Positions 1 to 64,000 of a stretch of DNA of 64,000 bases are shown piece after piece. The stretch is taken from contig OY987249.1 in the NCBI GenBank assembly GCA_963920765.1, forward strand, positions 20,122,483 to 20,186,482, read 5' to 3'. The stretch is from Ulota crispa. Lineage: Eukaryota; Streptophyta; Bryopsida; Orthotrichales; Orthotrichaceae. The notes beneath the pieces are model-generated. The model did not search any database. It was not told the DNA's origin and saw nothing but the letters and a program-made list of their open reading frames with translations. Each line of letters starts with the position of its first letter. Positions within the stretch are counted from its first letter, which is position 1. A program made the position numbers and the translations under genes.

Positions 1-310
1 AAGTTATTCTCATACCCCCAATCAGGGTCCGGGGAGGTTTCTTGTGCAACTCGGTGAACTTCCTATTCTTTTCCAGTTCACTCGGTTTTCTCTTTTTTTA
101 AATCGGTCATTTCCGCATTTAGGTTGCCTTGACAATTAGGTTGCCTTACCTTGGTAAATTGGCTTATAAGTCATCATTTGGTCATTTGGAGGCGCATGCA
201 ACCCTCTAAATACTTAGATTTCACATGATTTATGACTTGGATGCCGTTATTTTGATCTTTTGTAGCTTTGTTGTTATTATCAAGCCCTTTAAAATTGTTT
301 GTTGTAGTAA
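1..310 (+). repeat. dispersed repeat, copy 1 (partial at window edge)
   Basis: This stretch is related in inverted orientation to 45061-45480. Both contain short units of the type AGGTTGCCTTACC and AATTAGGTTGCCTT, followed about 130 bases later by TCAAGCCCTTTAAAA. The copy runs off the left edge, so its true end is not seen. No coding capacity was found. The family is not recognised. Confidence 0.55.
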
Positions 311-348
311 TTTCAATGAAAGTTATTGTAATTGTAGTTAATATTTAG

Positions 349-785
349 TAAAAATTACAAACAAGGGCATGAAAATGAAAAATATTATAGATAGGGGCAC
401 AATTTTAAAATGATTGCAAATAGGGGGACAATTTTAAAATGATTTCTAAAATTTTGTAATTTTTTTGGTTTGGACATTGGTTGATTTAGATATATCACAT
501 TGAATGTAAGATAACTTTCAAAGAAACTTAAAAGCCTCTCCAAATCAGGCCTAAATATAGAAATTTTGGTAAAAGGGGTGACAACTTTTGGGAAAACCTC
601 TAAGTTTTTTGGAAGTTAGCTAACATTTGATGTGATGTACTTATGTATCTAAATCAACCAATGTCCAAGCAAAAAAAACTACAAAAATTTAGAAACTATT
701 TAGATATTATGCCCTTGTTTGTAATTGTTTTGAATTGTGCCCCTATTTGTGATATTTTTCATTTTCATGCCCTTATTTGAAATAT
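349..785. repeat. foldback MITE-like inverted repeat
   Basis: The two halves are imperfect inverted copies. The left half opens with ACAAACAAGGGCATGAAAAT and carries GGGGCACAATTTTAAAATG twice; the right half ends with the complement of the same words. The arms are about 200 bases long and meet near 570. There is no open reading frame, so this looks like a miniature inverted-repeat element or a foldback derivative. No target duplication was settled. Confidence 0.7.
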
Positions 786-1449
786 CCCCCAATATTTATA
801 TAGTGGAAAATGTTGAGAAATTAGTGTGGGTCAATCTAAAAGCAATATTCAGTGTAAGCATGTATACTTTGATCAGTTGATAACCTTTGATTTTTTTTTC
901 CATTTGGTTGATTTCCTAAACTTAGAAAATCAATTTGGTTAAACTCTAAATTTTAGTCTTTTTTTTTTTTTTTTTTTTTTTGAAGGGATTTATTGTTAAA
1001 CTTTGATGCTCATAAATCTTTGGTTGGATTTGAACTAGGTTAAGTTTCATCATATTGGAATTAAAAATTTAGTTTTCAAAAAATGTTAAAACTCCAAATT
1101 GGAAATTCATATGTTTTTTGGAAACTAGGTAATACATCAAAGAGACATGCAAATCAAATTTTATTACACAATATTTCCTCAAAAAATTCTTCACAACTAT
1201 CATCTAAACTTGAGGTCAAATATCTCTTTGGATTAGAGTAGAGAAATCTAAACTTAATATCATTTTTTCAAAGAGGAATTTGGGGAGGAATTGCTTCATG
1301 AATTGTATATTCAAGATTTTCATCTTGGTCCTTCCGAGGGTCCTTCCAAATAAAGTTCTATTATTACTTTTAAATTCTTTGATGCAATTTATTCCTCACC
1401 TTAGTTTTTACCAATTATTGGATAGAGAATGATTATTCACAAGTAGTTG
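786..1449. other. AT-rich intergenic, no gene seen
   Basis: AT-rich sequence with a 24-base T run near 958-981. No coding exon, RNA gene or element end was recognised. Confidence 0.5.
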
Positions 1450-2052
1450 TACCTCGGGGAAGGGGGGGTCACTTAGTGCATTTATACAAACCTCGTGCAA
1501 TCAAATTTTGACCCCCCTATTTTATGTTCTAAAACTTAAATAAAAGAAAAAGAAAAAAACATGAGTAGATTCTCCTACTTTGAAAGTATATGTTCTAAAT
1601 TATTGATAATTTTATTCATTAATTATAGTTAGTTAAATTTTTTGAAGTAAAATGATATAATGCATTATTGCAGAGCTAAAAATAACTTTCACACCTCTAT
1701 TTTATATAAGAAAAAAATGTTTAAAAAATACACAAAAATATTTAAAAAATGAGGCTCTATTGACAATTTATATTTCTTGAATACTGATGCAATGGTCATT
1801 TAAATGTGTTCTTTATAAATATTTGAGTTGAAAAACATGCCATATTAATTCATTTTTCAACCTTCTCTAGAAATCATTTAATATATTATTTGGATTGAAT
1901 AATTTGGCAATAAAATTCTATAGTTTTGATTAAACAATGCTCAAAATTATAGGTTGAAATCATAGTTTACTAAAAGGTAAATAGGGGTTAAACATCACTT
2001 GATTGCACATGGTGTACTATAGATACACTAAGTGACCCTCCCAAGAGCTGTA
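1450..2052. mobile_element. terminal-inverted-repeat element, about 600 bp
   Basis: The ends are inverted copies over about 55 bases: left GTACCTCGGGG...GGTCACTTAGTGCAT...GTGCAATCAA, right the complement of GTACAGCTCTTGGGAGGGTC...GTGCAATCAA. No transposase is encoded. The superfamily is not fixed because a target duplication is not clear. It is probably a non-autonomous DNA element. Confidence 0.6.
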
Positions 2053-2094
2053 CTAGTATTTTGAACTCTATTCAACATAAGTAACCCAAGTAGA

Positions 2095-2316
2095 TTAACC
2101 CTTATATGACCATAAGGAACCGTATGTAATTGTCATTTGCTATCGACAAGAAATTTAAATGTGAGATCTCAAGTAGCTCACTACAATCGTATTGATCTAT
2201 TCTCCAATTTCATTGTTGGTCTCAAATGTAGTAGAGGTGTGGATCCATTCCAAATACAAGAAAAATACATCGTATTGTACTAGTCGCAAAAGGCCTTTTG
2301 GTCGTTTAAGGATTAA
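2095..2316. mobile_element. TTAA-flanked MITE, short subgroup
   Basis: TTAA borders both ends. The left end reads TTAACCCTTATATGACC and the right end is the complement of TTAATCCTTAAACGACC. The 222-bp body matches 58561-58794 and 60199-60428 along its length, sharing for example TCTCAAGTAGCTC and CCAAATACAAGAAAAA. No reading frame. TTAA duplication with CCC-type ends is the piggyBac pattern, but a 2-bp TA target cannot be excluded because TTAA is palindromic. Confidence 0.75.
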
Positions 2317-3070
2317 AATTGATATATAATGTGTTTGAAGACTATGACTCTAAGTAATCATGCTTCACAAATCTCTACAGTTTTTTTCAAGACACTATGT
2401 GGTGGCTTGAAGCTTAAAACCAAAGAATCCTTATTGGATAGCAAGGCTATTATGAGCGTTTTTTCTTCCACCTATGATGAAAAAGTAAACACAACCAGGT
2501 TCTAGAAATAGAAATAGAAAAAACTTATAATTTGGGTGGATTTACGTTTGGTTCAACTAGTGCCTTCCATACAATGAATGAAACTTAGATTTTCTATGTC
2601 TTAAGTTTTTTATAATAGTTTAAGGTGTTTTAAACAATTAACAATTCAAACTTTCAACAAAAAAGAACTCAAAACACAAGAAAACATAAAACAAAGGCCA
2701 TGATGGAGGGTCATACCTCCATCTCTATCTCCTCCACAAACCGTGCCTCATCCCTGAGCTCCATAAGAAAACAAAATCAAATCAACATTCAAGGAAAGTT
2801 CACTCTTCTTTTATTATTTTTTATTTTTTATTTTTATTTTTATTTGAATTTAATCCTCAATTAAGGATTTGTTAATTAGGATCAAGATTGGGAGATTAGA
2901 AAGCATATGCTCTAAAATATGGAAGTTGAGACTTGAAAGTCTTCTCTAACCAATTTTGACCCATTTTTCTTCTTCCCTCGTGCTGCTGCGTCGCGCCCAA
3001 TGCTGCACTGCTAGCCCTGGTCGTACTAAGGGGAAAAACAAGAAAAATAAGTGTACAAATATCCTCAGCA
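2317..3070. other. intergenic, no gene seen
   Basis: No coding exon recognised. A low-complexity (ATTTT)n tract lies at about 2809-2848. Confidence 0.5.
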
Positions 3071-3390
3071 CTAGCCTTCTTGTATAGCAGTAGCTGTGGC
3101 TGGAGCCACTAGCCCGTACCTTGAGGCGGGGCGTTCAACTCACCGCTACGCAGCATGAGTTTGAACCCCCTTGCTGCTTGTCTTTTTTGCTATCGCCCAG
3201 TTGTCATCGCCGCTTCGTTGTCCCTCGTCCATCTGCTTGTCCAATTAACAACGTACAAATATACCGTCGCGTACCTTCTTTGCACAGCAAGGGCTGTAGC
3301 TAGCCCAGCTAGTCCGTGGCTTTGGATGGGGCTCTTGACTCTTGACCAGCATGTCTCAGGGTTGAATCCCCGCGCTTGCTACTCCTTTTG
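3071..3390 (+). repeat. tandem pair of GC-rich units, possibly SINE-like
   Basis: Two related units of about 110 bases start near 3071 and 3269. Both carry CCTTCTTGTATAGCAG or a variant of it, a GTGGCT block, a CAGCATG block, and then a word resembling the polymerase III B box (AGTTTGAACCCC in the first, GGGTTGAATCCCC in the second). The second B-box-like word is one base short of consensus and no A-rich tail follows. A tRNA-derived SINE is possible, not shown. The open frames across it look incidental. Confidence 0.3.
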
Positions 3391-3530
3391 CTTCCAGTAA
3401 CTACTGCCGAGCTTTACCAGGAAAAATAAACTACAGACAAATTTTGCCGTTATTGCTATAAACTTGGCCAAAATTTGGAATTACTCCGTCTTGGTCGTTA
3501 AGAGCGACCAGCAAACCAGAAAGGATTTAT

Positions 3531-3548
3531 GAGTGTTTATAAACACTC
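3531..3548. repeat. perfect 18-bp palindrome
   Basis: GAGTGTTTATAAACACTC is its own reverse complement. It is isolated, with no gene within 1 kb. Function unknown. Confidence 0.6.
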
Positions 3549-5285
3549 AATATCATAGTCAAGCCAAATCACTATTATCTATTTCTTAGATATCAGTTAA
3601 TTCTTTAAGCTCTCTTTAAATATCATCTAGTTTTTTTTTTTAAACTAAGATGTTATTCACTTAATTGAAGTTTTTCTAATGATGAATAGCTTCAAGTCTC
3701 AAAGATCAACATTTTATCATAAATTGCTATCTTCAAAACTAAATTCCAATCTCACTTATTTCAACCACATAATTGATTAAATGTTTTTTTACTCATCATT
3801 TCTAATTCTAGCAAAAATTTGCCAAAGATTCTCTTTAATTTTATTTTTTCAAAACTACAACTTTAATTTTGGTAAAAATTTGCCAGAGGTTCTCCTAATT
3901 TAGTAACAATCTAAAACCATGACACACTCAAAATAGAAGGGTTAGTATTAATTTGCACACAAAGTTAGTATGATGACCTCAATATTAGTTAATAGGTAAG
4001 CAAAGCATATAAGAAGGACTCTAAGAGCTCTTGGTTAGCGACATCGCCAGGTCCCGGCCAAGAGCTTCTTAGTGGTTAATAATTGACACCACAAGATCTT
4101 AAACTAATACTTATGGGTCTTAATTGCACCCACCAAGCATAAACACACCAAGCATAAACACAACAAGCAACAAGAATTTGATTGTAATTATATGTTAGTA
4201 GCTTAGAAGGGACCCTCAAATCCTTCTAGGAGTAAGATTCACTAAAAAGTCTTCCAAAAACACCACATGGACACCAAAATACAAAGAAAGTTCAAAATTT
4301 GACATTGCAAAAGTAAACAAATGAAATAAAAGGGTTAAAAGGAAGGAGAAGGGAGGTACTATAAACTATCCATCCAAGGATCTTTCATCCATCCATGGAG
4401 TGACCATTGACTCATAATTCTTTTTTCTTCCAATTCTCAAACTTTCTAATAATAATAGTCTGGAGTTACAAGCTAATTTTTGGAAAAAAGCTCCAAATCA
4501 CAAATGAATAATGCCATTGGCTTCAGAATGCAAAAATTTGTTGATTTAGACACCAAAAAACTCTTAATTCCGATAGTTAGAACTTAAAAAACTTAAAATT
4601 GGTCAAAATATGGAAAGTAAAACTCCAAATTTTGGAATTTACTTTTTTTCAAACTTTTAACTTAATCAACTTTTCCAAAAGGTTTGAGAAAGTAGGAAAT
4701 ATTCTTTTTTTGCCAAATCTAGACTTTAGATTCTCCCGGAATTGCAGTCAACGCATTTCCCGCTCTTGGAGCTGCTAAAGTTGTGCAACGTTGCTAGTTG
4801 AGATAGTTCCCGTGCTCGAAACGGCTCCAATTTTGTTGGGGTGTCTTATTAAGACAAAATAATTTACTTTTAATTTTTGTGGGATTTTACCACTAATTGG
4901 GAATTTTCTAGGAATATTTTGTCATTAATTCTAGTGGTTGACCGGCCGGAGAGAGTAATTTGACAATTGATATTTTTCGGAAGTTTTTGTAGAATCTCTT
5001 ATGGGGTTTTAAAACATTTAGAGAAACTTTCATTTTTAATCCAATTTCCTTAAATTGTGGCCGATTTAAAATTGGCTGTACCTCTATCATGCTGTTTAAA
5101 ATTTTATCCTTTTAGCTATTTTTAATTTGCAAAAAGTATAAAATAGGTAGTAAAAAATATAGGGGATATCTATGTACAATTAACTATTTTTAAATTTAGC
5201 TTTAACTACTTTTTAGGTGTTTTTTACACTTTTTACTACTAAAATTGCAAAATAAAAATAAAAAGTGAGCTTTTCACCCAGGGCG
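3549..5285. other. AT-rich intergenic, no gene seen
   Basis: Mostly AT-rich DNA without a supported exon. Short open frames here (for example on the minus strand at 4908-5090) have no recognisable motif. Confidence 0.45.
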
Positions 5286-5570
5286 TCAACCTTGAGGCTC
5301 ACAGCCATCTACAAGTGTAAGAAGATAGACTTTATCTTCTATCTCCCTTTCTTGTCCAAAATAAGCAACTACTTGATTTATTTTTGTACGATCCCAACTC
5401 TTTTGATCCACTTGCTTATTAGGCATGTTAGGAGGATTAAGAACTTTGAAACAATCTATAAGATTATTTTCATTAAAACAAGTATCTAAATTGTTACAAA
5501 TAGCCTTAGCAAAAGCTTTTTGAATTTGCATTGCCTTTTCTAAATCAACACCTAAACGTGATCTATCCAT
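5286..5570 (-). pseudogene. hAT-like transposase fragment
   Basis: This 94-residue frame has the pattern DLEKAMQIQKAFAKAIC, then LIDCFKVLNPPNMP, then a trailing Q..WDRTKIN segment. The same pattern, diverged, occurs near the C-terminal part of the larger element at 25996-28630 (VKALIKELTSC followed by LMDALGFCYPQYW). It is therefore a carboxy-terminal scrap of the same hAT-like, zinc-finger-862-type transposase family found in plants. The start codon falls inside the domain and nothing upstream continues it, so it is a fragment. It lies just outside the left end of the CACTA element at 5748. Confidence 0.55.
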
Positions 5571-5747
5571 TTCAAATAAATGATAAATTTTCTTCTTATT
5601 TCACTAAATAACCTCCTAAGATGATCGACCCCAAAGGGCCATACTTAGGGATAACATGATGACTTGTATTTGCATTAAAAAATAAAGCATTTAAGTCACA
5701 ATTTTACACTAAAAATAACATCAATATTTGAGCAATTTCAACACAAA

Positions 5748-8700
5748 CACTAGTAGAATTGGGGGAAAAGACAACTGTCATTTTACAACTGCTTAAGAGT
5801 CATAAAGGACATGGCATGACTTTTAAATGACTCCCAGCAATTGTATCACTAACGTAGTTGTCTTAGAGTCACTTCTTAGTTGTTCGGGACTTATTTCAAT
5901 GCAGTGACATTTTTACAACTGCAAATATTTCATCCTCATGAAAATCATCCTCTGCCCTTCAAAACTTTTACTACCTCAACCCCCCTGCCCTTCTTTTTCT
6001 TTTGTGACAAGAAATCTTTTGAACGGTTTTCAATGTTGCAATAAATTTCCTTTGTCATATACTTGTCAAAAGGACCCACCTACGACATATGTCAAATTTT
6101 CATTTGTTAAGATCAATTTTTTATTATTTCATTTACCTAGATTTTTTTTTGAAAAATATGACACATATCAGACACAATTGTAAGACAATTGTAGTGCAAT
6201 TACAGTACAATTGTTATGAAGTTGTTGTGTAGTTGTAATAAATTATTGTGTGGTTGTAGTCTAGTTGTACTTTGGTTTATGTGTATATAATGTTTAGTTG
6301 TATTGTAGTTGTATTGTAATTATGTAATGCAATTGTAATACGGTTGATATATAGTTGTAATGTAATTGTTGTATAGTTGTAATTTAATTGTTTTATAACT
6401 GTAGCACAATTGTAATGGAGTTGTACTATAACTGTTGTGTAGTTGTACGGTGGTTATTTACACTAATTTTGTAAATATTAATATTTGACTATTTTGATAG
6501 TTACTTTGTAATTGTTTTTTATTTGTTTATTATATATTTTGTTGTAATTATTTTTTGTAGGAAAATGTACACTAAGTAATTACAATCATGCATACAACTA
6601 CCACACAATAGTAAACAGTCAACAAGTTTCAAATGCTATTCAATTGTCAATCAAACAGTTTCACATGAAAAATTCTAACAATGCAGTTGTAATGTAGTTG
6701 TAATGCGGTTGTAGAGCAGTTGTTAAGGGATGCAACAACACTGCACTACAGTTATGCTATAGTTGTAGCACACTCTATAACCAATTGTGATATAGTTGTC
6801 AACCAATTTTGACAAGGTCACACATTATTTGCAAAAATTGGTAGTCAATACATTGAAATTTAATTGCAAACCAATTGCAATAGGAATTAACCTAGATCCT
6901 AGAATCTATTGTAGTTGCACTCTAATTGCACATTGTGCTTCTATAAATTGCAAACTCTTGCTAATAGTGTGATATAAGCACACAAACCCTACTTTCTCTA
7001 AACTCTTGTCAAAACTTCAAAATGAACCTAAAAGTTGCAAAAAACCACTTCTGAAATTTAGGTCAATAAGGATTAGCAACCATATAAGCCACATCACAAG
7101 ATCCTGTATACACAATGAGATATGATTTTTTGAAAACTACCTAATTACACACATAGAGCTGAAAACCACTATGCATTCAAGAAGCAATCAACATTTCACT
7201 AACAACTCAAGATAAGGGTTTCAAATTTCTTTCAAAAACTAGACTCTACCACATATCCAGCATTCAAATTTGCACAAAATTGAGCTAAAACTCACCAAGA
7301 TGTGGATTTTTGAAGCTGGGTTGAAAACTGCCATTGTAGTAAACATCCTTCTACTAGAAATTCTACCAAAAACTCCTCAAGATTCAAAATCTAGCATGCT
7401 TGGTGCCATTGGAAAGCTACTAGCATAAGGAAGAACTTTGAAATTTTTCAAAAAATAAAGATCAAATCCAAACTTATAGCAAGCAAATGAAACAAGCTAA
7501 TACAAAAGAAAAGGGACTTTCATTCATAAAAAATCTTGGCGTAACTTTGCCCTACAAGTGAGAAGAATGAGTGGAAGAGAGGAACCATCAGCCTTTTTAT
7601 CCTTTTGTGCAAGGGTTCAAGGGTGGCGGCCACATCTCCACCCTCCAAACTACAAACCCTAATCTGAATCAAGAGTCCACATTTACTAGAAGAAATCAAT
7701 CAATAAGCAACTACGTCACAACTGCACAACAACTAAATGACTATGTAACAACTGTAAACTAATAGTGAAACAACGGTAAAATAACAATGAAACAACTGTG
7801 AAACAATTGCAAAATAATTTATTACAATTGTGCAATTGTTGTATAGTTGTTGCAGCATAGTCATGTATTGCATATTTTTCTTCAAGTGATTGAGTCTAAG
7901 ATTACAATCCAATTTTAGGGCTGCATGCTTTTATAATTCCAAGGAAAATGTGTTTTTGGCAAATACATAACGAATGTGCTTAAAACACATTTTTACCTCA
8001 AAATGGATTAATTATATTTTAAAATCCAAATTGTGAAGCATAAAAAACAAATTAGTTTGCAATTTTTGAAATTCTAACATTTAATTCTTGAATCTAGTGG
8101 ATTATTTTGGAAGAAGTAAGTGAAATTTTGTACTCTATATCTTCTATCTTCAAAAAATAACTAACATTATTGGTAATATTAGCATTTTTTGGAACAAAAT
8201 TCATTTCAGTTTTCAAAAACTTTAATTATAAACTTTTGGTGATATTGCTTCTTTTAATATTGCTATTGCAATCTAATTTAGCATTTTGTAAGTTTTGAAG
8301 TACAATACAAGGTTAAGGTGATTAAGCTTAGAAACACAATTTAAAAATAGGCAAACTAAATTTGTGATAGTTTCATACTTGCGTGTTTTTTAATACAGTT
8401 ATTACAATCATTAATTGCATTTGAGTTTTAGTCAATAAAGTAGCATTTAAATTCAAAGATTGTTATAAATTTAATAACAATGTTTCATATCTTCTACATA
8501 TCTAAATTGGACTTTTTTAAATTGAAGCATTTGATTATTACCTTTTGTGATTTACCAAAAAATTAAAAGAACAAAGATGACTTTTAAATAACCTTTAACT
8601 ATCAATTAATATTTTGTGCTAATACATGATTTTATTTTTGGAATACATGAACTTTATAATCTATTGTAAAGCGTTTTAATTTTATTTCAATATTACTATT

Positions 8701-11700
8701 TTTAAACACATATGTTTTTTTAAACCTTTTAGAACTTCAAAATCTTTTTCGGAAAAATTTGAAATTTAGAAAATTTGGAAATTTGATTTTGATCAAATAA
8801 AGCCAATAATTTATCAATTACAAAAAAGTCAATTAACTTAAATCAATTGCAATTGCTTTTGAGAAGTTGATTGATTGATTGTTCTAAAATAACAAAATTA
8901 AATTAAAAATTTCAATAAACTAAGAAAATTTTCAAGGTGTTTTTTTCACTTTTTAAAATGAACCAACCATATTTTATGTTTCTTTTACTACCAATTTAAT
9001 GTACAGAAATCCAATTTACATTATTATTTACTAAATTGAGATTTTTGAAGCTTCACATTAATAAATTTAACAATTAAAAATGCATAATTAAACAATAGTC
9101 CTATTGGTGATGTTTTAATTTATACTTATTGAAATTTATTAATATGCAAAAGCTTCTATGTAAATTTTAGATCATAATCATAACTAATTTAGACTGAATA
9201 TCTAAATTTAAAAAATCTATATTAATATTCAACTATTAATTTTTTAAATTAATATGAAAGGAAATAGGTAGTTTTTAGTGAAGATGATTTTTGTGAAAAA
9301 AACTAATTTAAAAACAAGAAAGGTAATCATAAAAAAATTATATGAGTTTTGTATTAATGATCATAACTTTTATTGAAAGCTTTAAATGTTATTAAGTTGT
9401 TGTTAATTATAGTGCAATTGTTTATGGAATTATTGTGTGCATATTTGGGGTTTGATATATGCAAATCTAGAGGGGGAGAGAGGCTAAATTTTAGATATCT
9501 ATCATCAACAAGCTGAATTTGGAAAGTTTGATTTTAGATTTGGACTTAGAGATTTTGATTTTGCCTAGAGCCACAAAGAATGATACAATTGAACAATGCC
9601 CAGTGGAAATGCTTAGTTTTTTTATAAGCAAGAGTAAAAATAATAATTTGCCCCTTAACTAAGCCTTTCTACTAGGCGTTGTTTAATTCTATCTTTCTTT
9701 GTGGATCTAGACTAAATCAAGGTTCCAAATTGAAATTTGAATTTGAACTTTCCAAATTTTGCTTGTTGATGATAAATATCTAAAATTTACCCCCCCTTCA
9801 AGTAGGCATATATCAAACCTTGGGTGTGCACATATCAATTCCCTAGTTTATTTGTTTGCATGCTTATTACCACTTATTTACAATTGTAAAATAATTAAGA
9901 TGTAGTTGCAATTAATAATATTTCAACTAATTACAATTGTGGTGCAATTGTTTAATTAATTGAATGTTTGTCACTTTACATTTGCAACTCAAAAACAATT
10001 ATAACACAGATATAAGAATGATATTGAAATTGATTGCAATTGTAAAGCAATTACTATTGGCAATATGCAATGATGTTTGCGGTGCTTGACTTTGCAAACC
10101 ATATTTTTAATCAATAACATCACATACTTGTACAATGGTAAAGTCAAAAATGGAAATTAATCTAAATATTGTACTTTTTTAAAATGGAAAATTTTAAAAA
10201 CAAAAAAGTAATTGATACAATAAATGTCAAAAACATGAAAGGTTTGTTAATATGTAAAAAAAGTCTTCAAAAAAATAGTATGCTTATATGGAAAATTAAT
10301 TTTTTTAAATTTTTTCAACAAAAGATTCATTAGCTATGAATTTGCAAATATTTTGTTAAAAAATTGTTTCTATATTTTAAATATTTTTGTTAGTTGATAG
10401 GAGTATAAGTTGTGTAAAAATTATCTATATAAAAGAGTTAAAAAAATCTTAAAAGTAACCTACAATCACTTTAAGACTTTGATTATTCATCTTTGATGCA
10501 AATCAACAACACAAAATATAATTGGAATGGACATTAATGCCTTTGGTAGCAAAATGTGGCAAGAAAAATTTACATGGACAAAAGATTAAAAAAACATTGC
10601 CAAAAATATGAGTGTCAATTATGATACAATTATTTTTGAGTGATACCATAGTAATAAACAGAATAAAGAAACAAGTAGGATGCAACTACAATACAAATAC
10701 TCTAACAAAATGTATTACACCAACATCAAAAAACACAATTGCAATAGAATTTGCTATCTAAGATAGCAAAAAAATGTCAATAAAATTTTACAAGAACAAA
10801 AAATTAGAAAAATAAATTCCCAAAAAAATGGCACTCATAGTCTAGTTGTATTTGAATAGTAGTGCAGTAGCAAAAAGAGTCCATGAACAACTAAAAAGCA
10901 ATTGCAGTACAACTGCTCTAAAAGAATGCATTCACATTGACATCAAAAGACATAATTGCAACTGACCTTGTTGACTATGGTAATAAATAATGGCATGAAA
11001 TTTTTGGAGGAGCAAAGAATAAAGAAAGTTTAAAAAAATGTGAGTGGTAGTTGTGATGCTGTCGTTTCTAAGTAGTAAAACATGAATAGGAAAACCTAAG
11101 AACAACTATGATGCAACTGCATCACCAATGTCCTAACATAATCCATTCACGCTAACCTTGAAAAGGTGTAATTGCACATGACATTGCTGCCCAGGACATC
11201 TAAGAATGTCAGAAATAAGTTACTTAAGCCAAATTTAAAAATTAAGGGAATTTAAAAAAAAAAAGTTGTACCTCAATTGTTGTTTAGTTGCCCCACAATA
11301 GTGTAGAAATGCTAGGATAACTACATTGTGACTGCATCACCAATGCTCTAACATAATCCATTCACGCTAACCTTGAAAAGGCATAATTGCACCTGACATT
11401 GCTGCCCATGACATCTAAGAATGTCAGAAATAAGTCACTTAAACCAATTTCTAAAATTAGGGAATTTTATAAAAAAAAAAGTTGTACTTCACTCGTTCTT
11501 TAGTTGTCGCACAATAGTAGAGAAATGCTATAGCAACTACATTGTGACTGCATTACCAATGCCCCAACATAACCCATCCACACTAACCTCAAAAAGGTCA
11601 GTTCGAGCATAAACAACTCTCTAGGGCAGAAAGAAATTGCAAAATTCATTTACATGATTGAAGTAAAGAGAATGTAATAAAAGAAATGAATTATAGTCGT

Positions 11701-12011
11701 AACACAGTTGTTAGTGAGTAGTATTGCGGTAGAATCAAAACCAAGACACAACTACATGACAACTATGATGAAAAATATGGACTGCATCACTAATTTTCAT
11801 CTACAAACTCACTAAAATCGTTGGTGAGGGACAAAATTGTCAGACATAGTTGTATCATGGTTTTGCGTAGTTGTAAACACAACTGCAATACAACTTGAGA
11901 GAGTTCACGTTAGCATTTTTATTGTTTAATTCTCTTTTCAGTTGCCATGCAGTTGTTTTTGATAGGGAGTTGTAAAGGTACAGTTGTGTTTTGCTCCATT
12001 TCCTACTAGTG
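5748..12011. mobile_element. CACTA (En/Spm-type) transposon, non-autonomous
   Basis: The left end begins CACTAGTAGAATTGGGG and the right end is the complement of CACTAGTAGGAAATGGAG; both continue into an ACAACTG-type word. The three bases outside each end are AAA, a 3-bp target duplication as CACTA elements make. Inside both ends are dense subterminal arrays of TAGTTGTA or its complement (about 6180-6440, 6670-6800, 7720-7860 and 10680-12000), as expected for transposase-binding repeats. No transposase exon was recognised, so it is probably a non-autonomous derivative or carries a gene too decayed to see. Confidence 0.85.
10690..11610. repeat. about 210-bp tandem repeats inside the CACTA element
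   Basis: The words GACTGCATCACCAATG, CCATTCACGCTAACC and CTAAGAATGTCAGAAATAAG recur at about 11126, 11333 and, diverged, 11545. Weaker copies occur near 10690 and 10905. The spacing is about 205-215 bases. Each unit carries TACAACTG-like words, so the array multiplies the subterminal motif. Confidence 0.75.
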
Positions 12012-12388
12012 AAATAATAAACCCCACACTTGTGACATCAACAAACTTGTGGTGAAAGTTTTCTCATAATAATGCTAGGCTATGCAAATATGAGCCAATA
12101 AATAAAGACAACAATAGATGATTTTGAATTGAAAACTAGATTTTAAGACCATTTTTGATGTTTTTGAATCTTTTTAGAATCCATATCATAAAAATCACAA
12201 AATTTCTAGGTTGATTTCCAATTGTTTCAAATTTAATTTGACCCATTTTGTCATTTTTAAGTACTAGTTTGGCTAAATTTCCTTAAGATTAAGTTGTAAG
12301 ACAACTCATTTTCTGAAACCATGCTTTTGTGATCGGATGTAAATCTGCTAATTTTCATTTCATACATGCAATTCCCAAAAAACCTAAC
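12012..12388. other. spacer between CACTA and foldback element
   Basis: AT-rich sequence without a recognised feature. Confidence 0.5.
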
Positions 12389-14553
12389 TAAGGTAGTTTA
12401 CTTAAAAAACACCCATTTAAGGGTTAGTATGCTTTTTCATGGGCTTTCCAAGATAGGAGGTGTTTTTTTTCTAATTTCAAACAAAGAGAAATAGATGTCA
12501 AATGTAACACAAATTTTTTCATATTTTTTGAAGCATTTATCAAATTGTTGACAAATTTTCAACGTTTTTGTAGTATGCACCTATTTTTGACTTGTAGGTC
12601 TCCCAAAATCCGTTCTATTGCAACTTGTAAAGAGATGAGGTGAAATCAACAAGTATGATTGACTATTGCAACAAAATACACCTTTTCTTCTATCCACTTA
12701 ATGATTAAAGAATTTCATTAAAAGACCACTTCATATTCATTCCTAAGCTAAGTATAGGGATGCTTTTACAAGAGAGGGTTGCAATTTGAGCACATCACCT
12801 TAGCTTATAACTAAAAGTTGGTTCTCCCCTTGCAACTATTTTCTTTCATTCTTATTTTACTGTTCAAAAACTTTAGCATTTTATAAAATAAAATTAGCAT
12901 TTTTGTATCTTTTTTTTGTTAATCTTAGATTCATACACAATCCCAATCAAAACACAAACTTTGAGTTTCAAAAAACCAAAACCCTACATTTGGTGAATTA
13001 ATTTACATAATATTCATGGTTTTACATGATACATCAATTTAAAAAATTAGTGATGAAATTTTGAGATTTGATTGCACAGATGTGTACTAAAATTCCATAT
13101 GCACATCTTTGCTTTTAACAAGCATTTCTAAAGAGCTTTAAAATTCCGTTCATGTAGATTTTAGTGTTGGGTTGACCGTGCCCAAATCTTGTAAGAAAAA
13201 TATTTCCTTATGGTAATTAGATTTTTCTTTTTGAATTTTACAATATGATCAGGTTTTAATATGAGCAGAATGTTATATTTATTTTGCCAAAAGCTAGTTG
13301 AAAAAATAAAAGATAATTATTTTACAAGATTTGATCATGAGTGCTTCAACATTAAAATCTACATAAGGAATTTTAAAGCTTTTTGGAGATGCTTGTTAAA
13401 AGGAAAGATGTGCGTATGGATTTTTAGTACACATCCGTGCAAACCTCAAAATTTCATCACCAATTTTTAAATTGATTTATCATGTAAAACCATGAATGTT
13501 ATGTAAATTAATTCACCAAATGTAGGGTTTTGGTTTTTTGAAACTCAAAATTTGTGTCTTGATTGGGATTGCTTAAGAATTAAAGACTAGTGATACAAGA
13601 TACTAAAATGCTAATTTTATTTTATAAAATGTTAAAGTTTTTGAATGATAAAACAATGGTGAATGAAAATAATTGCAAGGGAGTAAGGTAGTATGCTCTA
13701 ATTGCAACCCTCTCCAATAAAGTGCCCCATAGGTAAATCAAGAATGGACATGAAGTGGTCCTTGAGTGGACCCTTTCAAGTCATAGAAGAAAAGGTGTAT
13801 TCTATTGCAAGAGCCAATCATACTCCTTGGTTTCACCCATCTCTTCACAAGTTGCATAGGAATCATGGGTAAAGTTTGAAATTGGTCACGTGGATAAAAA
13901 ATATAAAAAAATCTTGAGGTGGTAACATATTGCATAATTGGGTGTGAATTTGTTTTACATGCTGTCAAATTGATGGGTGCCTATACTAGTATAATGTAAT
14001 ATATTTGAATACAAACCTTGAAATTTACTATCAAATAAAGATTTGGTGTAAATGGAAATAGTTGCAGCAAAAAGGTAATATAGAGTAGTTAATATTAAAA
14101 ATTTGCTACAATACAAGAAATTTTGAGCTTCAATCATCGTAATCTCTAGGGCATTTTTTCTTGCAATACTATTTAGAGGACTTTATAAAAAGGCATTGCA
14201 TTTGAACAATGATTTCTAGTTGCTCTTGCAGACTTGGAAAAGATCCATTCTTCATTCAAACCCTTCCCATGCAATCAATTCTTCACCAAATTTAAAATTA
14301 AGAATATGTTCTAACAGCCTAGAAAGCGGGGATAATATGGTATGCAAGCCTAAAGTCACAAATAGGTGTCTACTAAACTTTGAAAGTTCATCAACAATTC
14401 AATAATACTTCAAAAAAGTATGAAAAAAATTGCATCACATTTAGCATCCAATTCTTTTTGTCTAAAAATTAAACAAACAATCTTCCTGTCTTGAAAAGCC
14501 CATGAAAAAGCAGACCAGCCCTTAAAGTGGCTGTTTTACAGCATACCACCTTA
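12389..14553. mobile_element. large foldback element
   Basis: The left arm (about 12389-13205) and right arm (about 13310-14553) are inverted copies around a loop of roughly 100 bases. The outer ends are TAAGGTAGTTTAC on the left and, complemented, TAAGGTGGTATGC on the right. Matching inner words include GCTTTTTCATGGGCTTT and CCAAATCTTGTAA. The right arm has an extra 450 bases or so (about 13885-14335) that are absent from the left arm and from the related fragment at 30905-31274. No transposase was found. Open frames inside the arms show no family motif. Confidence 0.75.
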
Positions 14554-15187
14554 ATGTACCGGTACATTGGTGTGGAGTGTGGACAGTGGAGTACTTCCAG
14601 CCCTGCTGGTGATGAAATGACATGGCACTGCCATGTCAGAGCAGTTTCTACGCTGGTAGTTTGAAGAGAGGGTGACCGGGAGGGGGTCGGGGGAACAAAG
14701 GAGGCCGTTTCACATCAGCAGAGGCGGGGGGAGAATGATGAGAAGAGAGGAGTGTGGATTGGATGCATGGCTGGAATTGCTGACTTGGCACATTCCTGCA
14801 CAGTCCGGCATACACCGGCGGATAAGCTTCCGCAATCCTCCGCACTGCCTTGCCTGCCTTGCCTGTCTCGTCGTTGCAGCACAACGCACCGCTCTTCGAT
14901 TGCATCTCGCACCAGTGCAATCCCCTCGTCCGTAAGATGCCTGACTGTCCATGGCATTGCCTCTGCCTCTGCACTGCTTGCATTGCCTCTTTGGTGTTGT
15001 TGTTGTTGTTTGCTGGCTTTGTAAGCTCCAGCATAGGCGACGGGCGATGGGCGATGGATGCAATGTGGGTTGCTGGAGCTGTTTCTGTGTTTCCCGCTTA
15101 CATTTTTTCATGAGGATTATGAAGATACTGAATTGGGTTGGGCTGCTTTGGGATTAGGCGGTGCCTTAGTAGCGAAAGGGAGGAACT
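14554..15187 (+). promoter_or_regulatory. GC-rich upstream region of TL29
   Basis: Base composition rises sharply relative to the AT-rich DNA to the left. Many overlapping open frames on both strands end here, as usual for GC-rich 5' regions. The stretch has a 16-bp palindrome (AATGTACCGGTACATT, near 14554) and a hairpin with 9-base arms TGACATGGC / GCCATGTCA at 14619-14639. It leads directly into the TL29 start codon at 15188, so it probably holds the promoter and 5' leader. No TATA box was assigned with confidence. Confidence 0.45.
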
Positions 15188-18100
15188 ATGGCGGCGACGC
15201 GCGCCGTGTGTGCTCCTGCCTTGGCAAGCTCCATCTCCAGGACCAATGCTTCGCCTTTCTTGTGTGGCAGTTCGGTGGTCTCAGTGCCAGCTCGTGCTGC
15301 TGCGCCTGCCAATTTCTCCAAGGTATTCCTTCTAGCTGAACCTTGCAAGGCAATCCTATTTTCCATTAAAATGTCAATTGGAACAATACTGTTTAAGCCA
15401 TCTGAAGCGTGGATGCTTAGCGAATTAGATGTTGTTCATCCTCGCATTCACAATCTGATCATGAATCTTTGGCTGTGATTTTGTTCTTTTTATTAAAATA
15501 TGTTTTGCGTAGGTTGGTGTGAGGTGCCAAGCGAATGAGAATGATGAAGTGGCAGTGACTCGGAGGGACGTTTTTGTTGGCCTCTCTGCTGCAGCAGTGT
15601 CGGTGAACAGTCTTCAAACTTAACCACTGTTTCTCTTTCAATGCTGCTTTAGTAACATGTCCTAAAGCCTTTCAAGGTTTTGATGGCAAAACCTGCATTA
15701 TTGGCAGGAGCATTTGAGTGAGAGCTCTCTTCGTCCAATTAAAGTATGATATTTTTATGTTGTTATTCAATGGTTAAGTCAAACTAGTATGCATGTGGCT
15801 TTTGACAGGCTGGAGTCTGGACCTTGGCTCCTGAAGCACAGGCCGCTGACATTATCCAAAGACAGCAACGTGGCAAATTTCTCAGTGAGCCCAGCCTTGA
15901 GCCTTTACCTCGTCCTTTTCTTTCGTGTTTGACTGGTTTTCAGCTTGAACTCAAGTCCCTGGAGACGCAGTACCGTGAATCTACTGCTTCTACACACAGT
16001 GCTGTCGATGTAAAAATGAAGTGGCGCATGTACTATTTTTGAATGCATCTTTTTTGTGTGGTGATCATGAAGCAAGTTTGAAGAACAAGCTCAGGGATGA
16101 GGTGGCGGTAAGTTTTCTTTATGGAGCTCTATTATTCATCCTCTTGTCTGCTGTTGAAAAGCAAAGCACAGATAGGCAACATAGTAAGGAAATTCTTCAG
16201 GTCCTTCCCGTAACATTATATAATGTTTTCATTACTTTGATTTCCTAGAAAAAGGTTATTTTTGGGTAATTCAACCCTACTCTTCTGTACTAAGCTAAAA
16301 CCCTACATTCTCAGTTGTTTGTTTCACCAATCGAACACTGTAGGCATACAATAAGGAGGTCAAACTTCAAACTCAACGGTGTCATTTGATGGATTCTACA
16401 GGCAAACTCCAATCTCATTCCGGATCTTCTCCGGTTGGCAATCAACGATGCCTTGACCTATGACAAGGTTGGTTTTTACACATGCTTTTTTATTAATCAT
16501 TGGCTTACTTGCTAAGTTCTACTTTCCATTGCAAAGGCAATTCTTGGTTCAGGTTTGCCTGTTTTGTTTTTCCCTGAATTCCTTCCTGTGCAGCATCTGA
16601 ATTTGCCTTGTTGATGCTTATGGATTTCCCATTTGTACAGGACACGAAGACTGGTGGATCGAATGGCTCTGTCCGGTATGTCTCAAATTTTGCCTTAATC
16701 ATGTCGCTCGTAGTTTAGAGCGTTCCACGTTGCGAGAGATTTAGGGTAAAACTTAGATCAAGCGCTAAGAAATCTGGCCTTTTTTGAAGTGCAGGCTAGA
16801 GCTGAACAGGCCAGAAAATAAAGGTCTAGAAAAGGCTATCAGCTTTCTGGAAAACATCAAGAAGAGCACAGACGAAGCCGCCGTTGACCTGGGCGGGTCC
16901 ATCACATGGGCGGACCTTATCCAAATTGCTGGTACGTGACCACGTTGTTTTTGAGCATGCACACTCTCGGTGTCTCTTTGCTTGTATAAACTCTGTCAAT
17001 AGAGCTACATTTGAATGAAAAGATTTTTGCTTCATCTTTCTGAGCTCATTGTAAAAAATTGAACTCTGTAATGTGTAGCACAAAGTTGCGTGAAACGCAC
17101 CTTCATCCAAGCTGCCGTTCGCAAGTGCGGTGGTGATCAGAAGAAGGGAGAGCAATTGTACACTGCTTATGGCTCTACTGGACAGGTTAGCTTCCAGACT
17201 TTGTAAGAGAGGTAATCATGTCTATTTGCACCCAGATTTGTGTGGGTAAGTTATTCATTAGGGCTTTTGTAAAATTCAAAAACTTTAGGTACTTTCAGAC
17301 AGCGTCGTATATAGAATCTTTCTACTATTTGTGGACAAATTTCCTATGGTTGATCATATTGACACGTCTCCATGATACGTAGGAATGTCTTTGTATGAAT
17401 GCTCTGAGAATGGAGTTACCTCATATTTATTCTCAATTAAGAAGGCGTGACGCCAAAAAATAGTAGGGGAACTGAAACAGGCCGTGAAGCCTGACAAGGA
17501 ATCCTCTTTCGTCAACGCCTAATAAGTCCAGCATTATCCAGCATAATCCATAGAGAGAATATGGCAGTTAAGGTCGAAGAAAAGTTGGCGTCAATGGGTG
17601 AAACATACATAATGCTTCTACCTCCCCCACTGGTTTACAGATCACATGGAAGGTTATTTATTTATGATGCTGTGGAAAAGTTATTAAATGGTCTATTTTG
17701 TTTCTGTTGTCGTGTACGCAGTGGACTCAGTTTGACAAGTTGCTAGGCCGAGCTGATGCTTCTGAGGCGGATCCGGAAGGCAGAGTGCTAGATTGGGAAA
17801 AAGCTTCCGTCACCGAAATCAAAGACAGATTTGCCACCTTGAGCATCAAGCCGAGACAGGTGAGTTGCCATAGGACGGCTCTTGCACTTTCCTTCTGTTT
17901 CGTTCGCACCCACGAAGTGAAGAATCATGGTGTCTTGGTAACATAATACCGCTTTGTCCACGTGTGCAGATTGTTGTTTTATCCGCTTTTCTAGGCTCCG
18001 ACCAAGCTACCACAGAAGCGAAATTCGCTGCAGACCCTGAGTTTGCCCCGTGGGTGAAGAAGTACCAACTGAGCAGGGAAACTGTTTCACAGACTGACTA

Positions 18101-19062
18101 TGAGGTAAGCTCCATTCCTAAGAGGCCATGTGTCTGAAACTCTTAAACCCTTTCATGGTCTTGAGGCAATTCTCTTCGCGTTTTCACTTTTTTAACTTAA
18201 CTCTGTTTTGCAAAAGTAAATGGTTTTTCATGTATTTAGAACGTTAGGAACAGTTGCAAAAACATACTTTTATGCATGCTGTAGTGTGTTTTCCATTGTG
18301 TAGCTATCCTTTCCTGTCTGACATTCTTGGCAAGTAGCGTTTACGCTAAACATGTAAAGCATGTGTAATCTTGTAGAAAGACACATTCATAAATGTACCT
18401 TTGCAATGGAGCACTGAAATCATCTAGACTTGGTATAGGACTAATCAGTTGTGACCTCTCTGCAACGAATATTTGTAGAGTTGATATGCTCAAAAACAAA
18501 ACTAACAAAAGGCAAAATAGTGAAGAAATTTTTAAAACGAAGAAGTCATACTGTAAAATTATTAAAATCAAGTACCGATGTTTGAATACCACATGCGTTA
18601 AGTTTAAATTATTTAAAATTCAAAAGGAGGTTTTGTATGAAAGAAAATAACTGTGATGTTGTAAAAAAATACTAGTATACTTTCACAAAGGGAAGCCTAC
18701 AATATTTATGATAAATTCTAAATTTATGGATATTTAACATTTTCAAGAGTTGGTTCTTTATACCTCTACAGATATAACAAAAAAACCTCTAGTTTTGATC
18801 TAGATGAAAATGTAGGTGAAAATAGGGAAAGTGAAGAAATAATTTATGTTAAAGATTGAACATGCTGCTAAACAATTTCCATCTGCTCACTACTGAGCCC
18901 TGTTTCAAGATTCCTCGATTAATAAGGTCGCTTTTGTATTTGTATTCTATTATGTTGTGGCAGGTGGATTTGATTACGGTTTTCACAAGGTTGAGTGTCA
19001 TTGGCCAAACCATCAATTATGAAGCGTATTCATACAAGCCTAAAGGTACCCTCAGGTTTTAG
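15188..19062 (+). CDS. TL29: thylakoid lumen 29-kDa protein, ascorbate-peroxidase-like
   Basis: Eleven exons join in frame: 15188-15322, 15513-15602, 15809-15884, 16073-16107, 16402-16467, 16641-16675, 16795-16931, 17079-17185, 17722-17859, 17970-18104, 18964-19062, giving 350 residues, about the length of Arabidopsis TL29/APX4. Residues 1-60 form a Ser/Ala-rich chloroplast transit peptide. RR at 62-63, a hydrophobic stretch and AQA|A near 87 form a twin-arginine lumen signal. The body follows the class I peroxidase fold (SITWADLIQIAAQS, QLYTAYGSTGQW, SRETVSQTDYEVDLIT). At the site of the proximal haem His, peroxidases have GGH but this protein reads LSAFLG, as expected for TL29, a photosystem-II-associated protein thought not to be a working peroxidase. 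The exon 4 boundary (a 35-base exon) is the least certain. Confidence 0.9.
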
Positions 19063-20775
19063 AAAGGTTGGCTCATTCTTTCTGCTCAATAACTGCATTT
19101 CTGCCTTCGCCTCCCTTGAGGTCTCAAATTGATTAGTGCAAGGAAGGTACTTGGAATTCTTTCGTCCTTTTCCATTTTATTGGAGATCGTTGAATACCAA
19201 GATTTTCATCAGTTCTCCACGACGAGGTGACAGGATGTGGGTTCAACCCTTGTTTTATTGAAACATTATTTTCCTACTTTTACATTCTCTTTACAGTGGG
19301 ATGGTTTTTAATGTTACACGAGTATGTTTCGAAGTATTGTACTGTTCAAGGATATCAGTTTTGACTCCACTTTTATTTTGGATTTGGACAATTCGGTACC
19401 TTATTATGTTTTTCTGTTTTATGCAATTTCAGCACACTGGATTCCGAGGTTTTTTATCCTGCTTATCCATAGCATTACATCCATTGTTTCGAAGTATTTT
19501 CTGTTTTGTTAACCGACATTACGCCCTGAAATTTTGCTTAATATTTGCTCTTCAATTGATGATGTAGATCTCCTTATTGCAAAGGATTGCAACGGAGTAT
19601 CCTTTTCTAAGGTGATATCCACTCGTAATATGATTCTCTTGGAAGTATTGAGAAATGATTTCGATTTTCCAAGACCCAAACGAGAACTATGAACCTTTTT
19701 ACCATTTTCGGGCCACTTCCAGAAAAAAATCCATTTTTTCCAGATGTGAGTAAAATCAACTGTCTTCAACAAAGAGTAGTGTAGAAGAAAAAGCGTTCAA
19801 CTGGAATGATTCCTACTAGGGTTTCCTTTTGGGCCTTCCAGTGCCAGACTCAAAGTTGCCTTAATTGAATTTCGCCAATGCACTTGCCTCCCTTAAAAAA
19901 CTCTCCACTTGGGAGGGTATGCAAGGGCATGCAGGCTCTTACTGTTCATCTACATTACAAAAAAAATACTGATTCCTACGAAGGACCAGAACTAATGGGA
20001 GGGGTACGGAGGAGAGTGTATTTTAAATCAAATCTTGCAATTTTCCAAATAGAGGAATATGAATGCTTTCAAAAGTTGGAGGGAGAAACTAACGGAGTAG
20101 CAGCTTAAATGTGGAGGAAAAGGCCCAATCATTTAAGCGATTTTGCAATAGATATCAAAGAGCTTGAGTTGCCGCACTTTTTTCCCAAGTAGGAAGATAA
20201 GAAATATTGAGATTACAAATATTTCATAATTTTATCTGCAAAGTTGAGCTTATTATGAATTTTGGTAGCCAAGAACTATTTTGGACACACGATCAATGTC
20301 AATACTTGTGCATTTCTGCTCAACAAAGAGACTACTTCTTGCTCACTACAACATTCGAAGTAAAAGAAACGTGTTATGACCTTGTTGTGAACACACGCCC
20401 TTGTAAATGAAATTAATTAATGTCCCAACTATTGATCTTGAGCTGTGGCATTACAAAACTCTGGGCCTTAACACCTCGCATCTTCACTAAATTTTTGAGT
20501 TCAATTGCCGTCACTACTCAAAATCCCCTACTCCACAATTCAGCTAGGAAATTGAGCAAAGATGGAAATTTTTCATAAGGTGGGAGTACCCAATGTCAAC
20601 CACGCCCCATATCTGAAGGACAGCAGGCCTGTATAATTAAAAGCAATATCAAGCATGAGGTACTACAATGGGGTATCATGTCAACTAACTGACTGCATTT
20701 TATTAGTAGAAGTTGATCATAACAACGTACATGAAGTTGGGACCAAGAACAATTTTCACATAATTATACAAGTTT
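19063..20775. other. intergenic, no gene seen
   Basis: Lies downstream of TL29. Several open frames of 60-90 codons are present but show no motif or plausible splice partner. Confidence 0.45.
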
Positions 20776-21410
20776 AGAGCATCTCCACCGGTGGCTCTGG
20801 CTCTCTCAAAGTGGATGAAAAGTAGCCAGGCCCCTCTCAACTCTCTCATTTGATAAGTTTAGCAAGCCACTCTCCAAGCCACTACTCATGCACTATTCAC
20901 CCTAAGTTCAGTGAGCTTTATTCTCTACTTCCCTAGACAAGTGGTCAACTGCTTATTTATGGGGCATGCTGGAGTGTTAGGCCACCTTTTCAAAGAGCAT
21001 GGGTGGAGATTGAGAGCCTTCAGGCCTCGCCAAGGTTGTTATTTTGGGCGAGTTGAGGCTGTCAGACAGCACAGGCGGATAAGGGCATTTTTAGGGTTTT
21101 TGACCTAAAAATGGAAGAATCAAATTATAATATTTCATTTTTATTACGTGATATGGTTTTGAATCCACATTATGACTTCATGTTGGCAACAATGAGTGTC
21201 ACTAACATGTACAAAGTAAGTTTTTTATATCATTTTGGACCATTTTTTAAAGTCAAATATGAATTGACTTCACTAGATGGACCATGACCTCAATCGGACA
21301 CCTCGGACGTATGGGCGGGCAAGCGGACAGGCGGCTCAATGTAACAACCATGGGCCTTGCCATACCAGATGGAAAACTTTGAGCGAGTCTCGATCGGTGG
21401 AGATGCTACA
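20776..21410. mobile_element. hAT-type MITE, copy 1
   Basis: The ends are inverted copies: AGCATCTCCACCGGTGG on the left, and CGGTGGAGATGCT on the right. Much of the interior matches the shorter copy at 36811-37092, for example AAGAGCATGGGTGGAGAT and CATCCTAAGTT-like words. GAGCATCTCCACCGG-type ends are typical of plant hAT-derived miniature elements. A clear 8-bp duplication was not seen at this copy. No coding capacity. Confidence 0.7.
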
Positions 21411-22051
21411 TAGCCAGCTTTTTTAGCTAGAGCGGTCCTAGTGTACAAACGTAATATTTATAGAAATAACTAAAACTGTATCAGCAGCAGCATAAGAATG
21501 TTTTTCTGTCGCATTCAATTGGAGTCCTATGATAAGAGTAGCCGATGTGACCCTCATGTACACACAAGATTTCAATATGCAAACTATTTGACATGAAGCT
21601 CGCGTGCACATTCACGTTTTGCACAGCATCCGAAATTTGGTACAGCAACCAAGAGTTTTCAGTTGAAAAACAATGTTCGATTAAAAGGGGATTCGCATCC
21701 ACCGAGTTTAATTTATGTATGACATTTTACATCTGGAAAGGTAAGAAGCCAAGCTCCGCCAATTTCTGTCCATCCGGTTCCTCGCACAGTGCGCATTTAA
21801 AATTATTTGAGTCACGTAAACATGCGACCGAGTGAGGGGTTGCACAATCCGTCTGTGTCACAAAACATTCTTCGTGAGTCCAGCGGCGATCATGCTTTGG
21901 ATACCAACCTCCTTTGAATCACCAGCGTCTCCATCACAGTTTCGTATGTGCGAGCTTGGACTGCGAGCTTGGACTGATCACAGGTGTATCTCGTTCTACG
22001 CCATTCGGATATCTGCCTGGTACAAAACTAAGGTACTTCCATGAGGGCCTA
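21411..22051. other. 3' flank of the PAL pseudogene
   Basis: No separate gene recognised. It presumably includes the former PAL 3' untranslated region, since the PAL stop codon is at 22052-22054. Confidence 0.45.
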
Positions 22052-24697
22052 TCAACACGCGAAAGGTCCCGGGGCGCCGTTCCATCCATCCAAGCATTGC
22101 ATCATGGGAGCTACATGCTTCCCCGCACAAAGAGCGTCGTACACCTTCTCAATCTCCTGTCCGGGGGAGATCGTGCGCAGACCTGTGAGCAGTTGCGTCT
22201 GCAGGCCATTGCGCACAAACTTGTACAGCTGGTACGTCCTGCAATTCTCAATCCGGTTGGGCACAGGGGAGAATCCCTTGTTGTCGTAAGCCTCGCGGAC
22301 CTGGGGCACCTCGCTTTGCAGCCGGACTTTCAGCTCCTCCTCGAACGACGTAATGCGGTTGAACACCGACGCCGCGGCTTCTTTGTCATTCTTGTTCGTT
22401 TGCAAGGCGTGCTGGACCAGCACCTGACGGAGCTTCTCCATTAGCTTCTCCATTAGCAGGTACGTCATGCTCGCCGCATCGTTGATGTATGTGAACACTG
22501 GAGTGTGATCCACTACGCGGAGCAGGTCCTTTTCGGCGAACCGGGCTGGAAGCAGAGTTCCATCAGCGGGGTTCATGAAGAGCGCCTTCTTTGCCACTTG
22601 GGTGACGATGTTCTTCACCGCGGATTTCATGGTCTCCTCGATATGGCGGAGGTCAATAGCTTGGCAGAGTCCTACTAGAAACGTCGACGTCATGAGCTTC
22701 AGGATTTCAATGGCTTCCTCGGTTTTGAGAGCTGAGACGAGGCCTAAGGAATTCACATCCTGGTTGTGCTGCTCCGCGCTCTGGACATGCGTGGTCACGG
22801 GATTCGCTAGATAGTTCAGCTCGGACAGGTACGACGCCATGGCGATCTTCGCGCCCTTCATGCCGTAATCCAAGCTCGGATCGGCCCGCCGGACAGGTTC
22901 GATGGCAAGCCGTTGTTGTAGAAATCGTTCACTAGCTCGCTGAACTGCGCAAACATGAGCTTGCCGATGGCGGCGATGGCAAGCCGCATGTTGTCCATTG
23001 AGACGCCGATGGGTATTCCCTGAAAGTTCCCGCCATGGAGCGCGCGATCGCCCGCGGCGTCGATTAGGGGATTGTCGTTCACGGAGTTGATTTCACGTTG
23101 GATGGAGTGGGTCGCTTGGCGGATGGTCTCCACTTGCGGGCCCAGCCACTGCGGGGAAGTTCGTAGCGCGTATCGGTCTAGTTTCGGCTTCTTCAGGGGA
23201 TCCGTCTCGTGCAACTTGGCTGCGGTCTTCATGTACGAACTCCCATCGAGAATATACTCCATCACGGCCGCCGCTTCCATCTGACCCGGATGATGCTTCA
23301 GCTTATGTGTTAATGGGTCCGCAAATTTGGGCTTTCCTTGCAGGACCTCGCAGAAAAGCGCAGCAAGAACCTCCGCCATGACGACCAACACGTTGGCGTC
23401 AAAGCAGGCCGTGGACGCCAACGCGGATTCCACTGCTGTGCCGTTCACCATAGCCAGCCCCTCCTTCGGCTACAGTTCGAAGGGCTTCTCAATCCCTGCC
23501 ATCTTCAACGCCTCGATTGCGGGTACTGTCTTTCCGTCCTCCGTCGTCGCCTTGGAATTTGGTCTCGTAGTCAATAACCTTGCAATTCAACGGATTGTTT
23601 GGATCAGCATTATTTAAGATGATCACATTATCAAGAAGAGCACAACGCACATGTCAATGCAAACAGGGCATGTTGAATTTTCTATTACACTAGCTCAGAT
23701 CAAGTAAATGAAAACAGGTAAAACGCAGGGACATGGCAGCATATGGTCAAGCCAGAACCAATGACATGGGCTGGAATTGCAAGCAAACGCCGAGCTGGTG
23801 TATCTTTCCGGAAGCCAACCCACAATAAGGTGACAAAATCATTGAACCCTAACTCTCTGTTTCCGCAATACTAACAGCAGATGGAAAAGATAGGGACATA
23901 CCAGCAATATAGGAAAGTGGGACAAGGTCACTAAAGGCCGAAATGGTGCCGCGCAGTAGCAACTGAGGCGTCACCTGGCTATTGAGCAGCTTCTCCATAG
24001 CCTCCAAAATCTCCCACCGGATGCCGGAAAAGCCCTGAAGCAGGGTGTTGGTGCGCACCAGCATAGCAGCCCGCGTCGTCTCTACGGGCAACGTGTTGCC
24101 GGAGTTGACCACTCCCGCATTTAGAAATCTGAAAACAAAATCCTCAATGAGCATTAATCACCAGCTCGGCGCCAATTGGAAATTAGGGTCTAGCAGGAAC
24201 CAGCGGCATGAATTGAACGTACTGATCAATTGACAAATTCAATCTCAGTACCTGATGAGTTCGCGTTGGAGTTCAACACCCTGCTGGGTACGGCGGTGAG
24301 ACGCAGCACCAAATCACGTGGTCACCCCATAGATGTCCGACCCGCGCATGATCATTTGCCACACCCAATTGGAGCTCTCGTTCACGCGCTGTTTAGCAGT
24401 GGCGGCGTCCAGCACCACTTGAACCTTCGGCCGCCGTGCCACAGCTGCGAAGTGCGCAACCGTCAAGCTCAAGCCCTCCAGCGACACGAACTTCGTCTCG
24501 GAAAATGTCTTGACAAAGCTCTTCACCTCTTCTAGGTGGCTGCCTTCCACGGCCTTCGCGGTTTTCGCCCAGTTCAAGTGATCTCCCCCCGTCACGCTGC
24601 TAATGCAAAAAGCAGACACGTCCACCTGCATGGGGTCCTGGACTCCCTCCGATCCATTTGCATTGTTCGTCGACCCCCCGTTGCAGTGCTCCGACAC
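22052..24697 (-). pseudogene. PAL: phenylalanine ammonia-lyase pseudogene
   Basis: Nearly the full PAL protein is present, from DHLNWAKTAKAVEGSHL to the C-terminal [11 protein letters not shown] read exons 24252-24697, 23902-24128 and 22052-23578. The first intron splits the Arg codon of ELIR|FLNAG, the conserved plant PAL position. Defects: no ATG at the head of the frame (GTG, with a TGA four codons upstream); TGA for Gly in GVTTGFGA; the Ala-Ser-Gly triad that forms the MIO electrophile reads Ala-Phe-Ser ([11 protein letters not shown]); the second splice leaves the frame one base short; TAG for Gln in FELQPKEG; one base lost after NLSGG; and a 12-base duplication giving MEKLMEKL. The enzyme would convert phenylalanine to cinnamate at the entry to phenylpropanoid metabolism; this copy cannot. 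High conservation elsewhere suggests recent loss. Confidence 0.93.
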
Positions 24698-25995
24698 AGT
24701 GTTTTTTCAGGGGTTTTTTGATCCTTGAAATTACTTCATTGACTAAGTAGCAGTTGCTACAATACATATTATTGAAGTTAACTTTGACTACACAAATTTT
24801 TTAGTGTAATGATTTAGTGGCAAAATTCCAAAGCTAGCTGCACACAAAGTGGCTATAACATTCACAAATAAATAGTTTCAGAGGCAACCAAAATCAAAAT
24901 CAAACAAATTTCTTGGCAACAAGGCATCTCAAATCACCAAGATTTGGCTATAAGCAAAATAAACATAAGTAGTTTGAGTAATATTTCCGCAGTTGTTAAT
25001 AAAGTTCAACTGAAGGCCAATATTACCTAGTAAAATTCAATGAACCAGATCTACATGCTACAAAATGTCAAAATCCATGCACTAACTGTATAATATTGGC
25101 AATCATGTACAAGCTGTGGATTTACAAATGCATGTAGTAGAATCGATCACTTGCACAAGCTGAAGATATCAATGATCCAACACTACTGATCAATCACTAG
25201 TCTTGCACTACTTGATTCATTGTTTGATCCTACACATCAAGCATTTTTGTACAACGCTCTGCACACATCGAGCATCCTAGCAATTGAAATTCCACGACTA
25301 TTCAAGACACACCACTTGCTCAATGTCAATAACTTGTAGAGAGCTCACATCAATCAAACTCGACCACGAATATCTCTATCACAACTAGTATCATTACTGC
25401 CTTTGGTGTTGCTCACACAGCCATAGACTTGTCACTTGCAAAACGTTTCCATTCATTTTGTTAATAAAAGAGGTATTATACAAAGCTTTGAATTCCTCTC
25501 AGGAGTTCTACAAACCCTAACCAGAAACCCTAACTAGGTTAGGCATCAAATTATCATGTCATGCAATTTGATTTCATTTCACTTATGAGAAATAGACTAA
25601 ACTAAACTTACTTTGAAGCTGCGTGGCAAACAAATTTGAATTTACATGCTCAAAATTTTGTCAGCTTCAACCTATTTGTTCTTGGCTGAGTACCATTCAT
25701 CAAATGTTGAATTGTATGGGAAATTTTGCATAGTAAAGTGGCTATGAAAATACATTTCAACTATCGTTGGCAAGTGGTCTTGAAGTCAATTTTGGAGCTT
25801 CGTCTTCATGAAGCTCAATGTTAAAAACGTTCATTCATCTTCTACGCTTTCAAGGACTTGCACTATGGCAATCTCTGCAAGTTTAAGATACTTCGATAGC
25901 TCCCTCCTAAGAAGGGCATTTGCAGTGACTAATTTCCAAATCCGAGTAAAAGAATTTGTATAAAAAGGTTGTTGCAAAGATGCCGTTGCATTAGA
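24698..25995. other. intergenic, no gene seen
   Basis: AT-rich DNA between the PAL pseudogene and the hAT-like transposase. It may hold the non-coding 3' part of the latter element. I could not find its terminal inverted repeat. Confidence 0.45.
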
Positions 25996-28630
25996 CTACA
26001 TAGTTATTTTGAATAAAGAAGATTGCATGTCTAAGGTACGAGCAGACAATAAAATAGGAACGACCTTTACAACTCCAGATAAATCCTTTACTTCACGATC
26101 TATTGTATACTGGGCCTTGACAATACTCAAATGCATCGAGAATGTAGTCTCCAGATTAGACTCAGTAGAGCTCTTTTTCTGCAACCAGTATTGGGGGTAA
26201 CAAAAACCAAGAGCATCCATCAAAGTAGACGCTAGAAAACAAGATGTTAGCTCCTTTATTAAAGCTTTGACAACACCAACACATGAAGATTTCACAATTT
26301 GAACAATATCAACCAAATTCTTTTTTGTTACCATCTTTGGTTTTCCACCGTTAGGGCGAGGATGAGTAGCCCACCAAGAGTTAGCTTTGAAAAAAGAAAG
26401 CAATGTGCTCAATATTTGTGTCATTCATATCCAAGCATGGAGCTTACCATTTCATGGAAACAGTTGGATGAACACACTCAAGGATAGCCATGAAATCCCA
26501 AAAAGCAGTTGCGTCAAACCTTGTAGTTAGATCGAAATAAAGCTTATAGAGCTGCAACTGACATTGCTTGACTGCCACTATGTAGTCACACACATACACA
26601 TCCTGCCCTTGGGCAAACTTGTTGAGAGAATGAACAGCAATCAGTAAAGGAAGCAAGCACGTCAATCCCAGAACAACTTGCACATTACACAATGACTCCT
26701 AGTTAGACTGAGCATCCTTGTGTTTGACTGCATCCTTTGCCATTTTCATGATCAGAATCTTGTACTCGTCAATCACCCTCTGAGCTAGACTCAACATCGA
26801 GATCCAACAAGTTTTAATATTTTGTTGGATCTTATTGCCTTTACTTTGCATCAATGTTGCAAGCTTGACAAACTCTACATGTTTTTTGGAAGAATGGCTA
26901 AAGTACTTGTGCAAGCTAGATAAAAGAGACTCAATTTCACACACAAGTGAGTTTGCTCAAGTGAACAACAGCTCAATTAGTACGATGAACCATGTAGTGA
27001 ATTCCCTCTAAAAATGGAGCAGAAGACTCTTGGATTTTTTTGGTGACTCCATTCCTTACCCCCTGAAACACTGTAGCCCCATCTGCCCCAAATGATACAA
27101 GCATGCTCCCGACCTGCTCTCTAAGAAGCTCCCTTGTCTTTTCAAGATTTGAAAGTAGAATACTAGTGAGATTCTCTGCAATGGGTAAAATATCAATTCT
27201 CTCAAGCGCGACCAATAATGGAACCCGACGCCACTCACTAATGTAGTAGACATGGATTGAAATCCAAGACTTGTTATCTATGGTAGTTACTTCGTCACAA
27301 GACATAGACAAAAATTTGGACGACTGCATGACAACACGATTTTGTTTTAGCACTTGCTTCAAAATTGCATCAGCCATTTCTCAACCTGCATTGTCTGACC
27401 AATGCAGCTTTGGCAGTCCAGGGACCTATAAAAACTTGAACAAAGATTGACATGCTTCATATTCAAACATGGGACGACCTTGGGCTAGCAAATAAAAAAT
27501 CAACGCAAATTGAATTTGCTTTCTACTTCTCTCACCCTTCATTCCTTTTACAACAAGCAACTCCACAGAATCCTTACTCCTTGTTTTGTAAAGCCTTGTA
27601 TTGGCAGCATGCTTGCAATTCTTAGACACATAAAAGTCTCCTTCCTTGATTCCTAGATGCGGTAGATCTTTCTTTGCTTTTCGGCAACCAGCATGCTTTG
27701 AGATGGTATCAAGCTTGGGTGCAAGTAATTTCACACGCCCTGTGACTACAGAACAAATGATACACTTGACACTATGGTACTCTCTGTCAGCTCCTACGAT
27801 CATCTCTGCCCATGGTGTTTTGGCAGCCCAAGAATCTTGAAACTTGCGGTGATTTTCATAGCTCCTCTTCTTTTTCTTTGCAGGCTCATCTTCTATGTCA
27901 AGGTTGATCACCTGCCAGCAAAAACACACAAGAAACATTAGTGCACAATAAGCCCAATACAAAAGCAAAGGAGCAAAACAACATCGCATTCACACATCAA
28001 CACTTTAAAAAAATGAATTGAAGTCAAAAAGATTGCATGCAATATATAAAACAACACACAAACCAATATCAATGTGTGAACTAATCAACCCTTTGCTTGC
28101 ATTGCTTGCATTAGTGATTAACTCTGAATAGCTATAAAAGAGTCATGCGCAAATTAATTAGCTCAATTCTTTCTAAACCCTACCGAGCAAAGATATAAAA
28201 AAGTTGCAATCATGATTCAAGAAAGCTCACCTCTTCTAAATCTTTTGGTTGTGGAGACAAGTCTAGTAAGCCTCCAGGACAAACCAACTTCACGGCTGGA
28301 TTGCTACGTGATGAACTTGCAATCAATGACGTTGTGATTAACACCTGTGAGGGAGTGGTACTTGTCTTCTTCGGCAACCACAATGTGCCAGGATTGTCAG
28401 CATTACGGCTGCTACAAAAATACCTCTTCAGGGAATTACTTTCCGGGTATCTTCCCTTTCACTGCGAGAACTTCCACAAGCAAAAGTTCGATTGATTCTG
28501 TCAACAAATCAAGCCCACTCTCTGTTTGTGCTACAGCAAGATCCACATGATCAAGCCCGTCTTCTACCTGCACCCCAATACTATGGATCAATTTCTCAAC
28601 CTCTCTTACCCCATCCCAGTTCGAACCCAT
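25996..28630 (-). pseudogene. hAT-like transposase (zinc-finger-862 type), decayed
   Basis: Read on the minus strand, the pieces follow the family order: an N-terminal exon ending LSPQPKDLEE (donor near 28229), an intron, then VINLDIEDEPAKKKK, a BED-like zinc-binding segment (CIICS...HAGCRKAKK), MSCDEVTTIDNKSWISIHVY, FGADGATVFQGVRNGV, HYMVHRTN, KYFSHSSKKHVEFVKLA, SKGNKIQQNIKTCWISM, and LGLTCLLPLL...FAQGQDVYVCDYI. At least five in-frame stops interrupt it, including TAG and TGA just before EMADAILKQ and TAA after HRTN, and the N-terminal part (28436-28630) sits in a shifted frame. The element therefore cannot make its transposase. Terminal inverted repeats and the 8-bp target duplication were not located. 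Confidence 0.8.
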
Positions 28631-30651
28631 TTCTCTCGAAACACAGCGTCGTTACACAAAAATAAAACTCTCAAACAGAAGCAAACTCGCAATTGATGAA
28701 CATGCTCAAAACTCAAAATAGATGGATTCCTAAACTCAAGAAACCCTAGTTTAAATAATACACAAGAAACGTAGCAAATTTCAGTAGCCATTGGAACGAC
28801 TCTGGAATCTATAAGACGAAAAAATCACTATCAATTTCAAAACCCTACTTAGCCCACTCTCTTTGCTTGATACAAAATTGTAACAAAGATCAATAGCACA
28901 ACTCAAAACCTGAATACAAAACTGAAGAAATGAGCAAACCCTGTCCTTCTTAAAATCTTCCGCAGATTTTCAGAATAAATCCAATCAGCCAAATGCCTCA
29001 AAGGTCCACTTCGTATGCTACAGCAAAACTCAGTAAGTACCGAAGGCAATATAAAATATTCAAAAAAACGTGCAATTATTGCTGGCGATGGATACCTCTC
29101 AATAAACAAGTATAGTTGGCGATGGATATGCTCGGTTGTACAAATTTGACTGGCTACATCTCGAACTTGAAACCCTAGTTTATGGCGAGGACGGATACGA
29201 AGTGTGTGAAAAGCTGGCTACAGGTTGCGGTTGTGAGCTGCCTTTGTCGCAAGCTTGGCGATGGTTACAAAAAGTAGGGTCACGGGTATAGGCTACACAT
29301 ACGTGGCAGGCATGCAATACTGGCAACAGTAATCAAAGAAGGTGTAGATTTTTGGCAAAAATCTTTATTATCTTCCTCATATTTCTTAAGGTCATGTCGC
29401 TATCTTATATACTCTATTGAATAATGGCGATATATCACCTGTAAAAAAACAATGTTTTTAGCTATGGGGACACATGTCCAATTTTGTCAAAAAGTTAGGA
29501 CAGCCTGCCATGAAACTTGGCCTCTTTTATTGCACATATGTCAATCAATGTGGGGCCTATCAGTCAATGTGGGACCTGTTAAGAGATGAACGAGAGCCTG
29601 GGGAGAGAAAAAGACACCCTCTCTGAGAGACTACTAAATGTTATGATAATTTTATTTATGATATAAATAAAACAAAAAAAATTAGTTAGTTAATATTACC
29701 AAATAGAACCTACAAAATGAAAATTAGACATGTCATGCAAGGTACAATGATTGTAGGCCGATCTTTTATCAGATTAAACAAACAAACAAATTTGACCCTA
29801 AACGATTCGTGGTTCTACGATTATGAGATTATGAAAAACACTGATTTTTGTTAGGAGTTGCAACAACATATTACGATTCTCCACAACTCATTGTTTATAG
29901 AATTTAAATGATCTTAGAAATACATTCATCTTTAAATACTTAGAAATTAAAAATAATTGTAATTTTTTCCATGTATGTAACAGTAAATGACACTATTAAC
30001 GAGCAATATTTTTGTTAATCATGTACCACACATGTGATCACATAGAAATGCACATTCCAAAATACACTTTTGCAAAGGGCCATTGCAACCATGTACTTGG
30101 CGGGTTGACAAATCTCTTTTGATATCACAAGTATTGTCCTTTGAATCTTAAATCAATTAATGATTTGACATATCTTTTATACACGTCGTGACCTTGCTGC
30201 CACAAAAGCTTGTAGATTTGATGTGCTCAATAAACAAAACTATAGAAGGCAAAAAAAATGATAACATAAACAAAAATGAACAAAACATGTTCAGTTTGTA
30301 ACAAATACCAATATTTCGAGCAATATTTACAAACACGTGCTTCAAGTCAAAAGTACTCAATGTCCAAAATGAATTCCTTATGAAAGAAGAAACTTGAAAA
30401 TTATATAGAGATGACATGTTTCTCAAACAAAACCATATACATACCATATTTAACATATTTAACTACTCTACAGACTGTTTGAAGCCCACAAGTAATAATT
30501 TAGAAAATCAGTTTGGTTTGGAAGACATCAAAAAATACTTGTAAACATCCAAAATTGTATTCCAATCAAAAAACACATGTAAAATATGGGGAGATCTCTA
30601 GAAATTTAGAAACATGGAGAGTTCATAAGTACGTGAATAGTCCCTAAGTAC
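28631..30651. other. intergenic, no gene seen
   Basis: AT-rich DNA with no supported exon. Short open frames on the minus strand (28606-28791, 28903-29109, 30157-30456) show no recognisable motif. Confidence 0.4.
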
Positions 30652-30730
30652 TTAACCCCAAAATGGCCACAACACCAAAATGTGGTGTTTTTAACACTGA
30701 AATTTGGCACCGTGGGCATTTAGGGATTAA
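30652..30730. mobile_element. 79-bp remnant of a TTAA-flanked MITE
   Basis: TTAA, then CCCCAAAATGGCCACAACAC and the subterminal AAAATGTGGTG, are followed after about 30 bases by GTGGGCATTTAGGGATTAA. Both ends match the group at 43755-44689 and 63213-63892, so nearly all of the interior has been lost while both ends remain. Confidence 0.65.
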
Positions 30731-30904
30731 ATACGTCAAATATGAGATTTTATGGAAAACCTAGAAGTTATGAAAGTTTTAATTCAAAAGTTTGTTTTTT
30801 ATGGCTTATCTCTACAAGATGATTACTTCCCAATTGTTTATGTAAACAAGATGATTACTTCCCAAGTGTTTATGTAATGTAGAGTGTTCTAAAAGCAACA
30901 TTCT

Positions 30905-31274
30905 TGTATAAAGGATCCCATACGTAGCTCAAGAATAGATATGGAGTACCTTAGTCCTTGAGTGAACATCTTTAAGTCACAGAAGGAAAGGTATATTTTG
31001 CTACTAGAGCCAATCATACTGGTTTCACCTAATTTCTTTATAAGTTGCAAAAAACAATTTATGAAAGACCTAGAGTCACAAATAGGTGTATACTACAAAA
31101 AATTTGAAAATTCATCAACAATTCAATAATGCTTCAAACAATATGAAAAGAATTGTGTTACATTTGGCATCCATTTCTCTTTGTCTGAAAATTAGACAAA
31201 AATCTTCATATCCCGAAAAGCCCATGAAAAAGCACAGCAGCCTTAAAGTGACGATTTTAGAGCTTACTACCTTA
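30905..31274. repeat. foldback-element fragment (one arm)
   Basis: It matches the right arm of the foldback at 12389-14553: AGAGCCAATCATACT, GAGTCACAAATAGGTG, GAAAAGCCCATGAAAAAGCA, and the end TACTACCTTATA. The extra 450 bases present in the other copy's right arm are absent here. Only one arm is present, and its outer end falls inside the second exon of the small gene at 31272-31474. Confidence 0.7.
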
Positions 31275-31474
31275 TACCATATCAAGCTTCCAATCAGCTG
31301 TACTTTGACTATCAACGGCCTGCCTGTCCGGAGACTGAAGAAGAAAGAAAATGAGGAATGGCGAAGAAGAAGCTTAGATGCACCCACCTTCAAGACTTCA
31401 AGGCACTGCTGGGTCTCTTCATAGGTGCAGCTGCGGAGGCACCTGATCCGATCATGTCCCGACTCCAACGCCAT
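31272..31474 (-). CDS. 5' part of an unrecognised gene, cut by a repeat
   Basis: Exon 1 (31388-31474) starts at an ATG and encodes 29 residues, MALESGHDRIRCLRSCTYEE and on to CLEVLK. A 53-base intron with GT, a long pyrimidine tract and CAG follows. Exon 2 (31272-31334) continues in phase with SPDRQAVDSQSTADWKLDM and then stops in sequence belonging to the foldback fragment. The amphipathic, charged sequence looks like genuine protein, and the intron joins two open frames without a break. I do not recognise the family. The gene is probably truncated, although an independent short peptide cannot be excluded. Confidence 0.4.
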
Positions 31475-31981
31475 AGGGAATTATAACTCCGCCATGAGAC
31501 TATGCAGATAACACGGAATTTTCTGAGATAGGTGTGTAATCAGAGCTGGTCTCAAGTCCAAGCATCGATTTTTCACTAGACCGCAAGGCCAGAGCGCAAC
31601 AATGAGACTCTTCAGAACATGGTTGCAAGCAGCAGAAGACATGAATCACAAATTATATATTGTTTCACAGTAATTCGAACACCGCTTTCTTTCAGCATGC
31701 GGCGATGAGATTTTTGTCACATGTAAACAAAACTAAGAAAACAGTGTCGGATTGCAACATACCAGTAACTGAGAATTACAATGCACTCACTTGGCAGAGT
31801 GTGCAGGTTCTTCTTATAGTTGCGGACGACCGATCCAATGGAGACGTGTGAACAGCAGTGTGCACAGGAATGATCAGGATCGCCGCGAACGGTAGTGAAA
31901 TAAAAGAGTGGTCAAGTTAAAGAAAACTTCAATACAAGCAAGAACGAAAGAAAGGAGAAGTGAAAATATCACCGGAAAATA
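31475..31981. other. intergenic between small gene and ARM gene
   Basis: No exon recognised. It probably includes the 3' untranslated region of the armadillo-repeat gene and the upstream region of the 31474 start. Confidence 0.4.
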
Positions 31982-33499
31982 TTAGTCCACAGCGGGCATT
32001 GAGGGAGCGGATTGTTTGCCAGTCATGGCGTTCGCGTCTTGCTCAAGCAATGCAGCTCGTCGGTTCGGAGGGACGAAATCCAAGGACCAGTCTGTGTTCG
32101 CTAGGCGATTCGGAGTTGGGCTATGGTGGCCGCCCCCGCGTAACCGAGGAGTCGGATTCGAAAGAGCCGTCTGTGCTCTGGGCGGATTCGTGAATCCGTT
32201 CAGAGTGGGCGACAACATTATGTCAGGCCGAGTCGGAGACGACATTTTGTTGATCACAGGGGCCGCTGGAGCTTTGATCATCGAGGCAGAGGCAATCATG
32301 TCCTTCGTCTCTTTGGTGAAGACCGTCTGCTTGATGATGCTGGCCACTAGGGTTAGGGTTATGGTCTTCACAAACGCTTCTCGTCGTTTCAGGCCTTGTG
32401 GGGTGGGGTTGTCCTCGTCACAAAGCTCCGGGCCCAGGACGTTCAACAAAGCTCCCGCTGCGCAGACCTGCGTTTGGACCTCGGTACTCTGGAGCAGCTT
32501 GATGAGCGATTTGATAGCGTCGCTGTCGCGGATGAGGAGCCGACTAGCGACCTCCCGAGAGACGTTCTGTAATGCTCCCGCAGCCGAGCCGCACACGCAT
32601 GGCTGCGTGTGGTTCAGAAGGCGCACCAGCCATCGGATGCCGCCTTTCCGCCGAATCACTCGTATGGAGTCCACATCGGAGCTTATATTGTGCAGTGCTC
32701 CAACCGCCCGTGCCCTGACCTAAACCACGTCGAACTGCAATTCAGAATTACTCACATTTCTCTCATTCGCACTGAAACCGAATTTGCAGAATGCGAGGAT
32801 TTCAGGATTGACGATCTGTACATTTAGGGAGCTTGAAGAGAGAAGGTCTACTAAGGGAGGGATGGCGCCCAGGCTGCGCACTACTTTGCGCCCTTCGGGC
32901 TGAAAACAGATGCTCTGCAACGCACCTGCAGCATTTGCTTGCAGCTCCTCGTCTTTCGAACTCAGAAACTCAACCTAATCCACAAGGAGGTGCAATGATC
33001 GGAATGCAGCATGAAACATATTGATCGGATAGCAACCACGACACGAATTAGGGTTTCGTGTGAGTACCAAGGTGGACGCTCCTCCGCAAGCCAGTACTGC
33101 GCTCACATTCTCTTTCTCATAGCAGATGTTGAGCACCACGTTGGCGCCCTCAGCCTGGATCTTGGTACCCACGGACTGGTCGCTGAGGTGCTTCAGCAGC
33201 TGTCCGATGGCCTTCGACCCTACAGCCTTGCGATTCACCTCCTTGCGTGACAGAACCTTGAGAAGAGTCAGCAACTGCAGCAGCGCCTTCTGCTCAAAGA
33301 GCCACTTAGTTGGCTGGGACAGCTTCTCCTTCGCTTCCTCCAAGTCTCTGGCATCCTGGCCATCACCACACAGCTCAAGCGATCACAACGAACCCACAAA
33401 AAGCTACAAATATGTTGATCATCATGATGCAGAATCAGTGCAGAGGTTACGTGCATTTACATCGTCACTGTCAGGATTGGTCATGTCAGGACATTCCAT
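31982..33499 (-). CDS. armadillo-repeat protein
   Basis: Four exons join in frame: 33461-33499, 33068-33355, 32822-32974, 31982-32719, giving 405 residues from MECPDMTNPDSDD to PSMPAVD. About five ARM repeats fill residues 35-275, visible as repeated helix motifs such as QLLKHLSDQSVGTKIQAEGA, ELQANAAGALQSICF, GAIPPLVDLLSSSSLN, RARAVGALHNISSD, VCGSAAGALQNVS and QTQVCAAGALLNV. The C-terminal 130 residues are Pro/Ser/Arg-rich and probably disordered (SSPTRPDIMLSP, NPTPRLRGGGHHSPTPNR). ARM repeats bind protein partners; no enzymatic domain, U-box or F-box is present, so the partner and pathway cannot be stated. The exon 3 donor (AAT|GTACAG) was chosen because it restores the repeat rhythm SSLN|VRARAVG. 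No break was seen, so it looks functional. Confidence 0.82.
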
Positions 33500-34462
33500 C
33501 TTCTGCTCCAACGATCAACTCCAGGAATCTATCTTGACATTCTCGGCATTGCATCAAACCCAAGGTGCTCGTAAAAAAACCCACGGAATGTCTCAGTACT
33601 CTGGGATTTCAATTCGAGGAATGACGAATCACATCCTTGGGTTTGCTGAGGTGAATGACTCGGAGACGAAGCTGGAAGGCAGGGAAGAAGCGATCCAATT
33701 CAGCTGAACCATGAAGATCGACTCAGGTCGGCGGTTATTCCAGTTGACCTGTTTGACGCCTTATTCTAGAACCAGGGTGCAATTCACAAGATCGATTCTC
33801 AGTCTTGTTTCCAATAAAACCCAACCACCGTACGTCGCTAGCTACTACCCAGTTGTGGTACATGAGTTGCAGATTCTGGTATTCCGTTTATAGTCGGAGG
33901 TTGAGGCTTGGAGTTTCTACGGTTCCAGTCCAGCCGATAGCAGTGCCGTTGTGGTCAACCCTCCTACGCACATGGGCCACCAACACGCAGTCCATAGCTG
34001 GTTAACGGACGAATAAACATTCGTAGCAGACCGAGTGCAGTTGATCTTCAACGACTAATTTGAAGCCTGAGAAGCAGATTATCGTGACAGTGAACGGTAT
34101 AATAGCTGCACAACGTTGTCATGATGACAGCAAGAAGTCTACATATTTACAAAAACATCTCCAAAGAGGAGCACTGCATCATGCGACGAAAAACATCAGA
34201 CTTGAAAGGGTGAAGTTAACATCTACTGGTCAATACATCACATTGCAGGATGAAACATGCAGGTTCTTTCCTGAAGCTCCCACCTCTTCTACACCTAGCA
34301 CATTTAAGATTAAAGGTATAATCATCTCGCATTCCTTATTGCAACCGATATGACAAATTCGCCAATTTAGTTGTGTTGAAGGTGGTTCATCTGGATCCCT
34401 CTTATAGCGTCGTTGCCGCTGCCATGCCTGGTGGTGAGTCTACACAATTGATCTCTACGTCC
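33500..34462. other. upstream region of the ARM gene
   Basis: Moderate GC content. Possible exon-like frames occur on the plus strand (34060-34320 and 34381-34431), but their splice phases do not join, so no gene is called. The region probably holds the ARM gene promoter and the 3' end of the next minus-strand gene. Confidence 0.4.
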
Positions 34463-34895
34463 TCAAGATGCAGGAATAACAATTCTATCGCGCCTTTTTA
34501 TATTCGGTGTCTGCACAGAAGATCTGGGGGAGAACTGCAATTCTGGCAGAGCCGCTGCAGATGCTGCATATTTCTCAAAAACAATCGTCTCCATCTTCTT
34601 CTCGTCTGCATATTCTTCTGGATCCAAGCTACCACACTGAAAGCTTCTTAGCAGGGATTTTCGAAGTGCAAAGCATCCGACGTTGTCGCAGGCAACAAAG
34701 TCGGGATGATCGCCTGTTATTTTCGCAACTTGAACAGCTTTGCCCTTCTCTTTCAGGCCAGGAAGGTTTTGCTTTTTTATTTTCCTGACAGCTTCTTGTA
34801 TGGAAAGGCCGCCAGCTCCAGCTTCAGCGAATATTAGAATTAAGGAATGAAGCAGAGTTGCTGAGTCATTCTGGGATTCTTCAGCCTCCCAGGAC
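34463..34895 (-). CDS. last exon of a possible winged-helix protein
   Basis: One frame stays open for about 144 codons from an acceptor (TTCAG at 34896-34900) to TGA at 34463, which is long for chance. It lacks an early ATG. The first 80 residues read ATLLHSLILIFAEAGAGGLS, IQEAVRKIKKQNLPGL, KITGDHPDFV and GCFALRK. This is the helix-helix-helix-wing spacing of small DNA-binding winged helices, and most resembles the HARE-HTH domain of HB1 and ASXL-type chromatin proteins; that is an inference from pattern only. The C-terminal part is low in motif content (PEEYADEKK, PNIKRRDR). A possible first exon is an ATG-led Ser/Lys-rich frame at 34972-35160 (SSSEPAKPQSRKSNKTSF), which splices in phase only to an alternative acceptor at 34870. 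Confidence 0.5.
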
Positions 34896-35283
34896 CTGAA
34901 TGCAACATTATATATGCATCATACTGAACCAAATCATCGGAGACCACAGTTGCAAACCTGGTGCAAACTACTCAAAAAAGAATGGTTGGTTTGTTTTCCA
35001 GGCCCATACAAGGTACAATTTTCCTTTCAATGAAGCTAGTCTTGTTCGACTTCCTAGATTGGGGCTTAGCAGGTTCTGAACTTGACCTGTGCATTGATGG
35101 GCACGACCGAAGTGTGATCGAACAGTATAACGAAGAGATATCAATGGATAATTCAACCACGCAAACTGGATTGTCTTAAGAGCATTTTTTTATTACAAAT
35201 TTGAAACTTTTCTTTACATGCAAGCAATCACTCACAAACTGCTGAAGATAATCAAAAAATACTGCCGGGCAATAATGGATAAC

Positions 35284-38019
35284 TCACTGCTGAGAAGTGT
35301 CTGGTTGTTGCACTTCCTGTATTTGAGAAGAGTTTTGTTGCCGTTCTACTTCAAAGGGTTGAGGAGGTGAAGTTTCTAAATCCTTCTGCGGGGAGTATTC
35401 AGAATCTTGGGCAGGTTCTGAGTACTGAATATCAATGTCATTAATCCTCTCCGCCATGGTTATGTCCAAACTTGTTACTTCCTGAAATTCTTGAGTAGAG
35501 AGCACAACAGTCACCTTCCGAGAGTCGATTAAATGCAAATCCTGCTCCAAACCCACTCACCACAACAAAACCAGTCGGTTGTCAAAAATGATCCATGCGA
35601 GAGAAACAATCCAGCCCAAATCCGGTGCAAAATATTTACATGCCATCAGACCTTCATTCAGTAATGAACCTCAGCAACACCATGAGTTGAGCTCACATGC
35701 GCGCAGATTGACATGACATAAGTGATTTATTTAAGTGGAGAATCACTAACAGGAGGATGAACATACTCCTCTGCCAACTTCGCAACTGCATTAATAAACT
35801 TTATACCTGTCCCCATGTAAGGTTTTGTATAATTTTTAAGTTTGGCCTCAAAAATTTGGAGAAACTACGTGGGAAATGAGCAATCTTAAAAATAATTAAG
35901 TACGGCATTAGATTCAGCAGAAACTAATCTTTCTGCAATTAAGAAAAGGCAACAAAGACTCACCCTCGAAAAAATTCTTCGCTTGGAATGTTCTGGACAT
36001 GGAACTTTTGTCAGGCGATAGCTTCCAATTGGACAAAAATTTCAATCGTTCTCTCAATTCATCAATTGATAGCAGTTTGGGCATCCCAGCTTTAAGTACA
36101 TCAACACCATCTTCTTCTTCGAGTGCAGGAAGAACAGCGGGAAGACCTTGTGGAAGACCCTGTGCAACTTTCCCCACCCTTAGGAGTTGGCCTATTCCAG
36201 ACCCGCGCTTCCTTTCGGGTCTCTTCATATCTACACATGTGAATAGATTTCGTCTCTCGGAATGAGCACCAACTTGGACTCAAGAAATGCAAAGAAAAAG
36301 CTCCGATCCAAAACAAAGTCTTTTGACTTTGAGAGCATTTGTGTCCTGTAGATTGCAATTTAGTTCCTTTAAAATACAAAGTTGTGCAAAACTTACATTT
36401 CCTTCTTGTTTTCTAATTGCAGGACGTGGATGCTGTACTTGACATATTGTGATCCTGGTTCGATAACACTTCAACCCTACAAGATAAATTTTGTTGTTAG
36501 AGCCTAGGAAATATTGTCCATTATGTGAATATCTTTTCAAAGTAACAATTCTTGCTGTATAAAAAGTCAACCACAATGTTGTCATTACACATTGCAAATC
36601 AACAAACACAAATCAACTCTATCAAAATTTGCCCAATGTAGTGTAGAGGGAATTCACCTCAAAAGACCGAAGAAGCTCAAATCAGGCCTTACGTGTTTGT
36701 TCAGGAGACTTGAATGTTCAAATGGGACTTTCTTTAGTTCAATTTTTTACTTTTTGACTAACACATATAATATTCTTCAATTGATTCTTACGGTTTAGGT
36801 TTGATCTGAAAGCATCTCCACCGGTGCTCAGGACCCTTCCAAAATCCTTTCAAGCCACTCCGTCCTAGAGTGCCTAGCAAAGGCCTTTAAAACACTTCTC
36901 ATCCTAAGTTTAGTGAACTTTATCCTCTATTTTCCTTGGTAAGTGATCAAATGATTATTTATGAGGCTAGTTGAAGTGCAAGGGCCACCTTTTTGAAGAG
37001 CATGGGTGGAGATCAAGGAGCTTGAGGGCCCTTCAAAAATAGATAAAAACTTTATATGAGCCAGGTGTGGCGAGCACCGGTGGAGATGCTCTCATCTGAA
37101 TTACATTTTCCTCAATATGACCAATCGAACCGGATATTTTTGCAATAGTGAATCCTTGGCCCAGTGGGGTTTACGGTTTGTAAAGAAGCTTACACTGCCG
37201 GGTTCTCCTTCAGCCATTTTGAAGAAAATTGTACGTTGATTCGTATCAATCTGGCTAGAGAGGTTAAATTCCTGGATGGTTAAACCCTTCACCGCACGAG
37301 AAGACAACACCAAATTCACAGTACGAGAATCTGTCAAGTGCAAATCCTGGGCAGCCTCACAGGTTATGCGCTGCTCCAAGAAGATGAGTCAGCCTTCTAT
37401 TAAAACAATCAATCCCAAGTTCACAGCCTAGTACATAATAATTTTGGAACAGGAGGTTATATACGGAAGTGCAATTGAGAATGGATTAGCACTCTTACAG
37501 GATAATGACCACCTTCCACATCAGCCAGCTTTGCAACGTGCTTGAAGAACTTCATACCTACAGACCAGGCCTCGGAGATGAGCTCGCGGTGCGGGGAGAG
37601 AGTCTTGTCAACCTTGTAAGAATCAAGAACTTAGAACGAGAAAAAAGGAAGCTGCAATTCGACCTTAGATGAGACAGATGCAAGTTAGGGCACGCACTGG
37701 GCTTAAAAAATAGTCTAAGCTACTGTAACAACAGTAAGCAAGTCGTTAAAGAGGGCTCCTGTTATCAACACATCAATCACTGTAAACAATACAACAGCAC
37801 AGCATTTCCCTTGCAACGGAAGCTCTACGGGATGATTGTGAAACATTGTCAAATTTCGAAACAGGACGAGTAGAACCTCGAAACTTACTTACAACCATGG
37901 ACTCTAATACCCTCGGCAAAGTTCTTGGCCAAGAAGGTCCTCGAAATGCTTGTCGAATCAGGAGGTCATTCCCAAAATGGAAAATCTCTCAGTATTACTT
38001 TGCATTCGCCCTCGGATAA
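35284..38019 (-). CDS. tandem DCoH/pterin-dehydratase-like protein
   Basis: Six exons join in phase: 37911-38019, 37499-37557, 37196-37346, 35964-36230, 35751-35806, 35284-35541. They encode two copies of the DCoH (pterin-4a-carbinolamine dehydratase) fold with the same exon cuts. Copy 1: LSEGECKVILRDFPFW, SRTFLAKNFAEG, MKFFKHVAKLAD, HYPDLHLTDSR. Copy 2: LSIDELRERLKFLSNW, SRTFQAKNFFEG, IKFINAVAKLAEE, HPPDLHLIDSR. The enzyme's HHP and TH histidines are only partly kept (HYP and LSS; HPP and LST), so catalysis is doubtful; plant DCoH-like proteins such as RAF2 act in Rubisco assembly. A Gln/Pro/Glu-rich tail ends the protein. Copy 1 has TGA where copy 2 has Leu (37966-37968), so either the first domain is dead or the base is an error. 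Exons upstream of 38019, probably a transit peptide, are unresolved. A hAT MITE sits in the third intron. Confidence 0.72.
36811..37092. mobile_element. hAT-type MITE, copy 2, in an intron
   Basis: The ends are AGCATCTCCACCGGTGCTCA and its complement. The flanks are GATCTGAA (36803-36810) and CATCTGAA (37093-37100), an 8-bp target duplication with one change, as hAT elements make. The interior matches 20776-21410. It lies in the intron between the two DCoH domains. Confidence 0.8.
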
Positions 38020-38979
38020 CTGCAGTTTCAGGTGAAATACACATCAGAGTTTCAACTGTACGGAGAGTCGAATCCACAAAGACGCGGTGTAGCCAAGAAG
38101 TGCTCCCTTGTAGATCAAGAAGCCCTGAAAGATTCGAGGAATTTTATATATTTGCAGTCGAACAACAAGTTAGCCGTCGGAAAAATTTGAATTCTGAAGC
38201 CCACTCAGCGACAGTAAAACAAGGCAGCCTCGTGAAAACAGAGAACCTGTTGCATAAATTGAACCATAAAGCCAAGCGGTAAATCCAAGAATTTGACAGG
38301 GAGCAGCTGACCTAACTGGATACCAAAGAGAAGGGCCTGATCCATGTCTGAGAGGGGAGGAATTGAACCAGTGTGGCTGCTCCACTCTCCCTGCAGCCCG
38401 CGCATGCCAATGCCTCTTCGACTGAGAGGTCCAATCGCCAACTCAACTTTCTGATCTGAACTATGACAATGTAGCATTCTTACAGCAGCCCAATACTCTG
38501 ATAAATATTCTTGCATTGCACGTACAAACGGGTACCACAAGGCCACAACTGCGTCTCATGTAAAACCTAATAATCGCCCTTGACAACAACGCACATGAAC
38601 CCCTCACGACTGGCAATGAGGCACCCACTTCCAATGAACGGCAACCTTTAGAGTAAATACGTGCCCTCCGTACTCCGCTGCATGGTAGCCAACTCAAACC
38701 ACTGCAAGATGCCGTGGAATGAAATGAGAAATGCCCGGTGAAAACACGTGTACCCGCATCCCAGCCGAAGTCGAAATTCTCCTGTTTGTGGGTTTTCTCC
38801 TCGAGAACGCTTCAAGAATTAGTTCTTTTCCTCGGAACATCTTGCCTCTGAAACAGTCTAGTGCAAAACGTAGTGAGCACTGAGTTTGGCGGGTATAACT
38901 CTAGGGTGATGAACTGACGTGCCGACCATTGTGACTTCAGCTCGCATCTTCCTCAAAGTGCAGTGGTTATCTGCCACTG
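38020..38979. other. upstream region of the DCoH gene
   Basis: Probably holds the 5' exon or exons of the DCoH-like gene. Minus-strand open frames at 38205-38546 and 38461-38697 are candidates for a transit peptide, but I could not connect either to the first DCoH exon with a convincing splice. Confidence 0.35.
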
Positions 38980-39090
38980 TACAGTACAATGGCCTCCAAC
39001 AAGTCCTCGGGTACTTCAAAACTATACTCGACGAAAACGAGAACTGAGATTCGAAGAACCCGAGGACTTGTTGGAGGCCACTGTACTGTA
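38980..39090. ncRNA. long hairpin, candidate MIRNA precursor
   Basis: The arms 38980-39031 and 39039-39090 pair almost perfectly over about 50 bases around a loop of roughly 7 bases. The central match is perfect across TGGCCTCCAACAAGTCCTCG and its complement. Only scattered mismatches occur towards the loop and the base. It lies between genes, about 0.4 kb beyond the end of the acidic membrane-anchored gene. The size and pairing suit a plant microRNA precursor, but a tiny inverted-repeat element would look the same, and the pairing is better than in most old MIRNA genes. The strand transcribed is unknown. Confidence 0.45.
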
Positions 39091-39511
39091 ATATCTCTGG
39101 AAAAAGAACACGGTTTATCAACCGTTTGAATCTTCAACTGCAACGGTTAAGGACATGTAAATATGATTTGGTTCTTGACCTCCACTGTGTTCATTAGAGA
39201 CAATAAACAAGAAATCCAAAAATTGTAACAACAAAGTACAACTCCATGTACAAATCAAGAGTCTCAAAATCATACAAGCCGACATCGACAGTCTTACAGG
39301 AACTACCTACTGAATTTACTCTACTGACGGGGATACCATCACCGTGAAATTGCACTGCAAGGTTCTGCTACTCTAGGAATGCTCGAAAACTAAGAATGAT
39401 GGTTTCTTTATAGTCAACTAGAAAACAAATGAGTAGATTTCTAAATTCTACCAATCGTAGAGAATCCTCCAGCTCACAAATCCACACTTCCACTGAACAA
39501 TCATATAGAAA
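39091..39511. other. 3' flank of the membrane-anchored protein gene
   Basis: No gene recognised. It probably contains the 3' untranslated region of the gene ending at 39512. Confidence 0.4.
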
Positions 39512-42500
39512 CTAGTAGAAAGGTCGCGTAGGATCGGGCATTCGTTCTAATATATAGCTTAAGCCTCCAGCAAAAGCGAACACAAAGACGAACGTCAGAA
39601 TCACTTTGCCGATATACGAGGGTGAGCAATCTTGAGAGCCCCCTTCAGGCAACTTGCCATCTGGATATAAATCCTCCCAGTTCTGCAGAAAACACAGTAT
39701 AAATCAAGATCTTATCACGCATCGAATTTGAGAATGAAAACAAAAATGGCGTTCCAGCCACTAAAGCTCCCGAGAATACTGATGCCTTCCCAAAAGCAAG
39801 TGGGAAGAACAAGCAACCATGGCAAGTCACAAAAACTTTATAGACAAGGACATAAACACTGAATGACGTCAAGGAATATGAGGAAAAATTGCTAGGAGTG
39901 TTCACCTTGACGCCAAAGTAAAGCAATGGATCCACGTCTTCTATAGACTTCCCGGTGGACTTGATAGACTCGTTGTGTTTGGTATTTGTTGACCCTGTTT
40001 AGGGAAAACATCGCCACTATTAAGCACACCAACAGATATGTGTACTGTATAAATCCTCAATATAAAAACAAAGGAAAGTTAGAAAAAACCCAGGAACATT
40101 AGAAATAACACTTGCACTATAGAGATGCAACCATCGCGCTCGCTGTGAGGAAATGCACGAGAATGTCAGGAGTTATCACATTATCTACTGTTCATCAAAT
40201 AACCAATTGGAGAGTTTTGTAGTACACAATGATAAAAAGAATTTTCTATTTGACAGAAAGAAGAGGAAAAATCGTTACGTACATGTGATACTCGGTAATT
40301 AGAATATATTACTTCAAGTACAAGAAAACTTCTAACTTCTATCAAGGACCCACAAGAAACTCTTACTGTTATTGTAAAGCTTAAATTCGCAATTCAATTT
40401 ATGCAGAGGAATAACCATCAAGTTCGACATCTACCAGAATGAATGATAAGTTAGAGATTCTAAAAGTTATGCAATGTTGTGTGGCTGACCTGGACCAAAG
40501 ATGGCCCCTGGCACTTTCGTGACAGGTTTGAGAGAAGAAAAAGCCCGGGCAGTGCCTTCTTTGATTGTGTCCTTCAGCTTGTGTACTGGATCCTCGTTCA
40601 TAGGTTTCCCACTGACATATTGAACAGCTGCTGTCCAAAACGTAAAGCATGAGACACAAGCCTATTAATCACCATACATAATTCCTGACTATTATAGAAT
40701 TTATGACCTTTCTCCTTACATTACTATTGCAATCGATGTGCTGCAAGAGCTATGATTTCAGAGGTGTCAAGCAAAAATGCAAGGGGAAACATCTGGAGGT
40801 CAGATACCAATTCGGTGCGTACCGACTTCTACGAAAGGCACCTCTCATATGCTATGAATGAAGTATGACATATGAAATAACCCTGGTATAACGATACTCG
40901 TTTTGTAAGTGTCGATTTCATTCAAAGACAAGTTTCTGATATAATTTTATATCACTACACAAGGAATGTTAAGAGGCATCCTTAATGTTGTGCTTTGGTG
41001 CATCTTACAAGAATAAGAGCACACCTTTTAATAATTTGCTAACTTTCATATTAGGTCACTCGCTATGTCGCCTTTTCCGTTTCACATATTCTCCTTTAGG
41101 CTCTATAGAACGACAGGGGTATGGCATGAGAACCACCTTTGGTGTTTATATTAAGAAAGAAGTTCGTTGGAGAAATGAAACAAACAAAATAGGAACATTA
41201 GTCATCAGTCCGGATGCCCCTAGCACTGAGTAGCACCATGTTACATACATGCCTTTTGCCCACAAATGCAAGCGCCACGGATATTCACAGGAATCTCATT
41301 CAAATCCAAAGAGCACATCCAGCATGACACACGGGATTGAAGATACCTCCTGTACCTTCTCGTAAGGTCTTCAATGTCCAGGAATCATCATAAGAAACAA
41401 GCTCGACATCAGGGCCAAACTCAATAGGATCTTCACCGTCTTTACAGGCCGCTATGCACACCACTGGCATAGCAGGATCTTTAAGCTGACAGTTGAATCT
41501 CTCAACTGCAAAAGCAGCCTTTGTCCCTGGTGCAAATCTCTTCTTGACACCATCTGGGCCTACAACATCCACAGACTGCAATTTGTTTCGAATCAGCTAA
41601 AACGGCTACTAACAAGATTTCGTGTTAAAGACATCGTGCTGTTGGATGCTGGGACGAACCAAAGCACTAATCTGGATTCCCACATATATAAATATTAAAG
41701 TACATAAATGTACCTAGTCAGTACAATACGTTGAAATAATACACAAGGTTTGCAACCAAGTCATGATCGGTTCGAACCCCCAAAACTCCTATGCAAGACA
41801 ACAGGAGCAAGAGCATAACACACAACCCCTAACAGCAAAATGACACTATAACTTACACAAAAATTTGGTTGCCGTTTGTTTCTGTCACTCATCTTGTTTC
41901 CAGTTGCCGCCTGCATAGGCCAAGAAGAGACATAATAAGGACATCATCTCTATAGCTACAAACTTGTCAGTGAATCTCCTTAAAGAACGATGAACTAGAA
42001 CCATACTAAACTCTTCAGGTTGCTTTGTGATGCATCATGATTGTTCAGTTATCTTATAGTTCGCGAAGAAACATTGAACGTTCAGGGTTGTAGTAAACAA
42101 AGAAATATGTACTTACAAGAGCTCTCAGGTCATGCGTTTCCTTAGGACCGCATTCCTTGACGTCCACATCCCGATCCTGAGCAGCAAAGCAGCCTTAGGT
42201 CGACCTCTATGCGAAGCAATTTTAGGTATTCAAATCACACGTAGGAAACTGAAGTGTTGCCATGCACAAGAAGGGCTGAGATCAAGACTTACAAACACAA
42301 TTGGATCATCACCTTCTAAATCATTAACTTCCACGTCAGTGTCCTGCGGAACAGTATCAAGGTCACGAGCGGCATCATTGATGCACTCTAATTAGGGCAA
42401 TAAACAAATGGCACGAACCAATAAAACTTCAAAACGGCAACTCAATGCTCACGATACAATAGATTTTCAGAATTTGATGTGTCTAACTCGATAACACGTA

Positions 42501-43521
42501 ATCGAAAAAAACAAACCCGGCCTGTTTCTGATTGCATAGATGTTCAGTGTTAAGTCTAGGCAACTCCTTGTCGCAGGATAAAAATGTTCCTTCACAAAAA
42601 ACAAATGTTGTCTGCTTCACATAACATCTTCTCAATGGCCAAAGGCATAGTACGAGAAAATGCTGCGATTGATGTTACTCTGCATATGAGCTACAAGCCA
42701 TAGTGGGACGCATGCCACTCTCTCACAACTAATGTAAATTGAAATCAAACAGTAGTTAAGGCTGCCTTGATATTGGAAAATTACCTTATGAGATCCAGCA
42801 GTACTACAGCATTCTACACTTGACATGTATTAAAGCTGGATTTTCGCAGCATTAGAACGTAGACAAGAGTGCAAGAAAAATGTCTCGGTTCAAATTCAAG
42901 AATTATATCGAAACTCGTCAAGTCCGCGAACTTTGAATATTTGACAACGCTCAATCGACCTGTTGGTTTACTACAAGAATCACCAGATAATATTCAACAC
43001 CTCAAGAAGCTGAGGTAATAACGTCGCGAAAAAATTAAACTCTACCTTCAAGAATTTGAGGACCAAATATTCTTAAGCTTCAGCACGAATGTGCTAAACA
43101 TGATCGCGCCAAGAACTTTCTCAAGCGACCTCAGCGAGAAATTTAGGTCATCATATGCCTCGCAAGAAATCGGACATGCAGCTTTGAATGAAACAAAGCT
43201 TAAATGCTGTGGAACAATCAGAACTGATATGCACATGCAGATATTATAGCGAAATGTTACATGTTGGAGAGGGAGGCATACAGGCAGAAGATCCGAAGAC
43301 TCATCGTTTGCGATCTCCGAGGAGGAAGATTGCGAGGGATGCAGCAGCAATGGCGTTGCCTCCGGTATCTCGTCGTTGTCGTTGTCGTCGTTGGGGGGAT
43401 CGGTCTCCACGGCTCCGCCAAATTCAGTTGCTGCGGCACTCTCTTCGTGCTCCGGGTCCGTCATGGCGTCGCCGGATGGAGCAAGGTCGGGATCAGACGA
43501 AGCGCCAAGGTCGGAGCTCAT
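39512..43521 (-). CDS. acidic protein with C-terminal membrane anchor
   Basis: Eight exons join without a break: 43282-43521, 42293-42343, 42117-42176, 41857-41910, 41347-41575, 40490-40627, 39906-39994, 39512-39682, giving 343 residues. Residues 1-115 are acidic and low in complexity (TDPPNDDNDNDEIPEATP). Exons 2 and 3 encode related words, DTDVEVND and DRDVDVKE. Residues 136-211 are a compact domain (KKRFAPGTKAAFAVERFNCQ, CIAACKDGEDPIEFGPDVEL, YDDSWTLKTLREG) of unknown function. Then come LKDTIKEGTARAFSSLKPV and DPLLYFGVKNWEDLYPDGKL. A single hydrophobic span (VILTFVFVFAFAGGLSYIL) lies 15 residues from the end, RMPDPTRPFY. There is no N-terminal signal, so it may be tail-anchored. The start at 43521 was chosen as the first ATG after which the sequence is acidic and consistent; an upstream in-frame ATG exists at 43713. 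I do not recognise the family. Confidence 0.8.
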
Positions 43522-43747
43522 GGTGTCCTCGCCGAGGGAAGGAGGGTTGGGACTTCGCGAAAACTGGAGGGAGTTATTGGCGGGGATTCCCGCCAGTGGA
43601 GACTTGGCGAAACGGCTGGGCAGTTGGCACTGACGCACTGTGCCCGGTTCTCCCGCCAACCCCGATGTCCACGTCGGACTCAAGGCTTGCCACCTCGGCA
43701 TGCTTGCTCTCATCTCTCAACTATTACTTGGAGCTTGTTAGGGGAAC
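43522..43747 (-). promoter_or_regulatory. GC-rich 5' region of the membrane-anchored protein gene
   Basis: The GC-rich stretch ends abruptly at the TTAA-flanked insertion at 43748, so a mobile element sits roughly 230 bases upstream of the proposed start codon. No core promoter motif was assigned. Confidence 0.35.
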
Positions 43748-45060
43748 TTAACCCTTAACCCCTAAATGCCCAAGGCACCAGATTTTGGTGTTTAAAAAAC
43801 TTCAGGAAATTTTAAAATTGTGTTGAAGGCACAAATTTTGTTGTTTTTTAGTGTTTTTTTTTATAGAAACGTTGCATGCTGAAGGTAGTTAGCTTCACTA
43901 TTCAAATTTAATTTTCGTCATACCTTTTTTCAATTGTTTTTGGTGGAAGGTTGAGTGCAAGCATACATTTTGTGTCATGAATAGTGTCATCAAAAATGCC
44001 ATGAATAGTGTTATGAATAGTGTCACAAAGCCCATGACAAATTGTCACATTGAAAAAATGGGCATCAAGTTGAGCAAAAGGTGAAGATTTCCCTTGTAAA
44101 CTCCCTTGGGCAGTAAGGGCCTTTTACTGAAATTTTGACATCTATCAAAATCTAAAATTGCTTTTGGACTAATTTCAATTGGAATATCTTTGTTATAGAA
44201 ATTAGAATTCATTCACAGTTGGAGTTTCTTGCATTCAAATTGATTTTTGGTCAATAATTGAAGCTAAAAAAATTCTTGGTATTAGGTATTTGCACTTTGA
44301 TAGTTGCGTAGCAAGCTCATTTGTGAAACTATGGTCATGGATATGGAAGGGGGGCCAACAATTTTGAAGTAACAACAATAAACACTAAAGCATTCTAAGT
44401 GGCTGCTTCCCAATTTTGTATCCAAAAGTTGCCAATTTGCATTGGAAATTTTGGGCGGCTCCAAAAGCAAAAAATTCTGTACTCATCATCATTCTTGATC
44501 ACAAATATCTTAAAATCCAAGTGGCCATCTTGGATTTTTTTGGCACCGCCATCTAGAAACCTTGAAGTTCAAAATTCAACAGTTACAATTTTGTTTTGAT
44601 GTTTAATAATGATCTTGCAAAGACAATCCAAAAACTTCAAAACTGCCTTCTAAAAATGAGAAAAAAACCCTTGGACATTTAGAGGTTAAATGCTGAGGCA
44701 GACGTTTATTGTACGCTAGCCTCAAAAAACACTATGCTACAAAGAAAAAAAGCAAATTTCATCTTATTTTTTTTCAAAAGTGACCATATACACATGGGGC
44801 ACCATGGATGGTAAAAAAACAACCTCACAAATGACATTCATATTTATATATGGTCAAAATTGTGAAAAGATTTAGAGACACAGTATTAGGTTCCATGCTG
44901 CCCTTCTTGCCATTTTCATGAGGGCACCATGCACTATTGACTTTTGCAACTTTAAAGAGCAATCTTATAAGGTGGAGCACCGGCACGGTACTATAGCAAT
45001 ACTGTAGCCACACTAGTAGCCGGGTTGATCACGGTGACCAGCCCGGTGTTTAAGGGTTAA
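43748..45060. mobile_element. outer TTAA-flanked MITE carrying a nested copy
   Basis: The left end is TTAACCC, at once interrupted by the inner element; beyond it the left end resumes as TTAAATGCTGAGG at 44686. The right end, complemented, is TTAACCCTTAAACACCGGG at 45060. Removing the inner element restores TTAACCCTTAAATGC, which matches the right end. The outer element without its insert is about 380 bases. No coding capacity. Confidence 0.72.
43755..44689. mobile_element. inner TTAA-flanked MITE, nested
   Basis: TTAA borders both ends. The left end is CCCCTAAATGCCCAAGGCAC with the subterminal hairpin CACCAGATTTTGGTG. The right end, complemented, is CCTCTAAATGTCCAAGGG. It is related to 63213-63892 through the ends and the following 100 bases. 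It sits in the TTAA of the outer element's own terminal CCCTTAA. Confidence 0.75.
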
Positions 45061-45480
45061 GCTTACATTCAAGTTGCGTAACGGCCATTGCAAAACATTA
45101 TATTGATACTAACATGAGACACTTTAAATATTGTATTCAAGTTGCCCCTCATTGATAATTTCTTGACATTTTCCACTTGTTAAATACTTAATAATATTAC
45201 AATAATTTTCAGCAATAATTCTTGCAATAAACGATTTTTAAAGGGCTTGACAACAACAAAAACAACAATGTGGAAAAGCAAACTAGCAATGTCCATGCTG
45301 TAAACTATATGAACTCCTAATATCTAGAAAGTTGCATGCATCTTCAAGTGGCCAAGCAATAAGTCACAAGGTAACTTTCCATGGTAAGGCAACCTAATTG
45401 TTAAGGCAACTTGAATGTTGAGGCAACCTAAATGCAGTATCTAGTGTAGCATATTTTCACACCATTGTAAGTTTTGAAAA
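45061..45480 (-). repeat. dispersed repeat, copy 2
   Basis: It is inverted relative to 1-310. It contains three AAGGCAACCTAATTG-type units of about 17 bases in a row (45376-45435) and TTTTTAAAGGGCTTGA near 45240. No coding capacity. Confidence 0.55.
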
Positions 45481-45527
45481 TTATTGAAACAAAATGAAGA
45501 AGAAATTGGCATTCACAAGTTCTTCAA

Positions 45528-45740
45528 TTAACCCTTCACCACCCATGGTATTTTTGAGTATCTCAAAATTTGCTTGAAAGTGAACAAAATGTTGGCATTT
45601 GGATCAATCTTATCAATTTTCTTTCAAGAGCAACCATACATATTCAAAGTAGACATGCTATAGATCACATAGGAAAGGAAATCATAACAATACCGTTGAT
45701 GGGTTGAAAGATTATAATGTTTAATCATGAGGGTGTTAAA
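45528..45740 (-). mobile_element. TTAA-flanked MITE, split by a CACTA element
   Basis: It begins TTAACCCTTCACCACCCATG. Its body matches the inverted right part of 63213-63892: GTAGACATGC, AGATCACATAGGAAA, TTGAAAGATTATAATG, GAGGGTGTTAAA. The match stops exactly where the CACTA element begins at 45741. A weakly similar stretch at about 50396-50516 may be the other part; the far end was not found. Confidence 0.6.
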
Positions 45741-48700
45741 CACTAGAAGAAAACAGGGTATCCGCGACTAGAGACATGCGACTCCCAGCATTTGTGCCCA
45801 AGTCATTTTGTCCATAAATGACTGGGAGGCGACTAGAGCCAATCCAATTGCCTTGCAGTCGTGTTCACAAATTTGAATCTAAGCTAAGGTTTTGTATTAG
45901 CACCAAGCAAAGCTGGCGTGGAAGTTCATCCAAAGGTGGATCCCACCACGCTGACTATGCATTTCACCAATTTTTGAAAACGTGGCGTTCCAAGATTAGT
46001 TACATACTTGAACGTGGGGTTATAGGATTGGGTGCGTAATTGAAGATTATTCTGGTATATTGCGGGTCTCACAGACATAATACTTTCCACAGTCATCTCC
46101 TAGTCGCGGTGTAGGTTACATGGTAGTCATTTTATGACCATAAGAGTGTCTGATGACTAGAAAGATGTTTGGTTAGAGTCGTGCAATTGTGTATGAGAAA
46201 GAGCAAGGTCATTCAAGAGTTGGTGCCCAGTCCTAGAGTAAGAGTGGGCACATGCTTTAGAGTAGCTTATGAATTTTGCAAACATTCATTTATAGATTCA
46301 AGATTGCGTGACACAAACCATCACTCCAAAGCAACTAAGAAACAACTACATTACAATTGACAAATGTCCATGGGAGTCAATAGTTCCTACTTCAACTTAC
46401 AATACAAATCACATTGAGAGCATGGACAGAGTTTAGAATTTGTGATGTTCCCATAGTGCAATGATTTTGTATTGACGATGTAAAAATATTAGAGTATTGT
46501 GAGCCACTGTCTAATCGTGCCCACCATCCACCTTGCACAATGAACCTAAAGACTCAAGCATACTCTGCCCAATTTTGTGAAAATGAGTACAACACACTCT
46601 ATAAAACACTATGTCACCACAAAAATAGACTTATTAACCTGCAACTTTCAAAAAATTCTTGTCCCAAATGACGCATGAACCCTTTGTGTCTTCAAAGTTA
46701 GTTTGCTCAATATCCATGTGTGAAAACATGAGTTGCACTCCTAGGTGCAAGATCTCTTTAACATCTATTTTAAACCATTGCTCCGCGATCTCTATGTTGT
46801 GGAACTTGTGCTCCCTTGGAATGATGCTAATGGAGCAGGAAGCCAATCATTGCCGGATGGACCTAGGGTTTAAGAGGAACACATCATCACCAACGCAAAG
46901 TTGTCCCTCTTGCATATCACATGGAATCTCAAAGGTGAGTTGCTTAGAGATGTCTCCTGAGATTACCTACAAGAACTCTAGAGGCCAAGTCTAGACACTG
47001 GACATGTGCACAAGCAATGGCAAGAATTATCATACCTTCCGCCATGTCATTTTCATTGGAATGTGTTGCCTCCAGAGAAGATTCCCCCTTGCTGCTCTTG
47101 CTGCTCATGTTGCACAAGTTTCCAACGACCTTTCCACGAGCTTTTCCTTTCTACTGCATTACTGCCTTCCTTGTAGTAGAGCGCAACAAACTACTCCTCC
47201 GTGGTGGCTCCACGGCCTCTTTTGCCTTTGCCTTTGTTTTGTTTGTCTCCCGGCACAAAATGTCACCAACCTGCAAGTTCAAACCAAATTCTCGAATGAA
47301 GTCCTCTTGGACCAAAAGGTACTAGCAACCACAGATAGGATAACAGTTATGGTAAACCGCAACATGCAAAAGAGCTAGAGGCAAAACACTTATTAGAAGA
47401 GGAGGTCAATGGGTAGGATTTAGGGTGAGTACTGGTTTAGAGTTTGTGGGGGTTTAACATTTGGTAGGGTTTGGGCGCTTCTTTATTTAAACCTATTTGG
47501 GCTAAAAAAGAATGCTACACAGACTAGCCCATGTGGATGCCGCGCTACCTTTTGCGCCATCACCAAGGCAATGAAGACAATAATGATGGAAGGCGACCCA
47601 TTCACGACTAACATGCAACTACCAAATAGTTGTGTTTAGACATAGCAGTCACATTCTAGAACTGCCTCACAACCTTGCACAACTAGAGGACAGCTGCACA
47701 TTGAATTGGGCACTTAAATTGAGAACCATGCTTTGCCGCCACCCTAGACATGAGGAAATTGCTACTTGCACTAACAAAAACCGTCCAAGGTTTTGGAATC
47801 CACAGTCTTGGAAGTCAAAGAGGAGAAGTTTGAAGGTTTTATGTCTAAAATTGAAGCACTAATTGGGTATCCTCTTCCTAGAGTATTATAGAAGCACACA
47901 AAAAAAAACCACACATGAAAATGGTAAAGTAGTCTAGGAATGTGTACCTATAGTACTGCCTTAGCGCCAAGGAGGGTTTGCATGCGCTCTTCATTATTGG
48001 CAACCTTCTTGTCCCTCTTAAGTTTGTACTAGGAGCCATTCTCCGGAGGTGGCTCAGCCATGGCGCAGGTGTTGGGCGCTAGAGGGATGGAGACCACAAT
48101 CATGTCCGATTGGGAAGGAACTCGCCTAGAATAGCAGATGCGTGGAGCGGCTATAGGTTATCGCACCCGCACCAAAGGGAGATGACGGTGGCACTTGTGT
48201 TGCTCGCGGCTCCCGCCTAAGGACCTTGCATCTTCTAACTCTGGATGTTGTAGCTTGGGCCCCTTGCTCCTGCCAATGTCGCATATCGCTCTTGGGCTTT
48301 AGGTTAACCTAGCCAGAAGTAGTCATAGCCCAAGCACGTGGTTGGAGTCCAACTAGTGCAAAGATAGAGAGGACCAAACTTGTGGTGCCTCAGGACAATG
48401 GGTTGGTACACTATAGAATGAAAACAATGATGCCTTTTATTGCAGTAACGCCAGGGTCATAATTGAGGTCAATAAAAAGTGGTTCATTCAAATAACCGCT
48501 ACGTGTCCTCTCCTAAATTGAGGGTAAATGTGATTACTGCCTTTGTAAATTGAGGTGCGATAATTGCACCCCAACGACGTCCACCTATGGGCTTGCTTTA
48601 CCATTACTTTGAAATAGTAAAGTACCATGCTATAAATTTGAAGTGGTCACCCACCTTTAAAGGGTATAGGGTTCACCGGACTCCATTGTCATCCTCATGG

Positions 48701-50395
48701 TTTAGGGTTGCAATTTAGGATTTCTTGCTTATGTTTAGATAGGTTTATACCTACCAGAAGTAGGTGGCTAGGTATTGTAAATATTGATTGGCGACTGTAC
48801 AAGCACTCGTGCCAGTTACATTTTTTCATATTGTTGCTAAACACAACTCCAGCACGACTGCTTGCAATCGCGACTGAGTAGTGTTATATCCAAGGCAGAG
48901 AGGATACCATGTGCTGTCTTCTGTAGTCCCTATAATGGTGAGGAGTGCCCGTTGAAATCTAAGCCTCTCGTAGTAGTCATTAAAATATATGCTATCTACT
49001 TAGATGAACCAAAATACATTACTTTTTTTTTTTTGTATAGAGCACCACAATTGTTAGTTTGGGGGGAATTATTTCCCAAAAAGGATTTCAATGATATTGA
49101 GTTTCGTTTCATTAGAATAATTTGTAGATTTGAAGCTTGGTTTTTAATAATTCCTTGAAAGTGTTTCATTGTTGAGGTAAGGGCTTCAAGACATAATCAG
49201 AAACTTGCTTTACAAAAACACACCTGTAAACATAAAATGTAGGAGCCACAAAATTGGGTTGTTTCCCCACTGTATCCCATACATGATTGTTCTCCTTTTG
49301 GGGGACACATGGGATTTTTGGCAATTTTCTAGGGACTCAATTTGTGCCTTCATTTTTTGAAACTTTATGAGAAGATAGAAAGACAAAGTACCTTTCATGC
49401 AATATAATGTTTATTGCAATCTATGCCAAGAAGCAAAAATGCTACCCACATCACCACAAAATTGCGTAGACCGGGTAGCAAATTTTTCTTTACAACAACT
49501 TCAATTATGTTATTTTTTTATTTTTTTCCCAATGATTATATGTTTTTTCCACATTTGAAGCTTTGGTTCATTCCATTTGGACTAATTATGAGAAAGTTAT
49601 GGACATTCCTATTTATTTGGGCAAATTAAGCATGTCCTCGAAAAAAATTACTTGTGAAGTTAATTTTCAAATACAAGTATAATAAATATCCAAAAGCAAT
49701 TGTTCAGGAGGGTGGAGATTACTTGCTAGAACAATAGAACAATCTCACCATTGGGAGTGATGTGTTTGAATACCACTGCACAGCTATAAACAATGTAACT
49801 TCTAATTCAATCTCATGCCCTCTTTGACCTATTTTGTTTTTAGAATTGAATATTCAGAATTCTTTGTTTCAATTAATTCCCAAGGGTCTCCAATTCAATT
49901 TCCAATTGTACAAGCATAAACCTCCAAACTTTGTGGTGTTGCAGTTCTAAGTTAAAGAAGTTCACAGAGAAAAGATCTAGTCATGCAAGGTGCAAGAAAG
50001 TTTATTTTTTACACTTTGAGCACAAATATCTTGCAATATTGGCTTCTTCATGTTGTTGTGCACCAGTCGTGTCTTAGTCACTACACCCAACTGCATAGTT
50101 GTGCACGCGACTAGGAACATACTGCTGTGGGTCCCACTCAGTCGTCAGACTATGACTAGCCATCTGTCCTTGTAAATGAGGATGAAAAAGTGTCTTGGAA
50201 CACACATCGTCATCACATGGACCGTCAGAGTTCATCCAGCAATCATGGTTGCAACTAGGGGATGACTAGCGCGATTTTAGTGATGACGTTGTGGTGCAAT
50301 TACAGAGTTTTCTATGTATCCACAGTCACATCAGCCAAGCAATCACCCTGCAGTCATGGGCCCCCAGTCGCGAATACCCATGTTTTCTTCTAGCG
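45741..50395. mobile_element. CACTA (En/Spm-type) transposon with decayed gene
   Basis: The left end is CACTAGAAGAAAACAGGGTA followed by TCCGCGACT. The right end, complemented, is CGCTAGAAGAAAACATGGGT followed by ATTCGCGACT. The pair matches over about 29 bases, with one change in the terminal CACTA. CACTASAAGAAAA is the usual plant CACTA end. Subterminal regions (45750-46160 and 50040-50395) are crowded with GACTAG and CAGTCG words. The flanking triplets (AAA and TAT) are not identical, so the target duplication has decayed or the right end is slightly misplaced. A different family from the CACTA at 5748-12011. Confidence 0.75.
46634..48070 (-). pseudogene. decayed gene inside the CACTA element
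   Basis: Separate minus-strand pieces look like exons of one gene. An ATG near 48063 opens MAEPPPENGS, then a stop, then YKLKRDKKVANNEERMQTLL. Near 47260-47160 is a basic run (KAKAKEAVEPPRRSSLLRST) and a stop. At 46640-46960 are EIPCDMQEGQLCVGDDVFLL, a stop, then IEQTNFEDTKGSCVIWDKNF. The YKLKRDKKVANNEER pattern resembles the N-terminal region of plant CACTA-associated proteins (the TnpA or Ptta/En-Spm group); this is from memory only. At least three stops show that it is broken. Confidence 0.4.
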
Positions 50396-50527
50396 TATCT
50401 TGGATATGAAAATAAGAGAATCACCATGAAAAACCAAAAAATTCTCTTCCAAAAGGTCCCATGGAAAAAAAGTATTTAGTTGCAAAATGTAGCAAACTTT
50501 GAAATCCCTTATTGATGTGGGTAAAAG

Positions 50528-50817
50528 GGAAATGCTATATTGTGAGCCGAGATCCATGAGCTGTGAGCCACGAGCCTAGATTTTTTGTTAAATAATCAAT
50601 TTCACCTATAATTGTGTATGTAGGGCCTTATAATCATGCTTTTTAAACTTTTATTTTTATTTTTTTATTTTTTATTTTTTATTTTATTTTTTATTTTATT
50701 TATTTTTATTTTTTTAGTTTTTCAATTGATTTTAAGCTCAAAATTGATTCCTACTCACCAAATCTTGGCTCACCGCTCACAAGCTCACCATTTTGTGCTC
50801 ACAAAATAGCGTCGTCC
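50528..50817. mobile_element. Mutator-like MITE, copy 1
   Basis: The ends are GGAAATGCTATATTGTGAGC and, complemented, GGACGACGCTATTTTGTGAG. The sequence GTGGGTAAAAG flanks both sides (50517-50527 and 50818-50828), an 11-bp direct repeat close to the 9-11 bp that Mutator-like elements generate. A long ATTTT tract fills part of the middle. The same family occurs at 62822-63082. Confidence 0.82.
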
Positions 50818-50828
50818 GTGGGTAAAAG

Positions 50829-51455
50829 TGTAAAACATTTATAGTGTTTTTGATACCAACTTCAATATCCACACATTTCAATGTAACATAACAAATTCTA
50901 AAAAAGGATAAGAGTGTTTATTTCTAGAAGTATGTTCACCAAAGCTTTGTTGGTGCTTTAATGCAAGACACCATAAACTAACAAACATTTGGCCACAAAA
51001 TGTCAAATACTGGTTGACTTTGGGTGATGTTAACTTTCTTTTGGCAAATGATAATTCCAATCAAGTTTTGTAATTTTTTTCTTAAAATCTCCATGCTTAA
51101 GGTAGCAGAACCTATAACCATCAAATTAAGGGTTTTCAACATAATGACTATTAATAAACATCTAGAAAATTATAGGATCCTATTAGCAAGGGGAAATGAT
51201 GAGTTTGCACTTTCACATTTATTTTCTAGATACTGTGAGAATAAGTTGTGAATTTTTAAAAAGCTGATTGCAATTGCACCTAATGCCAACACTAAGGTTT
51301 CATGTTCACATGTTGTACATCCTTGTAATTACATCTATTCACTTCCACAGATTTTTCAAGATTTTAGAGGTGGTGGATATAGATACAATGATGGTTATGG
51401 GTGTTGCTACCTTATAGTTACAAAGAGTTTCAACTGGTGTTATGAAAAAAACCCC
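50829..51455. other. intergenic, no gene seen
   Basis: No exon or element end recognised. Confidence 0.4.
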
Positions 51456-52442
51456 TTAACCCCTCATCACCTAAGGTCCAAAGAGGCCTAAAGGCATCTT
51501 TGCTTTTGAAGTGTTGTAAGTTTGAATGCCAATAGAGTATGGAAATCTCAACCATACAATCTTGTAGTGTGCATGTTGTAGATGATGTGAATGAAACGTG
51601 GGGTCATTTGACCACATAGATTGGAAGATTATAATCTTTTAGTGCTTAAAAAAGATGCTGAAATTTTCCTAAAAACACATTTGGAGGTGAAATTTGATAT
51701 CTAAACCTACTCAAATGAAAAAAAAAAAAAAAAAAAAATGTAATGTGATTCAAACCAATATACAAACACATTGGTGAAAGAAAATATCAATGATTATACT
51801 TATTTTGTTGGCAAAATTGTTTTGAAATTTCAAAAATTAGTGAAAAAAGTAGCAAAAAATCACATCTATGGCTAAACCTCCCTCTACTAATATGCTTCTC
51901 ATTCACTCATAACTACTTGGATTGATATGAAATTTTAACCACAGTAACTAGACTAGTATGCGCAACCTTTCCAATAACAAATACTGAAAACCAAGTTTCT
52001 ATGAAGAAGTTATAAACCACCAAAGTTCACTATAACTCAAAAATGTGTGGATTTTGAACTTTGAGTTGCTCCCAAACATTCAAGAAAACTTGGATTGACA
52101 TGAAAATTTTATCACAGTTTCTAGACTTTAAGGGGAAAGAAACTCAACAAATTTCATAGAAAACAAACATTTGATGAAAAAGATACAAGCCCCCAAAATT
52201 GCAACCGTCACAATGCATTGTGGGGAAATCAAATTGACCCTCTGAACTTTGAATGGTTCTCACAAACTCAATATGTCTTATATTAATTTGAAAAATTTAT
52301 CATAGAAACTAGATTAGTATGCGCAAGTTTTTCAACAAATTTTATTAAATTTGGACAATCAACACAAAAGTTATAACACTTCAAGTTGGAGTGATGGCCA
52401 TTTAGAGGACACAAAACGTCCTCTTACGCGATGAGGGGTTAA
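51456..52442. mobile_element. TTAA-flanked MITE, CCCCTCATC subgroup
   Basis: The left end is TTAACCCCTCATCACC. The right end, complemented, is TTAACCCCTCATCGCG. The 987-bp body has three diverged repeats of a unit containing TGAAATTTTAACCACAG / TGAAAATTTTATCACAG and TAGTATGCGCAA, spaced about 150-170 bases apart. A 23-base A run lies at 51719-51740. No coding capacity. Confidence 0.72.
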
Positions 52443-53436
52443 GAGAGAAAAAAACACGGAACTTCCAGAGACCGTCACACGAGTTTTGTTATATTACAAG
52501 GAAGTGGATGGATTATACATCCAGAGTATCTTATTGTTTACGGACTTACAGACTATTGGAGGATCTGTTATCCAATTAACTTTGAATGCTAGCAATTAAG
52601 GGGTGTTATGAATAGTTAATATGGTTGTTAGGTCTTTGTTGTTTTATGTTGTGACACTCTTCAATATGTTCAAATTTGTTGAAATTATAAGCCCCTCAAT
52701 AAGTTGAAATTCCTTGTAACTATAAGTAAGGAGATGTTAGGAAAAAAAGCTAAAAAGACTAATTGAAATTATCATTTGCCAATTTTTTTTAATAGCATCC
52801 AAAGTCAACTATGATTTTACCTTTTGTGGCCAAATGTTTGTTGGTTTATGGTGTTTGCATTGTATTACACAATGTACAAGGAGAGCCAAAAAACAATAAA
52901 AAATCAGCCAAATGAAATGAGGGAAAAACCCATTGAAAACTAAATCAACCAGCTAAAAACCGACTAAAAGTCTGAGAATTTTCTAATTATAGTATATATA
53001 TAGGGAATAGCTCGTGCATGTACTACAAAAACCATATGGAAATGAGAAATGTAGCGGCATTTTATCAAAGTAGCTCAAAAACTCCCCGCACACTGGTACT
53101 ACATACTATCCTTTGAAAAAGGCCAACCACCCGGCCGAGAGATTTATTTTAAAGAAAAACCAACCAAAGACAAAATTAAAAAAACTCTACCCCCCTCCCT
53201 CCCTCAAATAACTACTATATCCCATATCTTATGTGCGTCAAATTGATGTCACATAAATATAAGTATGGGGGTGGGTGAGTGGGTGTTGTATTCTACGACC
53301 CATCTCAATATTTTGACCCAATAAGATATTGACACATGTAAACCTTTCAATTTTTTTGGAAACGTTTATCCACCAATGGCTGAAGGACATGACCCACCAA
53401 TTTTTTCATGTATGGTTTTCAGAATAGACTATTGCG
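52443..53436. other. intergenic, no gene seen
   Basis: AT-rich, with no supported exon. Confidence 0.4.
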
Positions 53437-53527
53437 TTCTGGTATTTTGAGTGACTATCCACTACTACACATCCTCTCTTCTTCTGGTATTTTGAGTGAC
53501 TATCCACTACTACACATCCTCTCTTCT
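53437..53527. repeat. perfect 45-bp tandem duplication
   Basis: The unit starting TTCTGGTATTTTGAGTGACT occurs at 53437 and again at 53482 without a difference, so the duplication is recent. Confidence 0.85.
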
Positions 53528-53682
53528 TCTTTTTTGTTCAAAACACGTATCACAGGGTACGTTGTAAAATTGTAACCTTGGAATCTGTACTATGTGTTAC
53601 TCCATACTGCAAATTCATTGGCAACCTATCGTGTATGCAGAATGACAAAAACATTGTCAAGACCATCTAACATTTATTAAAA

Positions 53683-53993
53683 AGGGAAAATTTCATGGAT
53701 ATCCCTGAAGTTTGCAGTATTTTTATAGACACCTCTGCTTTTTCAGAAATATCATAAATATCTTGGGACAAAAGAATTTAGGCGTTTGATTTTGTTTTGC
53801 ATGCCATTTCCTGTCTTCCTTTGTGCCCACGCATAATAAGAAAGAAGTAGTGTGCACACAAATGGAGAAGAAAATGGCATGCTCAAAACAAACGCTTAGA
53901 ATTTTGGTCCAAGGGTATTTGTGATATTTTTGAAAAAGTAGGGGTATCTATGAAAATATGGCAAACTTTAGGGGTATCCATGAAAATTTCCCT
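53683..53993. mobile_element. foldback MITE, 310 bp
   Basis: The two halves are inverted copies over about 140 bases: AGGGAAAATTTCATGGATAT and, complemented from the right, AGGGAAATTTTCATGGATAC. Inner matches include GCATGCCATTTYCT. No coding capacity. Confidence 0.8.
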
Positions 53994-54007
53994 ACAAAAA
54001 AAGGGAC

Positions 54008-54402
54008 CTACTAATGCGACACCCTAAATTGCTAATGGGACACCCCCTAATAGCATAAATTTGATTTTTAATGAGTTTTTAATGCTAATTTTTTATTTGG
54101 ATCAAAAGATTTATTTCAATTTTATCATTTTAAGGCTATACTAAAAAAAGGTGTGCTTAAATTTGAAACTAAAAACATAGGACTTCTGAGTTACTTAAAG
54201 CAAAAACATATCAAAATATAGTATTATTGCAATAATATTTCAACAAAAATTTATATTTGTCTTGTTTTCTTTCAAGAAGGTGGTAATGTTGTGATTGAAT
54301 GAATGATTGACCACTTTGAGTGAATCTAAATTAGCATTAAAAATCAAATTTATGCTCTTAAGGGGTGTCCCGTTAGCAGTTTAGGGTATTGCCTTAGCAA
54401 TT
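54008..54402. mobile_element. inverted-repeat MITE, about 395 bp
   Basis: The left end has GACACCCTAAATTGCTAATG then GGACACCCCCTAATAGCATA; the right end has the complement of both. The arms are about 90 bases. It lies 15 bases from the preceding foldback MITE and is a different family. Confidence 0.75.
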
Positions 54403-54893
54403 CCCATAAAAAAAAAACATGTTTTGACCTATCTGTTTGGTAATTCAACTGGTGTTACATGTTGCCATATGCCATACCATGCCATGTATTTGTGAAGTTG
54501 TGGGGAAGGTCTAAGGGCATTAGCACCCGCTCGGAAAAATCCGGCCAGCAGCGGGGAAACGCCAACCTCGTAAGTATTGGTTTTGTTTTCATTCCCCATC
54601 TACGCGGCATCTCCCCCAGCTTTTTGCAAACGTTGCCATCCCTGAAATTGTGCACAGTGATTTCCCCTGTTTTGCTGCTATGAAATACAGTCCGGCAATG
54701 GTTTGTCGCTTCCTCGTTATTGTCATGTTATTGTTGACCAATAGAAGGTGCTTTGTAGGTGCTTTGTGCAGATAATACCCAATGACGGCCTCATCTTTGA
54801 ACACGGGGAGCGGACGGGTGTGTTAAACCGCTCACAATGTTGGCTCTTCTTTTGTCGTGACTAGTAAAAGCTTAATTTGCCAGAGTTCCCGTG

Positions 54894-55814
54894 TAGCCCG
54901 TAAAGGACCAAACCTTTTTTTTAGCAACATAGCAATTTTGGGCAGGTACCTGTGATAAGAGATCTTCATATTTTAGGTTGAAATTTTAACAGAATGTGGA
55001 AACCAAGTTTATCTTTCATACGCACTAGATTTCATGACATTTGACAATATGAGTAAGAAGATATAGCCTAATATGTTGTTTTTTTCACTTGATGAGCAAC
55101 CTGGGCAAATTTCACAAAATAGCTTTTTTCAGAAAAATAAATTTGAAATTGGTTTAAGGGATTTATGTGAAAGTGGAAAACTTTGAATAATTCTGTTTTG
55201 ATGAATGAAATGAAAGTTATGAGGAGTTTTTGTTTGTGGGCAATTATGGATTCTCTACTCTAAAATAAACTTTGAAGTCCATTATTTTACTCAATTTTCA
55301 ATTTTTTGGAAAAAAAACAAAACCAAAGGATGGAAATTGTTAATTGCAATATTACATTTGTTGGAATTGGCATTTTTCATTTCCATAATCAAATTCTCAA
55401 CAATTTTGTATTTTGAATCATTCTCTACTTTCTTTCACTTACTATTTTTGTTCCATATGCTTTATAATTCCAAATGATTTGAAACTATTTTGACATGTAC
55501 CCTATTTAGCTAGAATAAGGAATTTAAAGAAGTTCCATCCACACGGCTTTTTTTCCTCAAGAATTCACCTTATGAAAGATAGCTACCCAATTTTTCACAA
55601 GACGTTGCTGAATATTCAAACCCTTGTATCTTCCAATCCACAAGGTGGAAAATTTTGATTTTTTTTTTTCCAAATCTTCCCAAACTATTCTACTACAAGA
55701 CCCTACAGTTACACATGCATAAAAATGTTTTTATTTTCAAATTTGGTTGATGCTCTAAAAATGGTAGTTTTGGAGAGTTTTTGATGAAAACATTACTTGG
55801 ACCTTTAGGGGGTA
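54894..55814. mobile_element. degenerate TTAA-type MITE, long subgroup
   Basis: The ends are CCCGTAAAGGACCA and, complemented, CCCCCTAAAGGTCCA. The body matches 55952-56889 (for example TGAAAGTTATGAGGAGTTTT and AATAAACTTTGAAGTCC). The flanking TTAA has decayed at both ends, so this is likely an older copy. Confidence 0.65.
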
Positions 55815-55951
55815 GGGAAGGTGGAAATTGCTCTCACATTTATAAAAAAACATTGCTAATTAGCATCTAGCTGCTGGGCATGGGATGGGGGATGGGCAAT
55901 TGGGCATCTATTGTTCTTTATTCAGCTTGGTGGATGGGTTCACCAACTAGT

Positions 55952-56889
55952 TTAACCCCTAAAAGACCATTGTCCCTTTGGGGGACAGGTTGGACTTTGG
56001 GCATGTACCTATGGTTAAACTACTTTGTTTGATTTTTTGAAACTTTTATTGAAAGTGGGGAATTCAAAAATCTATGTGGTCATCTAATTTCTTCTTCATT
56101 TCAATATTTGACAAAGAAGTTATGCATGAATTTCAAAAAATTTGGGGAGGACTGCCCATTTGGGCAGCCCAAAAACTTCTTTAAAAATTACATTTTTTTA
56201 AAACTCAAATTTGAAATTGGTTCTTTAGATTTACTTATTCATGAGAAGCTTTTAATTATTCAATTTCAATCAATGACATGAAAGTTACAAGGAGTTTTTG
56301 TTTGCAAGCAGTTATGGAATCTCTACTATAAAATAAACTTTGAAGTCCTTTATTTTACTCAATTTTCAATATTTTGGAAAAAAAATTAAAACAAAGGAAG
56401 TACATTGTTTATCACAACATTTTCACCGTTGGGATTTGCATTTTTCATTTCCATAATTAAATTTTTAGCAATTTAGTGTTTTGACTCATTCTCTACTTTT
56501 GTTTACTTACTATTTTTTCCCATGTGTTGTATAGTTCCAATTGATTTGAAAATTCTCCCACACATACGTAACATGATCTCCTATATGGAAAAAATAAAGC
56601 ACAACTTTGGGTAGAGCAATTTCTTTGTTATAAGAGTGGTCAAAGGCTTTTGAAATTTTTGGGTAGCATGGAAAAAATCTTTTTTTTCACTTTAGATGTA
56701 AATATCTCACTCCTCTCCATTTGGAATGAGCTGATTTTTTTCCCACAAGTACCTCTTCCAATATGGACCAAGATCATACGGCTAGATTTCCCAAAAACAA
56801 AATATAAAATCCCTTTTTTCTAAACCTCCTAAAAGTGGCTGTTTTTAGTGATTTTGACAAAAAAAAGGGCTTGGTCCTTTAGGGGTTAA
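55952..56889. mobile_element. TTAA-flanked MITE, long subgroup
   Basis: TTAACCCCTAAAAGACCA opens it, and its right end, complemented, is TTAACCCCTAAAGGACCA, so the ends differ at one position in 18. The body is related to 54894-55814 and 61264-62578. No transposase frame. Confidence 0.8.
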
Positions 56890-58560
56890 ATTAAAAAACT
56901 ATAAAGTGACCTAGTGCAATTCTCACCCGAAGCTTCTATGCCAAGGGGCTAGGGCTAGATGGCATGCCGTTTGGCTAGCCCCAGCCAAAATGGCATGCCA
57001 TCTGCCCCAGCCAGCTGTAAGCATTTTCTAAGTGACTTGGGACTTGCAATCCAGGTCATCATAGAGTAGTGTCTCCAAGACTCCAACAGTGACGTGGCAA
57101 CTGAAATGGTGCTTTAAAGGGGCTCCCGATGTCGATATTCCAGCCTGTTTCTGTATCTTTTGAGTTTTGACCCCTAAGTAAAACCTACCCAATTATTGTA
57201 CAATGGAGACTGTTGTGGGTTGCATGCCGAGCTTATGCCCTCCTTTTATTGAACTTTTTGGCATCAAGCTCTCATCAACCACTCCGCATGCCTTAAACCA
57301 AAACATTACCATGCACAATATTTTTCCAATGCCACCCTCAATTTCATATACCGATTTATTAAATGAGAACGAAATGTGAAAGGTGTTAGGTGGGGTATAA
57401 ATGGGTGACTATTAAGGCCCTTACAAATTCTCAATGCGTTGTAGCAGTTTTGTTTAGTGGTAGTTCATCTTATCGTACTTTATCACATGAAATGAGATGA
57501 GCAATTTGATATTGCAATTCAATAGAGAAGCACTTCAACTGAGTTGGTTTTAGACTTTTTTGGGGTAGTGTAAGGATACTTATTCGTGAGCTATAGTCTA
57601 AAACAGTAATTGTTTGTAAATTTCAGCTAGGATGCTCATGAACCTTACCTATGATGGTTTGTATTATAAAGAAAAAGGCCATTTAGATTGAGAAATATGT
57701 TTTCACTTGCATATATTTGCATTCACTTTATTTTCAAAAGTAATGTGTGTGTTCTTTAGCATGTTTTCCAAAATGTACATTAAAATGGATGCTAGCATCC
57801 ATATTCACATTAAGGAATACTCATAATCTGAAAAAAATATGTTTAGGCCTTCTACTTTCACCTTCCATCTTCTTTCTTCTAAAAGGGGGCTTGCATATAT
57901 CCATATATTTCCAATAAATATTTCTCATTTATTACACAAAATACATACATTGTGGTATAAACCTAATTGCAATATACATAGTGTGATGACATCAGGAGAT
58001 TAAATTAAAAACAAATGAGACTATTTGATGTGTAAAATTTATAACGCATAACCTAAAAGTGTTCATTACAAGGGTAGTTACCTTTGATGGATTGTAAATT
58101 AGAATGAGTATATAGTAACAATTTCACAAATTTAAAAAAATGTAGGAGATAAGGATGGTTTCACATGCCAACCATCTATGAAGATTTTTCCCAATTAGTT
58201 TATAGTTTTAAATTTATTCTTTTTACCCAAAACAAGAAAGATTCTTCAATTTTGAACAATAAAAAAGACGAATCTTCTACCTTGTCATATTAGGCTTCCA
58301 CCATTAGGCAAGCCATGTAGCTTTGGCAATGCATGGACTTTGTGACCTTCAATGTCTCAATCTTGTAACATGTTGAGTTACTAGGCGAGGATTACAAAGC
58401 TTTGCATTTATGATTTTACAAATCACATATTTGTTGTCCACTGTTTCCAAATTCAAAATTTGGTAAAAATATGAAAGTTTTGCGTTTGCTAGTAGTTTCG
58501 GTATACAAATTCTAAACACATAGAGCATGATTCATAATGGAAACTTCTTAGTCTATACTA
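56890..58560. other. intergenic, no gene seen
   Basis: AT-rich. It includes a repeated GGCATGCCATTTGGC-type word near 56960-57010 (GGCATGCCGTTTGGC, GGCATGCCATCTGCC). No exon recognised. Confidence 0.4.
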
Positions 58561-58794
58561 TTAACCCTTAAATGACAATAGGGCATAGTATATAAGCTAT
58601 TGTATAATTGGCATTTGCTGCCAATAAGAAGTTTTAATTTGGGATCTTAAGTAGTCTACTATATCCGCTTTGATTTATTCCCCAACTTCTTTGTTGATCT
58701 CAAATACAATAAAGGTGTGACTCTATTCCAAATACAAGAAAAACACCTCATATTCTACTGGTTGCAGAGGCTCGCTCAGCCCGTTAGGGGTTAA
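58561..58794. mobile_element. TTAA-flanked MITE, short subgroup
   Basis: The left end is TTAACCCTTAAATGACA and the right end, complemented, is TTAACCCCTAACGGGC. The body is closely related to 2095-2316 and 60199-60428. Confidence 0.78.
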
Positions 58795-60198
58795 TTTGTA
58801 CCTCCCTCATCGTCACAATTTGCATTATAACATAATCTGGGATCTTTCGTGCATGCTCAAACAACTTTAGAGATTGAATTTTTAGAAGCTCTCAAAAAGA
58901 TTTCTCAATTACTCAGTCACCGTATTCTCACTCTCAGTCGACTCTGATGAATGGTACAATGGGTTTTGGACTACCCATCATTAAGGGTAGCTTTATACTA
59001 GGAGTTAAAACCATGACAAATTGGGGTCATTTCAACCAATTTTTTTGCCCGAATAGTTTCAAGAACGAGACTAAGTATTTGTTATACCTACAGTATAATG
59101 GAGGACATTTCCCTTGTGCGTAGAGGCCTTGAGGCCAAAAAGCAAAGGTGGATAGTGCAAATTTTAAATTTTTCAAAAAGAAAAAGAAATATAGAGAGAT
59201 TGATTGTATTTGTTGAGGTTTTTATTCCATTGGATGGTGTTGGTTACCTCAGAAAATTAATATTTAAATCAAAAATAGAATTTCAATTCTATTTTATTTA
59301 TTTTAATAAAATTCAGCAATGGCTCTAACAAAAAATTGACTTCCCATTTTTGGAGAACCCAATATTTGGTATTAAGGTTGTGTTGCAAATCTTGTTTTTC
59401 AATCATTAGAATATTTCTTGAGAGAATGACCTTGACTCCTAGTGACCTTGACTCCTACTGTAAAGGCTTTGGAGCTGGTTTCAAAAGCCAAGCTTGGGAG
59501 TTGCAAAGACTCCAAAACAATAAAGGACCTTGACTCCTAGTGTAAAACTTCCCTACAACAACTAAAGGACCTTGACTCCTAGTGTAAAACTTCCCTACAA
59601 CAACTAAAGAGAAACTGAGCTAACTTGATTCCTGCCTTGGCATCGTTAAATAATTGTCAGAATTTAGGTCCTTGATGTATTGTTGTACGGAAAAGCAATT
59701 CACATATTTCTAAACACCAAGAGAACTGCTAACATGAATGTTGGATTCAGATCAATAAAATAATTTCTCTCTTCATAATTTCCACACATTATTACGAGAA
59801 ACTTGAACCCTAAAGGATGGTGCCTACCAAAAGCATTGGCTGTATTCATATAAGGATCATTTAGTACTTGAAGAAATAGCTTTATGACAAATGTAAAAAA
59901 AATCCAAATTTTTTTAGGTGATTGGGAACATGTTTGTGATTACAAGGAAATCATGATCAAATCTACAAACAGGTAACAAAGATTGTAACCTAATTTACAA
60001 TATACTGTAGATTAGTTCACAATCCTTGTCAATTTTTTGTAAATTCAACAATTGTTTCCTTGTAGTGTACTTGGTTTAAAATTTATAATTGCAATGAGAT
60101 TCATGTGCTACCCAAGTACCCCATCTGTATACAACACATGAGAGCATATGCAATACAACAACATTCTTCTTTATATTTGTAACTCCAAATTCCTTTAC
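58795..60198. other. intergenic, no gene seen
   Basis: No exon supported; the frames at 59098-59328 and 59336-59533 have no recognisable motif. It contains the tandem duplication listed at 59523. Confidence 0.4.
59523..59608. repeat. 42-bp tandem duplication
   Basis: AAAGGACCTTGACTCCTAGT and the following CTTCCCTACAACAACT occur twice in succession. Two shorter copies of CCTTGACTCCTA lie at 59428-59460. Confidence 0.8.
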
Positions 60199-60428
60199 AA
60201 CCCTTAAGTGATCATAGGGCATAGTATATACGCTACCATATAATTGGAATTTGCCACTAATAAGAAGTTTTCATTTGGGATCTCAAGTAGCTCGCTAGAA
60301 CTGCTTTGATCTATTCTCCAACTTCTTTGTTGATTTCAAATGTAGTAAAGATGTGAATCTATTCCAAATACAAGAAAAAAACCTTGTATTCTATTGGTTG
60401 CAACTGCACGCTCAGACGTTCAAGGGTT
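60199..60428. mobile_element. TTAA-type MITE, short subgroup, decayed ends
   Basis: The body matches 58561-58794 (GGGCATAGTATATA, AATAAGAAGTTTT, TCCAAATACAAGAAAAA). The ends AACCCTTAAG and TTCAAGGGTT are recognisable, but the flanking TTAA is not intact. Confidence 0.65.
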
Positions 60429-60472
60429 ATCCATCATGGCTAGCAAGGAATTGTCAGGAAAACCAAATTAAC

Positions 60473-60832
60473 TTAACCCTTAAACGTCGGGCTCATCCCT
60501 GTGGCCAACCCGCTACAATGACTTCTACAATGTTTTTCAAAAATTTCAGAATTGTGATTGGTGTAACAAGTGCTCAGCTAGTTGCAAAAGTGAACAATAC
60601 AAGCTGACCTCACAAAAATTGTAAGAAGGGCAGTATGGATCTCCTCACAATTTGAATTGTCTAAAAATATGAGTGTATTTGATGAAGTTATTTTTTACCT
60701 TCCATGATGAAGCATGTGTTTATGGTCACTTTTGAGAAAAAATCAGATGAAAATCTGCTTTCTTCTGCCATACAGAATGTTTTTTCAGAGGCAAAGGACT
60801 AAAATCGTCCTTTTGGACGTTTAGGAGTTAAA
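60473..60832. mobile_element. TTAA-flanked MITE, 360 bp
   Basis: The left end is TTAACCCTTAAACGTCG and the right end, complemented, is TTAACTCCTAAACGTCC. The interior has no clear match to the other copies here, so only the ends tie it to the family. Confidence 0.7.
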
Positions 60833-61263
60833 GCTTTCACATACAGGGATGGCCGCTGGCCTTGGCTAGTTCTGTCCTGCAAAGTGCTGTATATGATTGC
60901 TTTTGTTCGTGTATTGCAGTACGGTTATAAAAAGAAATCACCTTTCAAAGTACTCCAGAACCAGTGCAAAAGCTAGTCAACAGCTGCTTGCAGTAGAGTG
61001 TATTAGAAGAAACATAAAAGCCACAATCATAGACAGGGCTGACTTGCTTGAAACATTACCTCCAAGGAAGCACGTTTTTGATGAGGTGGCAATAGTCAAT
61101 CAAATAATATACTTTAAGCTACATCCAAGATTTAAAATCAAAATTTGGTTAAATTAAATAATTGGAATTTATATTTTGAAAATTGCTAAAAGTTAACATA
61201 AATGTCACAATAAACTTATTTTTATAAGTGAGACTGCACTGATTTTTAAACCTAAAGAAATCT
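60833..61263. other. intergenic between two MITEs
   Basis: A plus-strand frame at 60897-61157 contains the protein-like words VECIRRNIKATIIDRAD and LPPRKHVFDEVAIVNQ, but no family was recognised and no splice partner is evident. Confidence 0.35.
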
Positions 61264-62578
61264 TTAACCCTTAAAGGCCCAAGTGGTCCCTCGGGGGCCA
61301 AGTGGGGTTTTGAGCATGTACTTACAGCTAAACTACTTTGTGTGGTTTTCTGAAATTTTTATGGAAGATGAGGAATTTAAAGATCTGCTTAGACATTTAA
61401 TTTTTTCTTCATTTTGACATTTATTGAAGAAATCATGCATGAATAACTGAAAAAGGGAAGAATGTGGCGGCTCAAAAAAAATGAATTTTTAAAAATAAAA
61501 GTCTGAAATTGGTTCTTTAGATTTTTATATATGTGGGAAGCCTTGAATCATTCAATTTTGATTGATGAGATGAAAGTTATGAGAAGTTTTAGTTTGGGGG
61601 TAAGTAAGGGACTCCCAAACCTCCATTCCTTTTGCCCCTTCTAAAATTTGGTGCTTTACTTTTTTGACTATTTGTTTTTTTACCTTTTTTTCTCCAAGTT
61701 GTAGTAGACTATTGTAGGTTGGGAGCACATTCGGCAGGTCTCTGTCTAATCAATTATTTTTTGGGAAAAACCCTATTAGGCATTTGATTTCATAATTAAA
61801 CAATATTAGGCACTTTCAAAAAAAGTTGTTATTATTTGGCATTCAACCAATTTTTTTAGTAGAATTAAACCTTTTTCTAAGCATCTTCCACTTTCTAAAA
61901 CTAGCCCTTAGTATAAAGTTTGCAGTAGATTGAGCCCTCTTGGACAACCTTGACCTTCCATTGTTAGTAAGTTTAATGACTTTTATAATATTTGACACTT
62001 CAATTTTTTGATTTGTTTGACATTGGGCACTTTTAGAGAATAATTTATAGAATAATTAAGCAAAATTTTGAGGAATTATTTTATGCCAAATCTGCTACTA
62101 ACCTACAGTAAAAGTCCTTGGTTTTCACCATTTGAATCACAATAATTCAAATTATTCAATTTTACATAAATTCTCCAATTTTGCCTAGTGTATTTGCAAA
62201 TTTCATGACCTTTTGGCATTGCAAGATTTTACAAATTATGTGCTATACCTCCAATTGATTTGAAAATTCTCCCATATTTACCTAACTTGGTCTTGTACAT
62301 GGAAAAATAAAACCTCAGTTCTACATAGAGCAATTTTTTTGTTATAGGAGCTATCAAAAACTTCTGAAATTTTTGGGCAGCACGGAAAAAAACTTTTTTT
62401 CCACTTTAGATGTCATATCTTACTCCTCTACATCTAGAATGAGCTGATTTTTTTTCACACAAATACCTCCCATAGTATAGGGCAAGATCTTATGGCTAGA
62501 TTTCCAAAAAAACAACAATTTTTCTTACCTTTCTACTCATTCTCCCAAAAGTGGCAGTTTTGAGCCTTTATGGGTTAA
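61264..62578. mobile_element. TTAA-flanked MITE, long subgroup with extra DNA
   Basis: The left end is TTAACCCTTAAAGGCCC and the right end, complemented, is TTAACCCATAAAGGCTC. The outer parts match 55952-56889 (CTAAACTACTTTG, TTTTTGGGCAGCACGG). It is about 375 bases longer, mostly in 61610-62130, so it probably carries an internal insertion. Confidence 0.75.
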
Positions 62579-62821
62579 TAACTGTTTGCAAAGAAAAAAT
62601 ATACAATTTTTTAAATTTAAAAAAAACATCATTTAACAAATATATTAAAAAATGAATTGTTTAACATGTTATTTATGAACTATATAAAATACAAACTTAG
62701 ACTATTAATCAAAGGTATTACGGATACCAAGTATTGGGTATGGAGTGCATGGTTATATCTCATGATGCTGCCCTTTTCTCTTATGATATCTTTTGGCACC
62801 TTGTTTCAATATGCTTGAGTA

Positions 62822-63082
62822 GGGGAATGCTATATTGTGAGTGGGAATTTGTGAGTCATGAATCTAGATTTTTGTCAAAATGTTAAATTTCATTTAATAC
62901 TATGCGCATAGGGTCTTATAATTGTGCATTTTGAACTTTCTACACTTGAAAAATTTGTCGTCATTTGAGTTTTTCCATTATTTTTGAGTTCAAAGTTGAT
63001 TTTTGCTCACAAACATCTTGACTCACCGCTCATACCTCATTGTTTTATGCTCATAAATATGCTCATAAATATAGCGTTGTCC
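62822..63082. mobile_element. Mutator-like MITE, copy 2
   Basis: GGGGAATGCTATATTGTGAG opens it, and the right end, complemented, is GGACAACGCTATATTTATGA. CTTGAGTA lies on both sides (62814-62821 and 63085-63092), consistent with a 9-bp-class target duplication. The interior is related to 50528-50817 (AGGGTCTTATAATTGTG against AGGGCCTTATAATCATG). Confidence 0.75.
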
Positions 63083-63212
63083 TACTTGAGTATGATTCAC
63101 CCCTTGAGGTAACTAAGTCAATTCTATTACACGTTGATACAAATTCATGACACTGACATGTTTCTAGGTAGTTGGTTTGGAAACTTCAGTCTATTTCAAT
63201 ATTTGTAACCCT

Positions 63213-63892
63213 TTAATCCCTAAATGCCCAAGGCACCACATTTTGGTGTCAAAAATATTTTAAAATTCAATAAAACTTAACTAAGCTGTTATTTTTAGTG
63301 TTTTGTATTTTAGAATCATTATTTTTTGAAGTTTAGTTTTAGCATCAAAAACTTAATTTTGAAAATTGTTGATTGTAGATTTTTTATTCAAGATTTTGTG
63401 TAAGGGTGTCCATTGCAATCTTGGCTTTTTTAGTATTGAGAACTCATGAAAACGAGCCTCAAATACACTAGATCTTGGAGAAAAACACACTAGATCTTGG
63501 AGAAAAATTCACACTAGAAATTCATTTAAATAAATTGTAAAGGAGATTTTGAAAAGTAGCAAATGGATTGGAGCTATGTAACTATGTTATGTCCTTTAAT
63601 CTCATAATTTTTTGGTGACCAAAATTTTAGATTTGACATGTGGAAAGAGGATTGAAATACTTGAAGTCATTTTTGCAGTTTTAACACCCTCTTGATCAAA
63701 CATTATAATCTTTCAATCCATAAATGGTATTGTTGTGTTATCATTTCCTATGTGATCTATAACATGTCTACTTTAAATTTGTATGATTACAATTTTAAAA
63801 GAATTGATACAACTTATCAAACTATTGGCTATTTGTTGAGTTTAGAGAAAATTCCTATAAGCTCAAAAATGCCTTGGGCATTTAGGGATTAA
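63213..63892. mobile_element. TTAA-flanked MITE, CCCTAAATGCCC subgroup
   Basis: TTAATCCCTAAATGCCCAAG followed by GCA is repeated as a perfect inverted copy at the right end. TTAA borders both sides. The body is related to 43755-44689 and, inverted, to 45528-45740. The perfect ends suggest the youngest copy of its subgroup in the window. Confidence 0.82.
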
Positions 63893-64000
63893 AGACCATG
63901 CAACCATATTTTGGTTGCTTGGAGTAGTTTTGGCCTATAGATTGAAACCGCTCAATAAATTGGAATTTGGTCTTGAAGAACACATGTAATCACAAGAATT

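Follow-up and report, generated by a model that had tools for sequence, protein, structure and literature searches.

Thirteen short elements in a 64,000-nucleotide stretch of the Ulota crispa genome (the window; C8:20122483-20186482, in an assembly of 275 Mb and 157 contigs) are very probably non-autonomous piggyBac elements (MITEs). The piggyBac family is best known from animals. A preliminary description of this DNA had proposed the assignment, which is supported by PF13843 genes lying within like-ended elements and by a doubled TTAA. Elements of the piggyBac type appear to be very numerous in this genome, with mostly decayed transposase-bearing partners alongside, and what surprises is how abundant they are, at about 10% in two small samples. 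A piggyBac transposase encoded outside the window would recognize the CCCYTNA-type ends, excise the element at TTAA and insert it at another TTAA, which would be duplicated; by analogy with the superfamily, excision would proceed through a hairpin and leave no footprint, and these particular transposases would mobilize the elements in trans. The TTAA borders, the common ends, the like-ended transposase elements and the change from one TTAA to two can be read from the DNA itself.

The elements were called by scanning both strands with relaxed criteria for TTAA-CCCYTAAA ends, by terminal comparison and by all-against-all BLAST. They measure 79-1315 bp, fall into at least five interior groups and in their majority have TTAA borders and CCCYTNA-type ends. 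Twelve of them cover 7,105 bp and the element at 60473-60831 a further 359 bp, giving 7,464 bp or 11.7% of the window. All eleven starts and the two decayed copies listed in the preliminary description are present, the decayed copies starting at 54893 and 60197. The TTAA attributed there to both borders of every listed element is found in most, but at 45528 a convincing TTAA end is seen on one side alone. Likewise, the interiors do form several groups over the size range of 79-1315 bp, but they are not all unrelated, as three sets (58561/60197/2095, 55952/54893/61264 and 63213/45528) are held together by BLAST similarity.

The first of these sets comprises a 234-bp MITE at 58561-58794 (+ strand; strand is given only where assigned), a decayed copy at 60197-60430 (+; 82% identity over 231 bp) and a diverged 222-bp member at 2095-2316, with ends TTAACCCTTATATGACC and TTAATCCTTAAACGACC and 78-80% identity to the other two over about 165 bp. 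A 938-bp MITE at 55952-56889 (+) is accompanied by a decayed copy at 54893-55815 (+; 79% over 369 bp), in which both TTAA borders are mutated, and by a 1315-bp relative at 61264-62578 (+) that resembles it in blocks of 79% and 72%. The 680-bp element at 63213-63892 has 23-bp perfect inverted ends and is inserted at the terminal TTAA of a further element, which continues past the window edge. Its reverse relative at 45528-45707 is a partial copy (73% over 166 bp) with TCAA as the right border, and the similarity to the reversed 63213 element ends at 45707, at an internal motif. This group has ends in common with the element at 43755 and with a 79-bp MITE at 30652-30730, whose CCCCTAAATGCCC-type ends are 80-84% identical to those of 43755 and 63213 over 43-46 bp and which has a copy at 1722-1799 of the transposase locus L029 (87% over 78 bp).

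The elements starting at 43748 and 43755, previously given as two, are both real but not independent. An outer MITE (43748-45060; right end TTAACCCTTAAACACCGGG), 382 bp long by itself, carries a nested 935-bp element (43755-44689; ends TTAACCCCTAAATGCCC and TTAACCTCTAAATGTCC) at the inner TTAA in its left end. A 359-bp MITE at 60473-60831 (- strand; ends TTAACCCTTAAACGTC and TTAACTCCTAAACGTC, right end TTAACTCCTAAACGTCC) belongs with the outer element, to which it is 72% identical over 208 bp and 80% over 45 bp. The 987-bp element at 51456-52442 stands by itself, with CCCCTCATCRC ends resembling those of the L029/L035 transposase element.

Terminal inverted repeats of the CC[C/T] type, 12-19 bp long, are given for piggyBac in the available text of a study of coral elements (PMC2872659), and such repeats occur in the window elements: 63213 matches at 16 of its first 16 bases (TTAA included) and 11 others at 10-15 of 16. 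Compared with the best transposase-element end, the 24 ends of 12 elements (60473 left out) agree at 10-18 of 20 bases and 422 other + strand TTAA sites at a maximum of 12 of 20 (mode 7), a contrast inflated by the preselection of element ends for the CCC motif.

Candidate enzymes are encoded on contigs C1-C11. The domain PF13843 (DDE_Tnp_1_7) has at least 120 matches in the genome (116 scored of 527 candidates; best E 1.3e-73) and 0 in 14 control genomes, which are prokaryotic as far as named. In the PDB, the open frame of L034 matches T. ni piggyBac (6x67, 4e-20) and piggyBat (9c0f, 6e-17) and no further chain at E up to 0.01. The catalytic triad of T. ni piggyBac is D268, D346 and D447, as stated in the available text of its source (PMC7351741); aligned to 6x67, L034 has aspartates at D268 and D346 and an asparagine at the third position. 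All three DDD motifs were recognized by pattern in 7 of 23 domains (L011, L012, L014, L019, L025, L069 and L070), the remaining 16 being decayed or overlooked by the pattern, and stop codons lie inside the domain in 19 of the 20 best transposase copies. The tree of the 23 domains has good support on 12 of 20 inner branches and contains four supported deep clades. A PF13843 catalytic domain with DDD, a TTAA target and CC-type ends are shared with T. ni piggyBac and piggyBat, whereas the land-plant host and the depth of transposase diversity within a single genome (four supported deep clades, 23 domains) set the present elements apart. As for the C-terminal cysteine-rich domain characteristic of piggyBac, the C terminus of L011 is Cys/His-rich by eye, and Pfam detected no zinc domain in L011 or L069. 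Directly 3' of the L011 transposase gene lies a long four-base microsatellite (about 3019-3666; in-frame HTYIHTYI).

A DDD piggyBac transposase between ends of the same kind, named beforehand as the expected partner, was found in the form of PF13843 genes between such ends at L029/L035, L030 and L032 and of genes followed by such right ends at L025/L026. The L029 (C3) and L035 (C10) loci are 90.5% identical over 5,029 bp (L029 1963-6990), with the transposase within (L029 domain at 4488-5624), and diverge outside. Their identity stops within one base of the TTAA borders, which read TTAACCCCTCATCGCC and TTAACCCTTCATTGCC in L029; the left border of L035 is TTCA. Matching end pairs, in one copy each, were seen at L032 (1896 and 6997; 5,102 bp) and L030 (1182 and 7191; 6,010 bp). 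The terminal bases of the 51456 element are identical to the L029 left end at 15 and 17 of 20 positions.

For the 938-bp group the link lies at the right end. In L025 and L026 the TTAACCCCTAAA right end is located 1,705 and 1,756 bp past the domain, and the 55952 MITE aligns to exactly those ends (79% over 361 bp in L025, 72% over 365 bp in L026), its right 360 bp being common with the 3' end of both loci; the 61264 element is 76% identical to their 3' regions over 444 and 363 bp. Parts of both MITEs had been seen 3' of the two domains, which placed the expected right end of L025 some 1.7 kb beyond the domain, though this figure had not been set down before the flanks were read. L031 has such a right end 1,940 bp past its domain. 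Its stretch 1417-7437 was rejected as one element, since the end at 1417 is more probably part of a distinct 926-bp MITE (ends at 1417 and 2342), and only the right end was used. The right half of the 938-bp MITE suggests that it pairs with the L025/L026/L031 lineage. MITEs other than the 938-bp group and 51456 have 10-16 of 20 bases in common with transposase-element ends, and no clean internal deletion of an examined transposase element was found among the window MITEs.

An exact search for TTAA[CT]CC in 20 transposase loci of about 4 kb, too short for elements of 5-6 kb, gave right-hand ends next to just three genes; 10-kb stretches around seven genes revealed more. Such ends are absent around L033 (9.9 kb) and L069 (6 kb). 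L069 2451-3866 (C8:19570950-19572365) is a 472-aa stop-free transposase-domain frame with no TTAACCC ends within those 6 kb, and may be a young copy whose ends are variant or lie farther off, an element in decay, or else a gene that has been domesticated.

The nested element 43755-44689 is flanked by TTAACCC and ATGCTGAGG and has TTAA on each side. It was removed, one TTAA was kept and the resulting 382-bp outer element was searched (40 scored of 3,193 candidates), which returned 42 matches. One is the window itself, beginning at base 8; 38 of the 41 others begin at base 1-3 and continue through the junction, and three begin at 8, 23 and 45. TTAACCCTTAAATGCTGAGGC occurs at 145 places with up to two mismatches, one of them exact, and its reversed pattern at 0. 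In a full-length copy of the outer element at C7:8368157 the junction reads TTAACCCTTAAATGCTGAGGT, with an intact TTAA, while some copies, including L038 and L032, have CTAA in its place and so show an uninterrupted junction without displaying the target. The empty-site question raised in the preliminary description is addressed by this nested insertion, at which a single TTAA has become two. The joined flanks of 63213 also align through the point of insertion, with 79% identity to L032 and 77% to L034, at the start of a 0.9-kb element (L032 917-1829 and L034 729-1637, 87.5% identical end to end); this empty site is less exact, as G replaces the final target A in L032 and L034. For 51456, the joined flanks align to repeats on the left only and not across the junction.

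The borders were also examined in copies of the 234-bp family. A search with this element (40 scored of 3,011 first-look candidates) gave 44 matches, and among 30 fetched copies TTAA is present at both borders in 23, including L051, which ends at an inner TTAA with another element abutting. The remaining seven are partial matches (L041, L042 and L058), copies in which one border differs (L062, L064 and L065) and L038, in which both do (TAAA and TCAA); no matched non-TTAA border pair exists among the 30. The ten bases outside each border are unconserved, no column exceeding 12 of 23. Over 29 compared copies the median pair identity is 87% and the mean 82.5%, the latter lowered by at least one probably misoriented copy (lowest pair 43%). 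For the 938-bp element, 40 scored of 10,241 first-look candidates yielded 39 other copies at 89-91% over full or near-full length and additionally three short matches at 73-75%. With stops in 19 of the 20 best transposases and a typical identity of about 87% in the 234-bp family, a large part of the transposition probably lies further back in time. Two identical 234-bp copies with mirrored flanks, L056 (C5:4309531) and L057 (C5:4266507), lie 43 kb apart and suggest an inverted segmental duplication.

Harbinger- and mariner-type genes are also present in this genome, so the presence of an enzyme is undecisive and the linkage of ends decides. Tc1/mariner-type MITEs with a TA target in an obligatory TTAA and ends of the form A-CCC...GGG-T would agree with the empty sites taken alone, TTAA being palindromic, and the genome has 134 mariner-type DDE_3 (PF13358) matches. 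The caveat entered in the preliminary description, that a TA target inside an obligatory TTAA leaves the same trace, stays formally true. Such an origin is nevertheless very unlikely, given that the 30 copies include no matched non-TTAA pair and that the gene-carrying elements with these ends carry a piggyBac transposase. PIF/Harbinger (Tourist) MITEs, a common plant MITE source for which the genome holds 150 DDE_Tnp_4 (PF13359) matches, use a 3-bp TTA/TAA target; here the full palindrome TTAA stands at both borders, uninterrupted copies have one TTAA against two in the window, and a 3-bp TWA duplication was not found in the 30 copies or at the nested insertion, which makes this source more improbable still. 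Kolobok is another superfamily using TTAA, and the target speaks for it; with PF13843 as the linked transposase and a PDB search with the L034 frame that at E up to 0.01 matched only T. ni piggyBac and piggyBat, it is the least credible of the three.

The number of ends in the genome is large. TTAACCCCTAAA occurs 30,972 times (15,477 + 15,495) against 77 (41 + 36) for the reversed pattern, and TTAACCCTTAAA 8,947 times (4,484 + 4,463) against 715 (356 + 359). The window is not unusually rich in elements, since it holds 7 exact TTAACCCCTAAA 12-mers where the genome mean predicts about 9 per 64 kb. When 12 window elements served as a library, 11 of them together covered 10.6% of the 87 kb that flank 29 copies of the 234-bp family; the twelfth, 51456, has no match there, and the reversed flanks (87 kb, same library) gave zero matches. 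A genome share of about 10% is a rough figure, from two small samples of which the flank sample adjoins such elements by design. The earlier remark that piggyBac is not a major plant MITE source fails for this genome.

Elements also lie against one another. GGGTTAACCC, the pattern expected of two elements sharing one TTAA, occurs 3,258 times genome-wide against 161 for its reverse, and the 234-bp copies L045, L048, L050, L051 and L062 abut the end of another element. The elements may prefer each other's ends for insertion; this is kept as a possibility only, since saturation would by itself produce some back-to-back pairs when ends number in the tens of thousands. A broader, tentative reading, with slightly less than an even chance, is that piggyBac is a leading DNA-transposon superfamily of this plant lineage, with tens of thousands of elements making up roughly a tenth of the genome, which often insert into a TTAA at the end of another element or a short way inside it and so build chains. 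Ten or more lineages of transposase, distributed over four deep clades, would drive them and would argue for long residence rather than one recent transfer.

The occurrence of piggyBac in plants is already in print; the abundance, diversity and linked transposases were not found there, among the matches listed. In its available text, one review counts piggyBac among seven angiosperm MITE superfamilies (PMC10004981) and states neither a partner transposase nor an abundance, both of which are examined here. The available text of a 2022 review of land-plant transposable elements has six TIR superfamilies and leaves piggyBac unnamed (PMC9033089), plants are named as hosts in general terms in the accessible parts of three further papers (PMC10794571, PMC10140906, PMC10813416), and 1,230 PiggyBac fragments totaling 122 kb are given for a fern in the accessible part of another (PMC6890710). 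No piggyBac elements in mosses or liverworts appeared in the literature, among the matches listed; a moss-genome paper that came up there uses the word 'piggybacking'. The coral CMITEs, as far as described in the available text of PMC2872659, are similar in being short and TTAA-bordered, in having CCCTTT- or CCCCTC-type ends, in their ties to resident piggyBac transposons and in the insertion of one family at a TTAA within another. They differ in measuring about 100 bp, against 79-1315 bp and several interior groups here, and the coral piggyBac elements of 2.2-3.7 kb are shorter than the 5-6 kb found here (PMC2872659, same text). A plant genome with abundant, diverse and MITE-linked piggyBac would alter the six-superfamily list as it stands in the available text of PMC9033089. 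It would also make native plant piggyBac ends and enzymes available for study, and make it testable whether piggyBac was passed down in plants and later disappeared from flowering plants, or instead came in by transfer.

Contamination is an unlikely source of the elements, because they flank a plant gene, on a contig of 21 Mb, and because transposase genes are spread over contigs C1-C11. The gene, at 22052-23469 of the window, is a plant-type phenylalanine ammonia-lyase. Light-harvesting-domain matches in the genome number 56. Among single-domain chains, the LHCII protein L066 is closest to 8htu and 7xqp (449 bits), which we take to be structures from the moss Physcomitrium, followed by 8c29 (432) and 1vcr (431); 9vfj_2, a chain of several domains, scores higher in sum, but its best domain reaches 288 bits. 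By these genes the host is firmly a land plant and tentatively a moss; an ARM-repeat open frame did not discriminate further. Broken open frames on the minus strand of the window at 25996-27989 resemble a hAT-type transposase, and three pieces of them gave no match in Pfam. Four short, weak light-harvesting-domain matches lie on a small contig (C82:25807-32669) that is possibly an algal contaminant, and eight light-harvesting-domain genes with near-identical scores are clustered within 380 kb at C4:21391382-21771811.
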